64,000 nt of DNA from Sulfurimonas sp. (GTDB lineage: Bacteria > Campylobacterota > Campylobacteria > Campylobacterales > Sulfurimonadaceae): positions 1,725,405-1,789,404 of the forward strand of contig NZ_CP093397.1 in assembly GCF_029027585.1 (NCBI RefSeq). The letters are read 5' to 3'. The position numbers were made by a program, and so were the translations under genes. The notes beneath the pieces are model-generated. The model searched no databases. It saw only the letters and a program-made list of their open reading frames with translations, and had not been told where the DNA came from. Below, in pieces: positions 1 through 64,000 of this stretch. Position 1 is the first letter of the stretch, and every line of letters begins with the position of its first letter.

Positions 1-192
1 CTTCTTCATCTAGCACTAAAGCAAAAAAGTAAAGCACCTCTTCTTTATGGTGGTAGTGTAAAAGTATCAAATGTTGAAGAAGTTCTTAGCATAGAAAATG
101 TTGATGGTGTACTCGTTGGTGGAGCCTCACTAATAGCAAAAGACTTTGCAAAAATGTGTGACATAGCACAAGATATAGCAGATAAGGAATAA
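1..192 (+). CDS. tpiA: Triosephosphate isomerase, C-terminal part (cut by window start)
   Basis: Frame 1 is open from the window edge to TAA at 190-192. The 63 visible residues contain the phosphate-binding signature LYGGSVK, followed by [11 protein letters not shown], both diagnostic of the C-terminal part of triosephosphate isomerase (dihydroxyacetone phosphate to glyceraldehyde 3-phosphate, cytoplasmic glycolysis/gluconeogenesis). The N-terminal three quarters, including the catalytic His and Glu, lie outside the window. It is followed after 6 bp by fabI, the same tpiA-fabI order as in Helicobacter, so the two are probably co-transcribed. Confidence 0.95.
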
Positions 193-1020
<828 letters not shown>

Positions 1021-1026
1021 GTTTTA

Positions 1027-1392
1027 CTATTTCCCTATAACAGGTATAGATTCCATCTTTTTAGAATGTGACTCAGTGTCTTTTGTATTTGATTTAGACT
1101 CTTTCATATAAACTTCACTTTTATCTACATATTCTTGTAGTGTGAAATCTCTTGTTTTATCTGCATCTTTAGCTTTTATATTTTTATCTTTTTGAGTTTT
1201 TGGTGTCCATTCATCATTTAACCATTTATCAAGTGATTTTTGCATTGCACCATCATTCTTTTTTTGAACTGTTGAGCTAGTAATACTATTTAATGCTTCA
1301 TTTTGAGATGGAGCAACATCTGTTTTAGGGCTACAAGCATTAAAAGTTAAAATAATAAAAGTTGTGATTATTGTTATGTTTAAATTTTTCAT
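1027..1392 (-). CDS. Small putative lipoprotein, unknown function
   Basis: A 121-residue protein with a hydrophobic N terminus followed by Cys20 (context TFNAC). This resembles a lipobox, though Asn at -2 makes it weak. The mature part is very rich in Lys, Ser, Thr and Asp, with no recognisable domain, and is probably a flexible periplasmic or membrane-tethered protein. It is convergent with fabI (6-bp gap) and divergent from the porin gene. I do not recognise the family; function is unknown. Confidence 0.6.
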   Translation of the reverse strand: MKNLNITIITTFIILTFNACSPKTDVAPSQNEALNSITSSTVQKKNDGAMQKSLDKWLNDEWTPKTQKDKNIKAKDADKTRDFTLQEYVDKSEVYMKESKSNTKDTESHSKKMESIPVIGK

Positions 1393-1426
1393 GATGAAAT
1401 TATAGTATAAAATAGTGATTAAAAAT

Positions 1427-1445
1427 TAAGCAGTATTTCTGCTTA
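1427..1445. promoter_or_regulatory. 7-bp perfect inverted repeat between lipoprotein and porin genes
   Basis: TAAGCAG (1427-1433), loop TATTT, CTGCTTA (1439-1445). It lies in the divergent promoter region, 60 bp before the porin start. It could be an operator or an mRNA hairpin; no regulator can be named. Confidence 0.35.
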
Positions 1446-1504
1446 GCTCAAAATTCTTTATGATAAAATTCTCTTATATATTTGTAATATATCAAGGAGA
1501 ATTT

Positions 1505-2767
1505 ATGAAATTTACAAAATTAAGTTTAGTAGCAATGCTACTAATAGGTTCAAGTGCATTCGCAATTGAAAATATAAAAGTTAGTGGAGATACTAAGTTT
1601 TTTTATAGCACACAAGACAATACATATGACAGTTCATATACTAAAAATGAGAGAGCAGGTCTATTTGATCAGTCAACTTCAATAGGGGAAGCATCTCTTA
1701 GTGTTGGAGTGACTGCTGATTTAACTAAAGGTGTAAGTGCAGGGGCAACTCTTTCTGGTATCACTACTTTAGGTTTACAAAACAATTTAGTTGGTGGCAC
1801 ATTTACAGGTAACCTTCAGTCAAATGCATGGTTTAATGAAGCGTGGCTTGCTGGAACAACAGGAAAAACAACTGCTAAAGTTGGTCGTATGCAACTAGAT
1901 ACTCCTTTAGTATTTAGTGAAACTTGGTCTGTTCTTCCATCTACTTTTGAAGCGGCTGTTTTAATTAATCAAGATATTCCAGATACTACTATCGTAGCTG
2001 CTTTTGTTGGTAAATCAAATAGTGATGCTGTTTTAGGTGGTGGTTATGGTGATAATGGTACAGATGCTAGAAACAATGTTTTTCAAAGTTTTTATAAGGG
2101 TGCTTACACTGTAGGTATTCAAAATAATTCATGGAAACCTCTTGAAGTTCAAGCTTGGTACTATAGTGTAAATACAGATTCAACTGCAACTGCAACTCAA
2201 AATATATCTGGACTTCAATCATATTGGCTTCAAGCTGATTTGAGTATGAAAGGTATTCTAGCAGGTGTTCAATATACATCAACTAACTATGACCATACAA
2301 ATAAGTCTGACAATAATGCTTTTGCAGTTATGTTAGGTTACGATAAAAAAGATGTAGTTACTGTAAAAGGTTCTTATTCTCAAATTGGAAAAGATAGTGT
2401 AAACTCTAAAGGTGCTGGAGCCAACTTAGCTGGTAGTCAGTCTAAACTTTATACTGAAGTATGGTGGTACTATGGAAAAATCACTCAAAATGATACGAGT
2501 GCTTTTAATGTAACTGTAACTGCTCCATTAGCTGGATATAATTTAGGTCTTTACTATACTCAAGCAATAACTAAAGATGGTTTTAACTCAGGTGCTGCAG
2601 ATGCAACATTTGTTGAAGTAACTTTTGAAGTAGCAAAATCTTTTGGTCCACTTGATACAGGTCTTTACTATATATATATAAAATCTGACAATGACAATCA
2701 AAAATCAGCGACAGAAAAAGGTGAAGCATATAATACTGTGCAAGTTTACTTAACATATAATTTTTAA
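1505..2767 (+). CDS. Outer-membrane porin (Campylobacterota type)
   Basis: The start at 1505 is preferred over an in-frame ATG at 1460 because an AAGGAG ribosome site (1495-1500) sits just before it and the protein then begins with a clean signal peptide of about 20 residues ending SSAFA. The mature protein (about 400 residues) is rich in Gly, Thr, Ser and aromatic residues in alternating patterns, has many Trp/Tyr girdle candidates, and ends in Phe (VYLTYNF), the outer-membrane insertion signal recognised by BamA. Together these indicate a 16-18-stranded beta-barrel porin, likely for general or anion uptake. It is monocistronic: a strong hairpin follows. Substrate cannot be inferred. Confidence 0.85.
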   Translation: MKFTKLSLVAMLLIGSSAFAIENIKVSGDTKFFYSTQDNTYDSSYTKNERAGLFDQSTSIGEASLSVGVTADLTKGVSAGATLSGITTLGLQNNLVGGTFTGNLQSNAWFNEAWLAGTTGKTTAKVGRMQLDTPLVFSETWSVLPSTFEAAVLINQDIPDTTIVAAFVGKSNSDAVLGGGYGDNGTDARNNVFQSFYKGAYTVGIQNNSWKPLEVQAWYYSVNTDSTATATQNISGLQSYWLQADLSMKGILAGVQYTSTNYDHTNKSDNNAFAVMLGYDKKDVVTVKGSYSQIGKDSVNSKGAGANLAGSQSKLYTEVWWYYGKITQNDTSAFNVTVTAPLAGYNLGLYYTQAITKDGFNSGAADATFVEVTFEVAKSFGPLDTGLYYIYIKSDNDNQKSATEKGEAYNTVQVYLTYNF

Positions 2768-2786
2768 TATTCTTTCATTCCTTTAA

Positions 2787-2822
2787 TATTCATTTTCCTT
2801 TCCTGTTTTAGGAAAATGAATA
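2787..2822. terminator. 12-bp perfect hairpin, probable terminator of the porin gene
   Basis: The left arm 2787-2798 and right arm 2811-2822 (TATTCATTTTCC / GGAAAATGAATA) pair perfectly around a 12-nt loop and are followed by an AT-rich stretch. It lies 20 bp after the porin stop. The U-run is imperfect, so efficiency is uncertain. Confidence 0.65.
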
Positions 2823-2850
2823 TATTTATACATTTAGATATAATTTCATC

Positions 2851-3810
2851 ATGTTAGAACTAATCAAAAAACTTTTTTATCTACTCTTTATGTTACTGCT
2901 CATTTCAATCATATCTTTTTTAGCGATTCACTCTGCACCAAATAGTTTTTTTGCAGCAGGAGAACTTAACCCAAACATGACAAAAGAAGCTATAGAACAG
3001 TTAAAAGCAGTTTATGGCTTAGATAAATCACTTTTTATGCAGTATGTTGATTGGGTGAAAAATATAGCTACACTTAACTTTGGTATCTCTTTTGTGAGTG
3101 GGCAAGATGTAAGTGCTGAAATATTAAAACGCCTTCCTATTACACTTATTATGAATATTACTGCTCTTGTTGTAGTTTTTGCACTTTCTTTGTATTTAGG
3201 AGTAAAAGCAGCTCTTGAGTATGAAAAAAAAGCAGATTATATTATCAGACAAATCTCTCTTATCTCTTTTTCTATGCCTTCGTTTTATTTAGCGTTGCTT
3301 TTTATAATTTTCTTATCTTTAAACTTAGAGCTTTTTCCAATAGCAGGGCTTCACTCCATAGAAGAAAAAACAGGCTTATCTTACTATACAGATATGGCTT
3401 GGCATCTAGTGCTTCCTGTTGGAGTTATGATATTTGTAGGTTTAGGAAGTATGATAATTTATGTTCGTTCTTTAACTTTAGAGATATTAAAAAGTGATTA
3501 TTATTATTTTGCTCTTTCTCGTGGAATTAGTAAAAAAAAGTTACTAAAATTTTATATACTACCAAATCTATTACCGCCAATCATTACACTTTTGGGATTG
3601 TCTTTACCTGGATTAATAGGCGGAAGTGTTATCTTAGAATCTATTTTTGGTATTGAGGGGATGGGACAACTTTTTTTCATGTCCGCTCTAAGTCGTGACT
3701 ATCCTATCATTATGGGAACTTTGATGATAACATCATTTTTAACACTTCTAGGAAATATGATGGCGGATTTAATTTTACTCAAATTAAATCCGTATATGAA
3801 AAGAGGATGA
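2851..3810 (+). CDS. ABC transporter permease, DppB/OppB (peptide/nickel) family
   Basis: A 319-residue inner-membrane protein with about six hydrophobic segments (roughly 8-28, 97-118, 133-157, 184-205, 236-260, 286-310). The DppB-family N terminus is present (LAIHSAPNSFF, then LDKSLFMQYVDWV), as is the cytoplasmic coupling loop (ALSRGISKKKLLKFYILPN, residues 221-239), which contacts the ATPase. Family members import di/oligopeptides, nickel chelates or related solutes with a periplasmic binding protein, a DppC-type partner and ATPases. None of those partners is adjacent: a terminator precedes it and nusA is convergent. It is therefore an orphan half of a permease pair whose partners must be encoded elsewhere. 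Substrate unknown. Confidence 0.85.
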   Translation: MLELIKKLFYLLFMLLLISIISFLAIHSAPNSFFAAGELNPNMTKEAIEQLKAVYGLDKSLFMQYVDWVKNIATLNFGISFVSGQDVSAEILKRLPITLIMNITALVVVFALSLYLGVKAALEYEKKADYIIRQISLISFSMPSFYLALLFIIFLSLNLELFPIAGLHSIEEKTGLSYYTDMAWHLVLPVGVMIFVGLGSMIIYVRSLTLEILKSDYYYFALSRGISKKKLLKFYILPNLLPPIITLLGLSLPGLIGGSVILESIFGIEGMGQLFFMSALSRDYPIIMGTLMITSFLTLLGNMMADLILLKLNPYMKRG

Positions 3811-3827
3811 AAAACTTAAAATATGTA

Positions 3828-4961
3828 TTAATTAAACAATGCTTCTAGTGCATCCACACCATCTTTAGCTTCTTGGAGTTCTCCATCTTCATTTGTTACT
3901 TGGTCATTTTCAACAAGCTCGATGTTTAACCCTGTTAACATAGATGCTAAACGGATATTTATACCACTTTTACCGATTGCTTTTGATTTTTGGTCAATTG
4001 GTAAAGTTATGATTGCTTTTTGGGCTTCACCTTCTTCATTTTTAACAATTTCAACATGAGAGATGATTGCAGGACTCATAACTCTTGAGATGAAAAGTTC
4101 AGGGATACTTGTGTACTCCACGCAGTCAATATTTTCACCTATTAACTCTTGAGAAACAGCATTAATACGAACACCTTTTACACCAACTGTTGCTCCAACA
4201 GCATCTACTTGAGGGTGTGTGCTTAAAAGGGCTATTTTAGCTCTTTCGCCTGGGATACGAGCAGATCTTTCTACGATAACTGTACCATCTGAAATCTCAG
4301 GAACTTCAAGTGCCAAAAGCTCTTCTAAAAACTTTGGACTTGTACGAGAAAGCTCGATTTGGATACCATTTTCTTTGTCCATGTTTACACGACGAACAAC
4401 AGCTTTTAAGTGATCACCTTTTACAAAGATTTCACCTTTAATACGGCTTTTCATAGGTAAAACAGCACGCACTTCATCTACTTCTATATAGGTAGCATTA
4501 TTTGAGTCAACGCTTGTAACTCTACCTGTTACTAGAGTGCCTATTTTTGACTTGTATTTGTTATAAAGTTCATCTTCTACAAGTCTTTGTATATGAAACT
4601 CAATCTCACGATGAAGTTGAGAAGCACCAGTTCTTCCATACTCTTCAAGTGCGTGAGGAACTTGAAGTTGATCTTCTAGTTCTACTTGGTCATCATACTC
4701 TCTAGCCTCTGTGATAGAGATGTATGCTGGAGCAAGTTCTTCATCTTGTAGTTTTTCATCATCATCAGCAACTACTGTAATAGTTTGAATAATATCTATA
4801 CTTTTAGTTTCATCATTTATTTCAGCTACAAAAGCAAAATTTCTATCTATAACTCTTTTTGCAGTTTGTACAAATGCAGTTTTTAAAGCCTCTATAACTT
4901 TTTCAGGTTGAAGACCTTTTTCATGTGCAATAGCATCTACAATATCTAATATTTTTTCCAT
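3828..4961 (-). CDS. nusA: Transcription termination/antitermination factor NusA
   Basis: NusA binds RNA polymerase and modulates pausing, termination and antitermination. The 377-residue protein shows the N-terminal polymerase-binding domain (starts MEKILDIVDAIAHEKGL), an S1 RNA-binding domain (about residues 140-195, GTLVTGRVTSVDSNNATYIE), and two KH domains (the first around VDAVGATVGVKGVRI, the second around SKAIGKSGINIRLASMLTG). It ends just after KH2, lacking the acidic C-terminal repeats of E. coli NusA, as is usual outside the gammaproteobacteria. It is transcribed alone here, with a 160-bp intergenic region upstream shared with the divergent HP0268-like gene. Confidence 0.96.
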   Translation of the reverse strand: MEKILDIVDAIAHEKGLQPEKVIEALKTAFVQTAKRVIDRNFAFVAEINDETKSIDIIQTITVVADDDEKLQDEELAPAYISITEAREYDDQVELEDQLQVPHALEEYGRTGASQLHREIEFHIQRLVEDELYNKYKSKIGTLVTGRVTSVDSNNATYIEVDEVRAVLPMKSRIKGEIFVKGDHLKAVVRRVNMDKENGIQIELSRTSPKFLEELLALEVPEISDGTVIVERSARIPGERAKIALLSTHPQVDAVGATVGVKGVRINAVSQELIGENIDCVEYTSIPELFISRVMSPAIISHVEIVKNEEGEAQKAIITLPIDQKSKAIGKSGINIRLASMLTGLNIELVENDQVTNEDGELQEAKDGVDALEALFN

Positions 4962-5120
4962 TATTTAGTGTCCTTTTTAAGGTAATCTCATAAAAAACAG
5001 TGATAATTATTTGGGATTTTTATGAAGTACGAAATTATATCAAAACTTGTCTTAATCAGACTTTTAGTAGATTTTGTATATAATGCAAAACTTTTATAAT
5101 ATAAACAAGGATAACCAAAG

Positions 5121-5366
5121 ATGGATTTAAAATTCGCAAGAACAGATATTGAATCAAAGCCAAAAAAAGCAGATTTAGAAAAGATAGAAGCAAGTGTAGA
5201 AAAAGAAGGAAGTATGATATTTTACTTTGATAGAGATAACTCTCACAAAGATTTACTTTCACTTCAAGACCATTTTGAAGAAAAAGGTAAAAGCTTTTAT
5301 ATGAATGAAGTTAAATTTGGACTTTCAGATAACGAATATATGTACCAAGTACACATTATTAGTTAG
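5121..5366 (+). CDS. HP0268-like small nuclease-fold protein
   Basis: An 81-residue protein that aligns along its whole length with Helicobacter pylori HP0268, sharing the pattern IFYF...(N/S)HKD followed by FxEKGxxxYxxEV and a C-terminal Y-(Q/E)-(V/L)-HII. HP0268 has been reported as a Smr-like fold with nicking endonuclease and purine-specific ribonuclease activity. The role here is inferred from that homology. It is the first gene of an operon; miaB follows 12 bp later, as HP0269 follows HP0268 in Helicobacter. The gene is probably restricted to Campylobacterota. Confidence 0.8.
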   Translation: MDLKFARTDIESKPKKADLEKIEASVEKEGSMIFYFDRDNSHKDLLSLQDHFEEKGKSFYMNEVKFGLSDNEYMYQVHIIS

Positions 5367-5378
5367 GAATATTCCATA

Positions 5379-6677
5379 GTGAAAAAACTCTTCATTGAAA
5401 CGCTAGGGTGTGCTATGAACTCTCGTGATAGTGAGCATATGATTGCTCAACTACGAGAAAAAGATGGTTATGAAACAACAAGGGACTTTAAAGAAGCTGA
5501 CCTTATTTTGATAAATACTTGTTCAGTTAGAGAAAAACCTGTTTCTAAGCTTTTCTCAGAATTAGGGATATTTAACAAAAAGAAAAAAGCAGATGCAAAG
5601 ATAGGTGTTTGTGGTTGCACAGCATCTCATCTTGGTGAAGAGATAATCAAAAGAGCCCCTTATGTAAACTTTGTTTTAGGTGCTAGAAATGTTTCTAAAA
5701 TAAGTGAAGTTTTACATAAAGATAAAGCCGTAGAGATAGATATAAACTATGATGAAAGTGAATTTGCTTTTGATGATTTTAGAACATCTCCATACAAAGC
5801 TTTTATAAATATTTCTATGGGTTGTGATAAGTCTTGTACTTACTGCATCGTTCCAAAAACTCGTGGTGATGAGATTTCTATTCCTATGAATTTAATCATT
5901 AATGAAGCTGGGAGAGCAATAGATAATGGCGCAAAAGAGATTTTTCTTTTAGGTCAAAATGTTAACAATTATGGTCGCCGTTTTTCAGCAAATATTGAAA
6001 AAGTAAACTTTACAAAACTTCTTCAAGAGCTTAGTAAAATTAATGATTTACAAAGAATCCGTTTTACATCTCCACATCCTTTTCATATGGATGATGAGTT
6101 TATAGAAGAGTTTGCATCTAACCCTAAGATATGCAAATCAATGCATATGCCACTTCAAAGTGGAAGTACAAAAGTTTTAAAAGATATGAAAAGAGGCTAC
6201 TCAAAAGAGTGGTTTTTAAATCGTGTTGCTAAACTTAGACAAGAGTGTCCAGAGGTAAGCATCTCTACTGATATTATCGTTGCTTTTCCTGGAGAGAGTG
6301 ATGAGGATTTTAAAGATACACTAGATGTTATGAATCAAGTTAGATTTAACCAAATCTTTTCTTTTAAGTACTCTGCTAGACCTCAGACTGAAGCAGAGCA
6401 TTTTACAAATACAATAGATGCAGATATTGCATCTGCAAGACTAACAAAATTACAAAATATTCATACAGATATTTTAGATGAGATAAACGCTACTTCTTTA
6501 GGTAAAACTTATCGTGTTTACTTTGAAGACCTTATACAAGACTACTTTGTAAGTGGTAGAAGTGATGAAAATATTGTCATAAAAGTAAAAGGTTCAGATG
6601 AACTTTTAGGAGAGTTTAGAGATGTTAAGATAACTTCCATTGGAAGAACAATTTTAACAGGGGAAGTTGTTGCTTAA
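5379..6677 (+). CDS. miaB: tRNA-2-methylthio-N6-isopentenyladenosine methylthiotransferase MiaB
   Basis: MiaB is a radical-SAM enzyme that adds a methylthio group to i6A37 of tRNAs reading U-starting codons. The 432-residue protein has the N-terminal UPF0004 domain with cluster cysteines Cys11, Cys48 and Cys80, the radical-SAM motif Cys149-x3-Cys153-x2-Cys156 ([16 protein letters not shown]), and a C-terminal TRAM domain. Start is GTG at 5379, 12 bp after the HP0268-like gene. It differs from rimO in this window (11622-12935) by the CTYCIVP motif, which favours the tRNA enzyme. Its end overlaps the next gene by 11 bp. Confidence 0.96.
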
Positions 6678-7293
6678 AAAACTAAGTCGTGCTTTAGCAC
6701 TTCTTATTTTACCTTTTATAGCCTCTTTACTCATTAGGCTTATCTATCTAACAAATAAAAAAAAATATCATGTACCAGAATCAATAGGCGATGAACCGAC
6801 TATTTTTGCTTGTTGGCATGGTGAACTTTTGATGTTACCATATATATACCTTTATTATAGAAAAAAACCTCATGCAAAAGTTTTAATTTCTCCTCATTTT
6901 GATGGAAAACTCATCTCAAAAACTATAAAATATTTTGGGCTTGATACTATTGCAGGGTCTTCAAATAGAAATGCTGCTAGAGTTCTTATACAAGCTATGA
7001 AAAGTTTAAAAGCTGGTTTTGACATAGGGATAACACCAGATGGACCAAAAGGACCTAGACACGAAGTAGCAGATGGCATAATAATCATGGCACAAAAAAC
7101 TAAAACAAAAGTAGTTTTAGTTAAAATGGTACCTACAAAGTTTTGGCAGTTAAATAGTTGGGACAAGTTTATTATTCCAAAACCTTTTGGTGTTTTAAAT
7201 TATTACGCAACTTTACCCATCGAGATAGAGTCGATGGAGTTAGAAAAAGCAAGAACTTTGATAAAAGAAGAATTGGAGAAGCATGAAGTCTAA
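6667..7293 (+). CDS. DUF374 lysophospholipid acyltransferase-like protein
   Basis: A 208-residue protein with one N-terminal membrane segment (about 8-26) followed by an acyltransferase-like fold. The family is related to KDO2-lipid A and glycerol-3-phosphate acyltransferases and is placed in DUF374. It shows [13 protein letters not shown] (residues 37-49, with His-x-Glu in place of the usual HX4D motif), [11 protein letters not shown] and the conserved [11 protein letters not shown] (about 117-127). It probably transfers an acyl chain in envelope lipid synthesis at the inner membrane; substrate unknown. It starts at TTG (6667 or 6670) overlapping miaB, so it is translationally coupled. The same miaB-DUF374 order occurs in Helicobacter (HP0269-HP0270). 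Confidence 0.85.
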
Positions 7294-7738
7294 AGTATTG
7301 ATTCCAAGTGTAGCTTTTTTATTGCTTTTTATTATGGGTGTTTATTTTTTAGTAAATCCTTCTTATGAAAAATCTTTAAAAGCAAAGTATTATTTTGAAA
7401 CTGGAGATTATAAAGAAGCTTTAGTTTTAGCAAAAGAAGCTTTTAGTATGGATGTTTACAACAGAATGGCATCTACTGTTGTGGCTCAGTCAATAACTTC
7501 TTTAAAATATGTTACATATAATAATGATGCAAAAAGATATATGTATATTATTAATAAAATTGCCTTGCATGATGTTATCTCAGATGCTGATAAAGCAAAG
7601 ATAAGAACGATATGTAATATTATGATAGATTCGTATATAAAACTAGCTCCAAGTGTTGTTACAGATAGTGATTTAGTCGAGGATGCTGCTTCGTATTATG
7701 ATAACTTTGAGAAACTTCTTGAAAAAGTTACTAGATAA
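7283..7738 (+). CDS. Membrane-anchored protein with TPR-like segment, unknown function
   Basis: A 151-residue protein with one N-terminal transmembrane helix (about residues 6-25) and a helical remainder. The segment AKYYFETGDYKEALVLAKEAFSMD (about 35-58; first part resembles a single tetratricopeptide unit) suggests a protein-interaction role in the periplasm. It overlaps the acyltransferase gene by 11 bp and the recombinase gene downstream by about 40 bp, so it belongs to the same transcript. I do not recognise a specific function. Confidence 0.75.
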   Translation: MKSKVLIPSVAFLLLFIMGVYFLVNPSYEKSLKAKYYFETGDYKEALVLAKEAFSMDVYNRMASTVVAQSITSLKYVTYNNDAKRYMYIINKIALHDVISDADKAKIRTICNIMIDSYIKLAPSVVTDSDLVEDAASYYDNFEKLLEKVTR

Positions 7739-8558
7739 AAAAAGAGTTAATTTTTTAGAATTTTTAGAAAATTTTAGAGGTTATTCTGATTTGACTATAA
7801 AGAGTTATGATGAAGTTTTACAAGAAGCACTAAGATATGTTGATATAAGTGTAGATGCTAAGATAACTACTATAAATTTAATGCCATATCGTATAAAAAT
7901 AGCTCACTTAAATGCAAAAACAATCAGTAAAAAACTCAGTGCGATTAGAAGTTTTGTTTCTTATCTTAATGACAATAAAATGAATGTTATACTTAAATCT
8001 GATGACAGCATAAAAGTTGCTAAAACACTTCCTAAACCAATCTCTCATAATCATATAGTTGAAGCTTTAGATTGTGCTCAGATGAAAGAAAAACTTATAG
8101 TCACTATGCTTTATTCTTTAGGTTTGAGAATTTCTGAACTCTCATTTTTGAAGCTTGAAGATATTTCAGATGAATGGATTAGAGTTTTAGGAAAGGGCAA
8201 TAAACATAGAGATATACCACTCTTACACTCTACTAAAGAGTTGATAGATGAATATTTGTTAAATAATTATCCAAAAATATTTCTTTTTGAGTTAAATGAT
8301 GAAAGATTAAGCGAAAACAGTCTAAGATATATAGTTAATAAAGTCTTTAAAAAAGTTGGGTTAAAAGTTACTCCGCATCAGTTGCGTCATTCTTACGCAA
8401 CAGCACTTTTAAATAAAGGTGCTCCTATTGCAGATGTAAGTGAGTTACTTGGTCATTCAACTATGGCAACGACACAAATATATACAAAATTAGGTAGTGC
8501 ATTGAAACAACAAAATTATAACAAAGCACATCCACTTTGTGGAGATGAGCAGTGTTAA
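7698..8558 (+). CDS. Tyrosine recombinase, Xer family (XerH-like)
   Basis: Site-specific recombinase of the integrase/Xer family, probably the chromosome-dimer resolving enzyme acting at a dif-like site, because it sits in a conserved housekeeping operon. The catalytic residues are all present. Counting from the first possible start (7683), these are Arg149 (GLRISEL), Lys171 (GKGNKHR), His232 and Arg235 (HQLRHSYAT), His258 (LLGHS) and Tyr267 (QIYTKL). The N-terminal SAM-like core-binding domain is present. The start is uncertain: 7683 ATG, 7698 ATG and a TTG at 7707 are possible, all inside the preceding gene; none has a well-spaced ribosome site. Campylobacterota usually have one Xer protein (XerH) instead of XerC/XerD; whether this is that one needs a phylogeny. 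Confidence 0.85.
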   Translation: MITLRNFLKKLLDKKRVNFLEFLENFRGYSDLTIKSYDEVLQEALRYVDISVDAKITTINLMPYRIKIAHLNAKTISKKLSAIRSFVSYLNDNKMNVILKSDDSIKVAKTLPKPISHNHIVEALDCAQMKEKLIVTMLYSLGLRISELSFLKLEDISDEWIRVLGKGNKHRDIPLLHSTKELIDEYLLNNYPKIFLFELNDERLSENSLRYIVNKVFKKVGLKVTPHQLRHSYATALLNKGAPIADVSELLGHSTMATTQIYTKLGSALKQQNYNKAHPLCGDEQC

Positions 8559-9571
8559 GTAAGCTTTTTGAACTTTTGTATCATAAAGTATTTGTCAATA
8601 TTGTTGTTGGTAGGGCGCAGACTAGTGTATATATTCAAGAATGTGCAAATAAAGGCTCAATAGTTAGTGAGTCGCAAACTTTTGATACGACTACAATAAA
8701 CTCTAAAATGCATGAATTTATAGACTCTTTTACTTCTGAATCTCCTTTCTTTTATATTTCGATTTTAGATACTTCTGAAGATCAAGGTGCTTTACCTACT
8801 TGTGTTTCAAGAGATATGTCTAAATTTTGTGATTTAGAATCATCAAAATATATGTGTTATAAAAACTCTTGGGCATATTATACTTCTAAACCTGATTTGA
8901 ATGAACTAGAAAAAAATTATCAAGAAGTTGGGGTGGACTTTATTTTTTCCCCTTTTGTTTTGTTAGCAAACTTTTTTAAAGATAAAATAAACTCATCATT
9001 AGCAATATTTTTGTTAGTAGAAAACAACTACTTAAGTGTAGCAGTATTTAATAATTCAGAGTTACTTTATGCTCAACATATAAATATGGAACATACAGAT
9101 GAGCATGAGCAACTTGTTATGGAAGAAGATCGTAATGAGGCAGAAATAGATTTAGAGTTAGATACAGCTATAAACTTAGAGGAAATAGATGCTCTTGATG
9201 ATGTGGAAGGAGTCGATGATTTTGGAGATATTGAAGATTTAGATAGTTTTGATGATATTGATGAGTTTGCAGAAGAAGAAGAGCAAGAAGAAGAAATACA
9301 AGAAGAAGTCATTACTTCTATTGAAGAAGATGCGGCAGGATTTAACGAAGATTATCAGCGTTATTCTCTTATACAAAGTGCAATAAATCGTTTTTATAAA
9401 GATGAAAGATATAAAAGTGAATTTGTACAAGATATATATATTGCCGATGGTGTTGGCGTTAGTGGAGATTTAAAGCGTTACTTAGAAGAAGAGATGTTTT
9501 TAAATGTATTTGTTAGACATCTAGACTTATGTTCTGAAATATCTGAGTTAGCAAAGGCAGAGCTTAAATGA
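8552..9571 (+). CDS. PilM/GspL-like cytoplasmic assembly protein with an acidic insertion
   Basis: A 339-residue protein starting with GTG at 8552 behind a GGAG ribosome site and overlapping the recombinase stop by 7 bp. The N- and C-terminal parts have patterns expected of an actin-like PilM/GspL fold (VGVDFIFSPFVLLANFF; LAIFLLVENNYLSVAVFNNSELLYAQHI; IYIADGVGVSGDLKRYLEEEM near the end). Between them, residues about 185-260 form a strongly acidic, low-complexity Asp/Glu stretch. The next two genes encode single-pass PilN- and PilO-like proteins, supporting a PilMNO-type inner-membrane platform of a type IV pilus or type II secretion machine. Assignment is by pattern and context, not a strong motif. 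Confidence 0.6.
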   Translation: MLSKLFELLYHKVFVNIVVGRAQTSVYIQECANKGSIVSESQTFDTTTINSKMHEFIDSFTSESPFFYISILDTSEDQGALPTCVSRDMSKFCDLESSKYMCYKNSWAYYTSKPDLNELEKNYQEVGVDFIFSPFVLLANFFKDKINSSLAIFLLVENNYLSVAVFNNSELLYAQHINMEHTDEHEQLVMEEDRNEAEIDLELDTAINLEEIDALDDVEGVDDFGDIEDLDSFDDIDEFAEEEEQEEEIQEEVITSIEEDAAGFNEDYQRYSLIQSAINRFYKDERYKSEFVQDIYIADGVGVSGDLKRYLEEEMFLNVFVRHLDLCSEISELAKAELK

Positions 9572-10107
9572 GATATAGCTATATAAGTCCTAGAAAAAAA
9601 AGATTTTTCTCTGCTGAACTGCAACTACTTTTTAGTTTTTTTAGCATTACGATTTTTATGCTTTTTGTTACATTCCTGTTTTTGTTATTTAAAGATTACA
9701 GATTTAAGCAAAACTTACAAGAGATAGCTACAAGCCAAGTTGAGTTAAGAGTAAATATAGAAGATATGCAAGCTCAAATTACTTTTATTGAAAAAGAAGT
9801 TTTACTTTGTGAGAGAATTAATACTAAAAATACTGTTTTAAAAGATTCTATTGCAAACTTATTTGACTTAGTTCCACAAAGAATTACACTTTCACAAGCC
9901 TCTTTACTTGAAAATGGACTCATACTTTATGGAGTGACTCCAAATAAAGATATATATAACTTTATGCTTCAAGCACCACTTCGTTCTATATTTCATAGAA
10001 CATATAGTAACTTCTACCCGCTACCAAATGGTTGGCTGAGATTTGTATCAACTAACTATATAGATGATGAAGAAAATGAAGACAAGGAGTTTGGTAATGA
10101 AGATTAA
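9568..10107 (+). CDS. PilN-like inner-membrane assembly protein
   Basis: A 179-residue protein with one transmembrane helix (about residues 21-44) after a short basic cytoplasmic tail, then a coiled-coil (about 50-80) and a small periplasmic domain. The LFDLVPQRITLSQASLLENG segment followed by a glycine-containing strand is typical of PilN/MshI-like proteins (DLVPxxVxL...LxxxGxxxxxxxVxxF). It overlaps the upstream PilM-like gene by 4 bp (ATGA) and the downstream PilO-like gene by 11 bp. Role: inner-membrane alignment subcomplex of a pilus or secretion machine (inferred). Confidence 0.65.
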   Translation: MRYSYISPRKKRFFSAELQLLFSFFSITIFMLFVTFLFLLFKDYRFKQNLQEIATSQVELRVNIEDMQAQITFIEKEVLLCERINTKNTVLKDSIANLFDLVPQRITLSQASLLENGLILYGVTPNKDIYNFMLQAPLRSIFHRTYSNFYPLPNGWLRFVSTNYIDDEENEDKEFGNED

Positions 10108-10645
10108 TATTTCAAGACAAAGTCTATATTTACTAGCACTTAGTATATTTTTACTTATATTTGTTCTTCTTTTTTCATTTCTTGTTTTAATCCCTGAGGG
10201 GAAAGAGTATAGAAAACAACGAGGAAGTTTAAATAAAGCAAAACTAGAACTTAGAAAGTATAAAAATTTTAATGAAGTTATTTTAGAAAAATTAAAACAG
10301 CTTCAATCAGACAATGCTCATACAATTACAGCTTTTGATACATCTTTTAATCCACAAAGATTTCAAAAACAGCATTTGGCATATTTCTCATCTCTTGAAT
10401 TATCAAAACAGATGAAAGTAGAAAATGAAGATGAATTTGTAGTTTATGAAGTAAATACAACATCTTCTATTGACTCTCCTCAAAGTTTTTATGAGTTCTT
10501 AGATGCCGTAAATAAAAGTGATTGGATAATAGGGATAAATTTTCCTATAAACTTTAAAAGAGATACAAAGATGATAAAATCATCTTTTACTATGAAAGTT
10601 TACAACACTCAAAAAGTACAAAAGGCTATGCTAGAAGCTGAGTAA
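10097..10645 (+). CDS. PilO-like inner-membrane assembly protein
   Basis: The start at 10097 is chosen over an ATG at 10064 because AAGGAG (10084-10089) lies 7 bp before it and the protein then has a short tail, one transmembrane helix (about residues 9-32), a coiled-coil stretch and a small alpha/beta periplasmic domain. This is the PilO/GspM layout and it follows the PilN-like gene. The motif SFYEFLDAVNKSDWIIGINFPI resembles the ferredoxin-like domain of PilO. It ends the plus-strand operon that begins at 5121; tilS converges on it from the other side with a 20-bp gap. Confidence 0.62.
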   Translation: MKINISRQSLYLLALSIFLLIFVLLFSFLVLIPEGKEYRKQRGSLNKAKLELRKYKNFNEVILEKLKQLQSDNAHTITAFDTSFNPQRFQKQHLAYFSSLELSKQMKVENEDEFVVYEVNTTSSIDSPQSFYEFLDAVNKSDWIIGINFPINFKRDTKMIKSSFTMKVYNTQKVQKAMLEAE

Positions 10646-10665
10646 TTCTTTGACTTTTTCAAATA

Positions 10666-11629
10666 CTACTTCATGTGCATAAAAAAATGGCGAAGTTTAG
10701 GCTCTATTTTTAAAACTCTACACTCTTCTTTAAATTTATGAAGCATTTTTAAATCTGCATCTAGATACGGAACTATAAAAACAAATTTTTCATTTATATT
10801 TATGATAAATTTTCTCCCAACTATAAGAGTGTCTTTACTTTTCAGCAGTTCTCTTTCTTTAAAACTCAACATATAGTTTTTAGATTTTAAAAGTTTGTCT
10901 ATTGTGAAAATATCGGCTCTTTTAGTTTTTTGTTTTGTAAAATATGAAAAATCATCAATATTTTTTTATAGTAACTTCAGGAGTAAGTATATCCCTGTCT
11001 TCATCTAAATACTCAAAACTTTTTTTGATTCCATCTCGGTATTTGTTCAAAAGTGGAGATGCAAAGTTATGCCTAAAAGAGTTTCTTTTTATATCCTCAT
11101 CTAAGTTACTTTTATCCTCAAAATATTTGATATTATTTATGTTTAAGTAGTTATATAGTTCTTTTTTTTCAAACTTTAAAAGTGGACGAACTAGAGTGTA
11201 AAACTTTCTATTTTCTTCACTTCTCATTCCTGCAAGTTCAGCACATCCAGCGCCTTTACAAAACTGCATTAGCATCCACTCAAACCTATCTCCTAAATGA
11301 TGAGCGGTTAGAAGATTATCGTAATGATATGTAGTTATTAGTTCTTCAAAAAAGTCATATCTAATCTCTCTTGCTTTGTGCTCAAAATTTGTATCTATTC
11401 TCAAAGCATCTAGGGTATGGCATGTTAATCTATTTGTAGATGCTAACTTTTTTGCATAGTCTATCTCTTCTTTTGCTTGAGTTCTTTGTCCATAGTTTAC
11501 AATGGCAATATCAAACTTTATATTATGTTTTAAAAGTAAAAAGAATAGGGCGGTTGAATCTACACCTGCAGAAAATGCAAGGAGATTTTTTTTATCTTTA
11601 AGTGTTTTTAGTGATGAAATTTCAAGCAT
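10666..11629 (-). pseudogene. tilS: tRNA(Ile)-lysidine synthase TilS, interrupted by a one-base frameshift
   Basis: TilS converts C34 of tRNA-Ile(CAU) to lysidine so that AUA is read as Ile; it is normally essential. The first frame (11629 to 10955) encodes the ATP-pyrophosphatase domain with the P-loop FSAGVDST (residues 19-26), then HHLGDRFEWMLMQ and FEDKSNLDEDIKRNSFRH. It stops at TGA right after a run of seven A (T at 10961-10967 on the plus strand). Moving forward one base at that run restores an open frame that continues IDDFSYFTKQKTKRADIF into the second segment ending at 10666, which gives a normal length of about 320 residues. The gene overlaps rimO by 8 bp. The break is either an assembly/sequencing indel, a genuine mutation, or slippage. 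Confidence 0.85.
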
Positions 11630-12935
11630 TATCTACTGTTGCAGTTAATATATTACCAACAAGTTCTGTGACTTTTGCTTTGTAAATTTTTCCAAATTCT
11701 AAATCTTCATCTTTTGCTCTATCATTAACATAAATCTCTCCATCTATCTCAGGTGCCCAGATACTTTTTCTTGCACTTAAAAGATACTCATGTTCATCAC
11801 TCTCACCATCAATAATCAGTTCAATATTTTGACCTATTTCACTTTCAAGTGATTTTTTTGTACACTCAGAAGCAATATCACCAAGTATTTGAGCACGAGA
11901 TGCTATAAGCTCGTCAGCTATTTTGTCTTTCATGTCATAAGCAGGAGTTGTTTCTTCATCAGAGTATGAAAAAACATTAATACGGTCAAAACCAAAAGAA
12001 GAGGCAAACTCACACATTTCTTCAAACATTTCTTGTGTTTCATTTGGATGCCCAACTATAAAGCTTGTACGAACAAAAGAGTTTGGTAAACTTCTCATAA
12101 AGTCTAAAAGCTGGATAGTTTTTTCTTTACCAAAACCTCTTTTCATCATACGAAGCATCTCGTCATTAATATGTTGAATAGGCATATCGAAGTAGTTGTG
12201 GAAGATTTTACTTTTCGCTATGTTTTTAAGAAGTGAGATTGTAGTTGTTGATGGGTAAAGATAAAGAATCCTTGCACTTTTCACTCCATCAATAAGTTCT
12301 ATTCTTTGCATAAGAAGACTTAGTCCATCTTTGATATTTTGGTCACGAAGAAATGAAGAACTGTCTTGTGAAACAAAAGAAAAATCATAGTAGCCTTTTT
12401 TTACTAAACCTTCCACCTCTTTAGCAATAGAGGCTAAGTTACGAGAGTTTAATTTACCTTTAAAAGATGGAATGGCACAAAAACTACAAGTTTGGTTACA
12501 GCCTTCTGAGAGTTTTATATAAGCATGATATGAAGAACCTGTAACAACTCTTTCACTTCCATCTATAAGAAATACTTCATCAGAAAAACGACTTTTTTTC
12601 TCTTTAAGAAGTTCATCTATACGGTCATAGTCACCAACTCCTGTAAAGATATCAACTTCTGGCATCTGAGTAGCCAAGTCTTCTTTATATCTTTCACTTA
12701 AGCATCCAGCCATTACTAAAACTGAGTCTTCTTTTCTAGCATCGTGTAAAGAAAGAACAGTATTTATAGACTCTTCTTTTGCAGCATCTATAAATCCACA
12801 AGTATTTACGATTATTACATCTGCTTCATCTTGCGCATCTGTTAGTTCAAAGTTTTGAAGTTTTCCCATCATTACTTCTGTATCAACAAGATTTTTAGTA
12901 CATCCAAGAGAAACTATGTGAAGTTTATTTGCCAT
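11622..12935 (-). CDS. rimO: Ribosomal protein S12 methylthiotransferase RimO
   Basis: RimO is a radical-SAM enzyme that methylthiolates the conserved Asp of ribosomal protein S12. The 437-residue protein has the UPF0004 domain with Cys12, Cys46 and Cys78, the radical-SAM motif Cys146-x3-Cys150-x2-Cys153 (EGCNQTCSFCAIPSFKG, the RimO-type variant) and a C-terminal TRAM domain (about 375-437). LGCTKNLVDTE near the N terminus is typical of RimO rather than MiaB. tilS overlaps its end by 8 bp, so the two form an operon. A perfect palindrome lies just upstream, shared with a divergent flavoprotein gene. Confidence 0.96.
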   Translation of the reverse strand: MANKLHIVSLGCTKNLVDTEVMMGKLQNFELTDAQDEADVIIVNTCGFIDAAKEESINTVLSLHDARKEDSVLVMAGCLSERYKEDLATQMPEVDIFTGVGDYDRIDELLKEKKSRFSDEVFLIDGSERVVTGSSYHAYIKLSEGCNQTCSFCAIPSFKGKLNSRNLASIAKEVEGLVKKGYYDFSFVSQDSSSFLRDQNIKDGLSLLMQRIELIDGVKSARILYLYPSTTTISLLKNIAKSKIFHNYFDMPIQHINDEMLRMMKRGFGKEKTIQLLDFMRSLPNSFVRTSFIVGHPNETQEMFEEMCEFASSFGFDRINVFSYSDEETTPAYDMKDKIADELIASRAQILGDIASECTKKSLESEIGQNIELIIDGESDEHEYLLSARKSIWAPEIDGEIYVNDRAKDEDLEFGKIYKAKVTELVGNILTATVDNA

Positions 12936-12958
12936 TTTTACTACTTATATTTTTTTTT

Positions 12959-12977
12959 GACATTATACTATAATGTC
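12959..12977. promoter_or_regulatory. Perfect 19-bp palindrome in the rimO / flavoprotein divergent promoter
   Basis: GACATTATA-C-TATAATGTC: two 9-bp arms around one base, in the only intergenic gap between two divergent genes (23 bp from the rimO start, 3 bp before the flavoprotein ATG at 12981). It includes a TATAAT, so a bound protein would occlude a promoter. Perfect short-spaced palindromes of this kind are typical operators; Fur/PerR-type boxes are broadly similar, but the match is not close enough to name the regulator. Confidence 0.6.
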
Positions 12978-12980
12978 GTT

Positions 12981-14126
12981 ATGAAAATATATGATGTGAT
13001 TATTTTAGGTGCTGGAGCAAGTGGATTGATGTGTGCTTCGCATCTAAGTGAAAAGTTAAATGTAGTTATTATAGATGCTAATACTAAAGTGGCACAAAAG
13101 CTTAAAATATCTGGCGGTGGAAAATGTAATATCACAAGTACAAGTGTAAGTTCAAATAATTTTGATGGTGATGAAAAATTTGTTTCAAATATTTTAAACG
13201 CATATTCAAAAGAAGATTTACTAGAATTTTTAAAAATTAACAGCCTCCTTCCTGTTATACGAAAAAATCGTTACTATTTTTGCAAAAACTCTTCTGATGA
13301 GATAATAAATATACTAAAAAAATTAAGTAAAAAACATGAACTAATTTTAAATACAAAAATAATTGAAGTTAAAAAAATAGATGATATTTTTGAAATTAAA
13401 ACTGACAAAAATATTTTAAGGGCTAAAAAAGTCATTGTGGCAACAGGTGGAAAAAGTTTTAAAACACTTGGTGCGAGTGAGATAGGTTTAGAAATTGCAA
13501 AAAGTTTTGACATTAGTGTGAAAGAATTTACTCCTGCTTTGGTTGGTATGACTCTTCAAAAAGAGCAGTTTTGGATGAAAGAACTTAGTGGACTTAGTTG
13601 TTTTGTGCATATTAAAGTAGATGGAAAAATCTTAAAAGAAGATTTACTTTTTGCACATAAAGGCATAAGTGGACCCGCAGTTTTGAGTGCGTCACTTTAT
13701 TGGAAAAAGGCTAAAATGGCTATTGATTTTTTGCCTAACCAAGATATATGTAAGTTAATTAAGGGAAGTAAAAAACTTGTAAGTTCTGCCATACCTTTGC
13801 CAAAAAGACTTAGTGTAGCAATACTTAAAGCGATAGATGTTAAAGATATGCAAGGTAAGAAGTTAAGTGAAAAAGACAGAGAAAAACTTTTAAATATCCA
13901 TAATTATGAGTTTGCTCCTGCAGGTAACTTTGGTTTTACAAAAGCAGAAGTAAGTAGAGGCGGTGTTTGTGTAAATGAGTTACAAAATCACTCTTTAGAA
14001 TCTAAGAGTGTGAAAAATCTACACTTTGTAGGTGAAGTTGTCGATGTAACAGGAGAGTTAGGCGGGTACAATTTTCAGTGGGCATTTAGCAGTGGTGTTA
14101 TTTGTGCAAGAGAAATTAAGGTATAA
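12981..14126 (+). CDS. YhiN/HI0933-family NAD(P)/FAD-dependent oxidoreductase
   Basis: The start at 12981 is preferred because the FAD-binding dinucleotide motif IILGAGASGLMCA (residues 8-20) then lies at the N terminus; an upstream in-frame ATG at 12855 would lie inside rimO. The 381-residue flavoprotein has the family hallmarks ISGGGKCN (about residues 43-50), ATGGKS in the middle, and the C-terminal GEVVDVTGELGGYNFQWAFSSG. Biochemical role of this family (HI0933, YhiN, BC4706-like, sometimes called aminoacetone oxidase) is not firmly established. It is divergent from rimO and followed 26 bp later by an outer-membrane protein gene. Confidence 0.9.
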   Translation: MKIYDVIILGAGASGLMCASHLSEKLNVVIIDANTKVAQKLKISGGGKCNITSTSVSSNNFDGDEKFVSNILNAYSKEDLLEFLKINSLLPVIRKNRYYFCKNSSDEIINILKKLSKKHELILNTKIIEVKKIDDIFEIKTDKNILRAKKVIVATGGKSFKTLGASEIGLEIAKSFDISVKEFTPALVGMTLQKEQFWMKELSGLSCFVHIKVDGKILKEDLLFAHKGISGPAVLSASLYWKKAKMAIDFLPNQDICKLIKGSKKLVSSAIPLPKRLSVAILKAIDVKDMQGKKLSEKDREKLLNIHNYEFAPAGNFGFTKAEVSRGGVCVNELQNHSLESKSVKNLHFVGEVVDVTGELGGYNFQWAFSSGVICAREIKV

Positions 14127-14152
14127 TAAACTCAAATCATAAGGGAAGAAAA

Positions 14153-14755
14153 ATGATAAAAACATTAAGTAAAATAATAGTAGCAACTATATTGGTAGCA
14201 TCATCATTAAGTGCAGCAGATGCTGATAACTCAAAATATAAGTTTAATATAAATTCATTAATAGGTTTTGAAGGTACATATAGTAATTTTGACTATGAGC
14301 GTACTGAAGCAGGTGTGCTGACTGAGAGAGAGAAAGTGTCATTAAATGGTGGTGGATTAAAAATTGGTGCAGAATCACAAAATTATAGATTTTTTTTAGC
14401 AGCAAGAGTATATGACGCAGGTGAGTTTGACTATGCTAGAACTTATGGGGTAGAGTTACAGTATAAGTTTAATTTTTCTAAATTTGCTAACATGTACATA
14501 GGTGTAAATTTTGGTAAAGCAGATATGAGATTTGTAGATACTAAAAATGGGCACGATAACACTGTAATGATTGATGACACTTATTTAGGTGGAGATGTAG
14601 GTTTTAATGTTCATTTAGGTAAACATGTTGATTGGGAAATCGGTGCTAGAGTTATGAGTTTAAATACTTCAAAAACAGATGCTGGTGCAACTTATAATTT
14701 CGATAATCTTGTAACTGGTTACACAAGTATAATTTTTAAATATAAAATGGACTAA
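14153..14755 (+). CDS. Small outer-membrane beta-barrel protein
   Basis: A 200-residue protein with a signal peptide of about 21 residues (ending SSLSAA), preceded by GGGAAG. The mature part alternates hydrophobic and polar residues in beta-strand fashion (for example FKFANMYIGVNFGKADMRF-like strands) and ends TSIIFKYKMD. This suggests an 8-stranded OmpA/OmpX-like barrel. A piece of its 3' end is duplicated at 18563-18622. The next gene starts 3 bp after its stop. Function unknown. Confidence 0.7.
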   Translation: MIKTLSKIIVATILVASSLSAADADNSKYKFNINSLIGFEGTYSNFDYERTEAGVLTEREKVSLNGGGLKIGAESQNYRFFLAARVYDAGEFDYARTYGVELQYKFNFSKFANMYIGVNFGKADMRFVDTKNGHDNTVMIDDTYLGGDVGFNVHLGKHVDWEIGARVMSLNTSKTDAGATYNFDNLVTGYTSIIFKYKMD

Positions 14756-14758
14756 TTA

Positions 14759-15091
14759 GTGAAGTTTATTTTAGCACTTTTACTTCTTTTTAGTATCTCT
14801 AGTGCGGATAAAATAAAGAAAAAAACACTAGCTTGTCCAAGTGTTTTGCAACTGCAAAAGGCACCTATGAATACGGCAGATAATTATCTTAATCTTAGCA
14901 TGTATGCTATTGCAAATGATTGTGTGATAGTTAGTAAAAGAGATGATGTTGAGGCTATTGGATATGACTCTTTAAACTCAAAAGATATTTATCAAAAAAT
15001 TCTATATAAAAAAATTGGTGTTTACTTATATATTATTAAATCATCGATACAGATTGAGCAAGAAGGAAAAAAGAGCACATTTAGATTTTAG
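14759..15091 (+). CDS. Small secreted protein, copy 1 of a duplicated gene
   Basis: A 110-residue protein with GTG start 3 bp after the barrel gene, so probably translationally coupled. It has a signal peptide of about 16 residues (ending SISSA), leaving a roughly 94-residue periplasmic or secreted domain with two cysteines (Cys26, Cys55) that could form a disulfide. A paralogue at 18626-18958 differs at only 13 of 110 positions. I do not recognise the family. Its 3' flank is a truncated tRNA-Val sequence. Confidence 0.7.
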   Translation: MKFILALLLLFSISSADKIKKKTLACPSVLQLQKAPMNTADNYLNLSMYAIANDCVIVSKRDDVEAIGYDSLNSKDIYQKILYKKIGVYLYIIKSSIQIEQEGKKSTFRF

Positions 15092-15092
15092 A

Positions 15093-15137
15093 TGGTACTC
15101 GATACTGGGTTTGAACCAGTGACTTCTTCCATGTCAT
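15093..15137 (-). pseudogene. tRNA-Val 3' fragment
   Basis: 45 bp that match the intact tRNA-Val(GAC) at 19833-19907 from the CCA end through the T arm, variable loop and anticodon loop (plus strand reads ACTGGGTTTGAACCAGTGAC then TTCTTCCATGTCAT), after which similarity stops. The 5' half is missing, so it cannot fold into a tRNA. It probably marks an old recombination or integration end. Confidence 0.75.
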
Positions 15138-15263
15138 AGTAAAACTAGCCTCCTATTATAGGGATTTAGACATTAAGTCACCCACTTTTAGTAGATAGTG
15201 GACGATAGCGGGTTACATTTTAGGTTACTTTTAAGAGTAGTTTTCAGATGCTTAATCTTTATG

Positions 15264-15324
15264 GTGGTCTTGAAAACCAGCGAGGGTTATACCTCCTAGA
15301 GTTCGAATCTCTAAGGGTCCACCA
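15264..15324 (+). pseudogene. tRNA-Ser(TGA) 3' fragment, probable attachment site
   Basis: The sequence holds a Ser-type anticodon loop CTTGAAA with ACCA closing, a long variable arm (GAGGGTTATACCTC), a perfect T arm (TAGAG-TTCGAAT-CTCTA), the acceptor strand AGGGTCC and encoded CCA. No matching GGACCCT 5' half occurs upstream, so it is not a functional tRNA. tRNA 3' ends are the usual targets of P4-type integrases, and a truncated integrase gene follows at 15519. Confidence 0.75.
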
Positions 15325-15330
15325 CTTCTT
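15314..15330 (+). repeat. 17-bp direct repeat, left copy (att-like)
   Basis: AGGGTCCACCACTTCTT, the tRNA-Ser acceptor end plus 6 flanking bases, repeated exactly at 17083-17099. The pair brackets the integrase fragment and its cargo. Confidence 0.75.
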
Positions 15331-15437
15331 AATCTAATACAACCCAATAACATCTAAATAAACCCCTTAAACACGAGCTTCTCTATTTTTATTAGTCTAA
15401 CTTAATTCAATGTATGTTATAGTAATCTCAACTTTTT

Positions 15438-15495
15438 AGGGGCTAATTTAAGGGCTTAATATTTTAAAGCCCTCTAATAAATGAAATAAGCCCCT
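15438..15495. promoter_or_regulatory. Nested inverted repeats upstream of the integrase fragment
   Basis: Outer arms AGGGGCT (15438-15444) and AGCCCCT (15489-15495) enclose inner arms AGGGCTT (15451-15457) and AAGCCCT (15467-15473). It ends 24 bp before the integrase start. It could be a transcription terminator for the tRNA-side transcript, an integrase or excisionase binding region, or a translation-controlling leader. The remaining bases from 15331 to 15437 show no gene. Confidence 0.45.
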
Positions 15496-15518
15496 TTAAT
15501 TTGCAAAAGGAAGTTTTT

Positions 15519-15767
15519 ATGGCACGAACTATAACACCACTAACTGACACAAAAATCAAAACAACAAAACCTAAAGAAAAAGACTACAAGCTGTCTGATG
15601 GTGGTGGTTTATATCTCTTAGTAACAAAAGCAGGTGGTAAGCATTGGAAACTAAAATATCGCTTTGATAATAAAGAACAAAAATTATCTTTAGGGGCTTA
15701 TCCAAGTGTATCATTATCAAAAGCTAGAGAACTAAGAGAAAAATATAAAACAGAAATTGCAAAATGA
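15519..15767 (+). pseudogene. P4-type integrase, N-terminal arm-binding domain only
   Basis: The start at 15519 follows AAAAGGAAG closely; an in-frame ATG at 15501 overlaps this site and is less likely. The 82 residues match the DUF4102 arm-type DNA-binding domain of prophage integrases (LTDTKIKTTKPKEKDYKLSD, then GGGLYLLVTKAGGKHWKLKY, LSLGAYPSVSLSKARELREK). The core-binding and catalytic tyrosine domains (about 300 residues) are absent. Its stop overlaps the start of the following XRE gene (ATGA), so this short frame may be translated and coupled to it. It is either a decayed integrase or a retained stand-alone DNA-binding protein. Confidence 0.8.
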
Positions 15768-16033
15768 AAGATATTGAGCAATTACCTGAAAATTTTATAG
15801 ATGATTTACATATACAAATAGGTAAGAATGTAAAAAAATCTAGAGAAGAAAAAGGTTTAACACAATTAGAATTATCACAAGCTATAGGACATAAATCTGT
15901 TACAATTATTTCCAGAGCAGAGATATGTTATAAAAAACAGCATTTTAATATAGAGCATCTAGTAAAAATTGCATATATACTAGAAGTTGATTTGATGGAT
16001 TTTTTTCAAGAAATCGACATAAAGCCTGAATAG
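15764..16033 (+). CDS. XRE-family HTH regulator
   Basis: An 89-residue protein with a helix-turn-helix domain of the Cro/CI type (residues about 16-75: GKNVKKSREEKGLTQLELSQ, AIGHKSVTIISRAE, IEHLVKIAYILEVDLMDFF). It overlaps the integrase fragment by 4 bp, as expected for an element-encoded regulator. The usual S-x-x-x-I-S-x-x-E recognition-helix pattern is slightly altered (TIISRAEICYKKQHFN). Target sites unknown; it may control element genes or the downstream pair. Confidence 0.8.
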   Translation: MKDIEQLPENFIDDLHIQIGKNVKKSREEKGLTQLELSQAIGHKSVTIISRAEICYKKQHFNIEHLVKIAYILEVDLMDFFQEIDIKPE

Positions 16034-16083
16034 TAGGTTAATCAAGGTTCCATAAAATAAGTACTACCTAAAAAATAGAATAT

Positions 16084-16131
16084 TTTATGATATAATTTCT
16101 ATATCAAATGAAATAATATTTATATCATAAA
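16084..16131. promoter_or_regulatory. 12-bp inverted-repeat operator/promoter of the toxin-antitoxin-like pair
   Basis: TTTATGATATAA (16084-16095) and TTATATCATAAA (16120-16131) are perfect inverted copies 24 bp apart; the left arm overlaps a TATAAT-like -10 at 16091-16096, and the downstream gene starts at 16142. AbiEi-type antitoxins are known to bind inverted repeats in their own promoter and repress transcription, so this is a good candidate autoregulatory site (inference). Confidence 0.6.
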
Positions 16132-16141
16132 GGATGTTTGC

Positions 16142-16471
16142 ATGTTAGAAGTAATACTTGGAACAAAATCTCGTGAATTAACTTTGCAATATCTTCTTAC
16201 ATTTAAGGAGGGGTATGCAAGAGAGATAGCAAAATATTTTGAAATGTCACTTCCTTCCATTCAAAACCAACTCAAAAATTTTGAAGAGGGTGGGCTGACT
16301 CTTAGCAAAATGCAAGGAAGGACAAAGATATACTTTATAAATCCAAGATATGCTTTTTTAGATGAACTCACAGCTTTACTTAACAAAGCAAAACAATACT
16401 ACAAGCCTGAGTTAAAAAATAAATTTGAGATGCAAAGAAAAAGACCAAGAAGACCGGAGAAACCACTATGA
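16142..16471 (+). CDS. Winged-helix DNA-binding protein, probable antitoxin partner
   Basis: A 109-residue protein: an ArsR/MarR-like winged helix (GYAREIAKYFEMSLPSIQNQ, then LKNFEEGGLTLSKMQGRTKIYFINPRY) and a basic Lys/Arg/Pro-rich tail. Its stop overlaps the start of the nucleotidyltransferase gene by 4 bp (ATGA), so production is coupled. Winged-helix protein followed by nucleotidyltransferase is the AbiEi/AbiEii arrangement of type IV toxin-antitoxin systems, in which the first protein represses the operon and counters the toxin without binding it. The protein is shorter than typical AbiEi (about 200 residues), so it may be a variant or only a related regulator. Confidence 0.6.
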   Translation: MLEVILGTKSRELTLQYLLTFKEGYAREIAKYFEMSLPSIQNQLKNFEEGGLTLSKMQGRTKIYFINPRYAFLDELTALLNKAKQYYKPELKNKFEMQRKRPRRPEKPL

Positions 16472-17001
16472 AAAAACAGATTAAAGATATGAACATGAAA
16501 GAGTTGGGTGGTTATATTTGTGATAGCCTGATAGCAAAAGATATACATGTAGTTCTTTCAGGTGGTTCTTGTGTTGAAATTTACAGCAGAGGCGAATACA
16601 CTTCTTGGGATTTAGATTTAATCAACCAATATAATGAACAGTTTAAAAAAATCCATGCAACTATGGATGAACTTGGATTTACAGAGCATGATAGATATTT
16701 TGTGCATAAAGACACAAAGCTATTTATTGAGTTTCCATCTGGTCCATTAGGTGTTGGTGATGCTCCCGTTGAAGATATAGCTGAAATAGATACAGAAGCA
16801 GGTGTTTTAAGACTACTTACTCCTACAGACTGTATAAAAGATAGACTCGCTGCATATTATCATTGGGATGATGAGCAATGTCTTCAACAAGCTATTTGGG
16901 TTGCCAAGAAGAATGAATTTGATTTGAAATCAGTTCAAGAGTGGTCAAAGAAAGAAAAATCTTTAGAAAAGTTTAAAATATTTAAAGATGCTCTGTTATA
17001 A
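16468..17001 (+). CDS. AbiEii/DUF6036-like nucleotidyltransferase, probable toxin
   Basis: A 177-residue protein of the DNA polymerase beta-type nucleotidyltransferase superfamily. It has the Gly-Gly-Ser motif (residues 32-34), the catalytic Asp48-x-Asp50 (SWDLDLI), a possible third carboxylate at Glu88 (LFIEFPSG), and the helical TPTDCIKDRLAAYYHWDDEQ segment (118-137) that is common to AbiEii/JHP933-like proteins. Related toxins transfer nucleotides to RNA and block growth, giving phage resistance by abortive infection; activity here is inferred. It is coupled to the winged-helix gene and sits in a tRNA-bounded element, as expected for a mobile defence or addiction module. A housekeeping adenylyltransferase is a less likely alternative. 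Confidence 0.65.
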   Translation: MKKQIKDMNMKELGGYICDSLIAKDIHVVLSGGSCVEIYSRGEYTSWDLDLINQYNEQFKKIHATMDELGFTEHDRYFVHKDTKLFIEFPSGPLGVGDAPVEDIAEIDTEAGVLRLLTPTDCIKDRLAAYYHWDDEQCLQQAIWVAKKNEFDLKSVQEWSKKEKSLEKFKIFKDALL

Positions 17002-17082
17002 AATAAGTCACTTTGATTTTTAGGGGCTTAAAAAATTATATTTCATTCCAGTACCTATAAACATGGTGTGTTCAATTCCCTG

Positions 17083-17099
17083 AGGGTCCACCACTTCTT
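17083..17099 (+). repeat. 17-bp direct repeat, right copy (att-like)
   Basis: Exact copy of 15314-15330. The sequence before it (TTCAATTCCCTG) resembles a degraded T arm, so this is a second, more decayed tRNA-Ser 3' end. It marks the likely right end of the integrative element. From here to 17200 no gene is visible. Confidence 0.7.
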
Positions 17100-17200
17100 T
17101 ATCCTTTATAACACCCTAAACAACGACATCACAAGCAACTTTAAGCTTTCATATAATTATACATTGGTAACCACTATTCAAATTACCAATCTTTACAGAA

Positions 17201-18394
17201 TTAATGACTTGGAATTAAATTAGGCATTACATAAGAAGCAAACACACTATTAAATCTTAATCTAACTGCACTCTTGGGTGTATCTGATTCTATATACTCT
17301 CTTTGTATAAGAGTTTTAATTAAAGTTGTAGCTGTTCTATCACTCTTATTAATTATATTTTTCACTTCACCACGACTTACTTCACCCTTTACTAATAACT
17401 CTTTGAGTAACATTGCTGAATATTGTGGTAATGGCTCTATATCTAATATTTTATTATTAGCTAAAACAACAAACTTATCTATCCTTTCAGTCAAAGAGTT
17501 AAGCTGTAAATTCTTATGCATAAACTCTATTTGATCAAGTGCTGTTTCTAGCATAAACCTTAAGTAGTATTTTAACCCTCTTAAAGATAATGGTCCCTTT
17601 CCATCTGTTGCACCTTGCAATGGCATATCTCCAAATGCTAAATTCTTTTTATACTCTTCATTAGAACGAGCTAACCCTCTTGATATATTCCATAAGCCAT
17701 AACCATCAATATCTATATTTAAAAACACTGTATCAAGAAACAGTCTTGAAACTCTTCCATTGCCATCTAAAAATGGGTGTATCCATGTCAATCTATGATG
17801 AGATGATAAGAGATACAAAAGTTTCATCGCTTTTGTGGAAGTGGTATAGATACTTTTATACTGATTTTCAAACTCATTAAACATTGCTTCAAGCTCTTTA
17901 TATTTTGGAGCTATATGCTTGCCAACATAAACATCATCTTCTCTAAACTCACCAGCTATCATTTTAATAATTTTTTCATCGTTATGAACTTTTAAAAAAT
18001 TCTCCATTCCCTCTTTGGAATAAAACCTATTGTGAATCCCTAGGAAGAACTTTTTTGTAAATATGTTTTTCTCTTGTGAAGCTAATCGCTCCAATTCTTT
18101 TTGAGTATCGATATATGCTAGTGAAAGTAACTGAAGTTTTTTTCTTTTATCATCTTTGAAAAACTCTTGTCTCATTGCTTTTTCTATATCTAGTGGATGA
18201 GTTCCTTCTGATTCTATTTGATTGGAGTAGTAACTATTTGTTTTTCTCAAAAGTTCTTTTATGCTGTTTAGTATAACTTCATTATGATTACCACCAAGTG
18301 TAGCACTTTTAATACAGACCTCTTCTGCTAAAGCAAGAAGTTCTTCATCAATATTATTCTTAATGTCTACTGGTAAAACAGGAGTAAAGTACAT
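17201..18394 (-). CDS. Fic-domain protein (probable AMP transferase) with N-terminal inhibitory helix
   Basis: Fic enzymes transfer AMP or other nucleotide moieties to protein hydroxyls. The 397-residue protein has the full active-site motif HPFLDGNGR (His206 to Arg214), the substrate-clamping flap before it (REDDVYVGKH, about 151-160), and an N-terminal helix with SNQIESEGTHP (57-67). The S-x-x-x-E part of that helix is the inhibitory motif that inserts a Glu into the ATP site in class II Fic proteins. A winged-helix-like C terminus (about 320-385, VKGEVSRGEVKNIINKSDRT) suggests DNA binding or self-regulation. It lies outside the 17-bp repeats but inside the larger duplicated region, so it is probably acquired. 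Confidence 0.9.
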   Translation of the reverse strand: MYFTPVLPVDIKNNIDEELLALAEEVCIKSATLGGNHNEVILNSIKELLRKTNSYYSNQIESEGTHPLDIEKAMRQEFFKDDKRKKLQLLSLAYIDTQKELERLASQEKNIFTKKFFLGIHNRFYSKEGMENFLKVHNDEKIIKMIAGEFREDDVYVGKHIAPKYKELEAMFNEFENQYKSIYTTSTKAMKLLYLLSSHHRLTWIHPFLDGNGRVSRLFLDTVFLNIDIDGYGLWNISRGLARSNEEYKKNLAFGDMPLQGATDGKGPLSLRGLKYYLRFMLETALDQIEFMHKNLQLNSLTERIDKFVVLANNKILDIEPLPQYSAMLLKELLVKGEVSRGEVKNIINKSDRTATTLIKTLIQREYIESDTPKSAVRLRFNSVFASYVMPNLIPSH

Positions 18395-18428
18395 ATTATT
18401 ATCCTTTGTAAAAGAAAGTATAACATAA

Positions 18429-18538
18429 ATTGCGGATTATTATGCAGATAACAAATATTAAATATATACCTATATTAAGATATATTAATGTAATATAATA
18501 GCTATAGTAATCACTATATTGCTGATATATTTGCAGAT
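18429..18538. promoter_or_regulatory. Two related 21-bp sites in the Fic promoter region
   Basis: ATTGCNGAT-N6-TGCAGAT occurs at 18429-18449 and 18518-18538 (16 of 21 bases identical), bracketing a very AT-rich stretch just upstream of the Fic start at 18394. Spaced repeats of this kind suggest regulator binding, possibly autoregulation by the winged-helix end of the Fic protein. This is inference from spacing only. Confidence 0.35.
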
Positions 18539-18562
18539 TTTATATAATGCCACTAAAAATCA

Positions 18563-18622
18563 AGAGTTATGAGTTTAAATGCTTCAAAAACAGATATAAT
18601 TTTTAAATATAAAATGGACTAA
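18563..18622 (+). pseudogene. Fragment of the beta-barrel gene 3' end
   Basis: About 60 bp matching the end of the gene at 14153-14755 (AGAGTTATGAGTTTAAAT, then TATAATTTTTAAATATAAAA and the same stop and spacer), with about 48 bp missing in the middle. It shows that the duplication covering the next gene also carried the end of the barrel gene. Confidence 0.8.
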
Positions 18623-18625
18623 TTA

Positions 18626-18958
18626 GTGAAGTTTATTTTAGCACTTCTACTTCTTTTTAGTATCTCTAGTGCGGATAAAATGAAGAAAAAAACATTGGCT
18701 TGTCCTACTGTTTTACAACTTCAAAAAGTACCTATGGATACAGCAGACAATTATCTAAACTTTAGTATGTATGCTATTTCAAATAATTGTGTGATAGTTA
18801 GTAAAAGAGATGATGTTGAAGCTATTGGATATGACCCTTTAAACTCAAAAGAAATTTACCAAAAGATTATTTATCAGAGAACAGGTGTTTACTTATATAT
18901 TATTAAATCATCGATACAGATTGAGCAAGAAGGAAAAAAGAGCACATTTAGATTTTAG
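18626..18958 (+). CDS. Small secreted protein, copy 2 of the duplicated gene
   Basis: A 110-residue paralogue of the protein at 14759-15091: same GTG start, same signal peptide, same two cysteines, and 97 of 110 residues identical. Nucleotide identity continues on both sides (barrel-gene fragment before it, tRNA-Val-like bases after it). That many of the 13 substitutions are conservative and the frame is intact suggests both copies are, or until recently were, functional. Role unknown. With the upstream barrel gene reduced to a stub, its translation can no longer be coupled to that gene. Confidence 0.68.
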   Translation: MKFILALLLLFSISSADKMKKKTLACPTVLQLQKVPMDTADNYLNFSMYAISNNCVIVSKRDDVEAIGYDPLNSKEIYQKIIYQRTGVYLYIIKSSIQIEQEGKKSTFRF

Positions 18959-18959
18959 A

Positions 18960-18978
18960 TGGCGCTCGATACTGGGTT
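18960..18978 (-). pseudogene. Short tRNA-Val 3' end fragment
   Basis: 19 bp matching the acceptor and first T-stem bases of tRNA-Val (plus strand TGGCGCTCGATACTGGGTT), then unrelated sequence. It sits in the same position after gene copy 2 as the 45-bp fragment after copy 1, so it belongs to the duplicated unit. Confidence 0.6.
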
Positions 18979-19091
18979 ACCTATTTTAACTCCGCTCATG
19001 ACAACTTAACTTCCACAACTAAAATGGAGAACTGGTTTATGATTCTTTTATCAAGCACAACACATATTCTTAACAATCCTTTTATAAACTT

Positions 19092-19523
19092 TTAGTATGC
19101 ATACTTTTTTACTCTACCTGTTTTTGTATTTATCATTTTTTTAGCATTATATTCCATGACAGAAAGAGCATTGACCATAGCCTTAGCCTTTTCTATATCC
19201 ATATATACTAATCTAGTACGAGAAGCTTTATCTTGAATATTAATTATATAAGTACCTCTTTTACCAAGAAACTGTATAGACCATATATCTTTAAAGGATA
19301 TGAAAATATTTTTTTTATCGTTAAGAATAAATATTAATTGTTTATTGTTTATTTTAATATTTGATACTCTATAGTCTCTATGTTGTAACATAAGTAACTC
19401 TTTAATATTCTGCTTAGCTGTCTCTTTGTCAATATTTAGACTAGGTGTGTATTTGACTCTAATAGCACATCCTGCAATTAATAATATAGTAAATAGGGCA
19501 GTAATAATTATTTTAATATTCAT
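19092..19523 (-). CDS. Putative lipoprotein, unknown function
   Basis: A 143-residue protein with a signal sequence ending in a good lipobox (LIAGC, Cys19), so it is expected to be lipid-anchored in the envelope. The rest has alternating strand-like segments (LIFILNDKKNIFISFKDI, RGTYIINIQDKAS) resembling a small PH-like or beta-rich domain. No family is recognised. It is flanked by duplicated sequence on one side and an IS30-type remnant on the other, so it is part of the accessory region. Confidence 0.65.
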   Translation of the reverse strand: MNIKIIITALFTILLIAGCAIRVKYTPSLNIDKETAKQNIKELLMLQHRDYRVSNIKINNKQLIFILNDKKNIFISFKDIWSIQFLGKRGTYIINIQDKASRTRLVYMDIEKAKAMVNALSVMEYNAKKMINTKTGRVKKYAY

Positions 19524-19580
19524 CTATGTATCCTTTATAATATAAAGAAAGTATAGCAAAAAAAGTGTCAATTCTAAAAA

Positions 19581-19700
19581 ATAAGTGCAATTTTTGAAGT
19601 TCAAAATAGATTAAATAGTAGATTAAGAAAGATACTAAACTATAAAATACCTGCAGAAGTATTTTTCGATACAATTACTTCATATTATGTAGTAGTTTAA
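19581..19700 (+). pseudogene. IS30-type transposase C-terminal remnant
   Basis: An open frame of 39 codons to TAA at 19698-19700 reads ...EVQNRLNSRLRKILNYKIPA then EVFFDT, matching the conserved C-terminal pattern of IS30-family transposases (LNxRPRKxLxYKTPxEVF). No start, catalytic DDE region or terminal repeats remain. The rest of the gap 19524-19832 shows no gene. Confidence 0.55.
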
Positions 19701-19832
19701 TCAGGTATTACCCTTACTGCGAAATAAATTGTTCGATTGATATATTTAATGATTAGGGTTACTTTGAAGAAAGTATAGTTGATGAAAAATAGTTGAAAAC
19801 TCTTGAAATACCATAGGTGCTGTGGATGTAAG

Positions 19833-19907
19833 TGGTGCTCAATACTGGGTTTGAACCAGTGACTTCTTCCATGTCATGGAAGCACTCTACCACTGAGTTA
19901 ATCGAGC
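19833..19907 (-). tRNA. tRNA-Val(GAC)
   Basis: Read on the minus strand, the 75 nt fold completely: acceptor GCTCGAT with ATTGAGC (one G-T pair), D arm ACTC-AGTGGTA-GAGT, anticodon arm CTTCC-ATGACAT-GGAAG with anticodon GAC, variable loop AAGTC, T arm ACTGG-TTCAAAC-CCAGT, discriminator A and encoded CCA. A TATACT-like -10 lies about 23 bp upstream (plus strand 19930-19935). It reads GUC/GUU Val codons. It appears to be the intact parent or partner of the fragments at 15093 and 18960. Confidence 0.95.
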
Positions 19908-20012
19908 ATAATCTTTTTTCATGATTGAAAGTATAATTCTACCAAAAAATCCTTAAATTATTTTTTTTACATTTATACATAATATTTATATTTAATTTAT
20001 GTTTATTGAGTG

Positions 20013-20018
20013 TATAAT
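20013..20018 (+). promoter_or_regulatory. Probable -10 box of pckA
   Basis: TATAAT in TTGAGTGTATAATTC, 33 bp before the pckA ATG, with AT-rich sequence upstream as usual for Campylobacterota promoters, which often lack a clear -35. A ribosome site AGAAGG follows at 20040-20045. Confidence 0.6.
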
Positions 20019-20050
20019 TCTAGCAACAAAAATATGCCAGAAGGTTAGTT

Positions 20051-21634
20051 ATGAATTTAGCTGAGTTACAAGATATAGGATTAAAAAATATTGGTAAGGT
20101 TTATCATAATTTAGGTTATGATGAATTAATTCAACATGAGCTTGACAATGGTGAAGTTCAACAAACTAAAACAGGTGCGACTGCTGTTGACACAGGTATT
20201 TTCACAGGGCGTAGTCCTAAAGATAAATACTTTGTAGATTGTGATCCATCTAACAAAAATATAGCTTGGGGTCCTGTAAATAAAAAGATTTCTGCTGAAA
20301 TTTTTGCAGAACTTTTAGTAGTTGCACAAGAGCAACTATCAAATAAAGATGTATATGTAACAGATGTTTTTTGTGGTTCTAGTATCGCTTCAAAAAGATC
20401 AGTTCGTTTTATTTCTGAAATTGCTTGGCAATCTCACTTTGTTAAAAATATGTTTATTCGTCCAACTGAACCAGAATTAGAAGTTTTTAAATCAGACTTT
20501 GTTGTTTTAAACGCTTGTAAAGCTGTAAATGATAAATGGAAAGAACATGGAATGAACTCTGAAGTTTTTGTTCTTTTTGATGTTGAGAACAATATAGCCA
20601 TTATTGGTGGTACTTGGTATGGTGGTGAGATGAAAAAAGGAATTTTTTCAATGATGAACTACTGGTTACCATTAGAAGGTAAACTTGCTATGCATTGTTC
20701 TGCAAATGTTGGAGTAGATGGTGATACAGCTCTTTTCTTCGGACTAAGTGGAACAGGCAAAACTACACTCTCCACTGACCCACGCAGAAAGCTTATAGGA
20801 GATGACGAACATGGTTGGGATAATCATGGTGTTTTCAACTTTGAAGGTGGATGTTATGCAAAAACGATTAATTTAGATGGAAAAAGTGAACCTGAAATCT
20901 ATAATGCGATTAGAAAAAATGCACTTTTAGAAAATGTAGTTATGTATGGTGAAGGTGAAGTTGATTATGAAGATGGTAGTAAGACAGAAAATACTCGTGT
21001 TTCTTACCCAATAGAGCATATAGAAAATCATGAACCAACTTTAAGTGCAGGACACCCTGAAAACATCATCTTTTTAACTGCTGATGCTTTTGGTGTTCTC
21101 CCTCCTGTATCTAAACTGACTCGTGACCAAGCGATGTACTACTTTTTAAGTGGTTATACTGCAAAGGTTGCTGGAACAGAGCGTGGTATTACAGAACCTG
21201 TTGCAACTTTTAGTGCTTGTTTTGGTGAAGCATTTTTACCACTACACCCAACTGTATATGCTAAACTTTTAGGTGAGAAAATAGATGGACATGATGTTAA
21301 TGTTTATCTTGTAAACACTGGTTGGACTGGTGGAGGTTACGGAGTTGGTAAGAGAATGAGTATCAAAAATACTCGTGCTTGTATAACTGCTATCTTAGAT
21401 GGAAGTATTCAAAAAAGTGAGTTTGATACAACTAAAACATTTAGACTTCAAGTCCCCACAACTTTAGGAGATATAGATCCTGAAATATTAAACCCTCGTA
21501 ATGCTTGGGAAGATAAAGAGTTATTTGATAAAACTAGAGATGATCTTGCTGAGATGTTTATAGAAAACTATAAAAAATACCAAACTCAAGAGCATATGGA
21601 CTTCGCACCATATGGTCCAATAGTAGGCTCATAA
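20051..21634 (+). CDS. pckA: Phosphoenolpyruvate carboxykinase (ATP)
   Basis: Converts oxaloacetate and ATP to phosphoenolpyruvate, CO2 and ADP, the entry to gluconeogenesis. The 527-residue protein has the substrate-binding [11 protein letters not shown] (52-62), the kinase-1a P-loop GLSGTGKTT (231-239), the kinase-2 motif IGDDEHGW (249-256) and the adenine-binding region near the C terminus. The P-loop form and length identify the ATP-dependent, not GTP-dependent, enzyme. It is monocistronic, with its own promoter and a hairpin terminator. In an autotrophic or organic-acid-using organism this supports hexose synthesis (inference). Confidence 0.97.
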
Positions 21635-21664
21635 AGCTTCATCTTTACTGCACTTCGCATAAAA

Positions 21665-21703
21665 ATCCAACACGGTAGGCTTTTAGCCTTACCTTAGTTG
21701 GAT
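21665..21703. terminator. Two-part hairpin between pckA and dedA
   Basis: ATCCAAC (21665-21671) pairs with GTTGGAT (21697-21703) and GGTAGGC (21674-21680) with GCCTTACC (21686-21693, one bulge). ATATTTTAT follows on the plus strand, and AAAAA precedes it (T-run on the minus strand). It lies between convergent genes and could stop transcription in both directions. Confidence 0.7.
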
Positions 21704-21758
21704 ATTTTATACGAATTACAGCAAATCTAAAACTTTTTAAATTTAACCTTATAAATAT

Positions 21759-22322
21759 TTATTTTTTCTTTTTCGTTGCTTGTTCCATATAAAGCCATAA
21801 AGCACCACCAAAAACTACTAATATTATAGGTGCTATCCATGGTTTATCACTTATGGTTTGTGCAAATTTAACTAATAAACTGCCAGAAAAATAACTTCCA
21901 AGACCAAATGCTAATGCCCAAACAGCAGAACTAGCAACATTTAAAATAGCAAACTTTTTAAAGTCGTATTTTGTAAGTCCTATTGCTATTGGTATAAGAG
22001 TTTTTATGCCATAAACAAACTTTTGAATCAGTATAATCCACGAGCCATTTTTTTTCATCATAACATGGGCAAGGGCTAGTTTTCTTCTATGTTTTCGTAA
22101 GCCTTCCATCATCATAGTTTTTTGATATCGTGCCATATAAAAGAGTAAAACATCTCCTAAAGCATTCGCTATAAATGCTATGGCTATTGCTGTACTGATG
22201 TCCATTTTTCCCATATATGAAAGAACACCAGCTCCAATCAGTGCTATAAAACCTCCGCCAAGAGAGTAGATAAAAAGTCCTATGTAGCCATAAGTTTCTA
22301 AATTGCTAAATGTATCTTCCAT
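21759..22322 (-). CDS. DedA-family membrane protein
   Basis: A 187-residue inner-membrane protein of the DedA/SNARE-associated (VTT domain) superfamily. It has several hydrophobic segments (about 12-34, 43-65, 132-155, 161-180) and the family pattern including the reentrant GAGVLSYMGKMD region, ALGDVLLFYMARY and QKFVYGIKTLIPIAIGLTKYDFKKFAILN (conserved Arg/Lys-containing loop). Members are implicated in lipid-carrier flipping, such as undecaprenyl phosphate, and membrane homeostasis. It starts 15 bp after the uvrB stop in the same direction, so it may be co-transcribed with uvrB. Confidence 0.9.
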   Translation of the reverse strand: MEDTFSNLETYGYIGLFIYSLGGGFIALIGAGVLSYMGKMDISTAIAIAFIANALGDVLLFYMARYQKTMMMEGLRKHRRKLALAHVMMKKNGSWIILIQKFVYGIKTLIPIAIGLTKYDFKKFAILNVASSAVWALAFGLGSYFSGSLLVKFAQTISDKPWIAPIILVVFGGALWLYMEQATKKKK

Positions 22323-22337
22323 ATATATAGTATTCCT

Positions 22338-24320
22338 TTAGAGTTTTTTTATTTTTACTATTTCATCACGCAGTCTAGCCGCTTCTTCAAAGTTTAATTC
22401 TTTTGCTGCTTTTTTCATTTTAAGTTGTAACTCTTTTGTTATCTCTTTTCTTTCTCTTGCTGGCATTTTATCCATTTTTTTATGCTTTTGGTAAATACCA
22501 CTATAATCTTCAACTTTTAAATTTTCATCTAGTTTACGAATAGTTGTTGTTGGAGTGATCCCATGCTTTAAATTATGTGCTTCTTGAATTTTTCTTCTTG
22601 AGCTTGTTGTATCTATTGCTTTTTGCATTGATTTTGTGATTTTATTGGCATATAAAATAACTCTACCATTAGAGTTCCTTGCACCACGACCTATGGTCTG
22701 AATGAGTGCAGTTTCACTTCTTAAAAACCCTTCTTTATCAGCATCTAGTATAGCAACTAAACTAACCTCTGGTAAGTCTAAACCCTCTCGAAGTAAATTT
22801 ATCCCGATGAGTACATCAAATTCACCAAGTCTTAGTGAGCGTATGATTTGATTTCGCTCGATTGTATCAATATCAGAGTGCATATACTGAGCTTTTACAC
22901 CTAAATCGGCTAAGTATTTTGTAAGAGCCTCAGCCATTTTTTTAGTAAGAACTGTAATCAAGATTCTTTCATTTTTAGCAGCTATCCCTATGATTTCATC
23001 ATGTATATCTTCTACTTGATTATCTGATGTTCTTATCTCTAGTATTGGGTCAAGAAGTCCAGTTGGACGGATTATTTGATGAGCTATTACACTTGACATT
23101 TCTAGTTCGTACTCAGCAGGTGTAGCTGAAACAAAAAGATAATGAGGTGCTTTGTTTATGTATTCTGCTGCCATTAAAGGACGGTTGTCAAGGGCGGAAG
23201 GAAGTCTAAAACCATAATCAACTAATACTTCTTTTCTAGCTCTATCTCCTGCGTACATTCCTCGATATTGAGGAAGTGAAACATGAGATTCATCAACTAT
23301 AATAAGATAATCTTGGTTTCTTTGAGTAAAATAATCAAGTAAAGTAAAAGGGGCTTCTCCCATTTTTTTGTTTGTAAGTAATCTTGAGTAATTTTCAACT
23401 CCCTTACACATGCCCGTAGTTTGTAGCATCTCTAAGTCAAACTCAACTCTTTGTTTAAGCCTTTGATGTTCTAAAAGTTTTCCCTCTTTTGTAAAATAAG
23501 CTAATCTTTCATCAAGTTCTTCTTCAATGCGTTTAATAGCAACTGCCATTTTCTCTTGTGAAACGCTAAATTGTGAGCATGCATATATAGTAAATTTTTT
23601 GTGTTCTTCTAGTCTTTTGTTGTCAATAATATCAAAGGTATAAATAGCTTCTATTTCATCACCAAAAAACTCTATGCGAATGGCTTCTTGTTCAAAGTAG
23701 GGTGGATAAATATCAAGACTCTCACCATTTACGCGTATGTGCCCACTGTCAAAATAAGTATCGTTTCTAGCATAACCCATTTCAACTAAACGAAGTAGAA
23801 GTTTTTTTTGGTTTATTTCATCGCCCACCTCTAAAGCTTGAACCATATTTAAGTATTCTTCTGGGTCACCAAGACCATAGTTGGCAGATACAGATGCTAT
23901 GACAATAACATTATCATAAGAAAGAAGATTTGCAGTTGAAGATAGCCTCATACGCTCTAGCTCATCATTAATAGCACTATCTTTTTCTATAAACAAATCT
24001 TGACGAGGTATATAAGCCTCAGGCTGATAATAATCATAGTAAGATACAAAGTATTCAACATGAGCATCAGGAAAGAAACCACGAAACTCTGAGTAAAGTT
24101 GAGCAGCTAAAGTTTTGTTATGAGTCATAATGATAGTAGGCATCTTAACATTCTCTATAACCTTAGCCATAGTGTATGTTTTACCACTACCTGTGACCCC
24201 TTCTAGGGTTTGGTAGCGATTACCTTTTAGTATAGATGCACTTAACTCTTTTATAGCAGTAGGCTGGTCACCAGCTGGTTCATATGGAGTATGTGCTTTA
24301 AAGTTTATCTCTTTTTTCAT
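22338..24320 (-). CDS. uvrB: UvrABC excinuclease subunit B
   Basis: UvrB verifies DNA lesions handed over by UvrA and recruits UvrC in nucleotide excision repair. The 660-residue protein has the Walker A motif GVTGSGKT (41-48), the damage-probing beta-hairpin [12 protein letters not shown] (about 93-104), the helicase motifs of superfamily 2 (DESHVS, TATPAEYE-like [17 protein letters not shown]), and the C-terminal UVR domain ([20 protein letters not shown]) that contacts UvrC. It is full length. Its first roughly 105 codons plus upstream sequence are duplicated at 25203-25552, so the promoter region now in use was probably replaced or copied during insertion of the toxin-antitoxin pair. Confidence 0.98.
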
Positions 24321-24357
24321 TGGTGGAATTATAGCTGATTAGTGTGAATATGAGTGA
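24008..24357. repeat. uvrB 5' end, copy attached to the intact gene
   Basis: About 350 bp covering codons 1-105 of uvrB and about 37 bp upstream, repeated in the same orientation at 25203-25552 with an offset of 1195 bp and only a few mismatches in the coding part (for example RGF versus RSF). Sequence from 24358 to 24594 shows no gene. Confidence 0.9.
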
Positions 24358-24594
24358 TATTTAAGTATTTTTTAGAGATATGGATGTCTATATGCTGCCG
24401 AGAAAGTTAAGTTTATATTTAAAAGTTAGTTTATAAATTTTTAAACGCTACAATATCTCTTCGTATCGAAGATTTTACGGTCTGAGTCTTTAAATCGATG
24501 TTATTGCGTTTTATATTGATTATACTAATGGCTCTAGTTCTTGTACTAAGAGCAAATTTCACAAAGTAAACTAAAAGCTTGGCTATCTTACTTA

Positions 24595-24867
24595 TTATCT
24601 ATCTTGCCATTTGAAAATATCTAAAACTTTTATCTCATCATCTTCAACTTTATAAATAATGGTATAACCTTTAAAAATTAAATCTCTGTATTTTGTATCT
24701 TGAAAATAAATAGATGATCTACACATAAAAGGAGATTCCAGTAGTAGTTTGATTTTTTCTTTTAAATCTTTATTGAATTTTTTAGAAGCTGATTTTTTAT
24801 CTTTTGCAATAGTTGTTAATATTTTAAATAGTGGGTCAGAGAAACCTATCTCGATTATAATTTTCAA
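24595..24867 (-). CDS. RelE/ParE-family toxin
   Basis: A 90-residue protein with the size and fold pattern of RelE/ParE toxins: N-terminal helices rich in Lys and the strand-rich C terminus YRDLIFKGYTIIYKVEDDEIKVLDIFKWQDR (about 60-90; conserved Arg and hydrophobic strands). RelE members cleave mRNA in the ribosome, ParE members poison gyrase; the sequence alone does not decide. The antitoxin gene lies 1 bp upstream on the same strand. Confidence 0.8.
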   Translation of the reverse strand: MKIIIEIGFSDPLFKILTTIAKDKKSASKKFNKDLKEKIKLLLESPFMCRSSIYFQDTKYRDLIFKGYTIIYKVEDDEIKVLDIFKWQDR

Positions 24868-24868
24868 A

Positions 24869-25102
24869 TTATAAAGCTTCTATTTTTTTATCCATACCTG
24901 AGAAAAATTCATCTGCTGAAATATAATTACCATTAGCTTCTGCATGAAGAACTCTTCTTTGTACTTCTTCAACAGATGATACAATATAGTCTTCTTGTTT
25001 TGTGTCTTCAACTAGATTAACTTCATTAGTCTGAAATTGATTTATAAATGATAAAACTTGTGAGTACATGGATTCATTGACTTGTAGTTTCATAGTATGC
25101 AT
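24869..25102 (-). CDS. Antitoxin partner of the RelE/ParE-type toxin
   Basis: A 77-residue acidic protein directly upstream of the toxin gene. The N-terminal part (MKLQVNESMYSQVLSFINQF) is typical of small antitoxins with a short DNA-binding beta/helix region, and the C-terminal helix (VEEVQRRVLHAEANGNYISA, DEFFSGMDKKI) is the usual toxin-binding tail. Start at 25102 or 25093 (residue 4 is Met). The pair forms a type II toxin-antitoxin module located between the two uvrB 5' copies. Confidence 0.75.
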   Translation of the reverse strand: MHTMKLQVNESMYSQVLSFINQFQTNEVNLVEDTKQEDYIVSSVEEVQRRVLHAEANGNYISADEFFSGMDKKIEAL

Positions 25103-25128
25103 AATATTACCTTTATAAATAAATTTTA

Positions 25129-25515
25129 TTAAGTCATTATAGCTAAAAGATATAAATATACTTTTGAACTAATCTGTTTAAATTTTGCAACTAACCGAGA
25201 GTGTATATAAGCCTCAGGCTGATAATAATCATAGTAAGATACAAAGTATTCAACATGAGCATCAGGAAAGAAACTACGAAACTCTGAGTAAAGTTGAGCA
25301 GCTAAAGTTTTATTATGAGTCATAATGATAGTAGGCATCTTAACATTCTCTATAACCTTAGCCATAGTGTATGTTTTACCACTCCCTGTAACCCCTTCTA
25401 GGGTTTGGTAGCGATTACCTTTTAGTATAGATGCACTTAACTCTTTTATAGCAGTAGGCTGGTCACCAGCTGGTTCATATGGAGTATGTGCTTTAAAGTT
25501 TATCTCTTTTTTCAT
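25129..25515 (-). pseudogene. Truncated uvrB copy (first about 105 codons)
   Basis: The first 105 residues are almost identical to UvrB (22338-24320), including the Walker A motif, then the frame runs into unrelated sequence after EAYI and stops after 23 more residues. It lacks all later helicase motifs and cannot be a functional UvrB. It retains the ATG and upstream sequence, so it may still be transcribed and could drive the antitoxin and toxin genes that follow it on the same strand. Confidence 0.92.
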
Positions 25516-25552
25516 TGGTGGAATTATAGCTGATTTGTGTGAATAGGAGTGT
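25203..25552. repeat. uvrB 5' end, distal copy
   Basis: Second copy of the 24008-24357 repeat, same orientation. Together the two copies bracket about 850 bp containing the toxin-antitoxin pair. Confidence 0.9.
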
Positions 25553-25660
25553 TTTTTACTTGTTTTTAAGAGATTTTACTGTGAAAATTTTGTCGATATA
25601 CTCTCCTCTTTCTTAGATAATATTTAGATATACTTAGATTAAATAAACAAGGTATATTTG

Positions 25661-25735
25661 ATGAAATCATTTCAGTGGAAAGAATATTTTGAGACAGGTA
25701 TCGGAGATGTTGATAACCAACAACATAAGCAATAG
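25661..25735 (+). pseudogene. Bacteriohemerythrin N-terminal stub
   Basis: A 24-codon frame starting at ATG 25661 behind AAGGTA reads MKSFQWKEYFETGIGDVDNQ then QHKQ and stop. This matches the start of bacterial hemerythrins (F-x-W...TGI...ID-x-QH-x-x-L, with the first iron-ligand His), normally about 130 residues. The rest is gone; tex begins 6 bp after the stop. It is the remainder of a deleted oxygen/iron-binding protein gene. Confidence 0.75.
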
Positions 25736-25740
25736 TATTT

Positions 25741-27840
25741 ATGCAAACACTTATTTTACTACTTACAAAAAAAACTTCCCTCAAACAAGAACATATTGAA
25801 AATATTTTAAAACTACTAGATGATGGTTCTACTATCCCTTTCATAGCAAGATACAGAAAAGAAATGACTGGAGATGCCAGTGATGAAACACTTCGTGAGT
25901 TTGAGACTATCTATCTTAGTAATAAAAAGCTTCTTGAGAGAAAAAGTGAAGTATCAAGACTCATCCAAGAGAGAGCTACTCTTAGTGAAATTATAAAGCA
26001 AAGTATAGACAAGGCTGAAACTCTTAGAGAACTTGAAAATATTTATAGACCATATAAAGAAAAAAAGAACACAAGAGCAATCTCGGCTATTTCAAATGGT
26101 TTAACCCCCTTAGCAAATACTCTTCAAAGTGCAAGACTCTCTTTGGTAGAATTTAATTCTCAAGCAAAAAAATTTATAAGTAAAAATATTAAAACTGCGG
26201 ATGAAGCTACCCAAGGTGCTAAAGATATTTTAGCTGAGAGATATGCGGATAAACCAAGAGAGCGAGAAGCTATCAGAAACAGTATGTTGAGATTTGGTAG
26301 TCTTATAACTAAAGCTACAAAGACTTTTCAAGAAAATGGTACATATAAAAACTTAGCAAATAAAAGTGAAAAAGTTGCATATATCCCATCACATAGATAT
26401 TTGGCAATTATGAGAGCTGTTAAAGAAAAAGAGTTAAGAGTTAAGATAAGTATTGACACAGATAAAATATTTGAAAATATAAAGCAGTATAAAATTCCGC
26501 AACATGCTGCTTCCTCTTCTTCGATACTGTTTGAGGCATATAAAGATGGTTTTAAACGATTACTTTTCCCCTCTCTTGAGAGAGAGATTTTTTCAGAGTT
26601 AAAAGAAAAAGCAGACTTAGCATCTATTAATATCTTTGGTAAGAATCTAAGTCAATTATTAATTAGCAGACCAGTAGCTAATAGGGTTATTTTAGGTGTT
26701 GACCCTGCGTTTGTAAGTGGATGTAAATTGGCTGTAATAGATGAAAATGGGAACTATTTAGAGTCTAGTGTTATATACCCGACTAAGCCAAAAGAAGATT
26801 ATAACTCTTCAAAAACAAAAGTTCTTCAACTTTCAAAAAAATACAATATAACAGGTGTAGCAATAGGTAATGGAACAGCATCTAGAGAAACTCAAGAGTT
26901 TTTTGCACGACTCAATCGTGATGAAAATGCAAACTTAAACTATACGGTAGTTTCTGAAGCGGGGGCATCTGTATATAGTGCTTCTAAACTTGCTCAAGAT
27001 GAGTATCCTACTCTTGATGTAACCATTCGAGGTGCTATTTCAATCGCTCAAAGACTTCGTGACCCAATGGCAACATTAGTAAAAATTGATCCTAAATCAT
27101 TAGGAATAGGTCAATATCAACATGATGTAGATCAAAAGCTTCTAAAAAAAAGACTTGATGATGTTACTTGTGATATGGTAAATAGAGTAGGGGTAGATAT
27201 CAACTCAGCATCTGCTGCTTTACTCTCTCATGTTGCAGGGATTGGAAAGAGGATTGCTAAAAATATTATTGAGTATAGAGATGCCAATGGAAATTTCACA
27301 ACAAAAAATCAACTCCTTTGTGTTAAGGGTTTAGGTAAAAAAGCGTATGAACAAGCAGTTGGTTTTATAAGAATAAAAAATTCTAAAAATATATTTGATA
27401 ATAGCGGTATTCATCCTGAAAGTTATGAGATTGCTAAAAAAATAATAGATATAGATTTTCATGAGATTAATCTCGAAAATAAAGCAAAAGAATTAGGAAT
27501 AGGAGAACAAACACTCAAAGATATAATCCAAGAGCTTAAAAAACCAGGATTTGATCCACGAGAAGGTTTACCAACTATACCTTTTAAAGAGGGTCTTACA
27601 GATATTAAAATGCTTCAAGAAGGAAGTTTAGTAAGTGGTATTGTTCGTAATATTACTGATTTTGGAGCATTTGTAGATATAGGACTGAAAAATGATGGAA
27701 TGATTCATATATCTAAAATGAGTGAAAAAAGAATTAAGCATCCTTTAGAAGTACTTTCTTTAAATCAATATCTTCCTCAGGTTAAAGTTGTATCTATTGA
27801 ATTTGAAAAAGGAAAAGTTGGGTTAAGTTTAATATTATGA
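25741..27840 (+). CDS. Tex-family RNA-binding transcription accessory protein
   Basis: A 699-residue cytoplasmic protein of the Tex/YhgF family: N-terminal helical region (STIPFIARYRKEMTG, about 32-46), a YqgF/RNase H-like central domain (LGVDPAFVSGCKLAVID), helix-hairpin-helix pair (VDINSASAALLSHVAGIGKR; LLCVKGLGKKAYEQAVGFIR) and a C-terminal S1 RNA-binding domain (GSLVSGIVRNITDFGAFVDI). Tex binds nucleic acids and influences transcription; its exact role is unsettled. The start lies 6 bp after the hemerythrin stub and has a weak ribosome site, so it may be coupled to that stub's translation and promoter. Confidence 0.93.
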   Translation: MQTLILLLTKKTSLKQEHIENILKLLDDGSTIPFIARYRKEMTGDASDETLREFETIYLSNKKLLERKSEVSRLIQERATLSEIIKQSIDKAETLRELENIYRPYKEKKNTRAISAISNGLTPLANTLQSARLSLVEFNSQAKKFISKNIKTADEATQGAKDILAERYADKPREREAIRNSMLRFGSLITKATKTFQENGTYKNLANKSEKVAYIPSHRYLAIMRAVKEKELRVKISIDTDKIFENIKQYKIPQHAASSSSILFEAYKDGFKRLLFPSLEREIFSELKEKADLASINIFGKNLSQLLISRPVANRVILGVDPAFVSGCKLAVIDENGNYLESSVIYPTKPKEDYNSSKTKVLQLSKKYNITGVAIGNGTASRETQEFFARLNRDENANLNYTVVSEAGASVYSASKLAQDEYPTLDVTIRGAISIAQRLRDPMATLVKIDPKSLGIGQYQHDVDQKLLKKRLDDVTCDMVNRVGVDINSASAALLSHVAGIGKRIAKNIIEYRDANGNFTTKNQLLCVKGLGKKAYEQAVGFIRIKNSKNIFDNSGIHPESYEIAKKIIDIDFHEINLENKAKELGIGEQTLKDIIQELKKPGFDPREGLPTIPFKEGLTDIKMLQEGSLVSGIVRNITDFGAFVDIGLKNDGMIHISKMSEKRIKHPLEVLSLNQYLPQVKVVSIEFEKGKVGLSLIL

Positions 27841-28398
27841 AAATAACTTTTTCATGGCTGTAAAAAATAGTTTAAATAAACCTTTATTTCCAACTAGGTT
27901 ATTTACAAAATCATCATAAGTTGTATTGTTTTCTTCTAAAAATTCTCGCAGATATTTTTCACTGGCTTCCATACCTTCATCTTGTTCTATTTCTAAAAGT
28001 TTGGCATAGATAGGAATCATAGTATCTATAGCTTTTCTAGGTGCAGCTTTTCTAAAGGCAGTGTGTGAGATTATCTCATTTGTGATAGGATCTACTTTTG
28101 GCTCAAAATCTGTCACAACCCAGTAGTAACTTCCATCCTTGGCTAAGTTCTTAACAACTGCAATGAAATTTTTAGCTTGTTTAATCCTGTCCCACATTAG
28201 TTTAAAGGCAATTTTTGGCATGTCTGGATGTCTTACAATTGAGTGTGCTTTACCTAAAAGTTCAGCTTCTGAATAACCTGAAATCTCGACAAAATAGTCA
28301 TTACCGTACACTATAATCCCTTTTGGATCTGTTTTAGAGACTATATACCTTTTTGAACTTAGTTTTATTTCATTATTATTTGGTTCAGGGTGTTGCAC
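27835..28398 (-). CDS. PAS-domain sensory protein (Aer/CetB-like)
   Basis: A 187-residue soluble protein with one PAS domain at the N terminus (about residues 15-120): TDPKGIIVYGNDYFVEISGYSEAELLGKAHSIVRHPDMPKIAF is the aerotaxis-type PAS pattern seen in Aer and Campylobacter CetB, which bind FAD. A helical C-terminal region follows, but no methyl-accepting domain, so it would need a partner receptor, as CetB needs CetA. It overlaps the end of tex by 6 bp (convergent) and is divergent from a CZB-domain gene. Role in energy taxis is inferred. Confidence 0.8.
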   Translation of the reverse strand: MQHPEPNNNEIKLSSKRYIVSKTDPKGIIVYGNDYFVEISGYSEAELLGKAHSIVRHPDMPKIAFKLMWDRIKQAKNFIAVVKNLAKDGSYYWVVTDFEPKVDPITNEIISHTAFRKAAPRKAIDTMIPIYAKLLEIEQDEGMEASEKYLREFLEENNTTYDDFVNNLVGNKGLFKLFFTAMKKLFS

Positions 28399-28453
28399 TT
28401 AAATCTCCTTAAAAAAATATTAAAACAATTATATACTATTTTTATTAAGTTTA

Positions 28454-28468
28454 TGTCATAATGTGACA
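28454..28468. promoter_or_regulatory. TGTCA-N5-TGACA inverted repeat between PAS and CZB genes
   Basis: A 5-bp inverted repeat with 5-bp spacer in the 92-bp divergent intergenic region. Its position fits joint control of both sensory genes. No regulator can be assigned; the spacing does not match FNR or CRP. Confidence 0.3.
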
Positions 28469-28490
28469 AATTTGATTAAAGTATTAATAA

Positions 28491-28934
28491 ATGGATAAAA
28501 TAAAAACATTAGAATCAATACAAAATGCAAGAAGATCTCATGAAGCTCAAATGAGTAAAATTAAAACAGCAATAGACGGGGATAAAGTAGATGATCCAAC
28601 CGCAGTTGCGAAGACCAAATGTGCTTTTGGTATGTGGCTATATGATGATGAAAATCATTTGCGAAATATTTTAGGCTCACTGTTCTATGATAAGATGGAA
28701 GAATTACATGCCAAATGGCATAATGAGTATTTTAAATTATTTAATATATTTTTTAAGGAAGAGAAAAAAAGTTTTTTCTCGAAAATAATTGGCTCTTCTA
28801 ATGTTAGCGAGATGGAGTTAGATAAGGCGAAGCTTTACTACTCAGAACTTGAAGAAACTACACAAAAACTTTTAAAAGTTTTAGGCTCTTCTGAACGAAG
28901 AATTAGTGCTTTGCCGGAGTCTAAATTTCATTAA
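28491..28934 (+). CDS. CZB-domain protein (chemoreceptor zinc-binding domain)
   Basis: A 147-residue soluble protein whose N-terminal about 90 residues match the CZB domain: ARRSHEAQMSKIKTAIDG (with the first His), KCAFGMWLY (Cys then Gly-x-Trp-Leu), and FYDKMEELHAKWHNEYF (the two further His). The conserved 3 His / 1 Cys set binds zinc, and free CZB proteins modulate chemoreceptors or diguanylate cyclases. No other signalling domain follows. It is divergent from the PAS protein gene, suggesting a shared taxis or redox-sensing task (inference). Confidence 0.85.
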   Translation: MDKIKTLESIQNARRSHEAQMSKIKTAIDGDKVDDPTAVAKTKCAFGMWLYDDENHLRNILGSLFYDKMEELHAKWHNEYFKLFNIFFKEEKKSFFSKIIGSSNVSEMELDKAKLYYSELEETTQKLLKVLGSSERRISALPESKFH

Positions 28935-28973
28935 AATCAGATATTACAAGGCCTCTGAAGATAAAAGGAAAAA

Positions 28974-30017
28974 ATGCAAGACTTACAAGAATATCCAAAA
29001 TCTTTAGAAGGCTCAAAGTCACTGTTAGCAAAATACCTAAGCAAAGAAGTCTTCGAAGAGTTAAAAGATAAAGTAACATCTAATGGTTTTACATTGATTC
29101 AAGCAATTAACTCAGGTGTACAAAACCCTGATAGTGGGATTGGTGCTTATGTTGGAGATGAGGAATCTTATGAAGTATTTGCGGCACTATTTGATCCTAT
29201 TATAGAAGAATATCATGGATTTAAGAAAGAAGATAAACATCAAAGTAACTTAAATCCAGATGATTTAAATGCTCCAAATGCAGATCCAACTGATGAATAT
29301 ATATTATCTACAAGAATCCGTGTTGGTAGAAATATAAAAAACATACCTCTTGGACCTGCCATAAGTAATGAACAAAGAGATGCAATAGAAAAAGATGTAT
29401 CTGAAGTTTTAAGTGGTTTTGATAATAGTTTAGGGGGTAAATACTATCCTTTAAATAATATGAGTGAAGAGGATAGCAAATCACTGATTCAAGATCACTT
29501 TTTATTTAAAGCAGGAGATAGGTTTCTTGAAACGGCAGGCTTAAATAGAAACTGGCCAAATGGAAGAGGCATTTTTCACAACAATGAAAAAACATTTTTA
29601 GTCTGGATAAATGAAGAAGATGAACTTCGTATTATCTCAATGCAACAAGGTGGAAATATAAAAGAGGTATTTGTCAGACTTGTAACTGCTATAGATGCCT
29701 TGTCTGAAAAATTTGAATTTGCTTATAACGACCACTTAGGTTATATCACCAGTTGTCCAACAAATCTTGGAACTGCAATGAGAGCTAGTGTTCATATTAA
29801 GCTTCCAAATTTGGGAGATAAAATGGATGAATTTAAAACTATTGCAGATAAATATCATGTTCAAATAAGAGGTATTCATGGTGAGCATTCCCAGAGTGAA
29901 GGTGGTGTTTATGATATATCAAATAAAAGAAGATTAGGTGTTAGCGAGGTTGAATGTGTACAAGATATGTATGATGGTGTAGTCGCGCTGATAAAAAGAG
30001 AAAAAGAGTTGTCTTAG
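28974..30017 (+). CDS. Phosphagen kinase (arginine-kinase-like ATP:guanido phosphotransferase)
   Basis: Reversibly moves phosphate between ATP and a guanidino compound, probably arginine, as an energy buffer. The 347-residue protein contains both domains of animal-type arginine kinase: the N-terminal substrate loop (SGIGAYVGDEESY, 54-66) and the C-terminal catalytic domain with STRIRVGRN (112-120), WINEEDELR (211-219), CPTNLGTAMRASVHIKLPNL (261-280, catalytic Cys261) and GEH...SEGGVYDISNKRRLG. The N-terminal domain separates it from the bacterial McsB protein-arginine kinases, which lack it. Such enzymes occur in only scattered bacteria and suggest horizontal transfer. Neighbours (CZB protein 40 bp upstream) give no pathway hint. 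Confidence 0.93.
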   Translation: MQDLQEYPKSLEGSKSLLAKYLSKEVFEELKDKVTSNGFTLIQAINSGVQNPDSGIGAYVGDEESYEVFAALFDPIIEEYHGFKKEDKHQSNLNPDDLNAPNADPTDEYILSTRIRVGRNIKNIPLGPAISNEQRDAIEKDVSEVLSGFDNSLGGKYYPLNNMSEEDSKSLIQDHFLFKAGDRFLETAGLNRNWPNGRGIFHNNEKTFLVWINEEDELRIISMQQGGNIKEVFVRLVTAIDALSEKFEFAYNDHLGYITSCPTNLGTAMRASVHIKLPNLGDKMDEFKTIADKYHVQIRGIHGEHSQSEGGVYDISNKRRLGVSEVECVQDMYDGVVALIKREKELS

Positions 30018-30069
30018 ATTTTATGAATTAAATTATTATATTTTAATTAAAGCTAAAGAAATAGAAGTG

Positions 30070-30089
30070 TATTGTCCCTATGGACAATA
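30070..30089. promoter_or_regulatory. 8-bp inverted repeat in the adhesin leader
   Basis: TATTGTCC-CTAT-GGACAATA, 58 bp before the start of the giant adhesin gene. The core TGTCCCTATGGACA recurs at exactly the same distance before the second adhesin gene (47932-47945). It is either a shared operator or an mRNA hairpin. Confidence 0.55.
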
Positions 30090-30556
30090 GTAATAATTTA
30101 TTTATTCTCCTATTATTACAATATTAAATTATTTTTGGAGAGATATCATGGCAACAGATGTAGCAATAGTAAGCAGTTTAGAAGGTAAATTTTTTGCAAA
30201 AGATCAAGATGGAAATGTAGTAGAGCTGAAGAATGGCGATACAATTTCTAAAGATATGACTGTTTTTGGAGATAAAAATAATCCTGCATCTGCAAATATT
30301 AAATTTGTTATGAATGATGGTGCTAATGAAATTGTTTTAACTGGAACTCAAGAACAAGCTTTTGATAGTTCTTTAAATGATGAACCAAGCCATGAAAGTG
30401 GTTTATCTAAAGAAAGCATAGAAAAAGCACTGATAAAAGAATTGTATGCTCAAGAAGATAAGACAGATACAAAAGAAGAAGATTTAGGTATCTTGGATGA
30501 AACAGCAGCTGGTGAAGAACAAGCAAAACAAAATGAAGGTGGAGAAGGGCAGTTTG
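30073..30556 (+). repeat. Shared leader plus retention-module segment, copy 1
   Basis: 484 bp almost identical to 47932-48415 with no indels (constant offset 17859), spanning about 75 bp of leader and the first about 136 codons of each adhesin. The main differences are in codons 3-7. This points to recent duplication or ongoing gene conversion between the two adhesin genes. Confidence 0.9.
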
Positions 30557-33500
30557 TAGATAGAGATGCTATACAAACAGATGTAACTACAAAACTTAGA
30601 AGTAATAAATTTGAGTTAGATGAAAAACCACAAGAAGTTGAAAGAAAACTAATTGTAGAGCAAGAAGAAGATGGTAAAGTAGTAGATACAACAGCAACTG
30701 GAGCTCCAACAGTAACAATCACTGAAGATACAAACAATGATGGAAGTTTAGTTAACTCAGAAATCTCAGGTGATACAGATATAAGTATTGCTTTACCAGC
30801 TGGAGCATTAGCAGGTGATACTCTAAATGTAACTATAGATGGAGTAACTACTACAGTTACAATTACAGATGCAATGATAACTGCAAAGGTTTATACAACA
30901 AGTGTAACAACTCCTGCAGAAGGTGTAACTCTAAATGTAAGTGCAACAATTACTGACCAAGCTGGAAATACTTCAACTTCTTCAAGTGACTCAGCAACAA
31001 GAGCAGACCAAACAGCAACTGGAGCTCCAACAGTAACAATCACTGAAGATACAAACAATGATGGAAGTTTAGTTAACTCAGAAATCTCAGGTGATACAGA
31101 TATAAGTATTGCTTTACCAGCTGGAGCATTAGCAGGTGATACTCTAAATGTAACTATAGATGGAGTAACTACTACAGTTACAATTACAGATGCAATGATA
31201 ACTGCAAAGGTTTATACAACAAGTGTAACAACTCCTGCAGAAGGTGTAACTCTAAATGTAAGTGCAACAATTACTGACCAAGCTGGAAATACTTCAACTT
31301 CTTCAAGTGACTCAGCAACAAGAGCAGACCAAACAGCAACTGGAGCTCCAACAGTAACAATCACTGAAGATACAAACAATGATGGAAGTTTAGTTAACTC
31401 AGAAATCTCAGGTGATACAGATATAAGTATTGCTTTACCAGCTGGAGCATTAGCAGGTGATACTCTAAATGTAACTATAGATGGAGTAACTACTACAGTT
31501 ACAATTACAGATGCAATGATAACTGCAAAGGTTTATACAACAAGTGTAACAACTCCTGCAGAAGGTGTAACTCTAAATGTAAGTGCAACAATTACTGACC
31601 AAGCTGGAAATACTTCAACTTCTTCAAGTGACTCAGCAACAAGAGCAGACCAAACAGCAACTGGAGCTCCAACAGTAACAATCACTGAAGATACAAACAA
31701 TGATGGAAGTTTAGTTAACTCAGAAATCTCAGGTGATACAGATATAAGTATTGCTTTACCAGCTGGAGCATTAGCAGGTGATACTCTAAATGTAACTATA
31801 GATGGAGTAACTACTACAGTTACAATTACAGATGCAATGATAACTGCAAAGGTTTATACAACAAGTGTAACAACTCCTGCAGAAGGTGTAACTCTAAATG
31901 TAAGTGCAACAATTACTGACCAAGCTGGAAATACTTCAACTTCTTCAAGTGACTCAGCAACAAGAGCAGACCAAACAGCAACTGGAGCTCCAACAGTAAC
32001 AATCACTGAAGATACAAACAATGATGGAAGTTTAGTTAACTCAGAAATCTCAGGTGATACAGATATAAGTATTGCTTTACCAGCTGGAGCATTAGCAGGT
32101 GATACTCTAAATGTAACTATAGATGGAGTAACTACTACAGTTACAATTACAGATGCAATGATAACTGCAAAGGTTTATACAACAAGTGTAACAACTCCTG
32201 CAGAAGGTGTAACTCTAAATGTAAGTGCAACAATTACTGACCAAGCTGGAAATACTTCAACTTCTTCAAGTGACTCAGCAACAAGAGCAGACCAAACAGC
32301 AACTGGAGCTCCAACAGTAACAATCACTGAAGATACAAACAATGATGGAAGTTTAGTTAACTCAGAAATCTCAGGTGATACAGATATAAGTATTGCTTTA
32401 CCAGCTGGAGCATTAGCAGGTGATACTCTAAATGTAACTATAGATGGAGTAACTACTACAGTTACAATTACAGATGCAATGATAACTGCAAAGGTTTATA
32501 CAACAAGTGTAACAACTCCTGCAGAAGGTGTAACTCTAAATGTAAGTGCAACAATTACTGACCAAGCTGGAAATACTTCAACTTCTTCAAGTGACTCAGC
32601 AACAAGAGCAGACCAAACAGCAACTGGAGCTCCAACAGTAACAATCACTGAAGATACAAACAATGATGGAAGTTTAGTTAACTCAGAAATCTCAGGTGAT
32701 ACAGATATAAGTATTGCTTTACCAGCTGGAGCATTAGCAGGTGATACTCTAAATGTAACTATAGATGGAGTAACTACTACAGTTACAATTACAGATGCAA
32801 TGATAACTGCAAAGGTTTATACAACAAGTGTAACAACTCCTGCAGAAGGTGTAACTCTAAATGTAAGTGCAACAATTACTGACCAAGCTGGAAATACTTC
32901 AACTTCTTCAAGTGACTCAGCAACAAGAGCAGACCAAACAGCAACTGGAGCTCCAACAGTAACAATCACTGAAGATACAAACAATGATGGAAGTTTAGTT
33001 AACTCAGAAATCTCAGGTGATACAGATATAAGTATTGCTTTACCAGCTGGAGCATTAGCAGGTGATACTCTAAATGTAACTATAGATGGAGTAACTACTA
33101 CAGTTACAATTACAGATGCAATGATAACTGCAAAGGTTTATACAACAAGTGTAACAACTCCTGCAGAAGGTGTAACTCTAAATGTAAGTGCAACAATTAC
33201 TGACCAAGCTGGAAATACTTCAACTTCTTCAAGTGACTCAGCAACAAGAGCAGACCAAACAGCAACTGGAGCTCCAACAGTAACAATCACTGAAGATACA
33301 AACAATGATGGAAGTTTAGTTAACTCAGAAATCTCAGGTGATACAGATATAAGTATTGCTTTACCAGCTGGAGCATTAGCAGGTGATACTCTAAATGTAA
33401 CTATAGATGGAGTAACTACTACAGTTACAATTACAGATGCAATGATAACTGCAAAGGTTTATACAACAAGTGTAACAACTCCTGCAGAAGGTGTAACTCT

Positions 33501-36500
33501 AAATGTAAGTGCAACAATTACTGACCAAGCTGGAAATACTTCAACTTCTTCAAGTGACTCAGCAACAAGAGCAGACCAAACAGCAACTGGAGCTCCAACA
33601 GTAACAATCACTGAAGATACAAACAATGATGGAAGTTTAGTTAACTCAGAAATCTCAGGTGATACAGATATAAGTATTGCTTTACCAGCTGGAGCATTAG
33701 CAGGTGATACTCTAAATGTAACTATAGATGGAGTAACTACTACAGTTACAATTACAGATGCAATGATAACTGCAAAGGTTTATACAACAAGTGTAACAAC
33801 TCCTGCAGAAGGTGTAACTCTAAATGTAAGTGCAACAATTACTGACCAAGCTGGAAATACTTCAACTTCTTCAAGTGACTCAGCAACAAGAGCAGACCAA
33901 ACAGCAACTGGAGCTCCAACAGTAACAATCACTGAAGATACAAACAATGATGGAAGTTTAGTTAACTCAGAAATCTCAGGTGATACAGATATAAGTATTG
34001 CTTTACCAGCTGGAGCATTAGCAGGTGATACTCTAAATGTAACTATAGATGGAGTAACTACTACAGTTACAATTACAGATGCAATGATAACTGCAAAGGT
34101 TTATACAACAAGTGTAACAACTCCTGCAGAAGGTGTAACTCTAAATGTAAGTGCAACAATTACTGACCAAGCTGGAAATACTTCAACTTCTTCAAGTGAC
34201 TCAGCAACAAGAGCAGACCAAACAGCAACTGGAGCTCCAACAGTAACAATCACTGAAGATACAAACAATGATGGAAGTTTAGTTAACTCAGAAATCTCAG
34301 GTGATACAGATATAAGTATTGCTTTACCAGCTGGAGCATTAGCAGGTGATACTCTAAATGTAACTATAGATGGAGTAACTACTACAGTTACAATTACAGA
34401 TGCAATGATAACTGCAAAGGTTTATACAACAAGTGTAACAACTCCTGCAGAAGGTGTAACTCTAAATGTAAGTGCAACAATTACTGACCAAGCTGGAAAT
34501 ACTTCAACTTCTTCAAGTGACTCAGCAACAAGAGCAGACCAAACAGCAACTGGAGCTCCAACAGTAACAATCACTGAAGATACAAACAATGATGGAAGTT
34601 TAGTTAACTCAGAAATCTCAGGTGATACAGATATAAGTATTGCTTTACCAGCTGGAGCATTAGCAGGTGATACTCTAAATGTAACTATAGATGGAGTAAC
34701 TACTACAGTTACAATTACAGATGCAATGATAACTGCAAAGGTTTATACAACAAGTGTAACAACTCCTGCAGAAGGTGTAACTCTAAATGTAAGTGCAACA
34801 ATTACTGACCAAGCTGGAAATACTTCAACTTCTTCAAGTGACTCAGCAACAAGAGCAGACCAAACAGCAACTGGAGCTCCAACAGTAACAATCACTGAAG
34901 ATACAAACAATGATGGAAGTTTAGTTAACTCAGAAATCTCAGGTGATACAGATATAAGTATTGCTTTACCAGCTGGAGCATTAGCAGGTGATACTCTAAA
35001 TGTAACTATAGATGGAGTAACTACTACAGTTACAATTACAGATGCAATGATAACTGCAAAGGTTTATACAACAAGTGTAACAACTCCTGCAGAAGGTGTA
35101 ACTCTAAATGTAAGTGCAACAATTACTGACCAAGCTGGAAATACTTCAACTTCTTCAAGTGACTCAGCAACAAGAGCAGACCAAACAGCAACTGGAGCTC
35201 CAACAGTAACAATCACTGAAGATACAAACAATGATGGAAGTTTAGTTAACTCAGAAATCTCAGGTGATACAGATATAAGTATTGCTTTACCAGCTGGAGC
35301 ATTAGCAGGTGATACTCTAAATGTAACTATAGATGGAGTAACTACTACAGTTACAATTACAGATGCAATGATAACTGCAAAGGTTTATACAACAAGTGTA
35401 ACAACTCCTGCAGAAGGTGTAACTCTAAATGTAAGTGCAACAATTACTGACCAAGCTGGAAATACTTCAACTTCTTCAAGTGACTCAGCAACAAGAGCAG
35501 ACCAAACAGCAACTGGAGCTCCAACAGTAACAATCACTGAAGATACAAACAATGATGGAAGTTTAGTTAACTCAGAAATCTCAGGTGATACAGATATAAG
35601 TATTGCTTTACCAGCTGGAGCATTAGCAGGTGATACTCTAAATGTAACTATAGATGGAGTAACTACTACAGTTACAATTACAGATGCAATGATAACTGCA
35701 AAGGTTTATACAACAAGTGTAACAACTCCTGCAGAAGGTGTAACTCTAAATGTAAGTGCAACAATTACTGACCAAGCTGGAAATACTTCAACTTCTTCAA
35801 GTGACTCAGCAACAAGAGCAGACCAAACAGCAACTGGAGCTCCAACAGTAACAATCACTGAAGATACAAACAATGATGGAAGTTTAGTTAACTCAGAAAT
35901 CTCAGGTGATACAGATATAAGTATTGCTTTACCAGCTGGAGCATTAGCAGGTGATACTCTAAATGTAACTATAGATGGAGTAACTACTACAGTTACAATT
36001 ACAGATGCAATGATAACTGCAAAGGTTTATACAACAAGTGTAACAACTCCTGCAGAAGGTGTAACTCTAAATGTAAGTGCAACAATTACTGACCAAGCTG
36101 GAAATACTTCAACTTCTTCAAGTGACTCAGCAACAAGAGCAGACCAAACAGCAACTGGAGCTCCAACAGTAACAATCACTGAAGATACAAACAATGATGG
36201 AAGTTTAGTTAACTCAGAAATCTCAGGTGATACAGATATAAGTATTGCTTTACCAGCTGGAGCATTAGCAGGTGATACTCTAAATGTAACTATAGATGGA
36301 GTAACTACTACAGTTACAATTACAGATGCAATGATAACTGCAAAGGTTTATACAACAAGTGTAACAACTCCTGCAGAAGGTGTAACTCTAAATGTAAGTG
36401 CAACAATTACTGACCAAGCTGGAAATACTTCAACTTCTTCAAGTGACTCAGCAACAAGAGCAGACCAAACAGCAACTGGAGCTCCAACAGTAACAATCAC

Positions 36501-39500
36501 TGAAGATACAAACAATGATGGAAGTTTAGTTAACTCAGAAATCTCAGGTGATACAGATATAAGTATTGCTTTACCAGCTGGAGCATTAGCAGGTGATACT
36601 CTAAATGTAACTATAGATGGAGTAACTACTACAGTTACAATTACAGATGCAATGATAACTGCAAAGGTTTATACAACAAGTGTAACAACTCCTGCAGAAG
36701 GTGTAACTCTAAATGTAAGTGCAACAATTACTGACCAAGCTGGAAATACTTCAACTTCTTCAAGTGACTCAGCAACAAGAGCAGACCAAACAGCAACTGG
36801 AGCTCCAACAGTAACAATCACTGAAGATACAAACAATGATGGAAGTTTAGTTAACTCAGAAATCTCAGGTGATACAGATATAAGTATTGCTTTACCAGCT
36901 GGAGCATTAGCAGGTGATACTCTAAATGTAACTATAGATGGAGTAACTACTACAGTTACAATTACAGATGCAATGATAACTGCAAAGGTTTATACAACAA
37001 GTGTAACAACTCCTGCAGAAGGTGTAACTCTAAATGTAAGTGCAACAATTACTGACCAAGCTGGAAATACTTCAACTTCTTCAAGTGACTCAGCAACAAG
37101 AGCAGACCAAACAGCAACTGGAGCTCCAACAGTAACAATCACTGAAGATACAAACAATGATGGAAGTTTAGTTAACTCAGAAATCTCAGGTGATACAGAT
37201 ATAAGTATTGCTTTACCAGCTGGAGCATTAGCAGGTGATACTCTAAATGTAACTATAGATGGAGTAACTACTACAGTTACAATTACAGATGCAATGATAA
37301 CTGCAAAGGTTTATACAACAAGTGTAACAACTCCTGCAGAAGGTGTAACTCTAAATGTAAGTGCAACAATTACTGACCAAGCTGGAAATACTTCAACTTC
37401 TTCAAGTGACTCAGCAACAAGAGCAGACCAAACAGCAACTGGAGCTCCAACAGTAACAATCACTGAAGATACAAACAATGATGGAAGTTTAGTTAACTCA
37501 GAAATCTCAGGTGATACAGATATAAGTATTGCTTTACCAGCTGGAGCATTAGCAGGTGATACTCTAAATGTAACTATAGATGGAGTAACTACTACAGTTA
37601 CAATTACAGATGCAATGATAACTGCAAAGGTTTATACAACAAGTGTAACAACTCCTGCAGAAGGTGTAACTCTAAATGTAAGTGCAACAATTACTGACCA
37701 AGCTGGAAATACTTCAACTTCTTCAAGTGACTCAGCAACAAGAGCAGACCAAACAGCAACTGGAGCTCCAACAGTAACAATCACTGAAGATACAAACAAT
37801 GATGGAAGTTTAGTTAACTCAGAAATCTCAGGTGATACAGATATAAGTATTGCTTTACCAGCTGGAGCATTAGCAGGTGATACTCTAAATGTAACTATAG
37901 ATGGAGTAACTACTACAGTTACAATTACAGATGCAATGATAACTGCAAAGGTTTATACAACAAGTGTAACAACTCCTGCAGAAGGTGTAACTCTAAATGT
38001 AAGTGCAACAATTACTGACCAAGCTGGAAATACTTCAACTTCTTCAAGTGACTCAGCAACAAGAGCAGACCAAACAGCAACTGGAGCTCCAACAGTAACA
38101 ATCACTGAAGATACAAACAATGATGGAAGTTTAGTTAACTCAGAAATCTCAGGTGATACAGATATAAGTATTGCTTTACCAGCTGGAGCATTAGCAGGTG
38201 ATACTCTAAATGTAACTATAGATGGAGTAACTACTACAGTTACAATTACAGATGCAATGATAACTGCAAAGGTTTATACAACAAGTGTAACAACTCCTGC
38301 AGAAGGTGTAACTCTAAATGTAAGTGCAACAATTACTGACCAAGCTGGAAATACTTCAACTTCTTCAAGTGACTCAGCAACAAGAGCAGACCAAACAGCA
38401 ACTGGAGCTCCAACAGTAACAATCACTGAAGATACAAACAATGATGGAAGTTTAGTTAACTCAGAAATCTCAGGTGATACAGATATAAGTATTGCTTTAC
38501 CAGCTGGAGCATTAGCAGGTGATACTCTAAATGTAACTATAGATGGAGTAACTACTACAGTTACAATTACAGATGCAATGATAACTGCAAAGGTTTATAC
38601 AACAAGTGTAACAACTCCTGCAGAAGGTGTAACTCTAAATGTAAGTGCAACAATTACTGACCAAGCTGGAAATACTTCAACTTCTTCAAGTGACTCAGCA
38701 ACAAGAGCAGACCAAACAGCAACTGGAGCTCCAACAGTAACAATCACTGAAGATACAAACAATGATGGAAGTTTAGTTAACTCAGAAATCTCAGGTGATA
38801 CAGATATAAGTATTGCTTTACCAGCTGGAGCATTAGCAGGTGATACTCTAAATGTAACTATAGATGGAGTAACTACTACAGTTACAATTACAGATGCAAT
38901 GATAACTGCAAAGGTTTATACAACAAGTGTAACAACTCCTGCAGAAGGTGTAACTCTAAATGTAAGTGCAACAATTACTGACCAAGCTGGAAATACTTCA
39001 ACTTCTTCAAGTGACTCAGCAACAAGAGCAGACCAAACAGCAACTGGAGCTCCAACAGTAACAATCACTGAAGATACAAACAATGATGGAAGTTTAGTTA
39101 ACTCAGAAATCTCAGGTGATACAGATATAAGTATTGCTTTACCAGCTGGAGCATTAGCAGGTGATACTCTAAATGTAACTATAGATGGAGTAACTACTAC
39201 AGTTACAATTACAGATGCAATGATAACTGCAAAGGTTTATACAACAAGTGTAACAACTCCTGCAGAAGGTGTAACTCTAAATGTAAGTGCAACAATTACT
39301 GACCAAGCTGGAAATACTTCAACTTCTTCAAGTGACTCAGCAACAAGAGCAGACCAAACAGCAACTGGAGCTCCAACAGTAACAATCACTGAAGATACAA
39401 ACAATGATGGAAGTTTAGTTAACTCAGAAATCTCAGGTGATACAGATATAAGTATTGCTTTACCAGCTGGAGCATTAGCAGGTGATACTCTAAATGTAAC

Positions 39501-42500
39501 TATAGATGGAGTAACTACTACAGTTACAATTACAGATGCAATGATAACTGCAAAGGTTTATACAACAAGTGTAACAACTCCTGCAGAAGGTGTAACTCTA
39601 AATGTAAGTGCAACAATTACTGACCAAGCTGGAAATACTTCAACTTCTTCAAGTGACTCAGCAACAAGAGCAGACCAAACAGCAACTGGAGCTCCAACAG
39701 TAACAATCACTGAAGATACAAACAATGATGGAAGTTTAGTTAACTCAGAAATCTCAGGTGATACAGATATAAGTATTGCTTTACCAGCTGGAGCATTAGC
39801 AGGTGATACTCTAAATGTAACTATAGATGGAGTAACTACTACAGTTACAATTACAGATGCAATGATAACTGCAAAGGTTTATACAACAAGTGTAACAACT
39901 CCTGCAGAAGGTGTAACTCTAAATGTAAGTGCAACAATTACTGACCAAGCTGGAAATACTTCAACTTCTTCAAGTGACTCAGCAACAAGAGCAGACCAAA
40001 CAGCAACTGGAGCTCCAACAGTAACAATCACTGAAGATACAAACAATGATGGAAGTTTAGTTAACTCAGAAATCTCAGGTGATACAGATATAAGTATTGC
40101 TTTACCAGCTGGAGCATTAGCAGGTGATACTCTAAATGTAACTATAGATGGAGTAACTACTACAGTTACAATTACAGATGCAATGATAACTGCAAAGGTT
40201 TATACAACAAGTGTAACAACTCCTGCAGAAGGTGTAACTCTAAATGTAAGTGCAACAATTACTGACCAAGCTGGAAATACTTCAACTTCTTCAAGTGACT
40301 CAGCAACAAGAGCAGACCAAACAGCAACTGGAGCTCCAACAGTAACAATCACTGAAGATACAAACAATGATGGAAGTTTAGTTAACTCAGAAATCTCAGG
40401 TGATACAGATATAAGTATTGCTTTACCAGCTGGAGCATTAGCAGGTGATACTCTAAATGTAACTATAGATGGAGTAACTACTACAGTTACAATTACAGAT
40501 GCAATGATAACTGCAAAGGTTTATACAACAAGTGTAACAACTCCTGCAGAAGGTGTAACTCTAAATGTAAGTGCAACAATTACTGACCAAGCTGGAAATA
40601 CTTCAACTTCTTCAAGTGACTCAGCAACAAGAGCAGACCAAACAGCAACTGGAGCTCCAACAGTAACAATCACTGAAGATACAAACAATGATGGAAGTTT
40701 AGTTAACTCAGAAATCTCAGGTGATACAGATATAAGTATTGCTTTACCAGCTGGAGCATTAGCAGGTGATACTCTAAATGTAACTATAGATGGAGTAACT
40801 ACTACAGTTACAATTACAGATGCAATGATAACTGCAAAGGTTTATACAACAAGTGTAACAACTCCTGCAGAAGGTGTAACTCTAAATGTAAGTGCAACAA
40901 TTACTGACCAAGCTGGAAATACTTCAACTTCTTCAAGTGACTCAGCAACAAGAGCAGACCAAACAGCAACTGGAGCTCCAACAGTAACAATCACTGAAGA
41001 TACAAACAATGATGGAAGTTTAGTTAACTCAGAAATCTCAGGTGATACAGATATAAGTATTGCTTTACCAGCTGGAGCATTAGCAGGTGATACTCTAAAT
41101 GTAACTATAGATGGAGTAACTACTACAGTTACAATTACAGATGCAATGATAACTGCAAAGGTTTATACAACAAGTGTAACAACTCCTGCAGAAGGTGTAA
41201 CTCTAAATGTAAGTGCAACAATTACTGACCAAGCTGGAAATACTTCAACTTCTTCAAGTGACTCAGCAACAAGAGCAGACCAAACAGCAACTGGAGCTCC
41301 AACAGTAACAATCACTGAAGATACAAACAATGATGGAAGTTTAGTTAACTCAGAAATCTCAGGTGATACAGATATAAGTATTGCTTTACCAGCTGGAGCA
41401 TTAGCAGGTGATACTCTAAATGTAACTATAGATGGAGTAACTACTACAGTTACAATTACAGATGCAATGATAACTGCAAAGGTTTATACAACAAGTGTAA
41501 CAACTCCTGCAGAAGGTGTAACTCTAAATGTAAGTGCAACAATTACTGACCAAGCTGGAAATACTTCAACTTCTTCAAGTGACTCAGCAACAAGAGCAGA
41601 CCAAACAGCAACTGGAGCTCCAACAGTAACAATCACTGAAGATACAAACAATGATGGAAGTTTAGTTAACTCAGAAATCTCAGGTGATACAGATATAAGT
41701 ATTGCTTTACCAGCTGGAGCATTAGCAGGTGATACTCTAAATGTAACTATAGATGGAGTAACTACTACAGTTACAATTACAGATGCAATGATAACTGCAA
41801 AGGTTTATACAACAAGTGTAACAACTCCTGCAGAAGGTGTAACTCTAAATGTAAGTGCAACAATTACTGACCAAGCTGGAAATACTTCAACTTCTAGTTC
41901 TGATAGTGTTACAAGAAATTGTTCTCCAGAAGCTCAAGACAGTAATATTACTTTAAACGAAGACACAACATATACATACAAGTTATCTGATTTTAATCAC
42001 AATGATGTAGATGGTGATGCTATTAGTATAATTAGAATAGAATCTTTACCTACTTTAGGTGACCTTTACTATAATGGAATACTTGTTAGTTCTCCTGGCT
42101 TAGAAATAGATGCCTCAAATATAGGGTTACTTACATATAAACCATATGAGAATGATTCAGGTTCTGATGATTATTCTACTCAAGGTGTTGGGGAACAACA
42201 GAGTGATTATGCAAACTTTAATTTTAGTGTAAATGATGGAGATACATGGAGTAATTCAGTATCTGTTATGACAGTTGATGTTACTGCCGTGGCAGATGCT
42301 CCGACACTAGATATTACGAGTGCTACAACTACTAATCAGTTAATAACAATGGGAAATGTAAATACTACAAATAACGGATTTGAGATTAGTGCTAAAAAAG
42401 CAGATGGTTCAGACTCAACTATAAGCATTAACCAACAACAAGATGGATTTGGTGTTAAAGGTTCAGCTTCTGGTGCAGATAGTGAGTTAGGGCATGAAGA

Positions 42501-45500
42501 ATCACTTGTTGTAAAATTTGATACAGATGTATCGTCTATTGATGTTTCTTTTTCATGGAAGCATAGTAGCGAAACAGCTAGGATTACATTTTACAAAGAT
42601 GGTGTAGTAGTTGGTACCGCTACTCATAAAGGTGGTAGTAATGGTGTAGATGCTCCTGTTACATTTAAACCTGATAATGGTGCAAAATTTGATAAGGTTG
42701 TATTTAGTGCTCCTAATTCAGGGGATGATTATCTTATTCACTCTATAAGCTATGACAAAACTGAAACTGTGTCAAGTCCGTTAATTGTAGAGGAAGAAGA
42801 TTCTGTAGCATTTAGTATAGCTTCTGTTCTTACTGATGTAGATGGTTCAGAGTCTCTGAAAGTTGAGTTAACAGATATTCCTATTGGATTTACTATATCA
42901 GATGATACAAATTCGTTTACAGCAACTGCTTCAACAACCAGTGTAGATATTACAAACTGGGATAAAAGTACTCTTACCTTGATGACTACAAATGTATCTG
43001 ATACAACTACTTACACATTAAAGGTAGTCTCAACTAGCACAGAGTCTTCAAACGGAGATGTGGCTACTACAACTAAAGTTATTCAAGTAACAGTTACTGA
43101 TACTAAACCAACAGCAGTAGCTGATAATGACAGTGTTGGTTTTGGTGGTGAAGCACATGGTAATGTTATAACAGGTGATGGTGGTTTAAATGCTGATATA
43201 CTTGGAGAAGATTCAGTAGAACTTTCATCAATAACTTATGGAGGAACTACTTATTTATTTAATGGTAATAATACTATTACTATTAATGGAGCATATGGAG
43301 AGCTTATTATTAACAAAGATGGTAGTTATAGTTACGAATCAACGCAGAGCAACCCTATAGATGGCGTTTCAGAAGGATTTTCTTATACTATTATTGATTC
43401 AGATGGTGACAGTAGTAGTGCAATATTGACTATTAATCACGACAAAGACTTGACTCCAGTAAATGACACAGCAATTGTTAATGAGTCAGGATTATCTGAT
43501 GGAACAAATGCAGGCGCACCAACAGAGATAGTCACAGGAAATTTACTTGATAACGATAATGGAGTAGGTGCAAACTCTTCAATAACAGAAATATCTAGTA
43601 GTGTTGATAGTGATAATAGTACTCAAGGGAATGGCATTTTAACAATAGATACTGAGCATGGTTCTATTACAGTTTATACGAAAGATTCAAATAGTCATAG
43701 AGCTGGTGATTACGAGTATGAGTTAACAGATGCATCAAGTGGTGATAATATTGTAGATAGTATAACTTATAGAACTGATGATGGAGATGGTACACAATCA
43801 ACAGCAACTTTAAATGTAAGTATTGTAGATGATGCACCGATAGGAACAAATATAAATGAAGCATTGCATGATACATCAGGGGATTCTTTAACAACTAACC
43901 TTATTATAGTTTTAGATAGATCAGGAAGCATGGGTTGGGATATTGATGGTAATAAATCAGATAATTCTGATTTTGATGCAGACCAAGTTCGTATGGATAT
44001 TGCAAAAGATGCACTAAAAAGTATGTTTGGTTCTTATGATAACTTAGGTAATGTAAATATCAAATTTGTTGATTTTTCAAGTGATGTTAATGAATCTGCT
44101 TGGTACAACGATGATGTTAATTCTGCAAATACTTACCTTGATGGTATAGATGCAGGTGGTGGAACTAGATATGATTCGGCTTTAAATGGTGTCATCGATG
44201 GGCATACTCAACCAGTTGCAGATAAAACCTTAGTTTACTTTATCTCAGATGGTGAGCCAAATAGTGGTCATGCAGTAGATGATACAGTTGTTTACGGTGG
44301 TTTAACTGGTAAGGCTGCTTGGGAAAATTTTTTAGATGACAATGGTGTAGATATATCTTATGGTATAGGGATTACAAATGGTGTTAGCCTAAGTAGTTTA
44401 GAGCCTGTTGCATATTCTAGTACAGATGGTAACACTGAACCTTATGCTATCAAAGTCTTAAATGCATTTGATTTAAAACAAACTCTACTTGATAGTGTTT
44501 CTGAAGGAGTTGTTCAAGGAGATGCATCTGCTCTTATTGGAAATGGGTCAGATGGTATAGTTCTTGGTGCTGATGGTGGTTCGATTACAAGTGTTGTTTA
44601 CAATGGAGTTACATATAGTAGTACAAGTGGAGATACAGTAAGCATTACAACTACGCATGGTGGTATTTTAGATATTAACTTTTCAACAGGGAAGTATATT
44701 TATACTATAAACTCTAACGAAAGTATAAGCGGCGAAAAAGATACATTCTCAGTTACAGCGACAGATGGAGATGGAGATACCAAAACAGTTGATTTAGTAA
44801 TTACGCTTGATTATGTGGCAGAGTTAGACGCTAATCGTGATTATGTAGTTACAAATACAACTGATGACTTAGTTATAGATGCAAGCCTATTAACACATAA
44901 TGACTCTGGAACAAACAGTATTGATTCAGTTGATGGAACTAATGTTACTTTTGCAAATAATGAAGTAACTCTAAGTAACAATGCAAATGCTTTTGAATAT
45001 ACAGTTTCAAATCCAGGTAGTAGTGACACAGCAAAAGTAGAAGTAAGTTACGAAACTGGAACTACTCTAAGTGGGACTGATAAAGCAGAAACTCTTATCG
45101 GTAGTGCAAATGATGACAGGATAGTTCTTGGTGGCAATGATATTGCAGTTGATGGTGCGGCTGGTCTTGATACACTCATTTTAGAAAATGGTGTTGATTT
45201 AGATTTCTCAGATACTAACATCGCAAGTATTATTAATGTAGAAAAAATTGATATGACTGATAATGGAGCGCACACTATAAGTAACTTATCATTAGATGAT
45301 ATTTTGGATATGACAGAACCTGGAAACAGTTTAGAAATTATAGGTGATAGTGACGATAAAATAGAAGACTTAGATACTGCTGGTTGGACTGAAACAGGAG
45401 ATACAACGGATAATGTATTTGAGTATAGTCGCGCAAATGCTGATGGTTCATCAGATAGCATAACATTAACAATAGATGAGCAAATAGATACAACAGGTAT

Positions 45501-45504
45501 GTAA
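30148..45504 (+). CDS. Giant LapA-type repeat adhesin (5118 residues)
   Basis: A predicted cell-surface adhesin secreted by a type I system. Residues 1 to about 136 form a LapA-like retention module (AIVSSLEGKFFAKDQDGNVV start) that plugs the outer-membrane pore, followed at 119-122 by Thr-Ala-Ala-Gly, the site type cut by the LapG protease to release such adhesins. Residues 182-3916 are 35 tandem copies of a 107-residue Ig-like unit, each with an acidic DTNNDGSL calcium-site-like loop. Then come cadherin/VCBS-like domains, a von Willebrand A domain near residue 4590 (MIDAS motif DRSGS), a short RTX-like stretch (GTDKAETLIGSANDD, about 4975) and a C-terminal secretion signal. GGAG at 30137-30140 supports the start. 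No signal peptide, as expected. Confidence 0.93.
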   Translation: MATDVAIVSSLEGKFFAKDQDGNVVELKNGDTISKDMTVFGDKNNPASANIKFVMNDGANEIVLTGTQEQAFDSSLNDEPSHESGLSKESIEKALIKELYAQEDKTDTKEEDLGILDETAAGEEQAKQNEGGEGQFVDRDAIQTDVTTKLRSNKFELDEKPQEVERKLIVEQEEDGKVVDTTATGAPTVTITEDTNNDGSLVNSEISGDTDISIALPAGALAGDTLNVTIDGVTTTVTITDAMITAKVYTTSVTTPAEGVTLNVSATITDQAGNTSTSSSDSATRADQTATGAPTVTITEDTNNDGSLVNSEISGDTDISIALPAGALAGDTLNVTIDGVTTTVTITDAMITAKVYTTSVTTPAEGVTLNVSATITDQAGNTSTSSSDSATRADQTATGAPTVTITEDTNNDGSLVNSEISGDTDISIALPAGALAGDTLNVTIDGVTTTVTITDAMITAKVYTTSVTTPAEGVTLNVSATITDQAGNTSTSSSDSATRADQTATGAPTVTITEDTNNDGSLVNSEISGDTDISIALPAGALAGDTLNVTIDGVTTTVTITDAMITAKVYTTSVTTPAEGVTLNVSATITDQAGNTSTSSSDSATRADQTATGAPTVTITEDTNNDGSLVNSEISGDTDISIALPAGALAGDTLNVTIDGVTTTVTITDAMITAKVYTTSVTTPAEGVTLNVSATITDQAGNTSTSSSDSATRADQTATGAPTVTITEDTNNDGSLVNSEISGDTDISIALPAGALAGDTLNVTIDGVTTTVTITDAMITAKVYTTSVTTPAEGVTLNVSATITDQAGNTSTSSSDSATRADQTATGAPTVTITEDTNNDGSLVNSEISGDTDISIALPAGALAGDTLNVTIDGVTTTVTITDAMITAKVYTTSVTTPAEGVTLNVSATITDQAGNTSTSSSDSATRADQTATGAPTVTITEDTNNDGSLVNSEISGDTDISIALPAGALAGDTLNVTIDGVTTTVTITDAMITAKVYTTSVTTPAEGVTLNVSATITDQAGNTSTSSSDSATRADQTATGAPTVTITEDTNNDGSLVNSEISGDTDISIALPAGALAGDTLNVTIDGVTTTVTITDAMITAKVYTTSVTTPAEGVTLNVSATITDQAGNTSTSSSDSATRADQTATGAPTVTITEDTNNDGSLVNSEISGDTDISIALPAGALAGDTLNVTIDGVTTTVTITDAMITAKVYTTSVTTPAEGVTLNVSATITDQAGNTSTSSSDSATRADQTATGAPTVTITEDTNNDGSLVNSEISGDTDISIALPAGALAGDTLNVTIDGVTTTVTITDAMITAKVYTTSVTTPAEGVTLNVSATITDQAGNTSTSSSDSATRADQTATGAPTVTITEDTNNDGSLVNSEISGDTDISIALPAGALAGDTLNVTIDGVTTTVTITDAMITAKVYTTSVTTPAEGVTLNVSATITDQAGNTSTSSSDSATRADQTATGAPTVTITEDTNNDGSLVNSEISGDTDISIALPAGALAGDTLNVTIDGVTTTVTITDAMITAKVYTTSVTTPAEGVTLNVSATITDQAGNTSTSSSDSATRADQTATGAPTVTITEDTNNDGSLVNSEISGDTDISIALPAGALAGDTLNVTIDGVTTTVTITDAMITAKVYTTSVTTPAEGVTLNVSATITDQAGNTSTSSSDSATRADQTATGAPTVTITEDTNNDGSLVNSEISGDTDISIALPAGALAGDTLNVTIDGVTTTVTITDAMITAKVYTTSVTTPAEGVTLNVSATITDQAGNTSTSSSDSATRADQTATGAPTVTITEDTNNDGSLVNSEISGDTDISIALPAGALAGDTLNVTIDGVTTTVTITDAMITAKVYTTSVTTPAEGVTLNVSATITDQAGNTSTSSSDSATRADQTATGAPTVTITEDTNNDGSLVNSEISGDTDISIALPAGALAGDTLNVTIDGVTTTVTITDAMITAKVYTTSVTTPAEGVTLNVSATITDQAGNTSTSSSDSATRADQTATGAPTVTITEDTNNDGSLVNSEISGDTDISIALPAGALAGDTLNVTIDGVTTTVTITDAMITAKVYTTSVTTPAEGVTLNVSATITDQAGNTSTSSSDSATRADQTATGAPTVTITEDTNNDGSLVNSEISGDTDISIALPAGALAGDTLNVTIDGVTTTVTITDAMITAKVYTTSVTTPAEGVTLNVSATITDQAGNTSTSSSDSATRADQTATGAPTVTITEDTNNDGSLVNSEISGDTDISIALPAGALAGDTLNVTIDGVTTTVTITDAMITAKVYTTSVTTPAEGVTLNVSATITDQAGNTSTSSSDSATRADQTATGAPTVTITEDTNNDGSLVNSEISGDTDISIALPAGALAGDTLNVTIDGVTTTVTITDAMITAKVYTTSVTTPAEGVTLNVSATITDQAGNTSTSSSDSATRADQTATGAPTVTITEDTNNDGSLVNSEISGDTDISIALPAGALAGDTLNVTIDGVTTTVTITDAMITAKVYTTSVTTPAEGVTLNVSATITDQAGNTSTSSSDSATRADQTATGAPTVTITEDTNNDGSLVNSEISGDTDISIALPAGALAGDTLNVTIDGVTTTVTITDAMITAKVYTTSVTTPAEGVTLNVSATITDQAGNTSTSSSDSATRADQTATGAPTVTITEDTNNDGSLVNSEISGDTDISIALPAGALAGDTLNVTIDGVTTTVTITDAMITAKVYTTSVTTPAEGVTLNVSATITDQAGNTSTSSSDSATRADQTATGAPTVTITEDTNNDGSLVNSEISGDTDISIALPAGALAGDTLNVTIDGVTTTVTITDAMITAKVYTTSVTTPAEGVTLNVSATITDQAGNTSTSSSDSATRADQTATGAPTVTITEDTNNDGSLVNSEISGDTDISIALPAGALAGDTLNVTIDGVTTTVTITDAMITAKVYTTSVTTPAEGVTLNVSATITDQAGNTSTSSSDSATRADQTATGAPTVTITEDTNNDGSLVNSEISGDTDISIALPAGALAGDTLNVTIDGVTTTVTITDAMITAKVYTTSVTTPAEGVTLNVSATITDQAGNTSTSSSDSATRADQTATGAPTVTITEDTNNDGSLVNSEISGDTDISIALPAGALAGDTLNVTIDGVTTTVTITDAMITAKVYTTSVTTPAEGVTLNVSATITDQAGNTSTSSSDSATRADQTATGAPTVTITEDTNNDGSLVNSEISGDTDISIALPAGALAGDTLNVTIDGVTTTVTITDAMITAKVYTTSVTTPAEGVTLNVSATITDQAGNTSTSSSDSATRADQTATGAPTVTITEDTNNDGSLVNSEISGDTDISIALPAGALAGDTLNVTIDGVTTTVTITDAMITAKVYTTSVTTPAEGVTLNVSATITDQAGNTSTSSSDSATRADQTATGAPTVTITEDTNNDGSLVNSEISGDTDISIALPAGALAGDTLNVTIDGVTTTVTITDAMITAKVYTTSVTTPAEGVTLNVSATITDQAGNTSTSSSDSATRADQTATGAPTVTITEDTNNDGSLVNSEISGDTDISIALPAGALAGDTLNVTIDGVTTTVTITDAMITAKVYTTSVTTPAEGVTLNVSATITDQAGNTSTSSSDSATRADQTATGAPTVTITEDTNNDGSLVNSEISGDTDISIALPAGALAGDTLNVTIDGVTTTVTITDAMITAKVYTTSVTTPAEGVTLNVSATITDQAGNTSTSSSDSATRADQTATGAPTVTITEDTNNDGSLVNSEISGDTDISIALPAGALAGDTLNVTIDGVTTTVTITDAMITAKVYTTSVTTPAEGVTLNVSATITDQAGNTSTSSSDSATRADQTATGAPTVTITEDTNNDGSLVNSEISGDTDISIALPAGALAGDTLNVTIDGVTTTVTITDAMITAKVYTTSVTTPAEGVTLNVSATITDQAGNTSTSSSDSVTRNCSPEAQDSNITLNEDTTYTYKLSDFNHNDVDGDAISIIRIESLPTLGDLYYNGILVSSPGLEIDASNIGLLTYKPYENDSGSDDYSTQGVGEQQSDYANFNFSVNDGDTWSNSVSVMTVDVTAVADAPTLDITSATTTNQLITMGNVNTTNNGFEISAKKADGSDSTISINQQQDGFGVKGSASGADSELGHEESLVVKFDTDVSSIDVSFSWKHSSETARITFYKDGVVVGTATHKGGSNGVDAPVTFKPDNGAKFDKVVFSAPNSGDDYLIHSISYDKTETVSSPLIVEEEDSVAFSIASVLTDVDGSESLKVELTDIPIGFTISDDTNSFTATASTTSVDITNWDKSTLTLMTTNVSDTTTYTLKVVSTSTESSNGDVATTTKVIQVTVTDTKPTAVADNDSVGFGGEAHGNVITGDGGLNADILGEDSVELSSITYGGTTYLFNGNNTITINGAYGELIINKDGSYSYESTQSNPIDGVSEGFSYTIIDSDGDSSSAILTINHDKDLTPVNDTAIVNESGLSDGTNAGAPTEIVTGNLLDNDNGVGANSSITEISSSVDSDNSTQGNGILTIDTEHGSITVYTKDSNSHRAGDYEYELTDASSGDNIVDSITYRTDDGDGTQSTATLNVSIVDDAPIGTNINEALHDTSGDSLTTNLIIVLDRSGSMGWDIDGNKSDNSDFDADQVRMDIAKDALKSMFGSYDNLGNVNIKFVDFSSDVNESAWYNDDVNSANTYLDGIDAGGGTRYDSALNGVIDGHTQPVADKTLVYFISDGEPNSGHAVDDTVVYGGLTGKAAWENFLDDNGVDISYGIGITNGVSLSSLEPVAYSSTDGNTEPYAIKVLNAFDLKQTLLDSVSEGVVQGDASALIGNGSDGIVLGADGGSITSVVYNGVTYSSTSGDTVSITTTHGGILDINFSTGKYIYTINSNESISGEKDTFSVTATDGDGDTKTVDLVITLDYVAELDANRDYVVTNTTDDLVIDASLLTHNDSGTNSIDSVDGTNVTFANNEVTLSNNANAFEYTVSNPGSSDTAKVEVSYETGTTLSGTDKAETLIGSANDDRIVLGGNDIAVDGAAGLDTLILENGVDLDFSDTNIASIINVEKIDMTDNGAHTISNLSLDDILDMTEPGNSLEIIGDSDDKIEDLDTAGWTETGDTTDNVFEYSRANADGSSDSITLTIDEQIDTTGM
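30691..41895 (+). repeat. 35-copy, 321-bp tandem repeat inside the adhesin gene
   Basis: The unit starts ACAGCAACTGGAGCTCC at 30691 and recurs every 321 bp; the marker GGAGCTCC at 30700 and its last occurrence at 41614 are exactly 34 periods apart. The last copy diverges after 41895. On reading, the copies appear identical in DNA, including silent positions, so they were amplified recently or are kept uniform by recombination. Copy number in any assembly of such an array should be treated with caution. Confidence 0.95.
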
Positions 45505-45567
45505 CCTGATTGTAATAAAACTAAAACAACATTTTGCTACAATAGTAAAAAATAATTAGGTAGTTTT

Positions 45568-46242
45568 ATGAGTGCAAAAATTGTTGTTGTTGAAGATGAA
45601 GAAGATTTACTAGAGTTACTAGAATACAATTTTGATAAAGAGGGTTTTGAAGTTATCGGTTTTTTAAATACAAAAACTGTTTCTCAAATCCTTGAAGAAG
45701 AAGAGATTGACTTACTCATTATGGATAGAAATTTACCTGGTGTTGAGGGTAGTGAGTTTGTTGCATCTTTGCGTGAAAATGGAATATTGACTCCAGTTAT
45801 TTATCTTAGTGCAAAAAATAGAGATTCTGATATAGAAGAGGGTTTTTTAAGTGGTGGAGATGACTACTTAACAAAACCTTTTAATATGAAAGAGTTGATT
45901 ATGAGAGTTAAAGCACTGCTTCGTAGAACTACTAAAAAATACAATGAAGGTAAAATCTCTCATAGAGATTTACTTCTAAACAAAAGCACAAGAGAGTTAA
46001 GTGTAGATGGACAAAATGTTGAAATTACAAAACTTGAGTTTGACCTTTTATATGAGTTTATTTTAAATAAAAATAGCGTTCTTGACCGTGATTATCTACT
46101 TGAAAATGTATGGGGAGATGGGGAACTTTATCAGTATAAAACTGTAAATGTAGCCATAAATAGACTCAAAGAAAAAATAGACCCGCTAAAAACAAAAGAG
46201 TATATACAAACTGTTAGAGGAGTTGGATACCGCCTGTGCTAA
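45568..46242 (+). CDS. OmpR/PhoB-family response regulator
   Basis: A 224-residue protein with a receiver domain (Glu9/Asp10/Glu11 acidic cluster VVEDEED, phosphorylated Asp53 in LLIMDRNLPG, Ser81, Lys103 in YLTKPF) and a C-terminal winged-helix DNA-binding domain (ITKLEFDLLYEFILNKNSVL, then NVAINRLKEKI and VRGVGYRL). It acts as a transcription factor activated by the kinase encoded next (7-bp overlap). Its place between two adhesin genes suggests these as targets, which is inference. The giant adhesin ends 63 bp upstream. Confidence 0.94.
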   Translation: MSAKIVVVEDEEDLLELLEYNFDKEGFEVIGFLNTKTVSQILEEEEIDLLIMDRNLPGVEGSEFVASLRENGILTPVIYLSAKNRDSDIEEGFLSGGDDYLTKPFNMKELIMRVKALLRRTTKKYNEGKISHRDLLLNKSTRELSVDGQNVEITKLEFDLLYEFILNKNSVLDRDYLLENVWGDGELYQYKTVNVAINRLKEKIDPLKTKEYIQTVRGVGYRLC

Positions 46243-47630
46243 AAATTCATCAATTATTTATCTTAAAGTTTCTTCTTCTTTTTGTTGGAACACTTTTTAT
46301 AACTTCACTCATAAGTTATGTAGCATTAAAATCTATCATCATCGGGCATAACAAAACACATCTTCAAAATGCCATAACTTTGATGGGTATGGAACTACAA
46401 GATATAAATAACCTAGATAAATACTCAGCTTTGGTCAATAAAAAAACACAACTTAGAGTAACTATGATAAACCAAGAAGGTAAGGTAATTGCCGAATCAA
46501 ACCTAGATAAAAAAGATATGGACAATCATGCTTCAAGATATGAAATCATGCAAGCAAATACAGATGACTTTTCACATGTCATAAGATACTCTAAAACTTT
46601 AAAAGTTGATTTTTTGTATGTAGCAAAAAAGTTTGATTATAAAGAAAAAAAGATTTATATTAGACTTTCTATGAGTTTAGCTCAGGTTATGAAAGATTTT
46701 TATTCACTTTCATCAAAGTTGGCAGTTGTCTTTTTTATCGTGAGTTTGATGGCTTTTTATATCTCAAAAAGGATGAGTGAAAAAATAGTTTATGATATAA
46801 AGCAAATCACAAACTTTTTAGATGAGATAAGTAACAAAAATTATAAAGCAATCATAAAAACAAAATACTTTTATGAATTTTTACAAATATCTTTAATGCT
46901 TAAAAATCTTGTGAAAAAATTAAGTTCTAGAGAAAAACAAAAAAGAAAATATACAGCAAAACTTAGACTGATGAATAAACAAAGAAATGATATACTTTCT
47001 GCCATTTCTCATGAGTTTAAAAATCCTGTCGCTTCCATCATGGGTTATGCTCAAACTTTGCAAGATGACCCAGAAATTTCTCCAAAAATTCGCCAAAAAT
47101 TTTTAGATAAAATCAACTCAAATGGAGAAAAAATCTCAAAAATGTTAGATAGACTTGCTTTGTCAGTAAAACTTGAAAACAAAGATTTAGACATAAGTTT
47201 AAGTGAGTTTGATATGAAAGTTTTATGCGAAGAGGTTGTTTTAAATTTAGGTTCAAAATATAAAGACAGAGAGATAAATCTAAAAGCAGAAAAAACAATA
47301 ATTCAAGCAGATAAAACTATGATAGAGTTAGCTCTTATAAACATTGTTGATAATGCGTTAAAATATTCGGAGTTAGAAGTAAATGTTTTGTTACAAGATG
47401 AACAAATATCAGTACAAGATAAAGGCATCGGCATACAAGAAGAGCATCTAGACAAGATTACAGGTAAATTTTACAGAGTTAAGAAAAATTCTTGGGATAA
47501 CTCTATGGGCATCGGCTTGGCAATGGTTAGCTATATTTTAAATATGCATAATTCAAAACTAGAGATACAATCTATCTTTTCAAAAGGCTCTATTTTTAGC
47601 TTTTCTTTAAAAGAGATGCTAAAAAAATAG
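46236..47630 (+). CDS. Membrane sensor histidine kinase
   Basis: A 464-residue kinase starting with GTG that overlaps the response-regulator stop. It has transmembrane helices at about 9-33 and 161-178 enclosing a periplasmic sensor of about 125 residues, a linker with HAMP-like position and coiled coil, a HisKA domain with phospho-acceptor His259 (AISHEFKNPVASIMGYAQTL) and an HATPase domain (N box NIVDNALKYSE, G1 DKGIGI, G2 GIGLAMVSYIL). The periplasmic signal is unknown. It pairs with the upstream regulator as a two-component system located between the two LapA-like adhesins. Confidence 0.94.
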   Translation: MLKIHQLFILKFLLLFVGTLFITSLISYVALKSIIIGHNKTHLQNAITLMGMELQDINNLDKYSALVNKKTQLRVTMINQEGKVIAESNLDKKDMDNHASRYEIMQANTDDFSHVIRYSKTLKVDFLYVAKKFDYKEKKIYIRLSMSLAQVMKDFYSLSSKLAVVFFIVSLMAFYISKRMSEKIVYDIKQITNFLDEISNKNYKAIIKTKYFYEFLQISLMLKNLVKKLSSREKQKRKYTAKLRLMNKQRNDILSAISHEFKNPVASIMGYAQTLQDDPEISPKIRQKFLDKINSNGEKISKMLDRLALSVKLENKDLDISLSEFDMKVLCEEVVLNLGSKYKDREINLKAEKTIIQADKTMIELALINIVDNALKYSELEVNVLLQDEQISVQDKGIGIQEEHLDKITGKFYRVKKNSWDNSMGIGLAMVSYILNMHNSKLEIQSIFSKGSIFSFSLKEMLKK

Positions 47631-47701
47631 CAAAATGCAATATTTTTGCGTTTTTGTTTTTTCTTAGTGTATATTTCTACTATTAATAAGTAGGAATTTA
47701 T

Positions 47702-47920
47702 ATGCGAAACTTTGAAGCAATCATAGTAAAATTAAAACATCATATTTTAGAACAAAAAAGTAAAAAAGTTTTAGATAAAGAAGTTGCAGATGCTCTAAAA
47801 CTATCTCAGTCAAATTTTGCGACTCTAAAAAGAAGAAATGTTACCCCATATAGAAATATCCTAGAGTTTTGTGAAAAAGAAAACATCTCTTGTAATGAGA
47901 TATTTTTTCAAGGTAGTTAA
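47702..47920 (+). CDS. Small CI-repressor-like HTH protein
   Basis: A 72-residue protein with the helix-turn-helix domain of the phage CI N-terminal family (KVLDKEVADALKLSQSNFAT, then LKRRNVTPYRNILEFCEKEN), preceded by TAGGAA. It has no effector or oligomerisation domain, so it would act as a compact DNA-binding protein. It begins 71 bp after the kinase stop and ends 11 bp before the conserved inverted-repeat leader of the second adhesin, so a role in adhesin control is plausible. Not verified. Confidence 0.75.
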   Translation: MRNFEAIIVKLKHHILEQKSKKVLDKEVADALKLSQSNFATLKRRNVTPYRNILEFCEKENISCNEIFFQGS

Positions 47921-47931
47921 ATTATGGCTAC

Positions 47932-48415
47932 TGTCCCTATGGACAATAGTAATAATTTATTTATTCTCCTACTATTACAATATTAAATTATTTTTGGAGA
48001 AATATCATGGCAACCAAAATCGCGACTGTAAGCAGTTTAGAAGGTAAATTTTTTGCAAAAGATAAAGATGGAAATGTAGTAGAGCTAAAAAATGGCGATA
48101 CAATTTCTAAAGATATGACTGTTTTTGGAGATAAAAATAATCCTGCATCTGCAAATATTAAATTTGTTATGAATGATGGTGCTAATGAAATTGTTTTAAC
48201 TGGAACTCAAGAACAAGCTTTTGATAGTTCTTTAAATGATGAACCAAGCCATGAAAGTGGTTTATCTAAAGAAAGCATAGAAAAAGCACTGATAAAAGAA
48301 TTGTATGCTCAAGAAGATAAGACAGATACAAAAGAAGAAGATTTAGGTATCTTGGATGAAACAGCAGCTGGTGAAGAACAAGCAAAACAAAATGAAGGTG
48401 GAGAAGGTCAGTTTG
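47932..48415 (+). repeat. Shared leader plus retention-module segment, copy 2
   Basis: Near-identical to 30073-30556. It begins with the inverted repeat TGTCC-CTAT-GGACA (47932-47945), continues through an identical AT-rich leader and GGAGA ribosome site, and ends inside the adhesin coding region just after the TAAG site. Confidence 0.9.
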
Positions 48416-51400
48416 AAGCAAGAGATGCTGGACAAACTGACATCGTTGCTGGACTTCGTGATGCTAGTTTTGGTGGAACTGATGATGGTGAAAAACCAGA
48501 TGGTGAGCAAAAAATACCATTAAATGCTGAGTTGAGCATAGATGGGATGACATTAGTTCATGAGGGAGATTCTGCTACTTATACATTGAGTGTTACAGAT
48601 GCGCCTGTGTCAGATATGCTTGTAAGTGTAAGAGTTTCACACATAGATACTGATAATGGTGATATTGTTGAAGAAACTATTATTGTTACAATACCTGCTA
48701 ATTCTAAAATAGGAACATTTACAATAGATAATTTTGATAATAATTTTGAAGAAGCAGATGAAGATTATAGTGTTACAATTATTTCTACCGAGGGTGGTGG
48801 ATATGATGTTCTTACTATTGGTAAAGATAGTGTAACTACAACAATCATAGATGAAACTTCAACTGGAAATCCTGATCCAGAAGATACTACAACAGTAGCC
48901 ATTACAACAGCAGATGTAAATGAAGATGATAATTTTACAACATTTAATATTGAACTTTCAAACCCACCAAAGACAGGTGTACCTACAACAGTCCAAGTTC
49001 AAATAGGAAATACAACTCACAATGTAGTAGTAGACGCTGATGGTAAAGGTAGCTTACAAATAAGCACTAAAGATAGTGATGTTTACAAAGAATCAGATGT
49101 TGATATGACAGCAACAGTTACAGGTGTTACTGGTGGAGATTACGAAAAAGTTGTAGTTGGTCAAAGTGCTACTTCTACATTAGAAGATACAGTTGATACT
49201 ACAACAGTTTCTCTCATCGCAACACAATCAACAAGCGAAGATGCTGGAATCATAATTTATACAGTTTCAATCGATAATAAAGCCAATAATAATGTAGATG
49301 TTACACTAAGCGTTGGTGCGAATGGTGAAGTAGCTTCTGCAAATAATCCAGCATTAGTTATCACAATTCCTGCTGGTCAACTAACAGCTAGTACTAATGC
49401 CACAGTAAGTAGAGATAACGATGATGGAAGTGGCGAAGATAAGTATCAAGAAACAGACTCTGTATCTGCAAAAATTGTATCTGCAGTAGAAGATAATGCA
49501 GGAAGTGTTACAAGCTTAGAAGAATTAGCTATTGATGGTACTCCAGCGGTTACAACTATTGTAGATGATGCTGATGCTATAAGTGTATCTATTACAACAA
49601 GTAATATTACAGAAGATGACAACAGTATTACATATAATGTTCAGTTGTCAGCTGCCCCAGACCCAACTACTTATGACAATGCTAATAAACCAACTGTTCA
49701 AGTCGAAATAAATGGAACTACTTACAATGTAGAGGTAGATGCTAATGGGAGTGGAGTATTGAATTTTGCCGTTACCCCAGATTCAGATGTTTTAAAAGAA
49801 GCAGATACTACGGTTAGTGCGAAAGTGACAGGTGTAACAGGTGGAAACTTTGAAGCAGAAACAGTCGGTCAGACTGCAACGGCAACTATTAAAGATTCTA
49901 TAGATACAGTATATGCAAGAATTTCTCATAGTGATACATCGGCAGAGGGGGATAGCTTAACTCATACAGTAGAATTATATACAATTGTAAATGGTCAAGA
50001 AGTTGCAGTAGAAGTTCCAGCTAATGAGAGTGTGACAATTTCTTTAAACTATGCAAATAATAATCAAGATGCCCTAGAAAACACGGACTTATCGACTAAA
50101 CAACCAACAGTAACTATTAGTGGTGGAAATAGTAGTGCAGTTATTACAAATGTTTCTTTACACGATAATATCGATGAGCTTGATGAGAGTTATACAATAA
50201 CTTTAGGTGCAGTTACTCAAAGCCCTTTTGAAAAAGTTGTAACACAGGGTGAAGCTGATGGAACAATTATTGACTATGATAGATTAGTAGTTGAAGATGA
50301 TAGTAATGACGCTGATGGAGATGGGATATTCAATGTAGCACTTTTTGATGCCACAGACGCTATCTTCATAAGTGATGAAAATAATGGTTCAGTTTATGAA
50401 AGTATTACAATTTCAGGAATTCCTTCAGATGCAATTCTAAAAGACCACAATGGAAATCAAGTAGCAGTTGTTAATGGTACAGTTATTCTTACAAATACTC
50501 TTGGGGAGATAAGAGCTTTTACAATAACTCCTGCAACTGACAGTAGTGAAAATATATATTTAAGTTATACCGTGACTTCAAATGATGGAGCTACTCAGAC
50601 TTTTACAGATACTTTTGATCAAACAGTTAGAATCATACCAGATGCTGATCAGCCGATTACTCAAGGTGATAAATCTTATGGTGCTTTAGAGGGTGATTGG
50701 ATTTCACTTAGTGGGCTTAGCGCAGCGATAGGTGAAACAAATACAAGTAATAATCATGATAATGAAAATTTAGTTACTAAAATTGATGTACAAAACAACA
50801 TAAAAGTTCAATATAGATGGACTGATGACAATGGAGTTATTCATACTTCTAATAATACAAAAGGTGCTGTCGAAATTCCTCAAAAATATTTAGATACAGT
50901 AGAAGTTCAAACTAAAAATGATGATTGGAATGGAACTTTAACATTTAAAATGACAACAGTAGCTACAGATAATGATGAATTAAATAATGGTGAAACAAAT
51001 ATTGATACAGCTACAGAATTAGATACTTTAACTGTAACAGTTTCAGGTAGTGCAGATGCCCCTATTATCAATGTATCTGGTGGAGCAGGACTTGAAGATG
51101 CAGGTAGAAATCCAGATACTGGAGTGATTTCAGCAAATGGTGTTGGCGGAATTGCTATCGAACTTGGAGCTTTTACTGATGGTGGAACAGAGAGCATCGA
51201 GTTTATAATCTCAGATATTCCTGATGATGCATTTATTTATGACGCAAATGGCACTCTTTTAAATCCTATGGTTAATGGGAATTATGTTGGTACTATTACG
51301 GTAGCTTTAGCAGATGCTTCAGGACTTACAGTAGTTCCTCCGCATGATAGCAATGTTGATTTTGATTTAACAGTTGTTGGAAAATCTACTGAAGGTAATT

Positions 51401-54400
51401 GGGATACTAATATTGGTGGACTTCAAACAAACCTAAGTGCTCCTAAAACTTTAACAATTGCTCTTACTGGTGTTATCGATGCACTAGATGTAGAAGTAAA
51501 TAATATAGGTGGAGCTGAAGATAGTTGGGTAAGTTTTGGACTTAAGGCATCTTCTGGTGAGGATGTTGCTAGTGACACTTCTGAAAGTATTTATGCAACA
51601 CTTAAAGGTGTCCCAAAAGGTAGTGAGATTAGAATTGTAGATGCAAATGGTGTTGAGTTACCTTTAACTGATAACTTGACTTTAGCAGGTGTTTATGCTG
51701 ATGGTTCAACTGATTGGAGAATTGATAACGATGTATTGGCTGCATTAAATAATGGTACTAAAGATTTCCAAATTAAACTAAAAGCTGATTTTAGTGGTGA
51801 AATAAAAATAGGCTTAGATGTAACTGCTACTGAAAATGATGGAGATACTACAAGTGTACAAAAAGACTTTATTTTAAATATTGCACCTGTAGTAGATACG
51901 GCTGATGGTTCAAATACACAAGAAGTCACTGAAGACACTTGGACTCACTTAGATTTACCTATGGGAACAAATGATAGTAATAGCGAGAGTGTTGTTGAAG
52001 GAACAGCAGTACTTTCAGGGATACCAACAGGATTTTCTATAAAAGTTGATGGAGTGCTTCAAGACACAAGTAGTGGATCATTATCATTAACAAATGCAGA
52101 GGCTTCATTGGTAACAATTTTAGCTCCAGAGAATTCAAATGTTGATGTAAGTGGTCTTAAGTTTACAAGAGATATTTTAGATGAATCTGTTAAAGATTCT
52201 CAACATGATGGAGATGATGAAGTAGCTAGTTCATCAGTAGTTCAATCTATCTCTTTAGATTTAGTAGGAGTTGCTGATGGTTGGACTGATGATGGATTTG
52301 AAGTTCAAGATGTAACTTCTGCAGGAAATACAACACTATTAACAAATGTGATTCAAACAAATAATAATATAGATACTGATGGTTCAGAGACTAAATATTA
52401 CATAGTTGAAAATCAAACAGGAGTTACTGACAATCCAAATTGGAGTATTGAGAATGGTGTTAATCTTGGTGGAGGCAGATGGTTAGTTACAGAAGCTAAT
52501 TTAAACAATGCTAATATCAAAGTATATAATCACGGTGGTTCTAACGATGATGGTACCGCACAGTTACAAATCTCTCCTGCTGTAAGAGAAAATGATGGTG
52601 ATGTAAATATTGGTGCTCCAGAAACATTTACACTTAATTATCAAATTGGCAATGCTGGTAATGGTGGAGGCTCTGATATTCCAGTTATAAATGCTAATGA
52701 TGGTATCGGTGTAGGTACTGAAGATACAGATATAACTAGTTCAGATTTTGATGCAACAACAGTTAATCCTGCACATGCTCTTTCTTATATTGTAACTGAT
52801 GTTGCAAATGGAAAGTTGAGCGATAATCCAGACTTTTACTCAATCGGTGGTGGACAATATATAACAACAAACAAAGCTGCATTAGATGATATAACTCCAG
52901 ATGCAAATTATAATGGAGATGTTATTGTAAGCGTAGAAGTTATAGCAGTAAACACCGCAACAGGTGAAGAAGCTAGTGAAAATCATACTATTACTATTGA
53001 TGTAGCTCCTGTTTTAGATGCGTCTAGTGTTAAGGCTGTTTTAATTGATAATAACGAAACGGATGCAGGTGGAGTTGTAATCCTTAATCTGTCTATTGGT
53101 TCATCCGATACAGATGGAAGCGAGAGTTTCTCTGGTAATATCATAATAACTGCTAAAGATGGAGGATTGTTTAGTAATGGGACTGATACAATTACTGTAA
53201 CTACTCAAGCAGAGCTATCAAATTTAGCATATACTCCACCTGCATATAAGCAGGGTACTTTTGATTTTGACATATCTTATACATGGAACGATGCTGATAC
53301 AAATGATAATGGTGTTGTAGAAAATGCAACTAGAAACCAATCATTTAGTATAACTTTAGATTCTCATGTAGATACGGTAAGTGTAGCTATTAACCCTACA
53401 AGTACAACAGAAGCAGAGGGTACAGATATTCCTTTAGGTCTTAGCTTTACTCAGACAGATAGTGATGGAAGTGAAGCTGCTTCTGTTGTTATCAGTGGTT
53501 TACCAGATGGTGTAAAACTAAATGTTGGTACTATGAAAATAGTTGATGATGGAAATGGACAGTCTCATCATGAATTTATCTTAAAAGCTTCAGAAGTTGC
53601 TAACGCTAAAATAGTAGCTGATGAGCATTTCTCAGGAGATTTTACATTAACTGCAAAAGCATATAGTTATGATATAAAATCAGGTGAAACAAGTGAGTCA
53701 ACATTAGAAAGTAAAGCATTTTCAATTACTCCTGTTGCAAGTGGCTTAAGTGTAAATGCTAATGGACATGGTGGTGATGAAGATACAGCGATATCTATAA
53801 AACTTGATTTAGTTCTTGAAGATACAGATGTTTACTCTGCTGCTGAGACAGTTAATGTAACATTTAGTGATTTTGTAGCTGGTTCTACATTTACAATCGA
53901 TGGCACAACTGTAATTGGTGGACTCGTTGGTAGTGACTATGTTATAAATGCTTTAACACCAGCACAAGCAGAGTCTTTATCTATAATACCTCCAAAAGAT
54001 TATAACGGGAATATGAATGATGTAAGAGTGAGTGTTCAAACAGTTGATGGAACAAGCATACTTGCAACAGGAGTAAGCGATACATTTAATATAGTTGTAG
54101 ATGCTGTTACAGATGCTGCTACGATAAGTGTAGATGCCACTTTTTCAGATAGGATAGCTGATACAAATACATTTGCTTTAAACATTACAGCAGATGCACC
54201 AGATAATCAGTCTTTAAGTATTGTTTTAAATAATGTTAATGGTACTTTAAGTACAGGAGTAGATAATGGAAATGGTCAATGGACACTTACCCAAGCTCAG
54301 TTAAACGGACTAACAATCACTCCAAATAGTGATGTGAGTGCTGATTTTGATATAAGCGTTAAAGCAGTTACAGATGGTGGAGTTCAAACACAAGCTACAC

Positions 54401-54816
54401 AGGCGATAACAGTAAATGCGCAAGAAGATGAAGTATTTACTCTAGCAAACAGTGACATAGATGGCTTAGCTGGGCATGATACTTTAACAATTAGTGGTAA
54501 TGAAGATATTGACTTTAGTAATTTAAACAATACTGTGACAAATATTGAAACTATAAATTTAGAATCAGGAAGTCACGATATAACAATATCTTTAGATGAT
54601 GTTTTAGATATTACAGGAGGAAGTAACCATTTAGATATTACAGCTATTGCTGATGATGGTGATAGTGTAGTTATTAACGATGCTAATGATAATTGGAACG
54701 ATGCAACAATTACGGACAATAATAACGGTACTCATTCTTTTGAATATACTAGTACAGTTGGCAATAGTAGTATCACTTTAACAGTTGATGATCAAATAGA
54801 TACAAATGGTATGTAG
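48007..54816 (+). CDS. Second LapA-type adhesin (2269 residues)
   Basis: A predicted type I secreted surface protein. Its first about 136 residues are nearly the same as those of the giant adhesin, including Thr119-Ala-Ala-Gly122 for LapG-type cleavage. The middle (about 170-900) has divergent Calx-beta/Ig-like repeats, visible as recurring TTVSL...SEDA, ...ITEDDN and TVTGVTGGDYEKV/NFEAETV elements followed by a D-T linker. The remainder has cadherin/VCBS-like domains with EDTW/EDT motifs. The C terminus (ITLTVDDQIDTNGM) closely matches that of the giant adhesin (ITLTIDEQIDTTGM), the presumed export signal. No tandem identical repeats. It is followed after 12 bp by convergent dnaX. Confidence 0.9.
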   Translation: MATKIATVSSLEGKFFAKDKDGNVVELKNGDTISKDMTVFGDKNNPASANIKFVMNDGANEIVLTGTQEQAFDSSLNDEPSHESGLSKESIEKALIKELYAQEDKTDTKEEDLGILDETAAGEEQAKQNEGGEGQFEARDAGQTDIVAGLRDASFGGTDDGEKPDGEQKIPLNAELSIDGMTLVHEGDSATYTLSVTDAPVSDMLVSVRVSHIDTDNGDIVEETIIVTIPANSKIGTFTIDNFDNNFEEADEDYSVTIISTEGGGYDVLTIGKDSVTTTIIDETSTGNPDPEDTTTVAITTADVNEDDNFTTFNIELSNPPKTGVPTTVQVQIGNTTHNVVVDADGKGSLQISTKDSDVYKESDVDMTATVTGVTGGDYEKVVVGQSATSTLEDTVDTTTVSLIATQSTSEDAGIIIYTVSIDNKANNNVDVTLSVGANGEVASANNPALVITIPAGQLTASTNATVSRDNDDGSGEDKYQETDSVSAKIVSAVEDNAGSVTSLEELAIDGTPAVTTIVDDADAISVSITTSNITEDDNSITYNVQLSAAPDPTTYDNANKPTVQVEINGTTYNVEVDANGSGVLNFAVTPDSDVLKEADTTVSAKVTGVTGGNFEAETVGQTATATIKDSIDTVYARISHSDTSAEGDSLTHTVELYTIVNGQEVAVEVPANESVTISLNYANNNQDALENTDLSTKQPTVTISGGNSSAVITNVSLHDNIDELDESYTITLGAVTQSPFEKVVTQGEADGTIIDYDRLVVEDDSNDADGDGIFNVALFDATDAIFISDENNGSVYESITISGIPSDAILKDHNGNQVAVVNGTVILTNTLGEIRAFTITPATDSSENIYLSYTVTSNDGATQTFTDTFDQTVRIIPDADQPITQGDKSYGALEGDWISLSGLSAAIGETNTSNNHDNENLVTKIDVQNNIKVQYRWTDDNGVIHTSNNTKGAVEIPQKYLDTVEVQTKNDDWNGTLTFKMTTVATDNDELNNGETNIDTATELDTLTVTVSGSADAPIINVSGGAGLEDAGRNPDTGVISANGVGGIAIELGAFTDGGTESIEFIISDIPDDAFIYDANGTLLNPMVNGNYVGTITVALADASGLTVVPPHDSNVDFDLTVVGKSTEGNWDTNIGGLQTNLSAPKTLTIALTGVIDALDVEVNNIGGAEDSWVSFGLKASSGEDVASDTSESIYATLKGVPKGSEIRIVDANGVELPLTDNLTLAGVYADGSTDWRIDNDVLAALNNGTKDFQIKLKADFSGEIKIGLDVTATENDGDTTSVQKDFILNIAPVVDTADGSNTQEVTEDTWTHLDLPMGTNDSNSESVVEGTAVLSGIPTGFSIKVDGVLQDTSSGSLSLTNAEASLVTILAPENSNVDVSGLKFTRDILDESVKDSQHDGDDEVASSSVVQSISLDLVGVADGWTDDGFEVQDVTSAGNTTLLTNVIQTNNNIDTDGSETKYYIVENQTGVTDNPNWSIENGVNLGGGRWLVTEANLNNANIKVYNHGGSNDDGTAQLQISPAVRENDGDVNIGAPETFTLNYQIGNAGNGGGSDIPVINANDGIGVGTEDTDITSSDFDATTVNPAHALSYIVTDVANGKLSDNPDFYSIGGGQYITTNKAALDDITPDANYNGDVIVSVEVIAVNTATGEEASENHTITIDVAPVLDASSVKAVLIDNNETDAGGVVILNLSIGSSDTDGSESFSGNIIITAKDGGLFSNGTDTITVTTQAELSNLAYTPPAYKQGTFDFDISYTWNDADTNDNGVVENATRNQSFSITLDSHVDTVSVAINPTSTTEAEGTDIPLGLSFTQTDSDGSEAASVVISGLPDGVKLNVGTMKIVDDGNGQSHHEFILKASEVANAKIVADEHFSGDFTLTAKAYSYDIKSGETSESTLESKAFSITPVASGLSVNANGHGGDEDTAISIKLDLVLEDTDVYSAAETVNVTFSDFVAGSTFTIDGTTVIGGLVGSDYVINALTPAQAESLSIIPPKDYNGNMNDVRVSVQTVDGTSILATGVSDTFNIVVDAVTDAATISVDATFSDRIADTNTFALNITADAPDNQSLSIVLNNVNGTLSTGVDNGNGQWTLTQAQLNGLTITPNSDVSADFDISVKAVTDGGVQTQATQAITVNAQEDEVFTLANSDIDGLAGHDTLTISGNEDIDFSNLNNTVTNIETINLESGSHDITISLDDVLDITGGSNHLDITAIADDGDSVVINDANDNWNDATITDNNNGTHSFEYTSTVGNSSITLTVDDQIDTNGM

Positions 54817-54828
54817 TGTCTAGACTAC

Positions 54829-56454
54829 CTAAATCTTAGACTGAATGGTGATTTTAGTAGCTTCAAACATCTCAATAGCTTTTTGAACCATAGGTTCATC
54901 TTTGATATCGTTTGAATCTACTTCTTTGCTAGATTCATCAGTAGATGAACAGTTCGTTACACAACTTCCACTTCCCCCAATCTCGGCTTCTTCTATCATG
55001 GAAGAGGTTTGAGGTTCAGGTTCACTAACAGTTTCTTTAGTGCATTTATTACCTTTGATTTTTGTATCAAAACCATAAACTTCTTTTACTAGATGCTGTA
55101 TAGCACCCCAACCATGTTTTAGTGCTTTTTTCCCCTCTTCATCAGGGCAACTTTCCCAAGTGAGTAATTCATTTTCATAAGATATAAATGTGATAGCTTT
55201 CTCAAAACAGATACCTAAGTCATTATTTCTATCTTTTATATTTGCGATTAGTTCATCAAATTTTTGATTTGCTTGAGGTGTGATTACTTCTGCTTGTATT
55301 TCTTTTTCAACTTTTGGTATTTCTGTAATTATTTTGGCTGTTTCTTGTGGTTTGACAATCTCTTGAGGTCTTTGAATCTCTTTTTGTAAAGACTCTATCA
55401 TTTGGTCCACTTCTTTTATACGAAGAGCTTCAATCATCTTAAAAAATATCATAGAAAGTACAAAAGAACCGTCAGCATTTATGGAAAATAGATATTTTGA
55501 ATCGCTTAAAATTCTGAAAAATCTATCTAAAACAAGAGTAGAAAAAAGTGCATCTTGGTTATACATACGCTCTTTTAGATAAGCAATTAGTTCATCTACA
55601 ACCATCTCAGCTTCATAGTCTTCAAGTACTTTTGTATAAGTTACAAGTTGCCCGTAGTCTTTTGCAAAGACAGCGCTAAATAAATCAGCGATAAATTTAG
55701 GGTCAACAAGACCTAACATATCCGTAACTGTATTAACATCAACATGATTTTTTGAGTAGATGATGGCTTGGTCTAAAAGTGTTAGAGTATCTCTAAGACT
55801 TCCACTTCCACTTCTTGCTAAAATCTCTAAAGCATCTGTTTCATAACCAATCTCTTCAAGGTTTAGTATGTGAGCTAAATGGTCTATAACCTTATTTGTT
55901 GCGATGCGTTTAAATCTAAAGTGTTGAGTACGACTAAGTATGGTTGCTGGGAGTTTTAAAGGGTCTGTTGTTGCTAAGATGAACTTTACATATTCTGGGG
56001 GTTCTTCAAGCGTTTTTAAAAGAGCATTAAAAGCAGGAGTACTTAACATATGAACTTCATCGATAATGATTACTTTAAATCTTGCACTATTTGGTTTGTA
56101 TTTTGTTTGTTCAACAAGACTTTTTATATCATCTATTCCACGATTTGAAGCCGCATCCATTTCTATGATATCAATGTGACGGTTTTGTAGTGCAGAGATG
56201 CAGTTTGAACATTTCCCGCATGGTTGATGACTTATACCTTCTTCACAAATAAGAGCCTTAGCAAAGATACGAGCAGTTGATGTTTTTCCACTTCCTCTTA
56301 GACCTGAAAAAAGGTAAGCGTGAGAGAGTCTGTTTGAATCAAGTGCTAAAGATAAGGTCTGCGATATTGTTTCTTGACCGATTAGTTCATCAAAGGTAGA
56401 TGGACGATATTTTCTTGCTAATACTTCTGAAGATGCTTTCACTAATAACTCCAA
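54829..56454 (-). CDS. dnaX: DNA polymerase III subunit gamma/tau
   Basis: Clamp-loader ATPase that loads the sliding clamp and links polymerases at the fork. The 541-residue protein has the typical start LARKYRPSTFDELIGQE (12-28), Walker A GLRGSGKTS (51-59), the zinc site cysteines (Cys70, 79, 82, 85), Walker B IIDEVHMLS and the sensor ILATTDPLKLPATILSR. The C-terminal part after about residue 360 is variable and charged, as expected for the tau region. Whether a shorter gamma form is produced is not evident. It is read toward the second adhesin gene, 12 bp away. Confidence 0.96.
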   Translation of the reverse strand: MELLVKASSEVLARKYRPSTFDELIGQETISQTLSLALDSNRLSHAYLFSGLRGSGKTSTARIFAKALICEEGISHQPCGKCSNCISALQNRHIDIIEMDAASNRGIDDIKSLVEQTKYKPNSARFKVIIIDEVHMLSTPAFNALLKTLEEPPEYVKFILATTDPLKLPATILSRTQHFRFKRIATNKVIDHLAHILNLEEIGYETDALEILARSGSGSLRDTLTLLDQAIIYSKNHVDVNTVTDMLGLVDPKFIADLFSAVFAKDYGQLVTYTKVLEDYEAEMVVDELIAYLKERMYNQDALFSTLVLDRFFRILSDSKYLFSINADGSFVLSMIFFKMIEALRIKEVDQMIESLQKEIQRPQEIVKPQETAKIITEIPKVEKEIQAEVITPQANQKFDELIANIKDRNNDLGICFEKAITFISYENELLTWESCPDEEGKKALKHGWGAIQHLVKEVYGFDTKIKGNKCTKETVSEPEPQTSSMIEEAEIGGSGSCVTNCSSTDESSKEVDSNDIKDEPMVQKAIEMFEATKITIQSKI

Positions 56455-56494
56455 ATTAAATTAAAAATATTCTATCATTTAAAGAGTTAAGATT

Positions 56495-57238
56495 TTATTT
56501 ATTGAGCCATTTCTTTGCAATGTTTTTTAAAGCATCTGTATTTTCAGAAGAGAAAAAATTTACTTTTGTCTTTTTATATTTTTTAGAAAACTCAAATTTA
56601 TCTTCAAGATATTCAACGATTGCATCTCCAGAATGAATAAGTATGCTATCATCATCAAAATAATTTTTGATTGCTTTTGATATAAGAGGAAAATGAGTAC
56701 AACCTAAGATGATGGCATCTGGTTTTTTAAGGTTTTTGAAGTAGTGTTTTAAAGTAGCATCTAAAACTTCACCCTCATAAATTTCTTCTTCAACAAGTGG
56801 AACAAATAGTCCTGTCGCTTTTGACTCTATATTTTTAAATTCTTTATTTGTTAAACCTATTTCATAAGCTTTTGAGTTTATAGTTGCGTTTGTTCCTAAA
56901 ACTAAAATATTTGCATTTTTGTCATCAAGTGCATTTGCTGTGGCTAAGATGCCAGCTTCAACCACACCGATAACAGGACAGCTAGAATGCTCTCTCATCT
57001 CATCTAATGCGTGAGCACTTACAGAGTTACAAGCGACTATGATAAGGTCTATCTCAAAATCTTTGAAAAATTCAACTGCTTCAATAGCGTAACGAATTAT
57101 GGTGCTTTTATCTTTAATGCCATAAGGAACACGAGCAGTATCTCCGAAGTAGATTATTTCCTCAAAGAGTTCATGTTTTAAAAGTGATTTAACAACAGTT
57201 AATCCACCAATTCCACTATCAAAGACACCAACTTTCAC
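56495..57238 (-). CDS. murI: Glutamate racemase
   Basis: Makes D-glutamate for peptidoglycan. The 247-residue protein has the N-terminal [10 protein letters not shown] (6-15, with Asp7), the two catalytic cysteines Cys70 (VACNSVSA) and Cys180 (LGCTHFPLI), and the conserved [10 protein letters not shown] (31-40). Length is typical. Its start overlaps the rho stop by 4 bp (ATGA), so it is translationally coupled to rho; the rho-murI pair is also seen in other Campylobacterota. Confidence 0.97.
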
Positions 57239-58593
57239 GAGTTTGTATTCATACTTTCTAAAAATTCTTCATTAGTTTCTTTTTTACCCATAGTTGTATA
57301 GATAAATTTTAAAGCTTCAACTTCATTATCTTGCTTATGTAGCATCTGACGAAGGATAAATACTTTTTGTAAATTTTCTTTACCAAGAAGAAGCTCATCT
57401 TTACGAGTTCCAGATTTAAGAATGTCGATAGCTGGAAAGATTCTTCTGTCTGCGATTTTTCTATCAAGAACAACTTCCATATTTCCTGTACCTTTGAACT
57501 CTTCAAAGATAACTTCATCCATTCTACTTCCTGTATCTATAAGAGCAGTAGCGATAATAGTTAAACTTCCTCCATTTTCTATGTTTCTAGCAGCACCAAA
57601 AAAGCGTTTTGGTTTATGAAGAGCATTTGCATCTACACCACCTGAAAGAACTTTACCACTTGATGGAGTTACTGTATTGTAAGCACGAGCTAGACGAGTT
57701 ATAGAGTCAAGAAGTATTACTACATCTTTTCCAAGTTCAACGCGTCTTTTTGCTTTTTCTATAACCATCTCGGCTACTTTCACATGGTTTTTTGCAGGCA
57801 TATCAAAAGTAGAACTATAAACTTCACCTTTAACACTTCTCTCCATATCTGTAACCTCTTCAGGTCGTTCATCAACAAGTAAAACCATCATGTCTATGTC
57901 TGGATGATTTTTACTAATTCCATGAGCGATTTCTTTTAAAAGTTCAGTTTTACCACTTCTTGGAGGTGCAACAATTAAACCCCGTTGTCCTTTTCCGATA
58001 GGAGAAAATAGGTCTAACATACGACCTGTCAAACCTTTTTCTCTATACTCTAGTTTTATTTGGTCTTCTGGATAAAGTGGTGTTAAGTTTTCAAAAAGAG
58101 GTCTTTTTTTACTCTCTTCTGGAGGAAGGCTATTTACTGCTTCTATCTTGATAAGTGCGTAGTAACGCTCTTGGTCTTTTGGAGGGCGAACTTGTCCAGT
58201 TACAACATCACCATTTCTAAGTGCAAATCTTTTTATTTGTGTATTTGACACATAAGCATCATTGATACTTTCATTAAAACTTTTATCAATCGAACGGATA
58301 AATCCATACCCATCTTGCATGATTTCTAAGATTCCACTAAAGAGTATAAACCCACCTTGTTCTGTCTGAGCTTTTAGAATTTCAAAAATTATATCTTGTC
58401 TTTTTAACTCATTTGGGTGTTCAACTTTTAGATCAACTGCGATAACTGTTAGCTCTTCAGTACTTTTAGTACGAAGGTCTTCAACACTAGCACCTTTTAC
58501 AGGTTTATGAGTTCTTGTTTTTGAGTTGTTTCTGTTATTTGGGCTTTTTGAGTTGTTGTTTCTGCGGGGTTGTTGTGAATTGTTTTCACTCAT
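57235..58593 (-). CDS. rho: Transcription termination factor Rho
   Basis: Hexameric RNA helicase that terminates transcription. The 452-residue protein has a basic, Asn/Arg-rich N-terminal extension (first about 35 residues), the RNA-binding cold-shock-like domain ([20 protein letters not shown], about 76-95), Walker [10 protein letters not shown], Walker [16 protein letters not shown] with the Q loop after it, and the C-terminal RNA-binding R loop ([20 protein letters not shown]). The N-terminal extension is longer than in E. coli Rho (419 residues total). It is the first gene of the rho-murI operon. Confidence 0.98.
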
Positions 58594-58640
58594 GTAGTAG
58601 GTACCTTAGTTTTAATTGAGATTTTCTATGCAAGATTTTC

Positions 58641-58673
58641 TATTGTAAGTTTTAATGGTGTAATTTTACAATA
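58641..58673. promoter_or_regulatory. 8-bp inverted repeat between marR and rho
   Basis: TATTGTAA (58641-58648) and TTACAATA (58666-58673) pair perfectly. It lies after the MarR-type gene and before rho, both on the minus strand, so it may end the first transcript or form part of the rho leader, which is often autoregulated. No U-run follows it. Confidence 0.35.
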
Positions 58674-58704
58674 ATAGACTAGATAAAGTCAAGTTTGTGA
58701 TTTA

Positions 58705-59199
58705 TTATTCAATGTCATCAAGTGCTTTAAAGAGTAAATCTGACATGCTTTTCCTCTCATCGCTCTTTATATGAGCAAATATTGCTTCTTCAAGCTCTAT
58801 TACATCAGCTAAAGATTTTTCTAAAATATCGTTACCACTTGGAGTTAACTGAACAAGCTTACTCCTTTTATCTTCTTCATTATCCAGTCTTTTAATGAAC
58901 CCTTTTTTTTCTAATTTTTTTAATACCTTAGTCATTCCTCCTGAAGAGAAAAGTAATCTTTCATATAGTTTTGTCGGAGTAAGTGTATATTTTTCATCAT
59001 GAGCAGAATAAAGAGATGCAAGAACATCTATTTGACTATTAGATAGATTGTATTTTTTGTCCAATAAGTTTCCAATTTTTGCAAAAAGCTTTTGAGAGAG
59101 CATAAATAAAGGAAGAGTCACATATCCTATATCGCTATTAGAACATATATGACCATCTTTTTTGTTGTCAAGATGTAATTTTAATTCGTTAGCATTCAT
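58705..59199 (-). CDS. MarR-family transcriptional regulator
   Basis: The start at 59199 (MNANELKLHL) is preferred over 59217 because of the more usual N terminus; neither has a strong ribosome site. The protein (about 164 residues) has the MarR winged helix: LYSAHDEKYTLTPTKLYERLLFSSGGMTKVLKKLEKKGFIKRLDNEEDKRSKLVQLTPSG (split over residues about 65-125, with the wing DEEDKRS). It is divergent from the RND efflux operon 113 bp away. A loose inverted repeat (GAAAGACATA ... TATGTTATCTTTC, 59248-59282) in the gap is a candidate operator. It probably represses the pump (inference from layout). Confidence 0.9.
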   Translation of the reverse strand: MNANELKLHLDNKKDGHICSNSDIGYVTLPLFMLSQKLFAKIGNLLDKKYNLSNSQIDVLASLYSAHDEKYTLTPTKLYERLLFSSGGMTKVLKKLEKKGFIKRLDNEEDKRSKLVQLTPSGNDILEKSLADVIELEEAIFAHIKSDERKSMSDLLFKALDDIE

Positions 59200-59311
59200 A
59201 AATAGAAGTATAATCATATTCTGCTTATAAGTAAATATAGCATATTAGAAAGACATATTTAAGAAAAAGTATGTTATCTTTCCAGCAAGACAAATGGGAA
59301 GGGTAGAAATT

Positions 59312-60355
59312 ATGAAATATATGCTGTTGGCAATCGTACTGTTTTTAAATATGCAAGCAAGTGAAACTAAAGGTGCTCAACCACCATCTTTAGTAAAAAC
59401 TGTAAAAGTTAAAGAGGGTTACGCAAACTCTCTTCAAAATTATGTAGGAACTCTTTACTACGATAGAAATTCAGAGCTTGCTTCTGAGAGTTCAGGTGTA
59501 GTGAGTAAACTTTATGCAAAAGAAGGACAAAGAGTAAAAAGAGGAAATATTCTTTTAAAACTAGAGAGTTCTATTTTAGAAGCTAAGCTAAAAGCAAAAC
59601 AAGCAATTTTAAACTCTTTTTTAGCACAACAAACCAAACAACAAAAAGATTTAAAGCGGGCAGAAGTCCTTATAAATAAAAAGAGTATCGCACAGAGTAG
59701 TTACGATAATACTTACTATACATTAGAAGCACTAAACGCAGAGATTGAGTCACATAAAGCAGAACTTCTTGCTATGAAAATAGAACTTCAAAAAAAGAGT
59801 ATAAGAGCACCTTTTAATGGGATAGTTGTAAAAAGAGAGGTGGATATAGGTGAATGGGTTGCTGTTGGAAGTAGTGTATTTAATATAATAGACCCAAAAA
59901 GTATAGAAGCAAGAATAAATGTTCCTAGTAGATTTTTAAAGACCCTATCAAAAGGACAAAAACTGCAAGCTAAAATAGAGAAAAAAGAGTTAGAAGTAAG
60001 TGTTAAAAGTATAGTCCCCTTAGCTGATAAATCTAGTCGTAGTTTTCCTGTAAAACTTTCATTTAACTCTCAAAAAAATCTTATAGAGGGAATGAGAATA
60101 GATGTAAAAGTACCTACTCTAAAAAAAGAAAAAGTTCTTCTTGTCCCCCGCGATGCTGTAATCAAGCGTTTTGGAAATTTTGTAGTATTTGTCGTTGTAG
60201 ATTCTAAAGCTACGATGATTCCAGTAAGTGTAATTAACTATACTAACAATGAAGCTGCTATTTCAGCACAAGGTTTAAAAGTAGGAATGAGCGTAGTTAT
60301 AAAAGGAAATGAAAGAATTTTTCCAAATATGCCCGTTGTTGAGAAGGCAAATTAA
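59312..60355 (+). CDS. RND efflux periplasmic adaptor (membrane fusion protein)
   Basis: The start at 59312 gives a signal peptide (MKYMLLAIVLFLNMQA) and lies behind GGGAAGGGTAG; an ATG at 59294 overlaps that site. The mature protein (about 330 residues) has the lipoyl-like split domain (ASESSGVVSKLYAKEGQRVK then IRAPFNGIVVKREVDIGEWV), a coiled-coil hairpin between them (about 80-145) and beta-barrel and proximal domains, the AcrA/MexA-type layout. It bridges the inner-membrane pump and the outer-membrane channel. The pump gene starts at its last base. Confidence 0.93.
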   Translation: MKYMLLAIVLFLNMQASETKGAQPPSLVKTVKVKEGYANSLQNYVGTLYYDRNSELASESSGVVSKLYAKEGQRVKRGNILLKLESSILEAKLKAKQAILNSFLAQQTKQQKDLKRAEVLINKKSIAQSSYDNTYYTLEALNAEIESHKAELLAMKIELQKKSIRAPFNGIVVKREVDIGEWVAVGSSVFNIIDPKSIEARINVPSRFLKTLSKGQKLQAKIEKKELEVSVKSIVPLADKSSRSFPVKLSFNSQKNLIEGMRIDVKVPTLKKEKVLLVPRDAVIKRFGNFVVFVVVDSKATMIPVSVINYTNNEAAISAQGLKVGMSVVIKGNERIFPNMPVVEKAN

Positions 60356-63300
60356 TGAACTTCATTGATATATCTATAAAAAAACCAGTTAGTGTTTTTG
60401 TTGGTATAATATTGATTCTTATGTTTGGTATGGTGGCTTTAAGCCAATTACCTTATAAGCTTACTCCAAATGTAATCGAGCCTGAGATAGGTGTTGTAAC
60501 CATTTGGCCGGGAGCTACTCCGAGTGAAATAGAGCGTGATATAGTTGAAAAACAAGAAGAACAGTTAAAATCTACTCCTGGGCTTGTCAACTATGAAGCC
60601 ACAGCATCTGATAATCTTTCAGAAATAACTCTGACTTTTGAAGTTGGAACTGATATGAATAAGGCTCTTCTTGAGGTATCTAATAAACTAAACCAAGTTG
60701 ATAGCTATCCTGAGAATGTCCAAAAGCCAATTATCCAGTCTGCCGGATCAAACGCATCTCCTACAATTTGGATGGGATTTGTTGTAAATGAAGGTAATGA
60801 TAGAGATGTTGATACATATCTTACCTACTTAGACAATGAAGTAAAAGAGAAGTTTGAGCGAGTAAATGGAGTAGCTAGCATATTTATACCAGGTGGTACA
60901 AAAGACCAACTTCATATAAAACTTTTTCCACAAAGACTAGCTGCTCATGGACTTACAATCGACTCTGTTGCCTTAGCTATTCAAAATGAAAATGTAGATA
61001 CTGCCGCTGGAACGGTAGATATTGATAGGCGTACATATCGTGTAAGAGTATCAGCTAGATTTACCTCAATTCAAGATTTGGAGCAAATGGTTCTATTTAA
61101 TGATGGACAGAAAAGTATCCGCCTTGGCGATGTGGCTGAAATATCAAAAGGTTATGAAAAAGTTGTAGCAAATATTTTAGTATCAAATGGAGATAAATTA
61201 AGTAAAGCACTAATATATGGTGTTAGAATGGAGCCATCTGCTAATGTTGTAGCTACTACAAACAGAGTTGAAAAAGTGATGGAAAATCTAAATGCAAATG
61301 TACTCCCAGAGCATAATATTCACTTAGAGTGGTATTATGATCAAAGAGGATATATTCAGGGTGCAATAGATTTAGTTCAGCAAAATATTGCAGTTGGAGC
61401 AGTGTTAGCAATTATAATTTTATTACTATTTTTACGCTCATTTTTACCAACTGCAGTTGTATCAGCATCTATTCCTATTAGTATTGTTGCTACATTTATT
61501 GTTTTAAATGTAATGGATAGAAGTTTAAATACTATCTCATTAGCAGGTATTTCATTTGCTGTTGGTATGTTACTTGATAGTGCTATTGTTGTTTTAGAAA
61601 ACATTGATAGACATCTTAAGATGGGTAAAAAACCATTTGATGCAGCGCATGATGGTACAGTTGAAGTTTGGGGTGCTCTTGTAGCATCTGCATTAACAAC
61701 TATTGCGGTTTTCTTGCCTGTAATATTTTTAGAATCAGAAGCTGGACAGCTCTTTAAAGATATTGCTATTGCAGTAACAGCAGCTATTACATTTTCTCTT
61801 TTTGTATCTGTATCAGTTATTCCGATGTTTTGGACACAGCTTATAAAGATGAGTTCAACTGACCATGAAAAAGAGCATGAAGTTACTAAAAAACCAGATT
61901 CATTTTTAATTCGCATTGCTAAAAAAGTAGCTGCACTATTTATGTCTGGAGTCACATGGAGTCTAGAAAGAAGAATAAATCAGTTTATAACTATTATTTT
62001 TATGGGTAGCATCTCTGTTGCAACAATAGTTCTACTTTTTCCAAAGATGGAGTACCTTCCACAAGGAAATCAAAATCTAATAATGAATATTTTAATTCCG
62101 CCTCCGGGACTCTCAGAAAATGAGAAAAAAGAGATAGGGGTTAAGATATATGAACATATGAAGCCTCACTATGAAGAAGAGGTAGATAGTATTCCTCCTA
62201 TAAAAAATAGTTTCTATGTCTCATATGGGGATCTAATTATTCAAGGTATGATTTCAGATGAAGAGAGTCGTGCAACAGAATATATTCCATTTATGATGCC
62301 CGTTGTAAACAGCTTCCCAGGGGTATTTGGTATTTCGCTTCAAAGTGGCGTATTTGAGCAAGGGATAGGTGAGGGCAGAAATATCGACATCGATATTAGT
62401 GGTCAAAATATGTCTAAACTAACTCAAATAGGTGGAATGCTTTTTGGTGCAATCTCTGGAGGAATAAAAGGTGCTCAAATTCGTCCTGTTCCATCTATTG
62501 AACTTCTATTTCCAGAAGCTTTAATAATTCCAGATCGTAATGCTTTAGCAAATGTTGGTATGAGTAGTAGAAGTTTTGGGTTTGCAGCAGATGTACTTCT
62601 TGATGGACGAAAAATCAGTGAGTATACTCAAGATGGAGAGAAATCTATAGATATGATTTTAAAATCACACGATAGTATGATTAACTCACCTGAAGCACTC
62701 TATTTAACTCAGGTTACAACGCCAAAAGCTGGTCTTGTTCCTATGTCTGAACTCTCTCAAATGAAACATACGACTAGTATTACAAAGATTCGTCATGTTG
62801 ATGGTAAAAGAACTATTACACTTCAAGTTACACCACCAAGTACAATGACTCTTCAAGAGAGTGTGGAAAAGTTGGAAGTAATTATAAAAAATGCTATCCC
62901 TCCAAATATGCTTGAGGATTCAACTAAGGTAAAACTAGCAGGAAAAGCGGATAAACTTGCTCAAACCATAGAGTCTATGAAGTGGAACTTGGTATTTGCA
63001 CTGGTAATTATATATCTATTGATGAGTGCCTTGTTTGGGAATTTCATTTATCCCTTAGTGATTCTTTTTACAGTGCCAATGGCAACTGCTGGTGGCTTTG
63101 TAGGTCTTAAACTTACAAATATGTTTGTAGCACCACAACCGCTTGATGTACTGACTATGTTAGGATTTATTATTCTTATTGGGATTGTTGTAAATAACGC
63201 TATTTTGATAGTGCATCAAGCCTTAAATAATATGCGTCATAACGCAATGGAACCAAAAGAAGCGATTATTGAAGCTACTCGTTCACGACTTAGACCCATC

Positions 63301-63501
63301 TTTATGAGTTCTTTGACTTCTGTATTTGGTATGTTACCACTTGTTTTAGTCCCTGGTCCAGGTTCTGAATTTTATAGAGGTTTAGGTTCAGTAATCACAG
63401 GGGGACTTGCACTTTCAATGTTATTTACTATTTTAGTAACACCAGCACTTATGTACTTGATGATAAGTTTGACAAGTAAAAAAGAGAAGGAGATAAAATG
63501 A
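60355..63501 (+). CDS. RND-family efflux pump, inner-membrane subunit
   Basis: A 1048-residue proton-driven exporter of the AcrB/HAE1 superfamily. It has the first transmembrane helix at 10-28 (PVSVFVGIILILMFGMVAL), the family box WPGATPSEIERDIVEKQEEQ (51-70), large periplasmic loops, and the central helix GISFAVGMLLDSAIVVLENI. That helix holds one of the two usual Asp residues of the proton relay; the second position is Ser. A second set of helices follows near the C terminus (from VFALVIIYLLMSALFGNFIY). Substrates may include drugs, bile-like compounds or metals; the sequence does not decide. Divergent MarR regulation is likely. Confidence 0.94.
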   Translation: MNFIDISIKKPVSVFVGIILILMFGMVALSQLPYKLTPNVIEPEIGVVTIWPGATPSEIERDIVEKQEEQLKSTPGLVNYEATASDNLSEITLTFEVGTDMNKALLEVSNKLNQVDSYPENVQKPIIQSAGSNASPTIWMGFVVNEGNDRDVDTYLTYLDNEVKEKFERVNGVASIFIPGGTKDQLHIKLFPQRLAAHGLTIDSVALAIQNENVDTAAGTVDIDRRTYRVRVSARFTSIQDLEQMVLFNDGQKSIRLGDVAEISKGYEKVVANILVSNGDKLSKALIYGVRMEPSANVVATTNRVEKVMENLNANVLPEHNIHLEWYYDQRGYIQGAIDLVQQNIAVGAVLAIIILLLFLRSFLPTAVVSASIPISIVATFIVLNVMDRSLNTISLAGISFAVGMLLDSAIVVLENIDRHLKMGKKPFDAAHDGTVEVWGALVASALTTIAVFLPVIFLESEAGQLFKDIAIAVTAAITFSLFVSVSVIPMFWTQLIKMSSTDHEKEHEVTKKPDSFLIRIAKKVAALFMSGVTWSLERRINQFITIIFMGSISVATIVLLFPKMEYLPQGNQNLIMNILIPPPGLSENEKKEIGVKIYEHMKPHYEEEVDSIPPIKNSFYVSYGDLIIQGMISDEESRATEYIPFMMPVVNSFPGVFGISLQSGVFEQGIGEGRNIDIDISGQNMSKLTQIGGMLFGAISGGIKGAQIRPVPSIELLFPEALIIPDRNALANVGMSSRSFGFAADVLLDGRKISEYTQDGEKSIDMILKSHDSMINSPEALYLTQVTTPKAGLVPMSELSQMKHTTSITKIRHVDGKRTITLQVTPPSTMTLQESVEKLEVIIKNAIPPNMLEDSTKVKLAGKADKLAQTIESMKWNLVFALVIIYLLMSALFGNFIYPLVILFTVPMATAGGFVGLKLTNMFVAPQPLDVLTMLGFIILIGIVVNNAILIVHQALNNMRHNAMEPKEAIIEATRSRLRPIFMSSLTSVFGMLPLVLVPGPGSEFYRGLGSVITGGLALSMLFTILVTPALMYLMISLTSKKEKEIK

Positions 63502-64000
63502 GAATCATTTTAATTTTTGTATCATCATATATGGCACTGTTTGGATTGACTCTATCCCAATCAATTGAGTTGGCTTTAAGCAATTCTCCTAAAATTTTAA
63601 TTTCTAAAAGTAATGTAAAGTATAGCCAGTATATAAAAGATGAAGCGACAGGTGCTTACCATCCAACGCTTGAAGCAGGATTTGCTTGGCAGGAACTTGA
63701 GAACCCTACGGCATTTACATTTAGTCCGAGTCATAACTATAACCTGAGTTTAAAGTACAACCTTTTTAATGGTTTTTCTGATTACTCTACTGTTAGCTCT
63801 AAAGACTCTGAACTAAAATCTGCAAAGCTTGAAAGTAAGGCTATTATTTCAGATTTAAAGTTAGCCGTTACTCTAGCATATACTTCTTACCTAAAAGCAA
63901 GAAAACTCATTAAATCTCAAGAAGAGCAGTTAGCATCTTTAACTAAACAATACGATGATACAAATGTAAGATATGAGCAGGGTATAGTTGCTAAAAATGA
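63498..64000 (+). CDS. TolC-family outer-membrane efflux protein, N-terminal part (cut by window end)
   Basis: Starts at ATG 63498, overlapping the pump stop (ATGA) with AAGGAG just upstream, and stays open to the window edge (167 codons). It has a signal peptide of about 17 residues (ending MALFG), then LTLSQSIELALSNSPKILIS, the typical first helix of TolC-like channels, YHPTLEAGFAWQ before the first beta strands, and LKYNLFNGFSDYSTV (the LFNG motif). It completes a tripartite RND system with the two upstream genes. Confidence 0.92.
   Translation, partial: MRIILIFVSSYMALFGLTLSQSIELALSNSPKILISKSNVKYSQYIKDEATGAYHPTLEAGFAWQELENPTAFTFSPSHNYNLSLKYNLFNGFSDYSTVSSKDSELKSAKLESKAIISDLKLAVTLAYTSYLKARKLIKSQEEQLASLTKQYDDTNVRYEQGIVAKN

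Follow-up and report, generated by a model that had tools for sequence, protein, structure and literature searches.

An arginine-kinase-type phosphagen kinase in a Campylobacterota genome and the genes that accompany its relatives

Phosphagen buffering is textbook animal physiology, and many invertebrates store their spare energy as phospho-arginine. In bacteria, such buffering has been little studied, as far as the open-licence literature shows. Arginine kinases of Desulfotalea, Myxococcus, Moritella and Sulfurovum are listed in one article (PMC6429109), which cites Andrews 2008, Suzuki 2013 and Fannin 2018 and also lists Bragg 2012; the names given there include Sulfurovum lithotrophicum, Sulfurovum sp. 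and PE36. The same article presents the origin of the bacterial enzymes as a matter of debate, with either an ancient history or a transfer from eukaryotes (PMC6429109). Bacterial arginine kinases are already known, one of them, the Sulfurovum enzyme, from the same phylum as the gene studied here; the present species is a further occurrence. A dedicated paper on arginine kinase in Sulfurovum, Sulfurimonas, Epsilonproteobacteria or Campylobacterota was not found in the open-licence literature.

The gene is located on the plus strand at positions 28974-30017 of a stretch of 64,000 nucleotides, which at its full length is called the window. The ORF list, Pfam, the comparison with PDB sequences and the alignment all identify it as a gene for an arginine-kinase-type phosphagen kinase of 347 amino acids plus stop. 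ORF analysis gave an ATG start and an unbroken frame, and the opposite strand contains many stops in the same register. The purine-rich motif AAAAGGA, which resembles a ribosome-binding site and may act as one, lies 4 bases 5' of the ATG (28963-28969, plus strand). Pfam detected the N-terminal domain PF02807 at residues 14-78 (29013-29207, plus strand; E-value 1.8e-29; 102.5 bits, curated cut-off 25.7) and the catalytic domain PF00217 at residues 138-345 (29385-30008, plus strand; 3.1e-78; 262.3 bits, cut-off 22.4), and the product has the two-domain PF02807 plus PF00217 architecture of arginine kinases. The initial annotation of a full two-domain enzyme of this type in a Campylobacterota genome was borne out by both domains and by the nearest loci, which are labelled Sulfurimonas.

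When solved sequences were ranked by summed score, the double arginine kinase 4rf6 came first, followed by the double taurocyamine kinase 4wo8 and then by single arginine kinases; the organisms of the PDB entries compared are presumably sea anemone, T. cruzi, shrimp, Limulus and Schistosoma. With the halves of 4rf6 the window kinase shared a local identity of 58.2 and 57.1%, with 2j1q 57.0%, with 4bg4 54.4% and with 1m15 53.8%; for the creatine kinase 8ci4 it was 47.2%, for the domains of 4wo8 43.8 and 46.2%, and for 7ews, which is also called an arginine kinase, just 34.5%. With the metazoan and kinetoplastid arginine kinases (4rf6, 1m15, 4bg4 and 2j1q) the protein shares the domains, the active site and a full-length identity of 54-58%, and, judged by sequence, the enzyme is closely related to them. 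This level of identity to animal and kinetoplastid enzymes keeps cross-domain transfer a testable question. The window protein is a single 347-aa unit, whereas two such units are fused in 4rf6.

According to the alignment, the window kinase is identical to the Limulus arginine kinase at 18 of 19 positions that serve catalysis or substrate binding. In the substrate loop, D62, S63, G64, V65, G66 and Y68 of Limulus correspond to D53, S54, G55, I56, G57 and Y59, and V65 to I56 is the one exception. The further pairs are Y89/Y80, R124/R114, R126/R116, R193/R183, E225/E215, R229/R219, C271/C261, T273/T263, R280/R270, R309/R299, E314/E304, H315/H305 and D324/D314. Two positions beyond the 19 were also mapped, H185, which is identical (H175), and H227, which is replaced by E217; we know of no catalytic role of Limulus H227. 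In Limulus numbering, we take the catalytic set to be E225, C271, E314 and five phosphate-binding arginines, and its counterparts are all present in the window kinase (E215, C261, E304, R114, R116, R219, R270 and R299). The arginine-type substrate loop, which presumably comprises S63, G64, V65 and Y68 together with Y89, is represented by S54, G55, I56 as a conservative change, Y59 and Y80. The initial statement that all key residues are kept was correct for Cys261, the GEH motif and 18 of the 19 positions, but not for V65, which is Ile.

On the plus strand, the segment D53-S-G-I-G-A-Y59, which maps to Limulus D62-Y68 and presumably forms the guanidino substrate loop, is encoded at 29130-29150, the CPTNLGT motif with the reactive Cys261 (Limulus C271) and Thr263 at 29754-29774, and the G-E304-H motif (Limulus E314), placed by the alignment, at 29880-29888. 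When the window kinase was aligned with 40 relatives, CPTNLGT was identical in all 41 rows, and 18 of the 19 columns were invariant. The V65 column contained Ile in 41 of 41 rows, a difference of the campylobacterial proteins from the metazoan and kinetoplastid arginine kinases; the G64 column contained G in 31 rows, S in 9 and N in 1.

The window gene very probably encodes a soluble arginine kinase (EC 2.7.3.3) that would make phospho-arginine from ATP and free L-arginine as a reversible energy store (ATP + L-arginine <-> ADP + phospho-arginine). While ATP is plentiful, phospho-arginine would be formed by transfer of the gamma-phosphate to L-arginine, and when the supply drops, be it by fluctuation of oxidant or donor, by motility or during start-up after starvation, ATP would be returned from phospho-arginine. 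We infer the enzyme activity, arginine as the substrate and buffering as the physiological role. Substrate specificity in the phosphagen kinase family can shift, and with V65 being Ile and G64 varying among relatives, the true substrate might be another guanidino compound, such as taurocyamine, a lombricine-like compound, agmatine or D-arginine. This is improbable, as the substrate loop is of the arginine-kinase type with Y80 at the position of Limulus Y89, most arginine kinases in the comparison exceed the taurocyamine and creatine kinases in identity to the window kinase, and argB is linked to the kinase in relatives. The title of a paper cited in PMC7603314 refers to a D-arginine-specific arginine kinase.

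A second alternative is a protein-arginine kinase that, like McsB, acts on proteins. The catalytic domain of McsB is homologous to that of the window kinase, and NCBIfam McsB models match residues 101-346. However, all five models scored below their curated cut-offs, the best at 163.7 bits versus 385 (NF002194) and another at 146.5 versus 500 (NF053707). The identity to McsB was 32.3% over 229 residues, which cover the catalytic domain only, and the window kinase additionally carries PF02807. McsB membership was rejected on the grounds of the scores below the equivalog cut-offs, PF02807 at residues 14-78 and the low identity restricted to the catalytic domain, and the initial separation of the gene from McsB stood. 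In B. subtilis, mcsB is flanked by mcsA, ctsR and clpC, and inspection by eye revealed none of the three among the ORFs neighbouring the window kinase. Protein phosphorylation is thus an extremely improbable function, and arginine kinase remains the preferred reading. The host genome consists of one contig of 2,607,188 bases with a single match to PF00217, the window kinase itself, and therefore has no separate McsB.

The distribution of the kinase was found to be patchy. In the phylum sample, PF02807 matched in 19 of 397 genomes, and the kinase protein was present in 17 of the 135 genomes of the genus; it was not found in the other 118, and is therefore dispensable there. Since 55 non-redundant loci could be gathered, the initial description of bacterial examples as few and scattered applied to their scatter and not to their number. 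In the phylum of G501, only G501 matched (1/345), and in the phylum of G500, 4 of 349 genomes matched, G500 and three more divergent ones; because G500 and G501 were reached via loci labelled metagenome bins, mis-binned contigs are possible. The same protein as that of the window occurs in G426 (L050) of the same genus, and the protein of L002 (Sulfurimonas sp. OB8) is 89% identical; by these two matches, the host is very probably a Sulfurimonas.

Phylogenetic trees were used to trace the history of the gene. In a tree of 55 rows, the window kinase grouped with L039 of the same genus and with L002 (Sulfurimonas) at a support of 100/99, and a group of eight rows (99/98) had among its members one row from family f7 and one bin with the label Chlorobi. 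With weak support (85/59), 49 rows formed a set that took in every campylobacterial row, L025 and L026, the arginine kinases of animals and kinetoplastids, the 4wo8 domains and creatine kinase; outside this set fell L068, the Bandiella protein, McsB, and L069/L070 together with 7ews. Branches were long for creatine kinase, both domains of 4wo8, McsB, 7ews, L068 and the Bandiella protein. A reduced tree leaves out McsB, Bandiella, L068, 7ews, L069 and L070; in this tree, the animal and kinetoplastid rows, 4wo8 included, formed one group (93/75) that L026 adjoined (92/92), and creatine kinase joined weakly (53/77) beside a bacterial row. Both trees exclude L001, L027, L038, L047 and the duplicates L028 and L037. 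Rooting by creatine kinase or McsB failed to give the direction of transfer between bacteria and eukaryotes, owing to long branches, weak attachment and an unstable root.

Within the phylum, the picture was clearer. In a tree of 58 rows, 27 of which carried a genus label, this label required 6 changes, and well-supported branches forced at least 2 of them; same-genus rows grouped with rows of family f4 (96/96) and with Arcobacter-labelled rows (96/91). The gene therefore moves within the phylum, and these trees indicate that the scattered distribution arose at least partly by transfer inside Campylobacterota. Transfer had been thought likely from the outset; the tree groupings and the patchiness uphold it within the phylum, but the trees settle neither its direction nor its source.

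The proteins of L069/L070, of L068 (phylum of G500) and of the Ca. Bandiella plasmid (L071) are bacterial phosphagen kinases too, with PF02807 or full-length arginine-kinase matches, but they are 36.7-37.8% identical to the window kinase and lie outside the 49-row set that holds it. The L071 gene (5893-6990) belongs to Ca. Bandiella woodruffii (Rickettsiales; Euplotes woodruffi culture) and is annotated as a 'hypothetical protein'; it sits on a 72.7-kb plasmid beside transposase genes, and its product is 37% identical to the window kinase. L068 (664-1812) is part of the 1.3-Mb genome G1188, and its PDB matches were 4rf6 and 4wo8 first and creatine kinases next. Among plasmid and phage records, 21 and 9 matched, respectively, and none reached 60% identity to this kinase type. 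In the matches listed, the Ca. Bandiella plasmid was the one record that covered at least 80% of the query (36.5% identity), and the other 19 plasmid and 9 phage matches covered query residues 102-346 at most, i.e. the catalytic domain. A 720-base 'phosphagen kinase' ORF of a jumbo Vibrio phage is mentioned in PMC7765460.

Next to the kinase, several relatives carry argB. An argB frame was found upstream, on the same strand and within 600 bases of the kinase, in 10 of the 55 non-redundant loci (L008, L009, L011 with argB in two frames, L015, L019, L027, L044, L054, L057 and L065), and the kinases of these loci are 68-71% identical to that of the window. The adjacency was not seen in the other 45 loci, the window included; the sequence available upstream is shorter than 1 kb in L002, L003, L047 and L059, L038 and L047 come from the same genome as separate pieces, and one genome contributes both L060 and L065 as two copies. 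The argB product of L092, from the same genome as L054, is an acetylglutamate kinase (TIGR00761, 261.6 bits versus 151.3). On the kinase tree, from which rows shorter than 250 aa and duplicates were excluded and on which L010, L047 and L059 carry no argB label, the label was scattered with 8 changes, at least 5 of them forced by well-supported branches. In 72 of 500 shuffles the label was at least as clustered, so that one old linkage followed by losses is not separable from repeated gain.

Two full argB genes were present in G449, G208, G1200 (L008) and G1201 (L009), and one only in the genomes of L015, L019 and L027. In an argB tree of 18 rows, from which one row shorter than 200 aa (L111) was dropped, eight rows formed one branch (96/95). 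This branch contained six of the nine kinase-linked copies, those of G449, G208, L008, L009 and L065 and the split copy of L011; its remaining two rows were the full upstream copy of L011 and a contig-end piece of the L010 genome. In four out of four two-copy genomes, the other argB fell outside the branch, as did the remaining three kinase-linked copies, which are the single copies of L015, L019 and L027. In L011, the kinase-side argB is split in two frames (6823-7485), and the full copy of the same branch lies at 2800-3648, upstream of two-component genes. The host genome of the window kinase encodes argininosuccinate synthase and a single argB (C1:213601-214440), the latter distant from the kinase at C1:1754378. 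By analogy, the presence of argB beside the kinase in relatives that are spread over the tree points to free arginine as the substrate. The strongest substrate evidence is this analogy with relatives of 68-71% identity, because the window locus itself is without argB or two-component genes.

In some relatives, a two-component system is also found beside the kinase. The histidine kinase of L092 consists of four CBS domains and HATPase_c, and its partner is a regulator with a receiver domain and Trans_reg_C. Histidine kinases 49-56% identical to that of L092 are encoded upstream of the arginine kinase in L009, L010, L011 and L079, one of 93% identity over the piece present lies upstream in G461, and one of 46% identity lies downstream in L084. 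The searches of the genus and of the phylum scored 3 and 9 candidates per genome, respectively, among the rows shown. At 1e-70, histidine kinases of the L092 type were found in 2 of the 397 genomes of the phylum sample, G208 and G304. Each of these two genomes also has the arginine kinase gene, in the neighbourhood of the histidine kinase gene; the probability that two random genomes both fall among the 19 kinase-bearing ones is about 0.002 if relatedness is ignored. The CBS histidine kinase was not found in the other 17 of these 19 genomes. In the genus, it was present in 3 of 135 genomes, of which G449 and G461 have it beside the arginine kinase; for the third, G434, the match was at 36% identity, and an arginine kinase was not detected there in the search of the genus genomes.

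In L009 (5032-5295), L011 (7674-7922), L079 (2506-2745) and L092 (5944-6162), argB and the kinase have a small ORF of 73-88 aa between them. Its start falls on the last coding base of argB in three of these loci, with stop codons left out of the coordinates, and there it overlaps with the stop of argB. L008, L057 and L059 carry matches to the small ORF upstream of their kinase genes, and the small protein of L092 has no match in Pfam or NCBIfam. The window locus lacks this cassette, with neither argB nor the CBS histidine kinase and regulator beside the kinase, and the host genome (G000) gave no match to the CBS histidine kinase at 1e-70.

CBS domains often bind adenine nucleotides, and the CBS histidine kinase beside the cassette therefore suggests that the cassette may be regulated by energy state in the relatives, though not at the window locus. 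We tentatively propose, with less than even confidence, that Campylobacterota carry a mobile, self-contained phosphagen module and that the window gene, a derived copy, functions on its own. Such a module would pair the arginine kinase with a second N-acetylglutamate kinase (ArgB2) dedicated to its arginine supply, and would further include the small protein and the CBS histidine kinase with its OmpR-type regulator, which would read the adenine-nucleotide status and set the size of the phospho-arginine pool.

The linkage of the kinase to arginine synthesis and a two-component system in relatives is as compatible with a regulated store as with a buffer. The enzyme might thus serve mainly for storage of arginine or phosphate, for stress survival or as a developmental switch and not for short-term ATP buffering, and the patchy distribution of a non-essential gene agrees with such roles; a Myxococcus xanthus homologue is reportedly needed for fruiting body formation (Bragg 2012). 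We regard this main use as rather unlikely; the same chemistry would buffer ATP anyway, and the present data do not separate the two roles. For the window gene, the reversible energy store is preferred. The cassette in the relatives is a more interesting lead than the window enzyme itself: the association of argB and the CBS kinase gives an entry point to the question of how a phosphagen system might be supplied and regulated in bacteria, and no report of an argB or histidine-kinase association with arginine kinase was found in the open-licence literature.

The immediate surroundings of the window gene are of a different kind. A stand-alone CZB (chemoreceptor zinc-binding) protein of 147 aa is encoded at 28491-28934 on the plus strand, ending 39 bases upstream of the kinase ATG, and the two genes are possibly co-transcribed. 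Beyond it, Pfam identified a single PAS-domain protein of 187 aa (27835-28398, minus strand). The initial annotation had placed the kinase next to redox and energy-taxis genes, and PAS and CZB genes do adjoin it. CZB and PAS domains by themselves are no proof of energy taxis, and the CZB neighbour was found elsewhere only in L073, from the sister species G343, among 47 loci examined (some of them duplicates; the kinase ORF was called in 46, and that of L076 was recovered by tblastn). A conserved energy-taxis neighbourhood was rejected on this ground, and with a CZB gene beside the kinase in just a single further species, the link to energy taxis is weak.

The scattered occurrence of the kinase and the different neighbours in different clades might also be explained by a recently acquired, neutral passenger gene without function. 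This is very unlikely, given the intact frame, an active site that is invariant across distant relatives, and a sister species whose protein is 93% identical and has the same CZB neighbour. The composition fits the window as well, with a GC content of 33.0% versus 33.1% in the window and a GC3 of 18.7% versus 16.3-25.0% in five neighbour genes, and no compositional mark of recent transfer was seen in these comparisons. An arginine kinase in use by its host is therefore favoured over a passenger.

Between 28300 and 30200, 8 promoter-like sites were predicted versus a mean of 10.0 in shuffled sequences, and 2 terminator-like sites, both on the minus strand, versus 0.6. Downstream of the kinase, a giant repeat protein of 5118 aa is encoded at 30148-45504, which we take to resemble a secreted adhesin; a unit of 107 aa occurs in it 34 times letter for letter (30694 to 41607). 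On the other side, a 376-bp 5' part of uvrB is duplicated at 96.5% identity (24005-24379 and 25199-25574; full uvrB 22338-24320), and a gene for a ParE-family toxin (PF05016) lies between the copies at 24595-24867 on the minus strand. By its sequence, this arrangement of uvrB duplicate and toxin gene looks like an insertion with duplication.

Follow-up and report, generated by a model that had tools for sequence, protein, structure and literature searches.

In Pseudomonas fluorescens (LapA and MapA) and Vibrio cholerae (FrhA and CraA), two adhesins share one LapG/LapD pair, and the LapG substrates known from Pseudomonas, Vibrio and Desulfovibrio carry a helix followed by a D..TAAG-type motif (PMC6890996, PMC13090378). 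We analyzed a window of 64,000 nucleotides from the 2.6 Mb genome of a Sulfurimonas sp. (NZ_CP093397.1, positions 1,725,405 to 1,789,404), which contains two adhesin genes, A and B (Table 1). Like LapA/MapA and FrhA/CraA, these proteins combine an N-terminal retention domain, a helix and a [T/A/P]AAG site with different repeat bodies, and LapG (peptidase C93) and LapD (GGDEF-EAL) are encoded in the genome. Unlike in both described pairs, lapG and lapD are located away from the adhesin genes, and DE takes the place of the DP motif that precedes the site. Whereas FrhA and CraA are described as differing in primary sequence, the promoter and retention module of A and B are a near-identical, recent copy.

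The alignment of the two genes has no indels between about −75 and codon 136 (starts at 30148 and 48007), giving a shared block of 484 bp that comprises the operator, −10 element, RBS and codons 1–136. Between −74 and +408, only 14 of 483 positions differ (97% identity). Twelve of these 14 differences are concentrated at −6 to +83, while the 317 bp from +84 to +400 contain none, a run whose length was never reached when the differences were placed at random 200,000 times. Beyond the block, to the left of the operator and to the right of codon 136, identity between A and B drops abruptly to 16–45%. The original prediction, that two different adhesins carry a near-identical leader and 5′ coding block, is thus borne out, and alignment of the two blocks showed that silent differences are not scattered over them. 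The A repeat array (30681–41900) consists of 35 tandem 321-bp units, most at 99% identity; copy number in such arrays can change, and compression or expansion in assemblies may occur. Directly before adhesin A, at 28974–30017, lies a gene for an ATP:guanido phosphotransferase with N- and C-terminal domains, here in a Campylobacterota genome.

Table 1. Features of the adhesin A and B loci, in positions of the 64,000-nucleotide window.
Feature	Position	Strand	Basis
Operator of A, ATTGTCC-CTAT-GGACAAT, perfect 7-4-7 palindrome	30071..30088	.	
−10 element of A, TATTAT, 22 nt past operator	30111..30116	+	22-nt spacing recurrent in many leaders
Adhesin A, 5118 aa, 35 near-identical 321-bp repeats, vWA domain near C-terminus	30148..45504	+	
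Head (retention module) of A, codons 1–136	30148..30555	+	Fold via near-identical B head (AF2/5ix9)
317-bp core identical to B	30232..30548	+	A/B alignment, random-placement test
Predicted LapG site TAAG in A, codons 119–122	30502..30513	+	D117, T119–G122 invariant in alignment; motif as in PMC13090378
OmpR/PhoB-type response regulator	45568..46242	+	
Sensor histidine kinase	46236..47630	+	
72-aa helix-turn-helix (HTH) protein, adjoins dnaX in 28/28 readable relatives	47702..47920	+	
Operator of B, ACTGTCC-CTAT-GGACAAT, one mismatch, left edge of shared block	47930..47947	.	
−10 element of B, TACTAT (A: TATTAT)	47970..47975	+	
Adhesin B, 2269 aa, LapA-domain repeats; body C-like past codon 136	48007..54816	+	
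Head (retention module) of B, codons 1–136	48007..48414	+	Profile match, AF2 model, 5ix9 match
317-bp core identical to A	48091..48407	+	A/B alignment, random-placement test
Predicted LapG site TAAG in B, codons 119–122	48361..48372	+	Alignment
dnaX, right flank of B insertion	54829..56454	−	

In the closest relative, G103, adhesin A is syntenic (guanido kinase, A, histidine kinase, HTH, dnaX) and B is absent. Because the HTH gene and dnaX adjoin each other without B in this relative and in 27 more, B is best read, from gene order, as a lineage-specific insertion between these two genes. Both ends of the insertion carry TAAAT. The 72-aa HTH protein, which matches a phage CI repressor HTH weakly, keeps its place between the histidine kinase and dnaX in many genomes of the genus. 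Of the response-regulator gene beside A, G103 has only a short in-frame remnant (L042, 3425–3640), but the kinase partner is retained. With the B head alone as query, the contigs of other genomes gave no match, and 7 loci were found when an alignment was used; a plasmid search returned a single weak match, in Arcobacter cloacae.

The relative also indicates when and in which gene the heads changed. Over codons 29–133 (105 codons), dS is 0 between A and B and 0.27 between A and its syntenic counterpart in G103, and the flanking genes differ from those of G103 at a dS of 0.31–0.83. An identical core at synonymous sites that have diverged from the relative points to recent copying, not selection on the protein. 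Among the 12 clustered differences, B shares the state of G103-A at 10, which argues that the odd codons 3–7 are a later change in A. The cluster that had been described at these codons is therefore real, but its derived state lies in A rather than in B, and since B retains the ancestral codons, its head is of A type in origin. The derived cluster in A spans −6 to +83 (30142–30231) and differs from both B and the relative; a search of the window and the genome for a template of codons 3–7 gave only imperfect near matches, none of them in another head.

Two further copies of the head are present in the same genome, as the idea of a fixed head with exchangeable bodies would lead one to expect: adhesin C (74% DNA identity) and a distant adhesin D. 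All four heads front open adhesin genes, and no silent partial copies were found in the genome. At the nucleotide level, the B head shares 97% identity with A and 72% with C, but codons 137–274 of B are 48% identical to A and 70% to C, so that the head groups with A and the following segment with C. The gene for B is chimeric, an A-type head joined to a C-like body near the conserved F-x-x-R-D motif that closes the retention module. The earlier statement that the downstream coding regions are unrelated is thus correct when the bodies of A and B are compared with each other, but not when B is compared with C, and residual similarity persists among the C-termini of A, B and C. In G159, a genome of the same genus, contig L121 encodes an adhesin body resembling that of B (up to 73% over 260 aa), whose own head lies off the contig and which is followed head to tail by a further retention-module gene.

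Structure prediction indicates that the A/B block carries a LapA-type periplasmic retention module. The NCBIfam LapA retention model (NF033682) matched 9 of 9 heads tested (best E = 2e-7), although the B head, at 31 bits, scores below the curated cut-off of 50. A sequence search of solved structures with the head gave no credible match, and the fold was assessed by prediction instead. The AlphaFold (AF2) model of B residues 1–75 has a pLDDT of about 90, and it superimposes on 5ix9, the cell-surface anchoring domain of the Marinomonas primoryensis ice-binding adhesin, with Z = 11.8 and an rmsd of 2.2 over 75 of 76 residues; the next chain reaches only Z = 4.8. The predicted fold is the same at only 23% sequence identity, and the promoter lies outside that comparison. 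A helix is predicted at residues 88–100 of the B head, with low confidence around it. Downstream, D117 and the TAAG of codons 119–122 are invariant in the alignment of heads, as are several core residues.

The genome encodes two LapG proteins (PF06035) and one LapD (PF16448-GGDEF-EAL), all above cut-off, and we infer that LapG would cleave the A and B heads at the predicted TAAG. No exporter genes lie beside A or B. An ABC transporter and an HlyD protein are encoded at the C locus (around 637 kb), together with OmpA, a 195-aa LuxR-type regulator (PF00196, GerE domain) and adhesin C, and A and B would presumably be exported through this type I exporter. At locus D (336 kb) the head is diverged, and similar exporter genes and a related regulator are assigned there by sequence resemblance only.

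The left edge of the shared block is a putative operator, an 18-bp palindrome. Exact TTGTCCN4GGACAA sites occur three times in this genome, and one of them is the operator of A; all three exact sites of G103 lie at its three adhesins. Of 56 distinct leaders in the family, 52 have the palindrome with at most one mismatch, vs. 0.18% in shuffled sequences, at −73 to −88 with one exception at −129. The distance to the −10 element is near-fixed, mostly 20–22 nt: in a simple TATAAT search the element lies exactly 22 nt past the palindrome in about half of the leaders, and aligning the leaders reveals this spacing in more of them. One-mismatch matches across the genome are at chance level (control 17 vs. 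8), and the census was therefore restricted to exact sites. Across 14 near-complete genomes, 25 such sites fell into 12 adhesin leaders, 12 intragenic positions and 1 other intergenic position, meaning that 12 of the 13 intergenic sites are adhesin leaders. For one genome (G000) the backward control of exact sites also gave 5; the argument accordingly rests on the position of the sites before adhesins, not on their number. One exact operator-like site (L053, 1501–1516) lies within a long, repeat-like coding region, Rhs-like by eye, and was taken as chance.

The half-sites differ between head classes, with ATTGTCC accompanying the class of A, B and C and ATTGTAC the class of D. In a second family, a 7-4-7 palindrome occupies the same place in 14 of 16 leaders, with half-sites ATCACCC or AGTACCC and a −10 element 20–22 nt downstream. 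As judged from these leaders, the putative operator marks nearly all such adhesins examined, and its half-sites vary between classes and families. Palindromes also precede retention-module adhesins at L044, L045, L049, L050 and others, in several families of the order.

LuxR-type activators bind palindromes that end at about −35, and in promoters of LuxR/FixJ-type activators the box overlaps the −35 element. The palindrome described here is centered about −43 from the inferred start site, and the GerE-domain regulator beside the C exporter has related proteins at the D locus and in relatives. Its half-sites are not known to be those of such boxes, and binding is putative. The regulator beside the C exporter would be a candidate for binding the palindrome, and it probably ties A and B to a Lap-type regulon. 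The poorer operator and −10 element of B may lower its expression.

Head sharing recurs outside this genus. G235, a one-contig genome from another family of the order, has two adhesin genes at a distance of 110 kb. They have in common a 580-bp block, 94% identical (98.9% over the head), that spans the operator and ends just past the retention module at RDG; their bodies are unrelated (about 51–55%). An older-looking version is found in G443, with 87% identity in the head and 48% in the body. By these comparisons, such head sharing is seen in two separate lineages. Elsewhere, heads are mostly 40–60% identical, and within other genomes of the same family that have at least two heads, the pairs are mostly 47–80% identical. 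Since head pairs in most other multi-head genomes differ by 20–50%, copying is occasional, not continuous. We set aside the identical heads of G086 as likely assembly redundancy, because they remain identical through 1.8 kb of upstream sequence at a contig end, and left out a tandem pair in G376, in which the sequence past the head is 99% identical and which begins at a contig end.

We consider it probable (about 0.78) that B was gained between the HTH gene and dnaX, that its operator, −10 element, RBS and retention module are a recent recombination copy of an A-type head, and that the block serves as a plug into a Lap-type system. The head would have been acquired by homologous recombination, either by gene conversion or by capture of a head at the birth of the gene, with a left copy junction at the operator and a right one where F-x-x-R-D closes the retention module. 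The operator would link the gene to the Lap-type regulon, the retention module would hold the adhesin in the outer-membrane channel after type I export, and the TAAG would allow release by LapG under the control of LapD. Copied onto a new body, the block would give a new adhesin immediate regulation, display and release. One point against a head copy as the sole event is the cluster at −6 to +83, which needs a second, local event in A. The expectation of gene conversion had been part of the original prediction, and a recent conversion or head transfer agrees with the chimeric structure of B and with the second case in another family; the same observations, along with the other head copies, favor its picture of swappable bodies on a fixed head.

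The identity of the two heads could also have other causes. Repeated gene conversion might hold A and B alike over long times, in the manner of concerted evolution; the confinement of copying to the functional block, its recurrence in G235 and its milder form in G443 would fit, but B is found only in this lineage, where one transfer suffices, the pairs of most other genomes are 47–80% identical and the heads of C and D in this same genome are not homogenized, so we regard this as unlikely. Far less credible is that strong purifying selection alone, with no recombination, kept a fixed retention module and its promoter alike in both genes; selection to maintain a single cassette had been offered as a cause of the pattern. 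The head is constrained, as the invariant D117, TAAG and core residues attest, but zero synonymous differences in 105 codons, against a dS of 0.27 to G103-A, refute selection for the core, and heads elsewhere have not been held to comparable identity.

A programmed switch, in which the direct copies recombine, delete the 17.9 kb between them as envisaged in the original prediction and thereby join the leader and head of A to the body of B, so as to turn an adhesin on or off or to exchange it, would have enough homology in 317 identical bp in direct orientation and in frame. However, the assembly contains only the undeleted form, the promoters of A and B are both complete, the region between the two genes contains no recombinase gene, and the G235 pair is separated by 110 kb. 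Nor is G103 a deletion product, as it keeps A, the response-regulator remnant, the kinase and the HTH gene; we judge such a switch improbable. That the head was duplicated by an assembly error is the least plausible account: the G086 pair, similar in appearance, is best read as contig redundancy with identity that includes upstream sequence, but here the genome is one contig, the 14 differences are structured, the flanks are unique and, where the copies differ, B has the state of the relative's A.

The preferred reading, a recent copy of an A-type head onto a C-like body, can be tentatively extended to the whole order, at somewhat less than even odds. Operator-promoter and retention module might form an exchangeable cassette that has been copied repeatedly onto new giant adhesin bodies. 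The operator would keep its position while its half-site changes from one paralogous system to another (ATTGTCC, ATTGTAC, ATCACCC), and a separate LuxR-type regulator for each would keep parallel Lap systems apart. If this were so, an existing Lap-type system would at once take over the regulation, export, anchoring and release of a new body. Copying the promoter-plus-anchor end would be a concrete route to a new giant adhesin that requires no new regulation, export or release. The operator census provides a simple sequence signature for LapG-type adhesins in Campylobacterota, and it makes the separation of paralogous Lap systems a directly testable question. In the open-access literature we found no paper naming both Arcobacter and LapG, and a literature search on gene conversion in type I adhesins returned nothing. 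Polymorphic toxin and contact-dependent inhibition systems recombine a conserved N-terminal region with variable bodies. The adhesins described here resemble them, as a lead only: the delivery head is shared, the rest of the protein can be exchanged, and recombination falls at a conserved junction. Unlike in those systems, the promoter is exchanged along with the head, and the bodies are those of surface adhesins.
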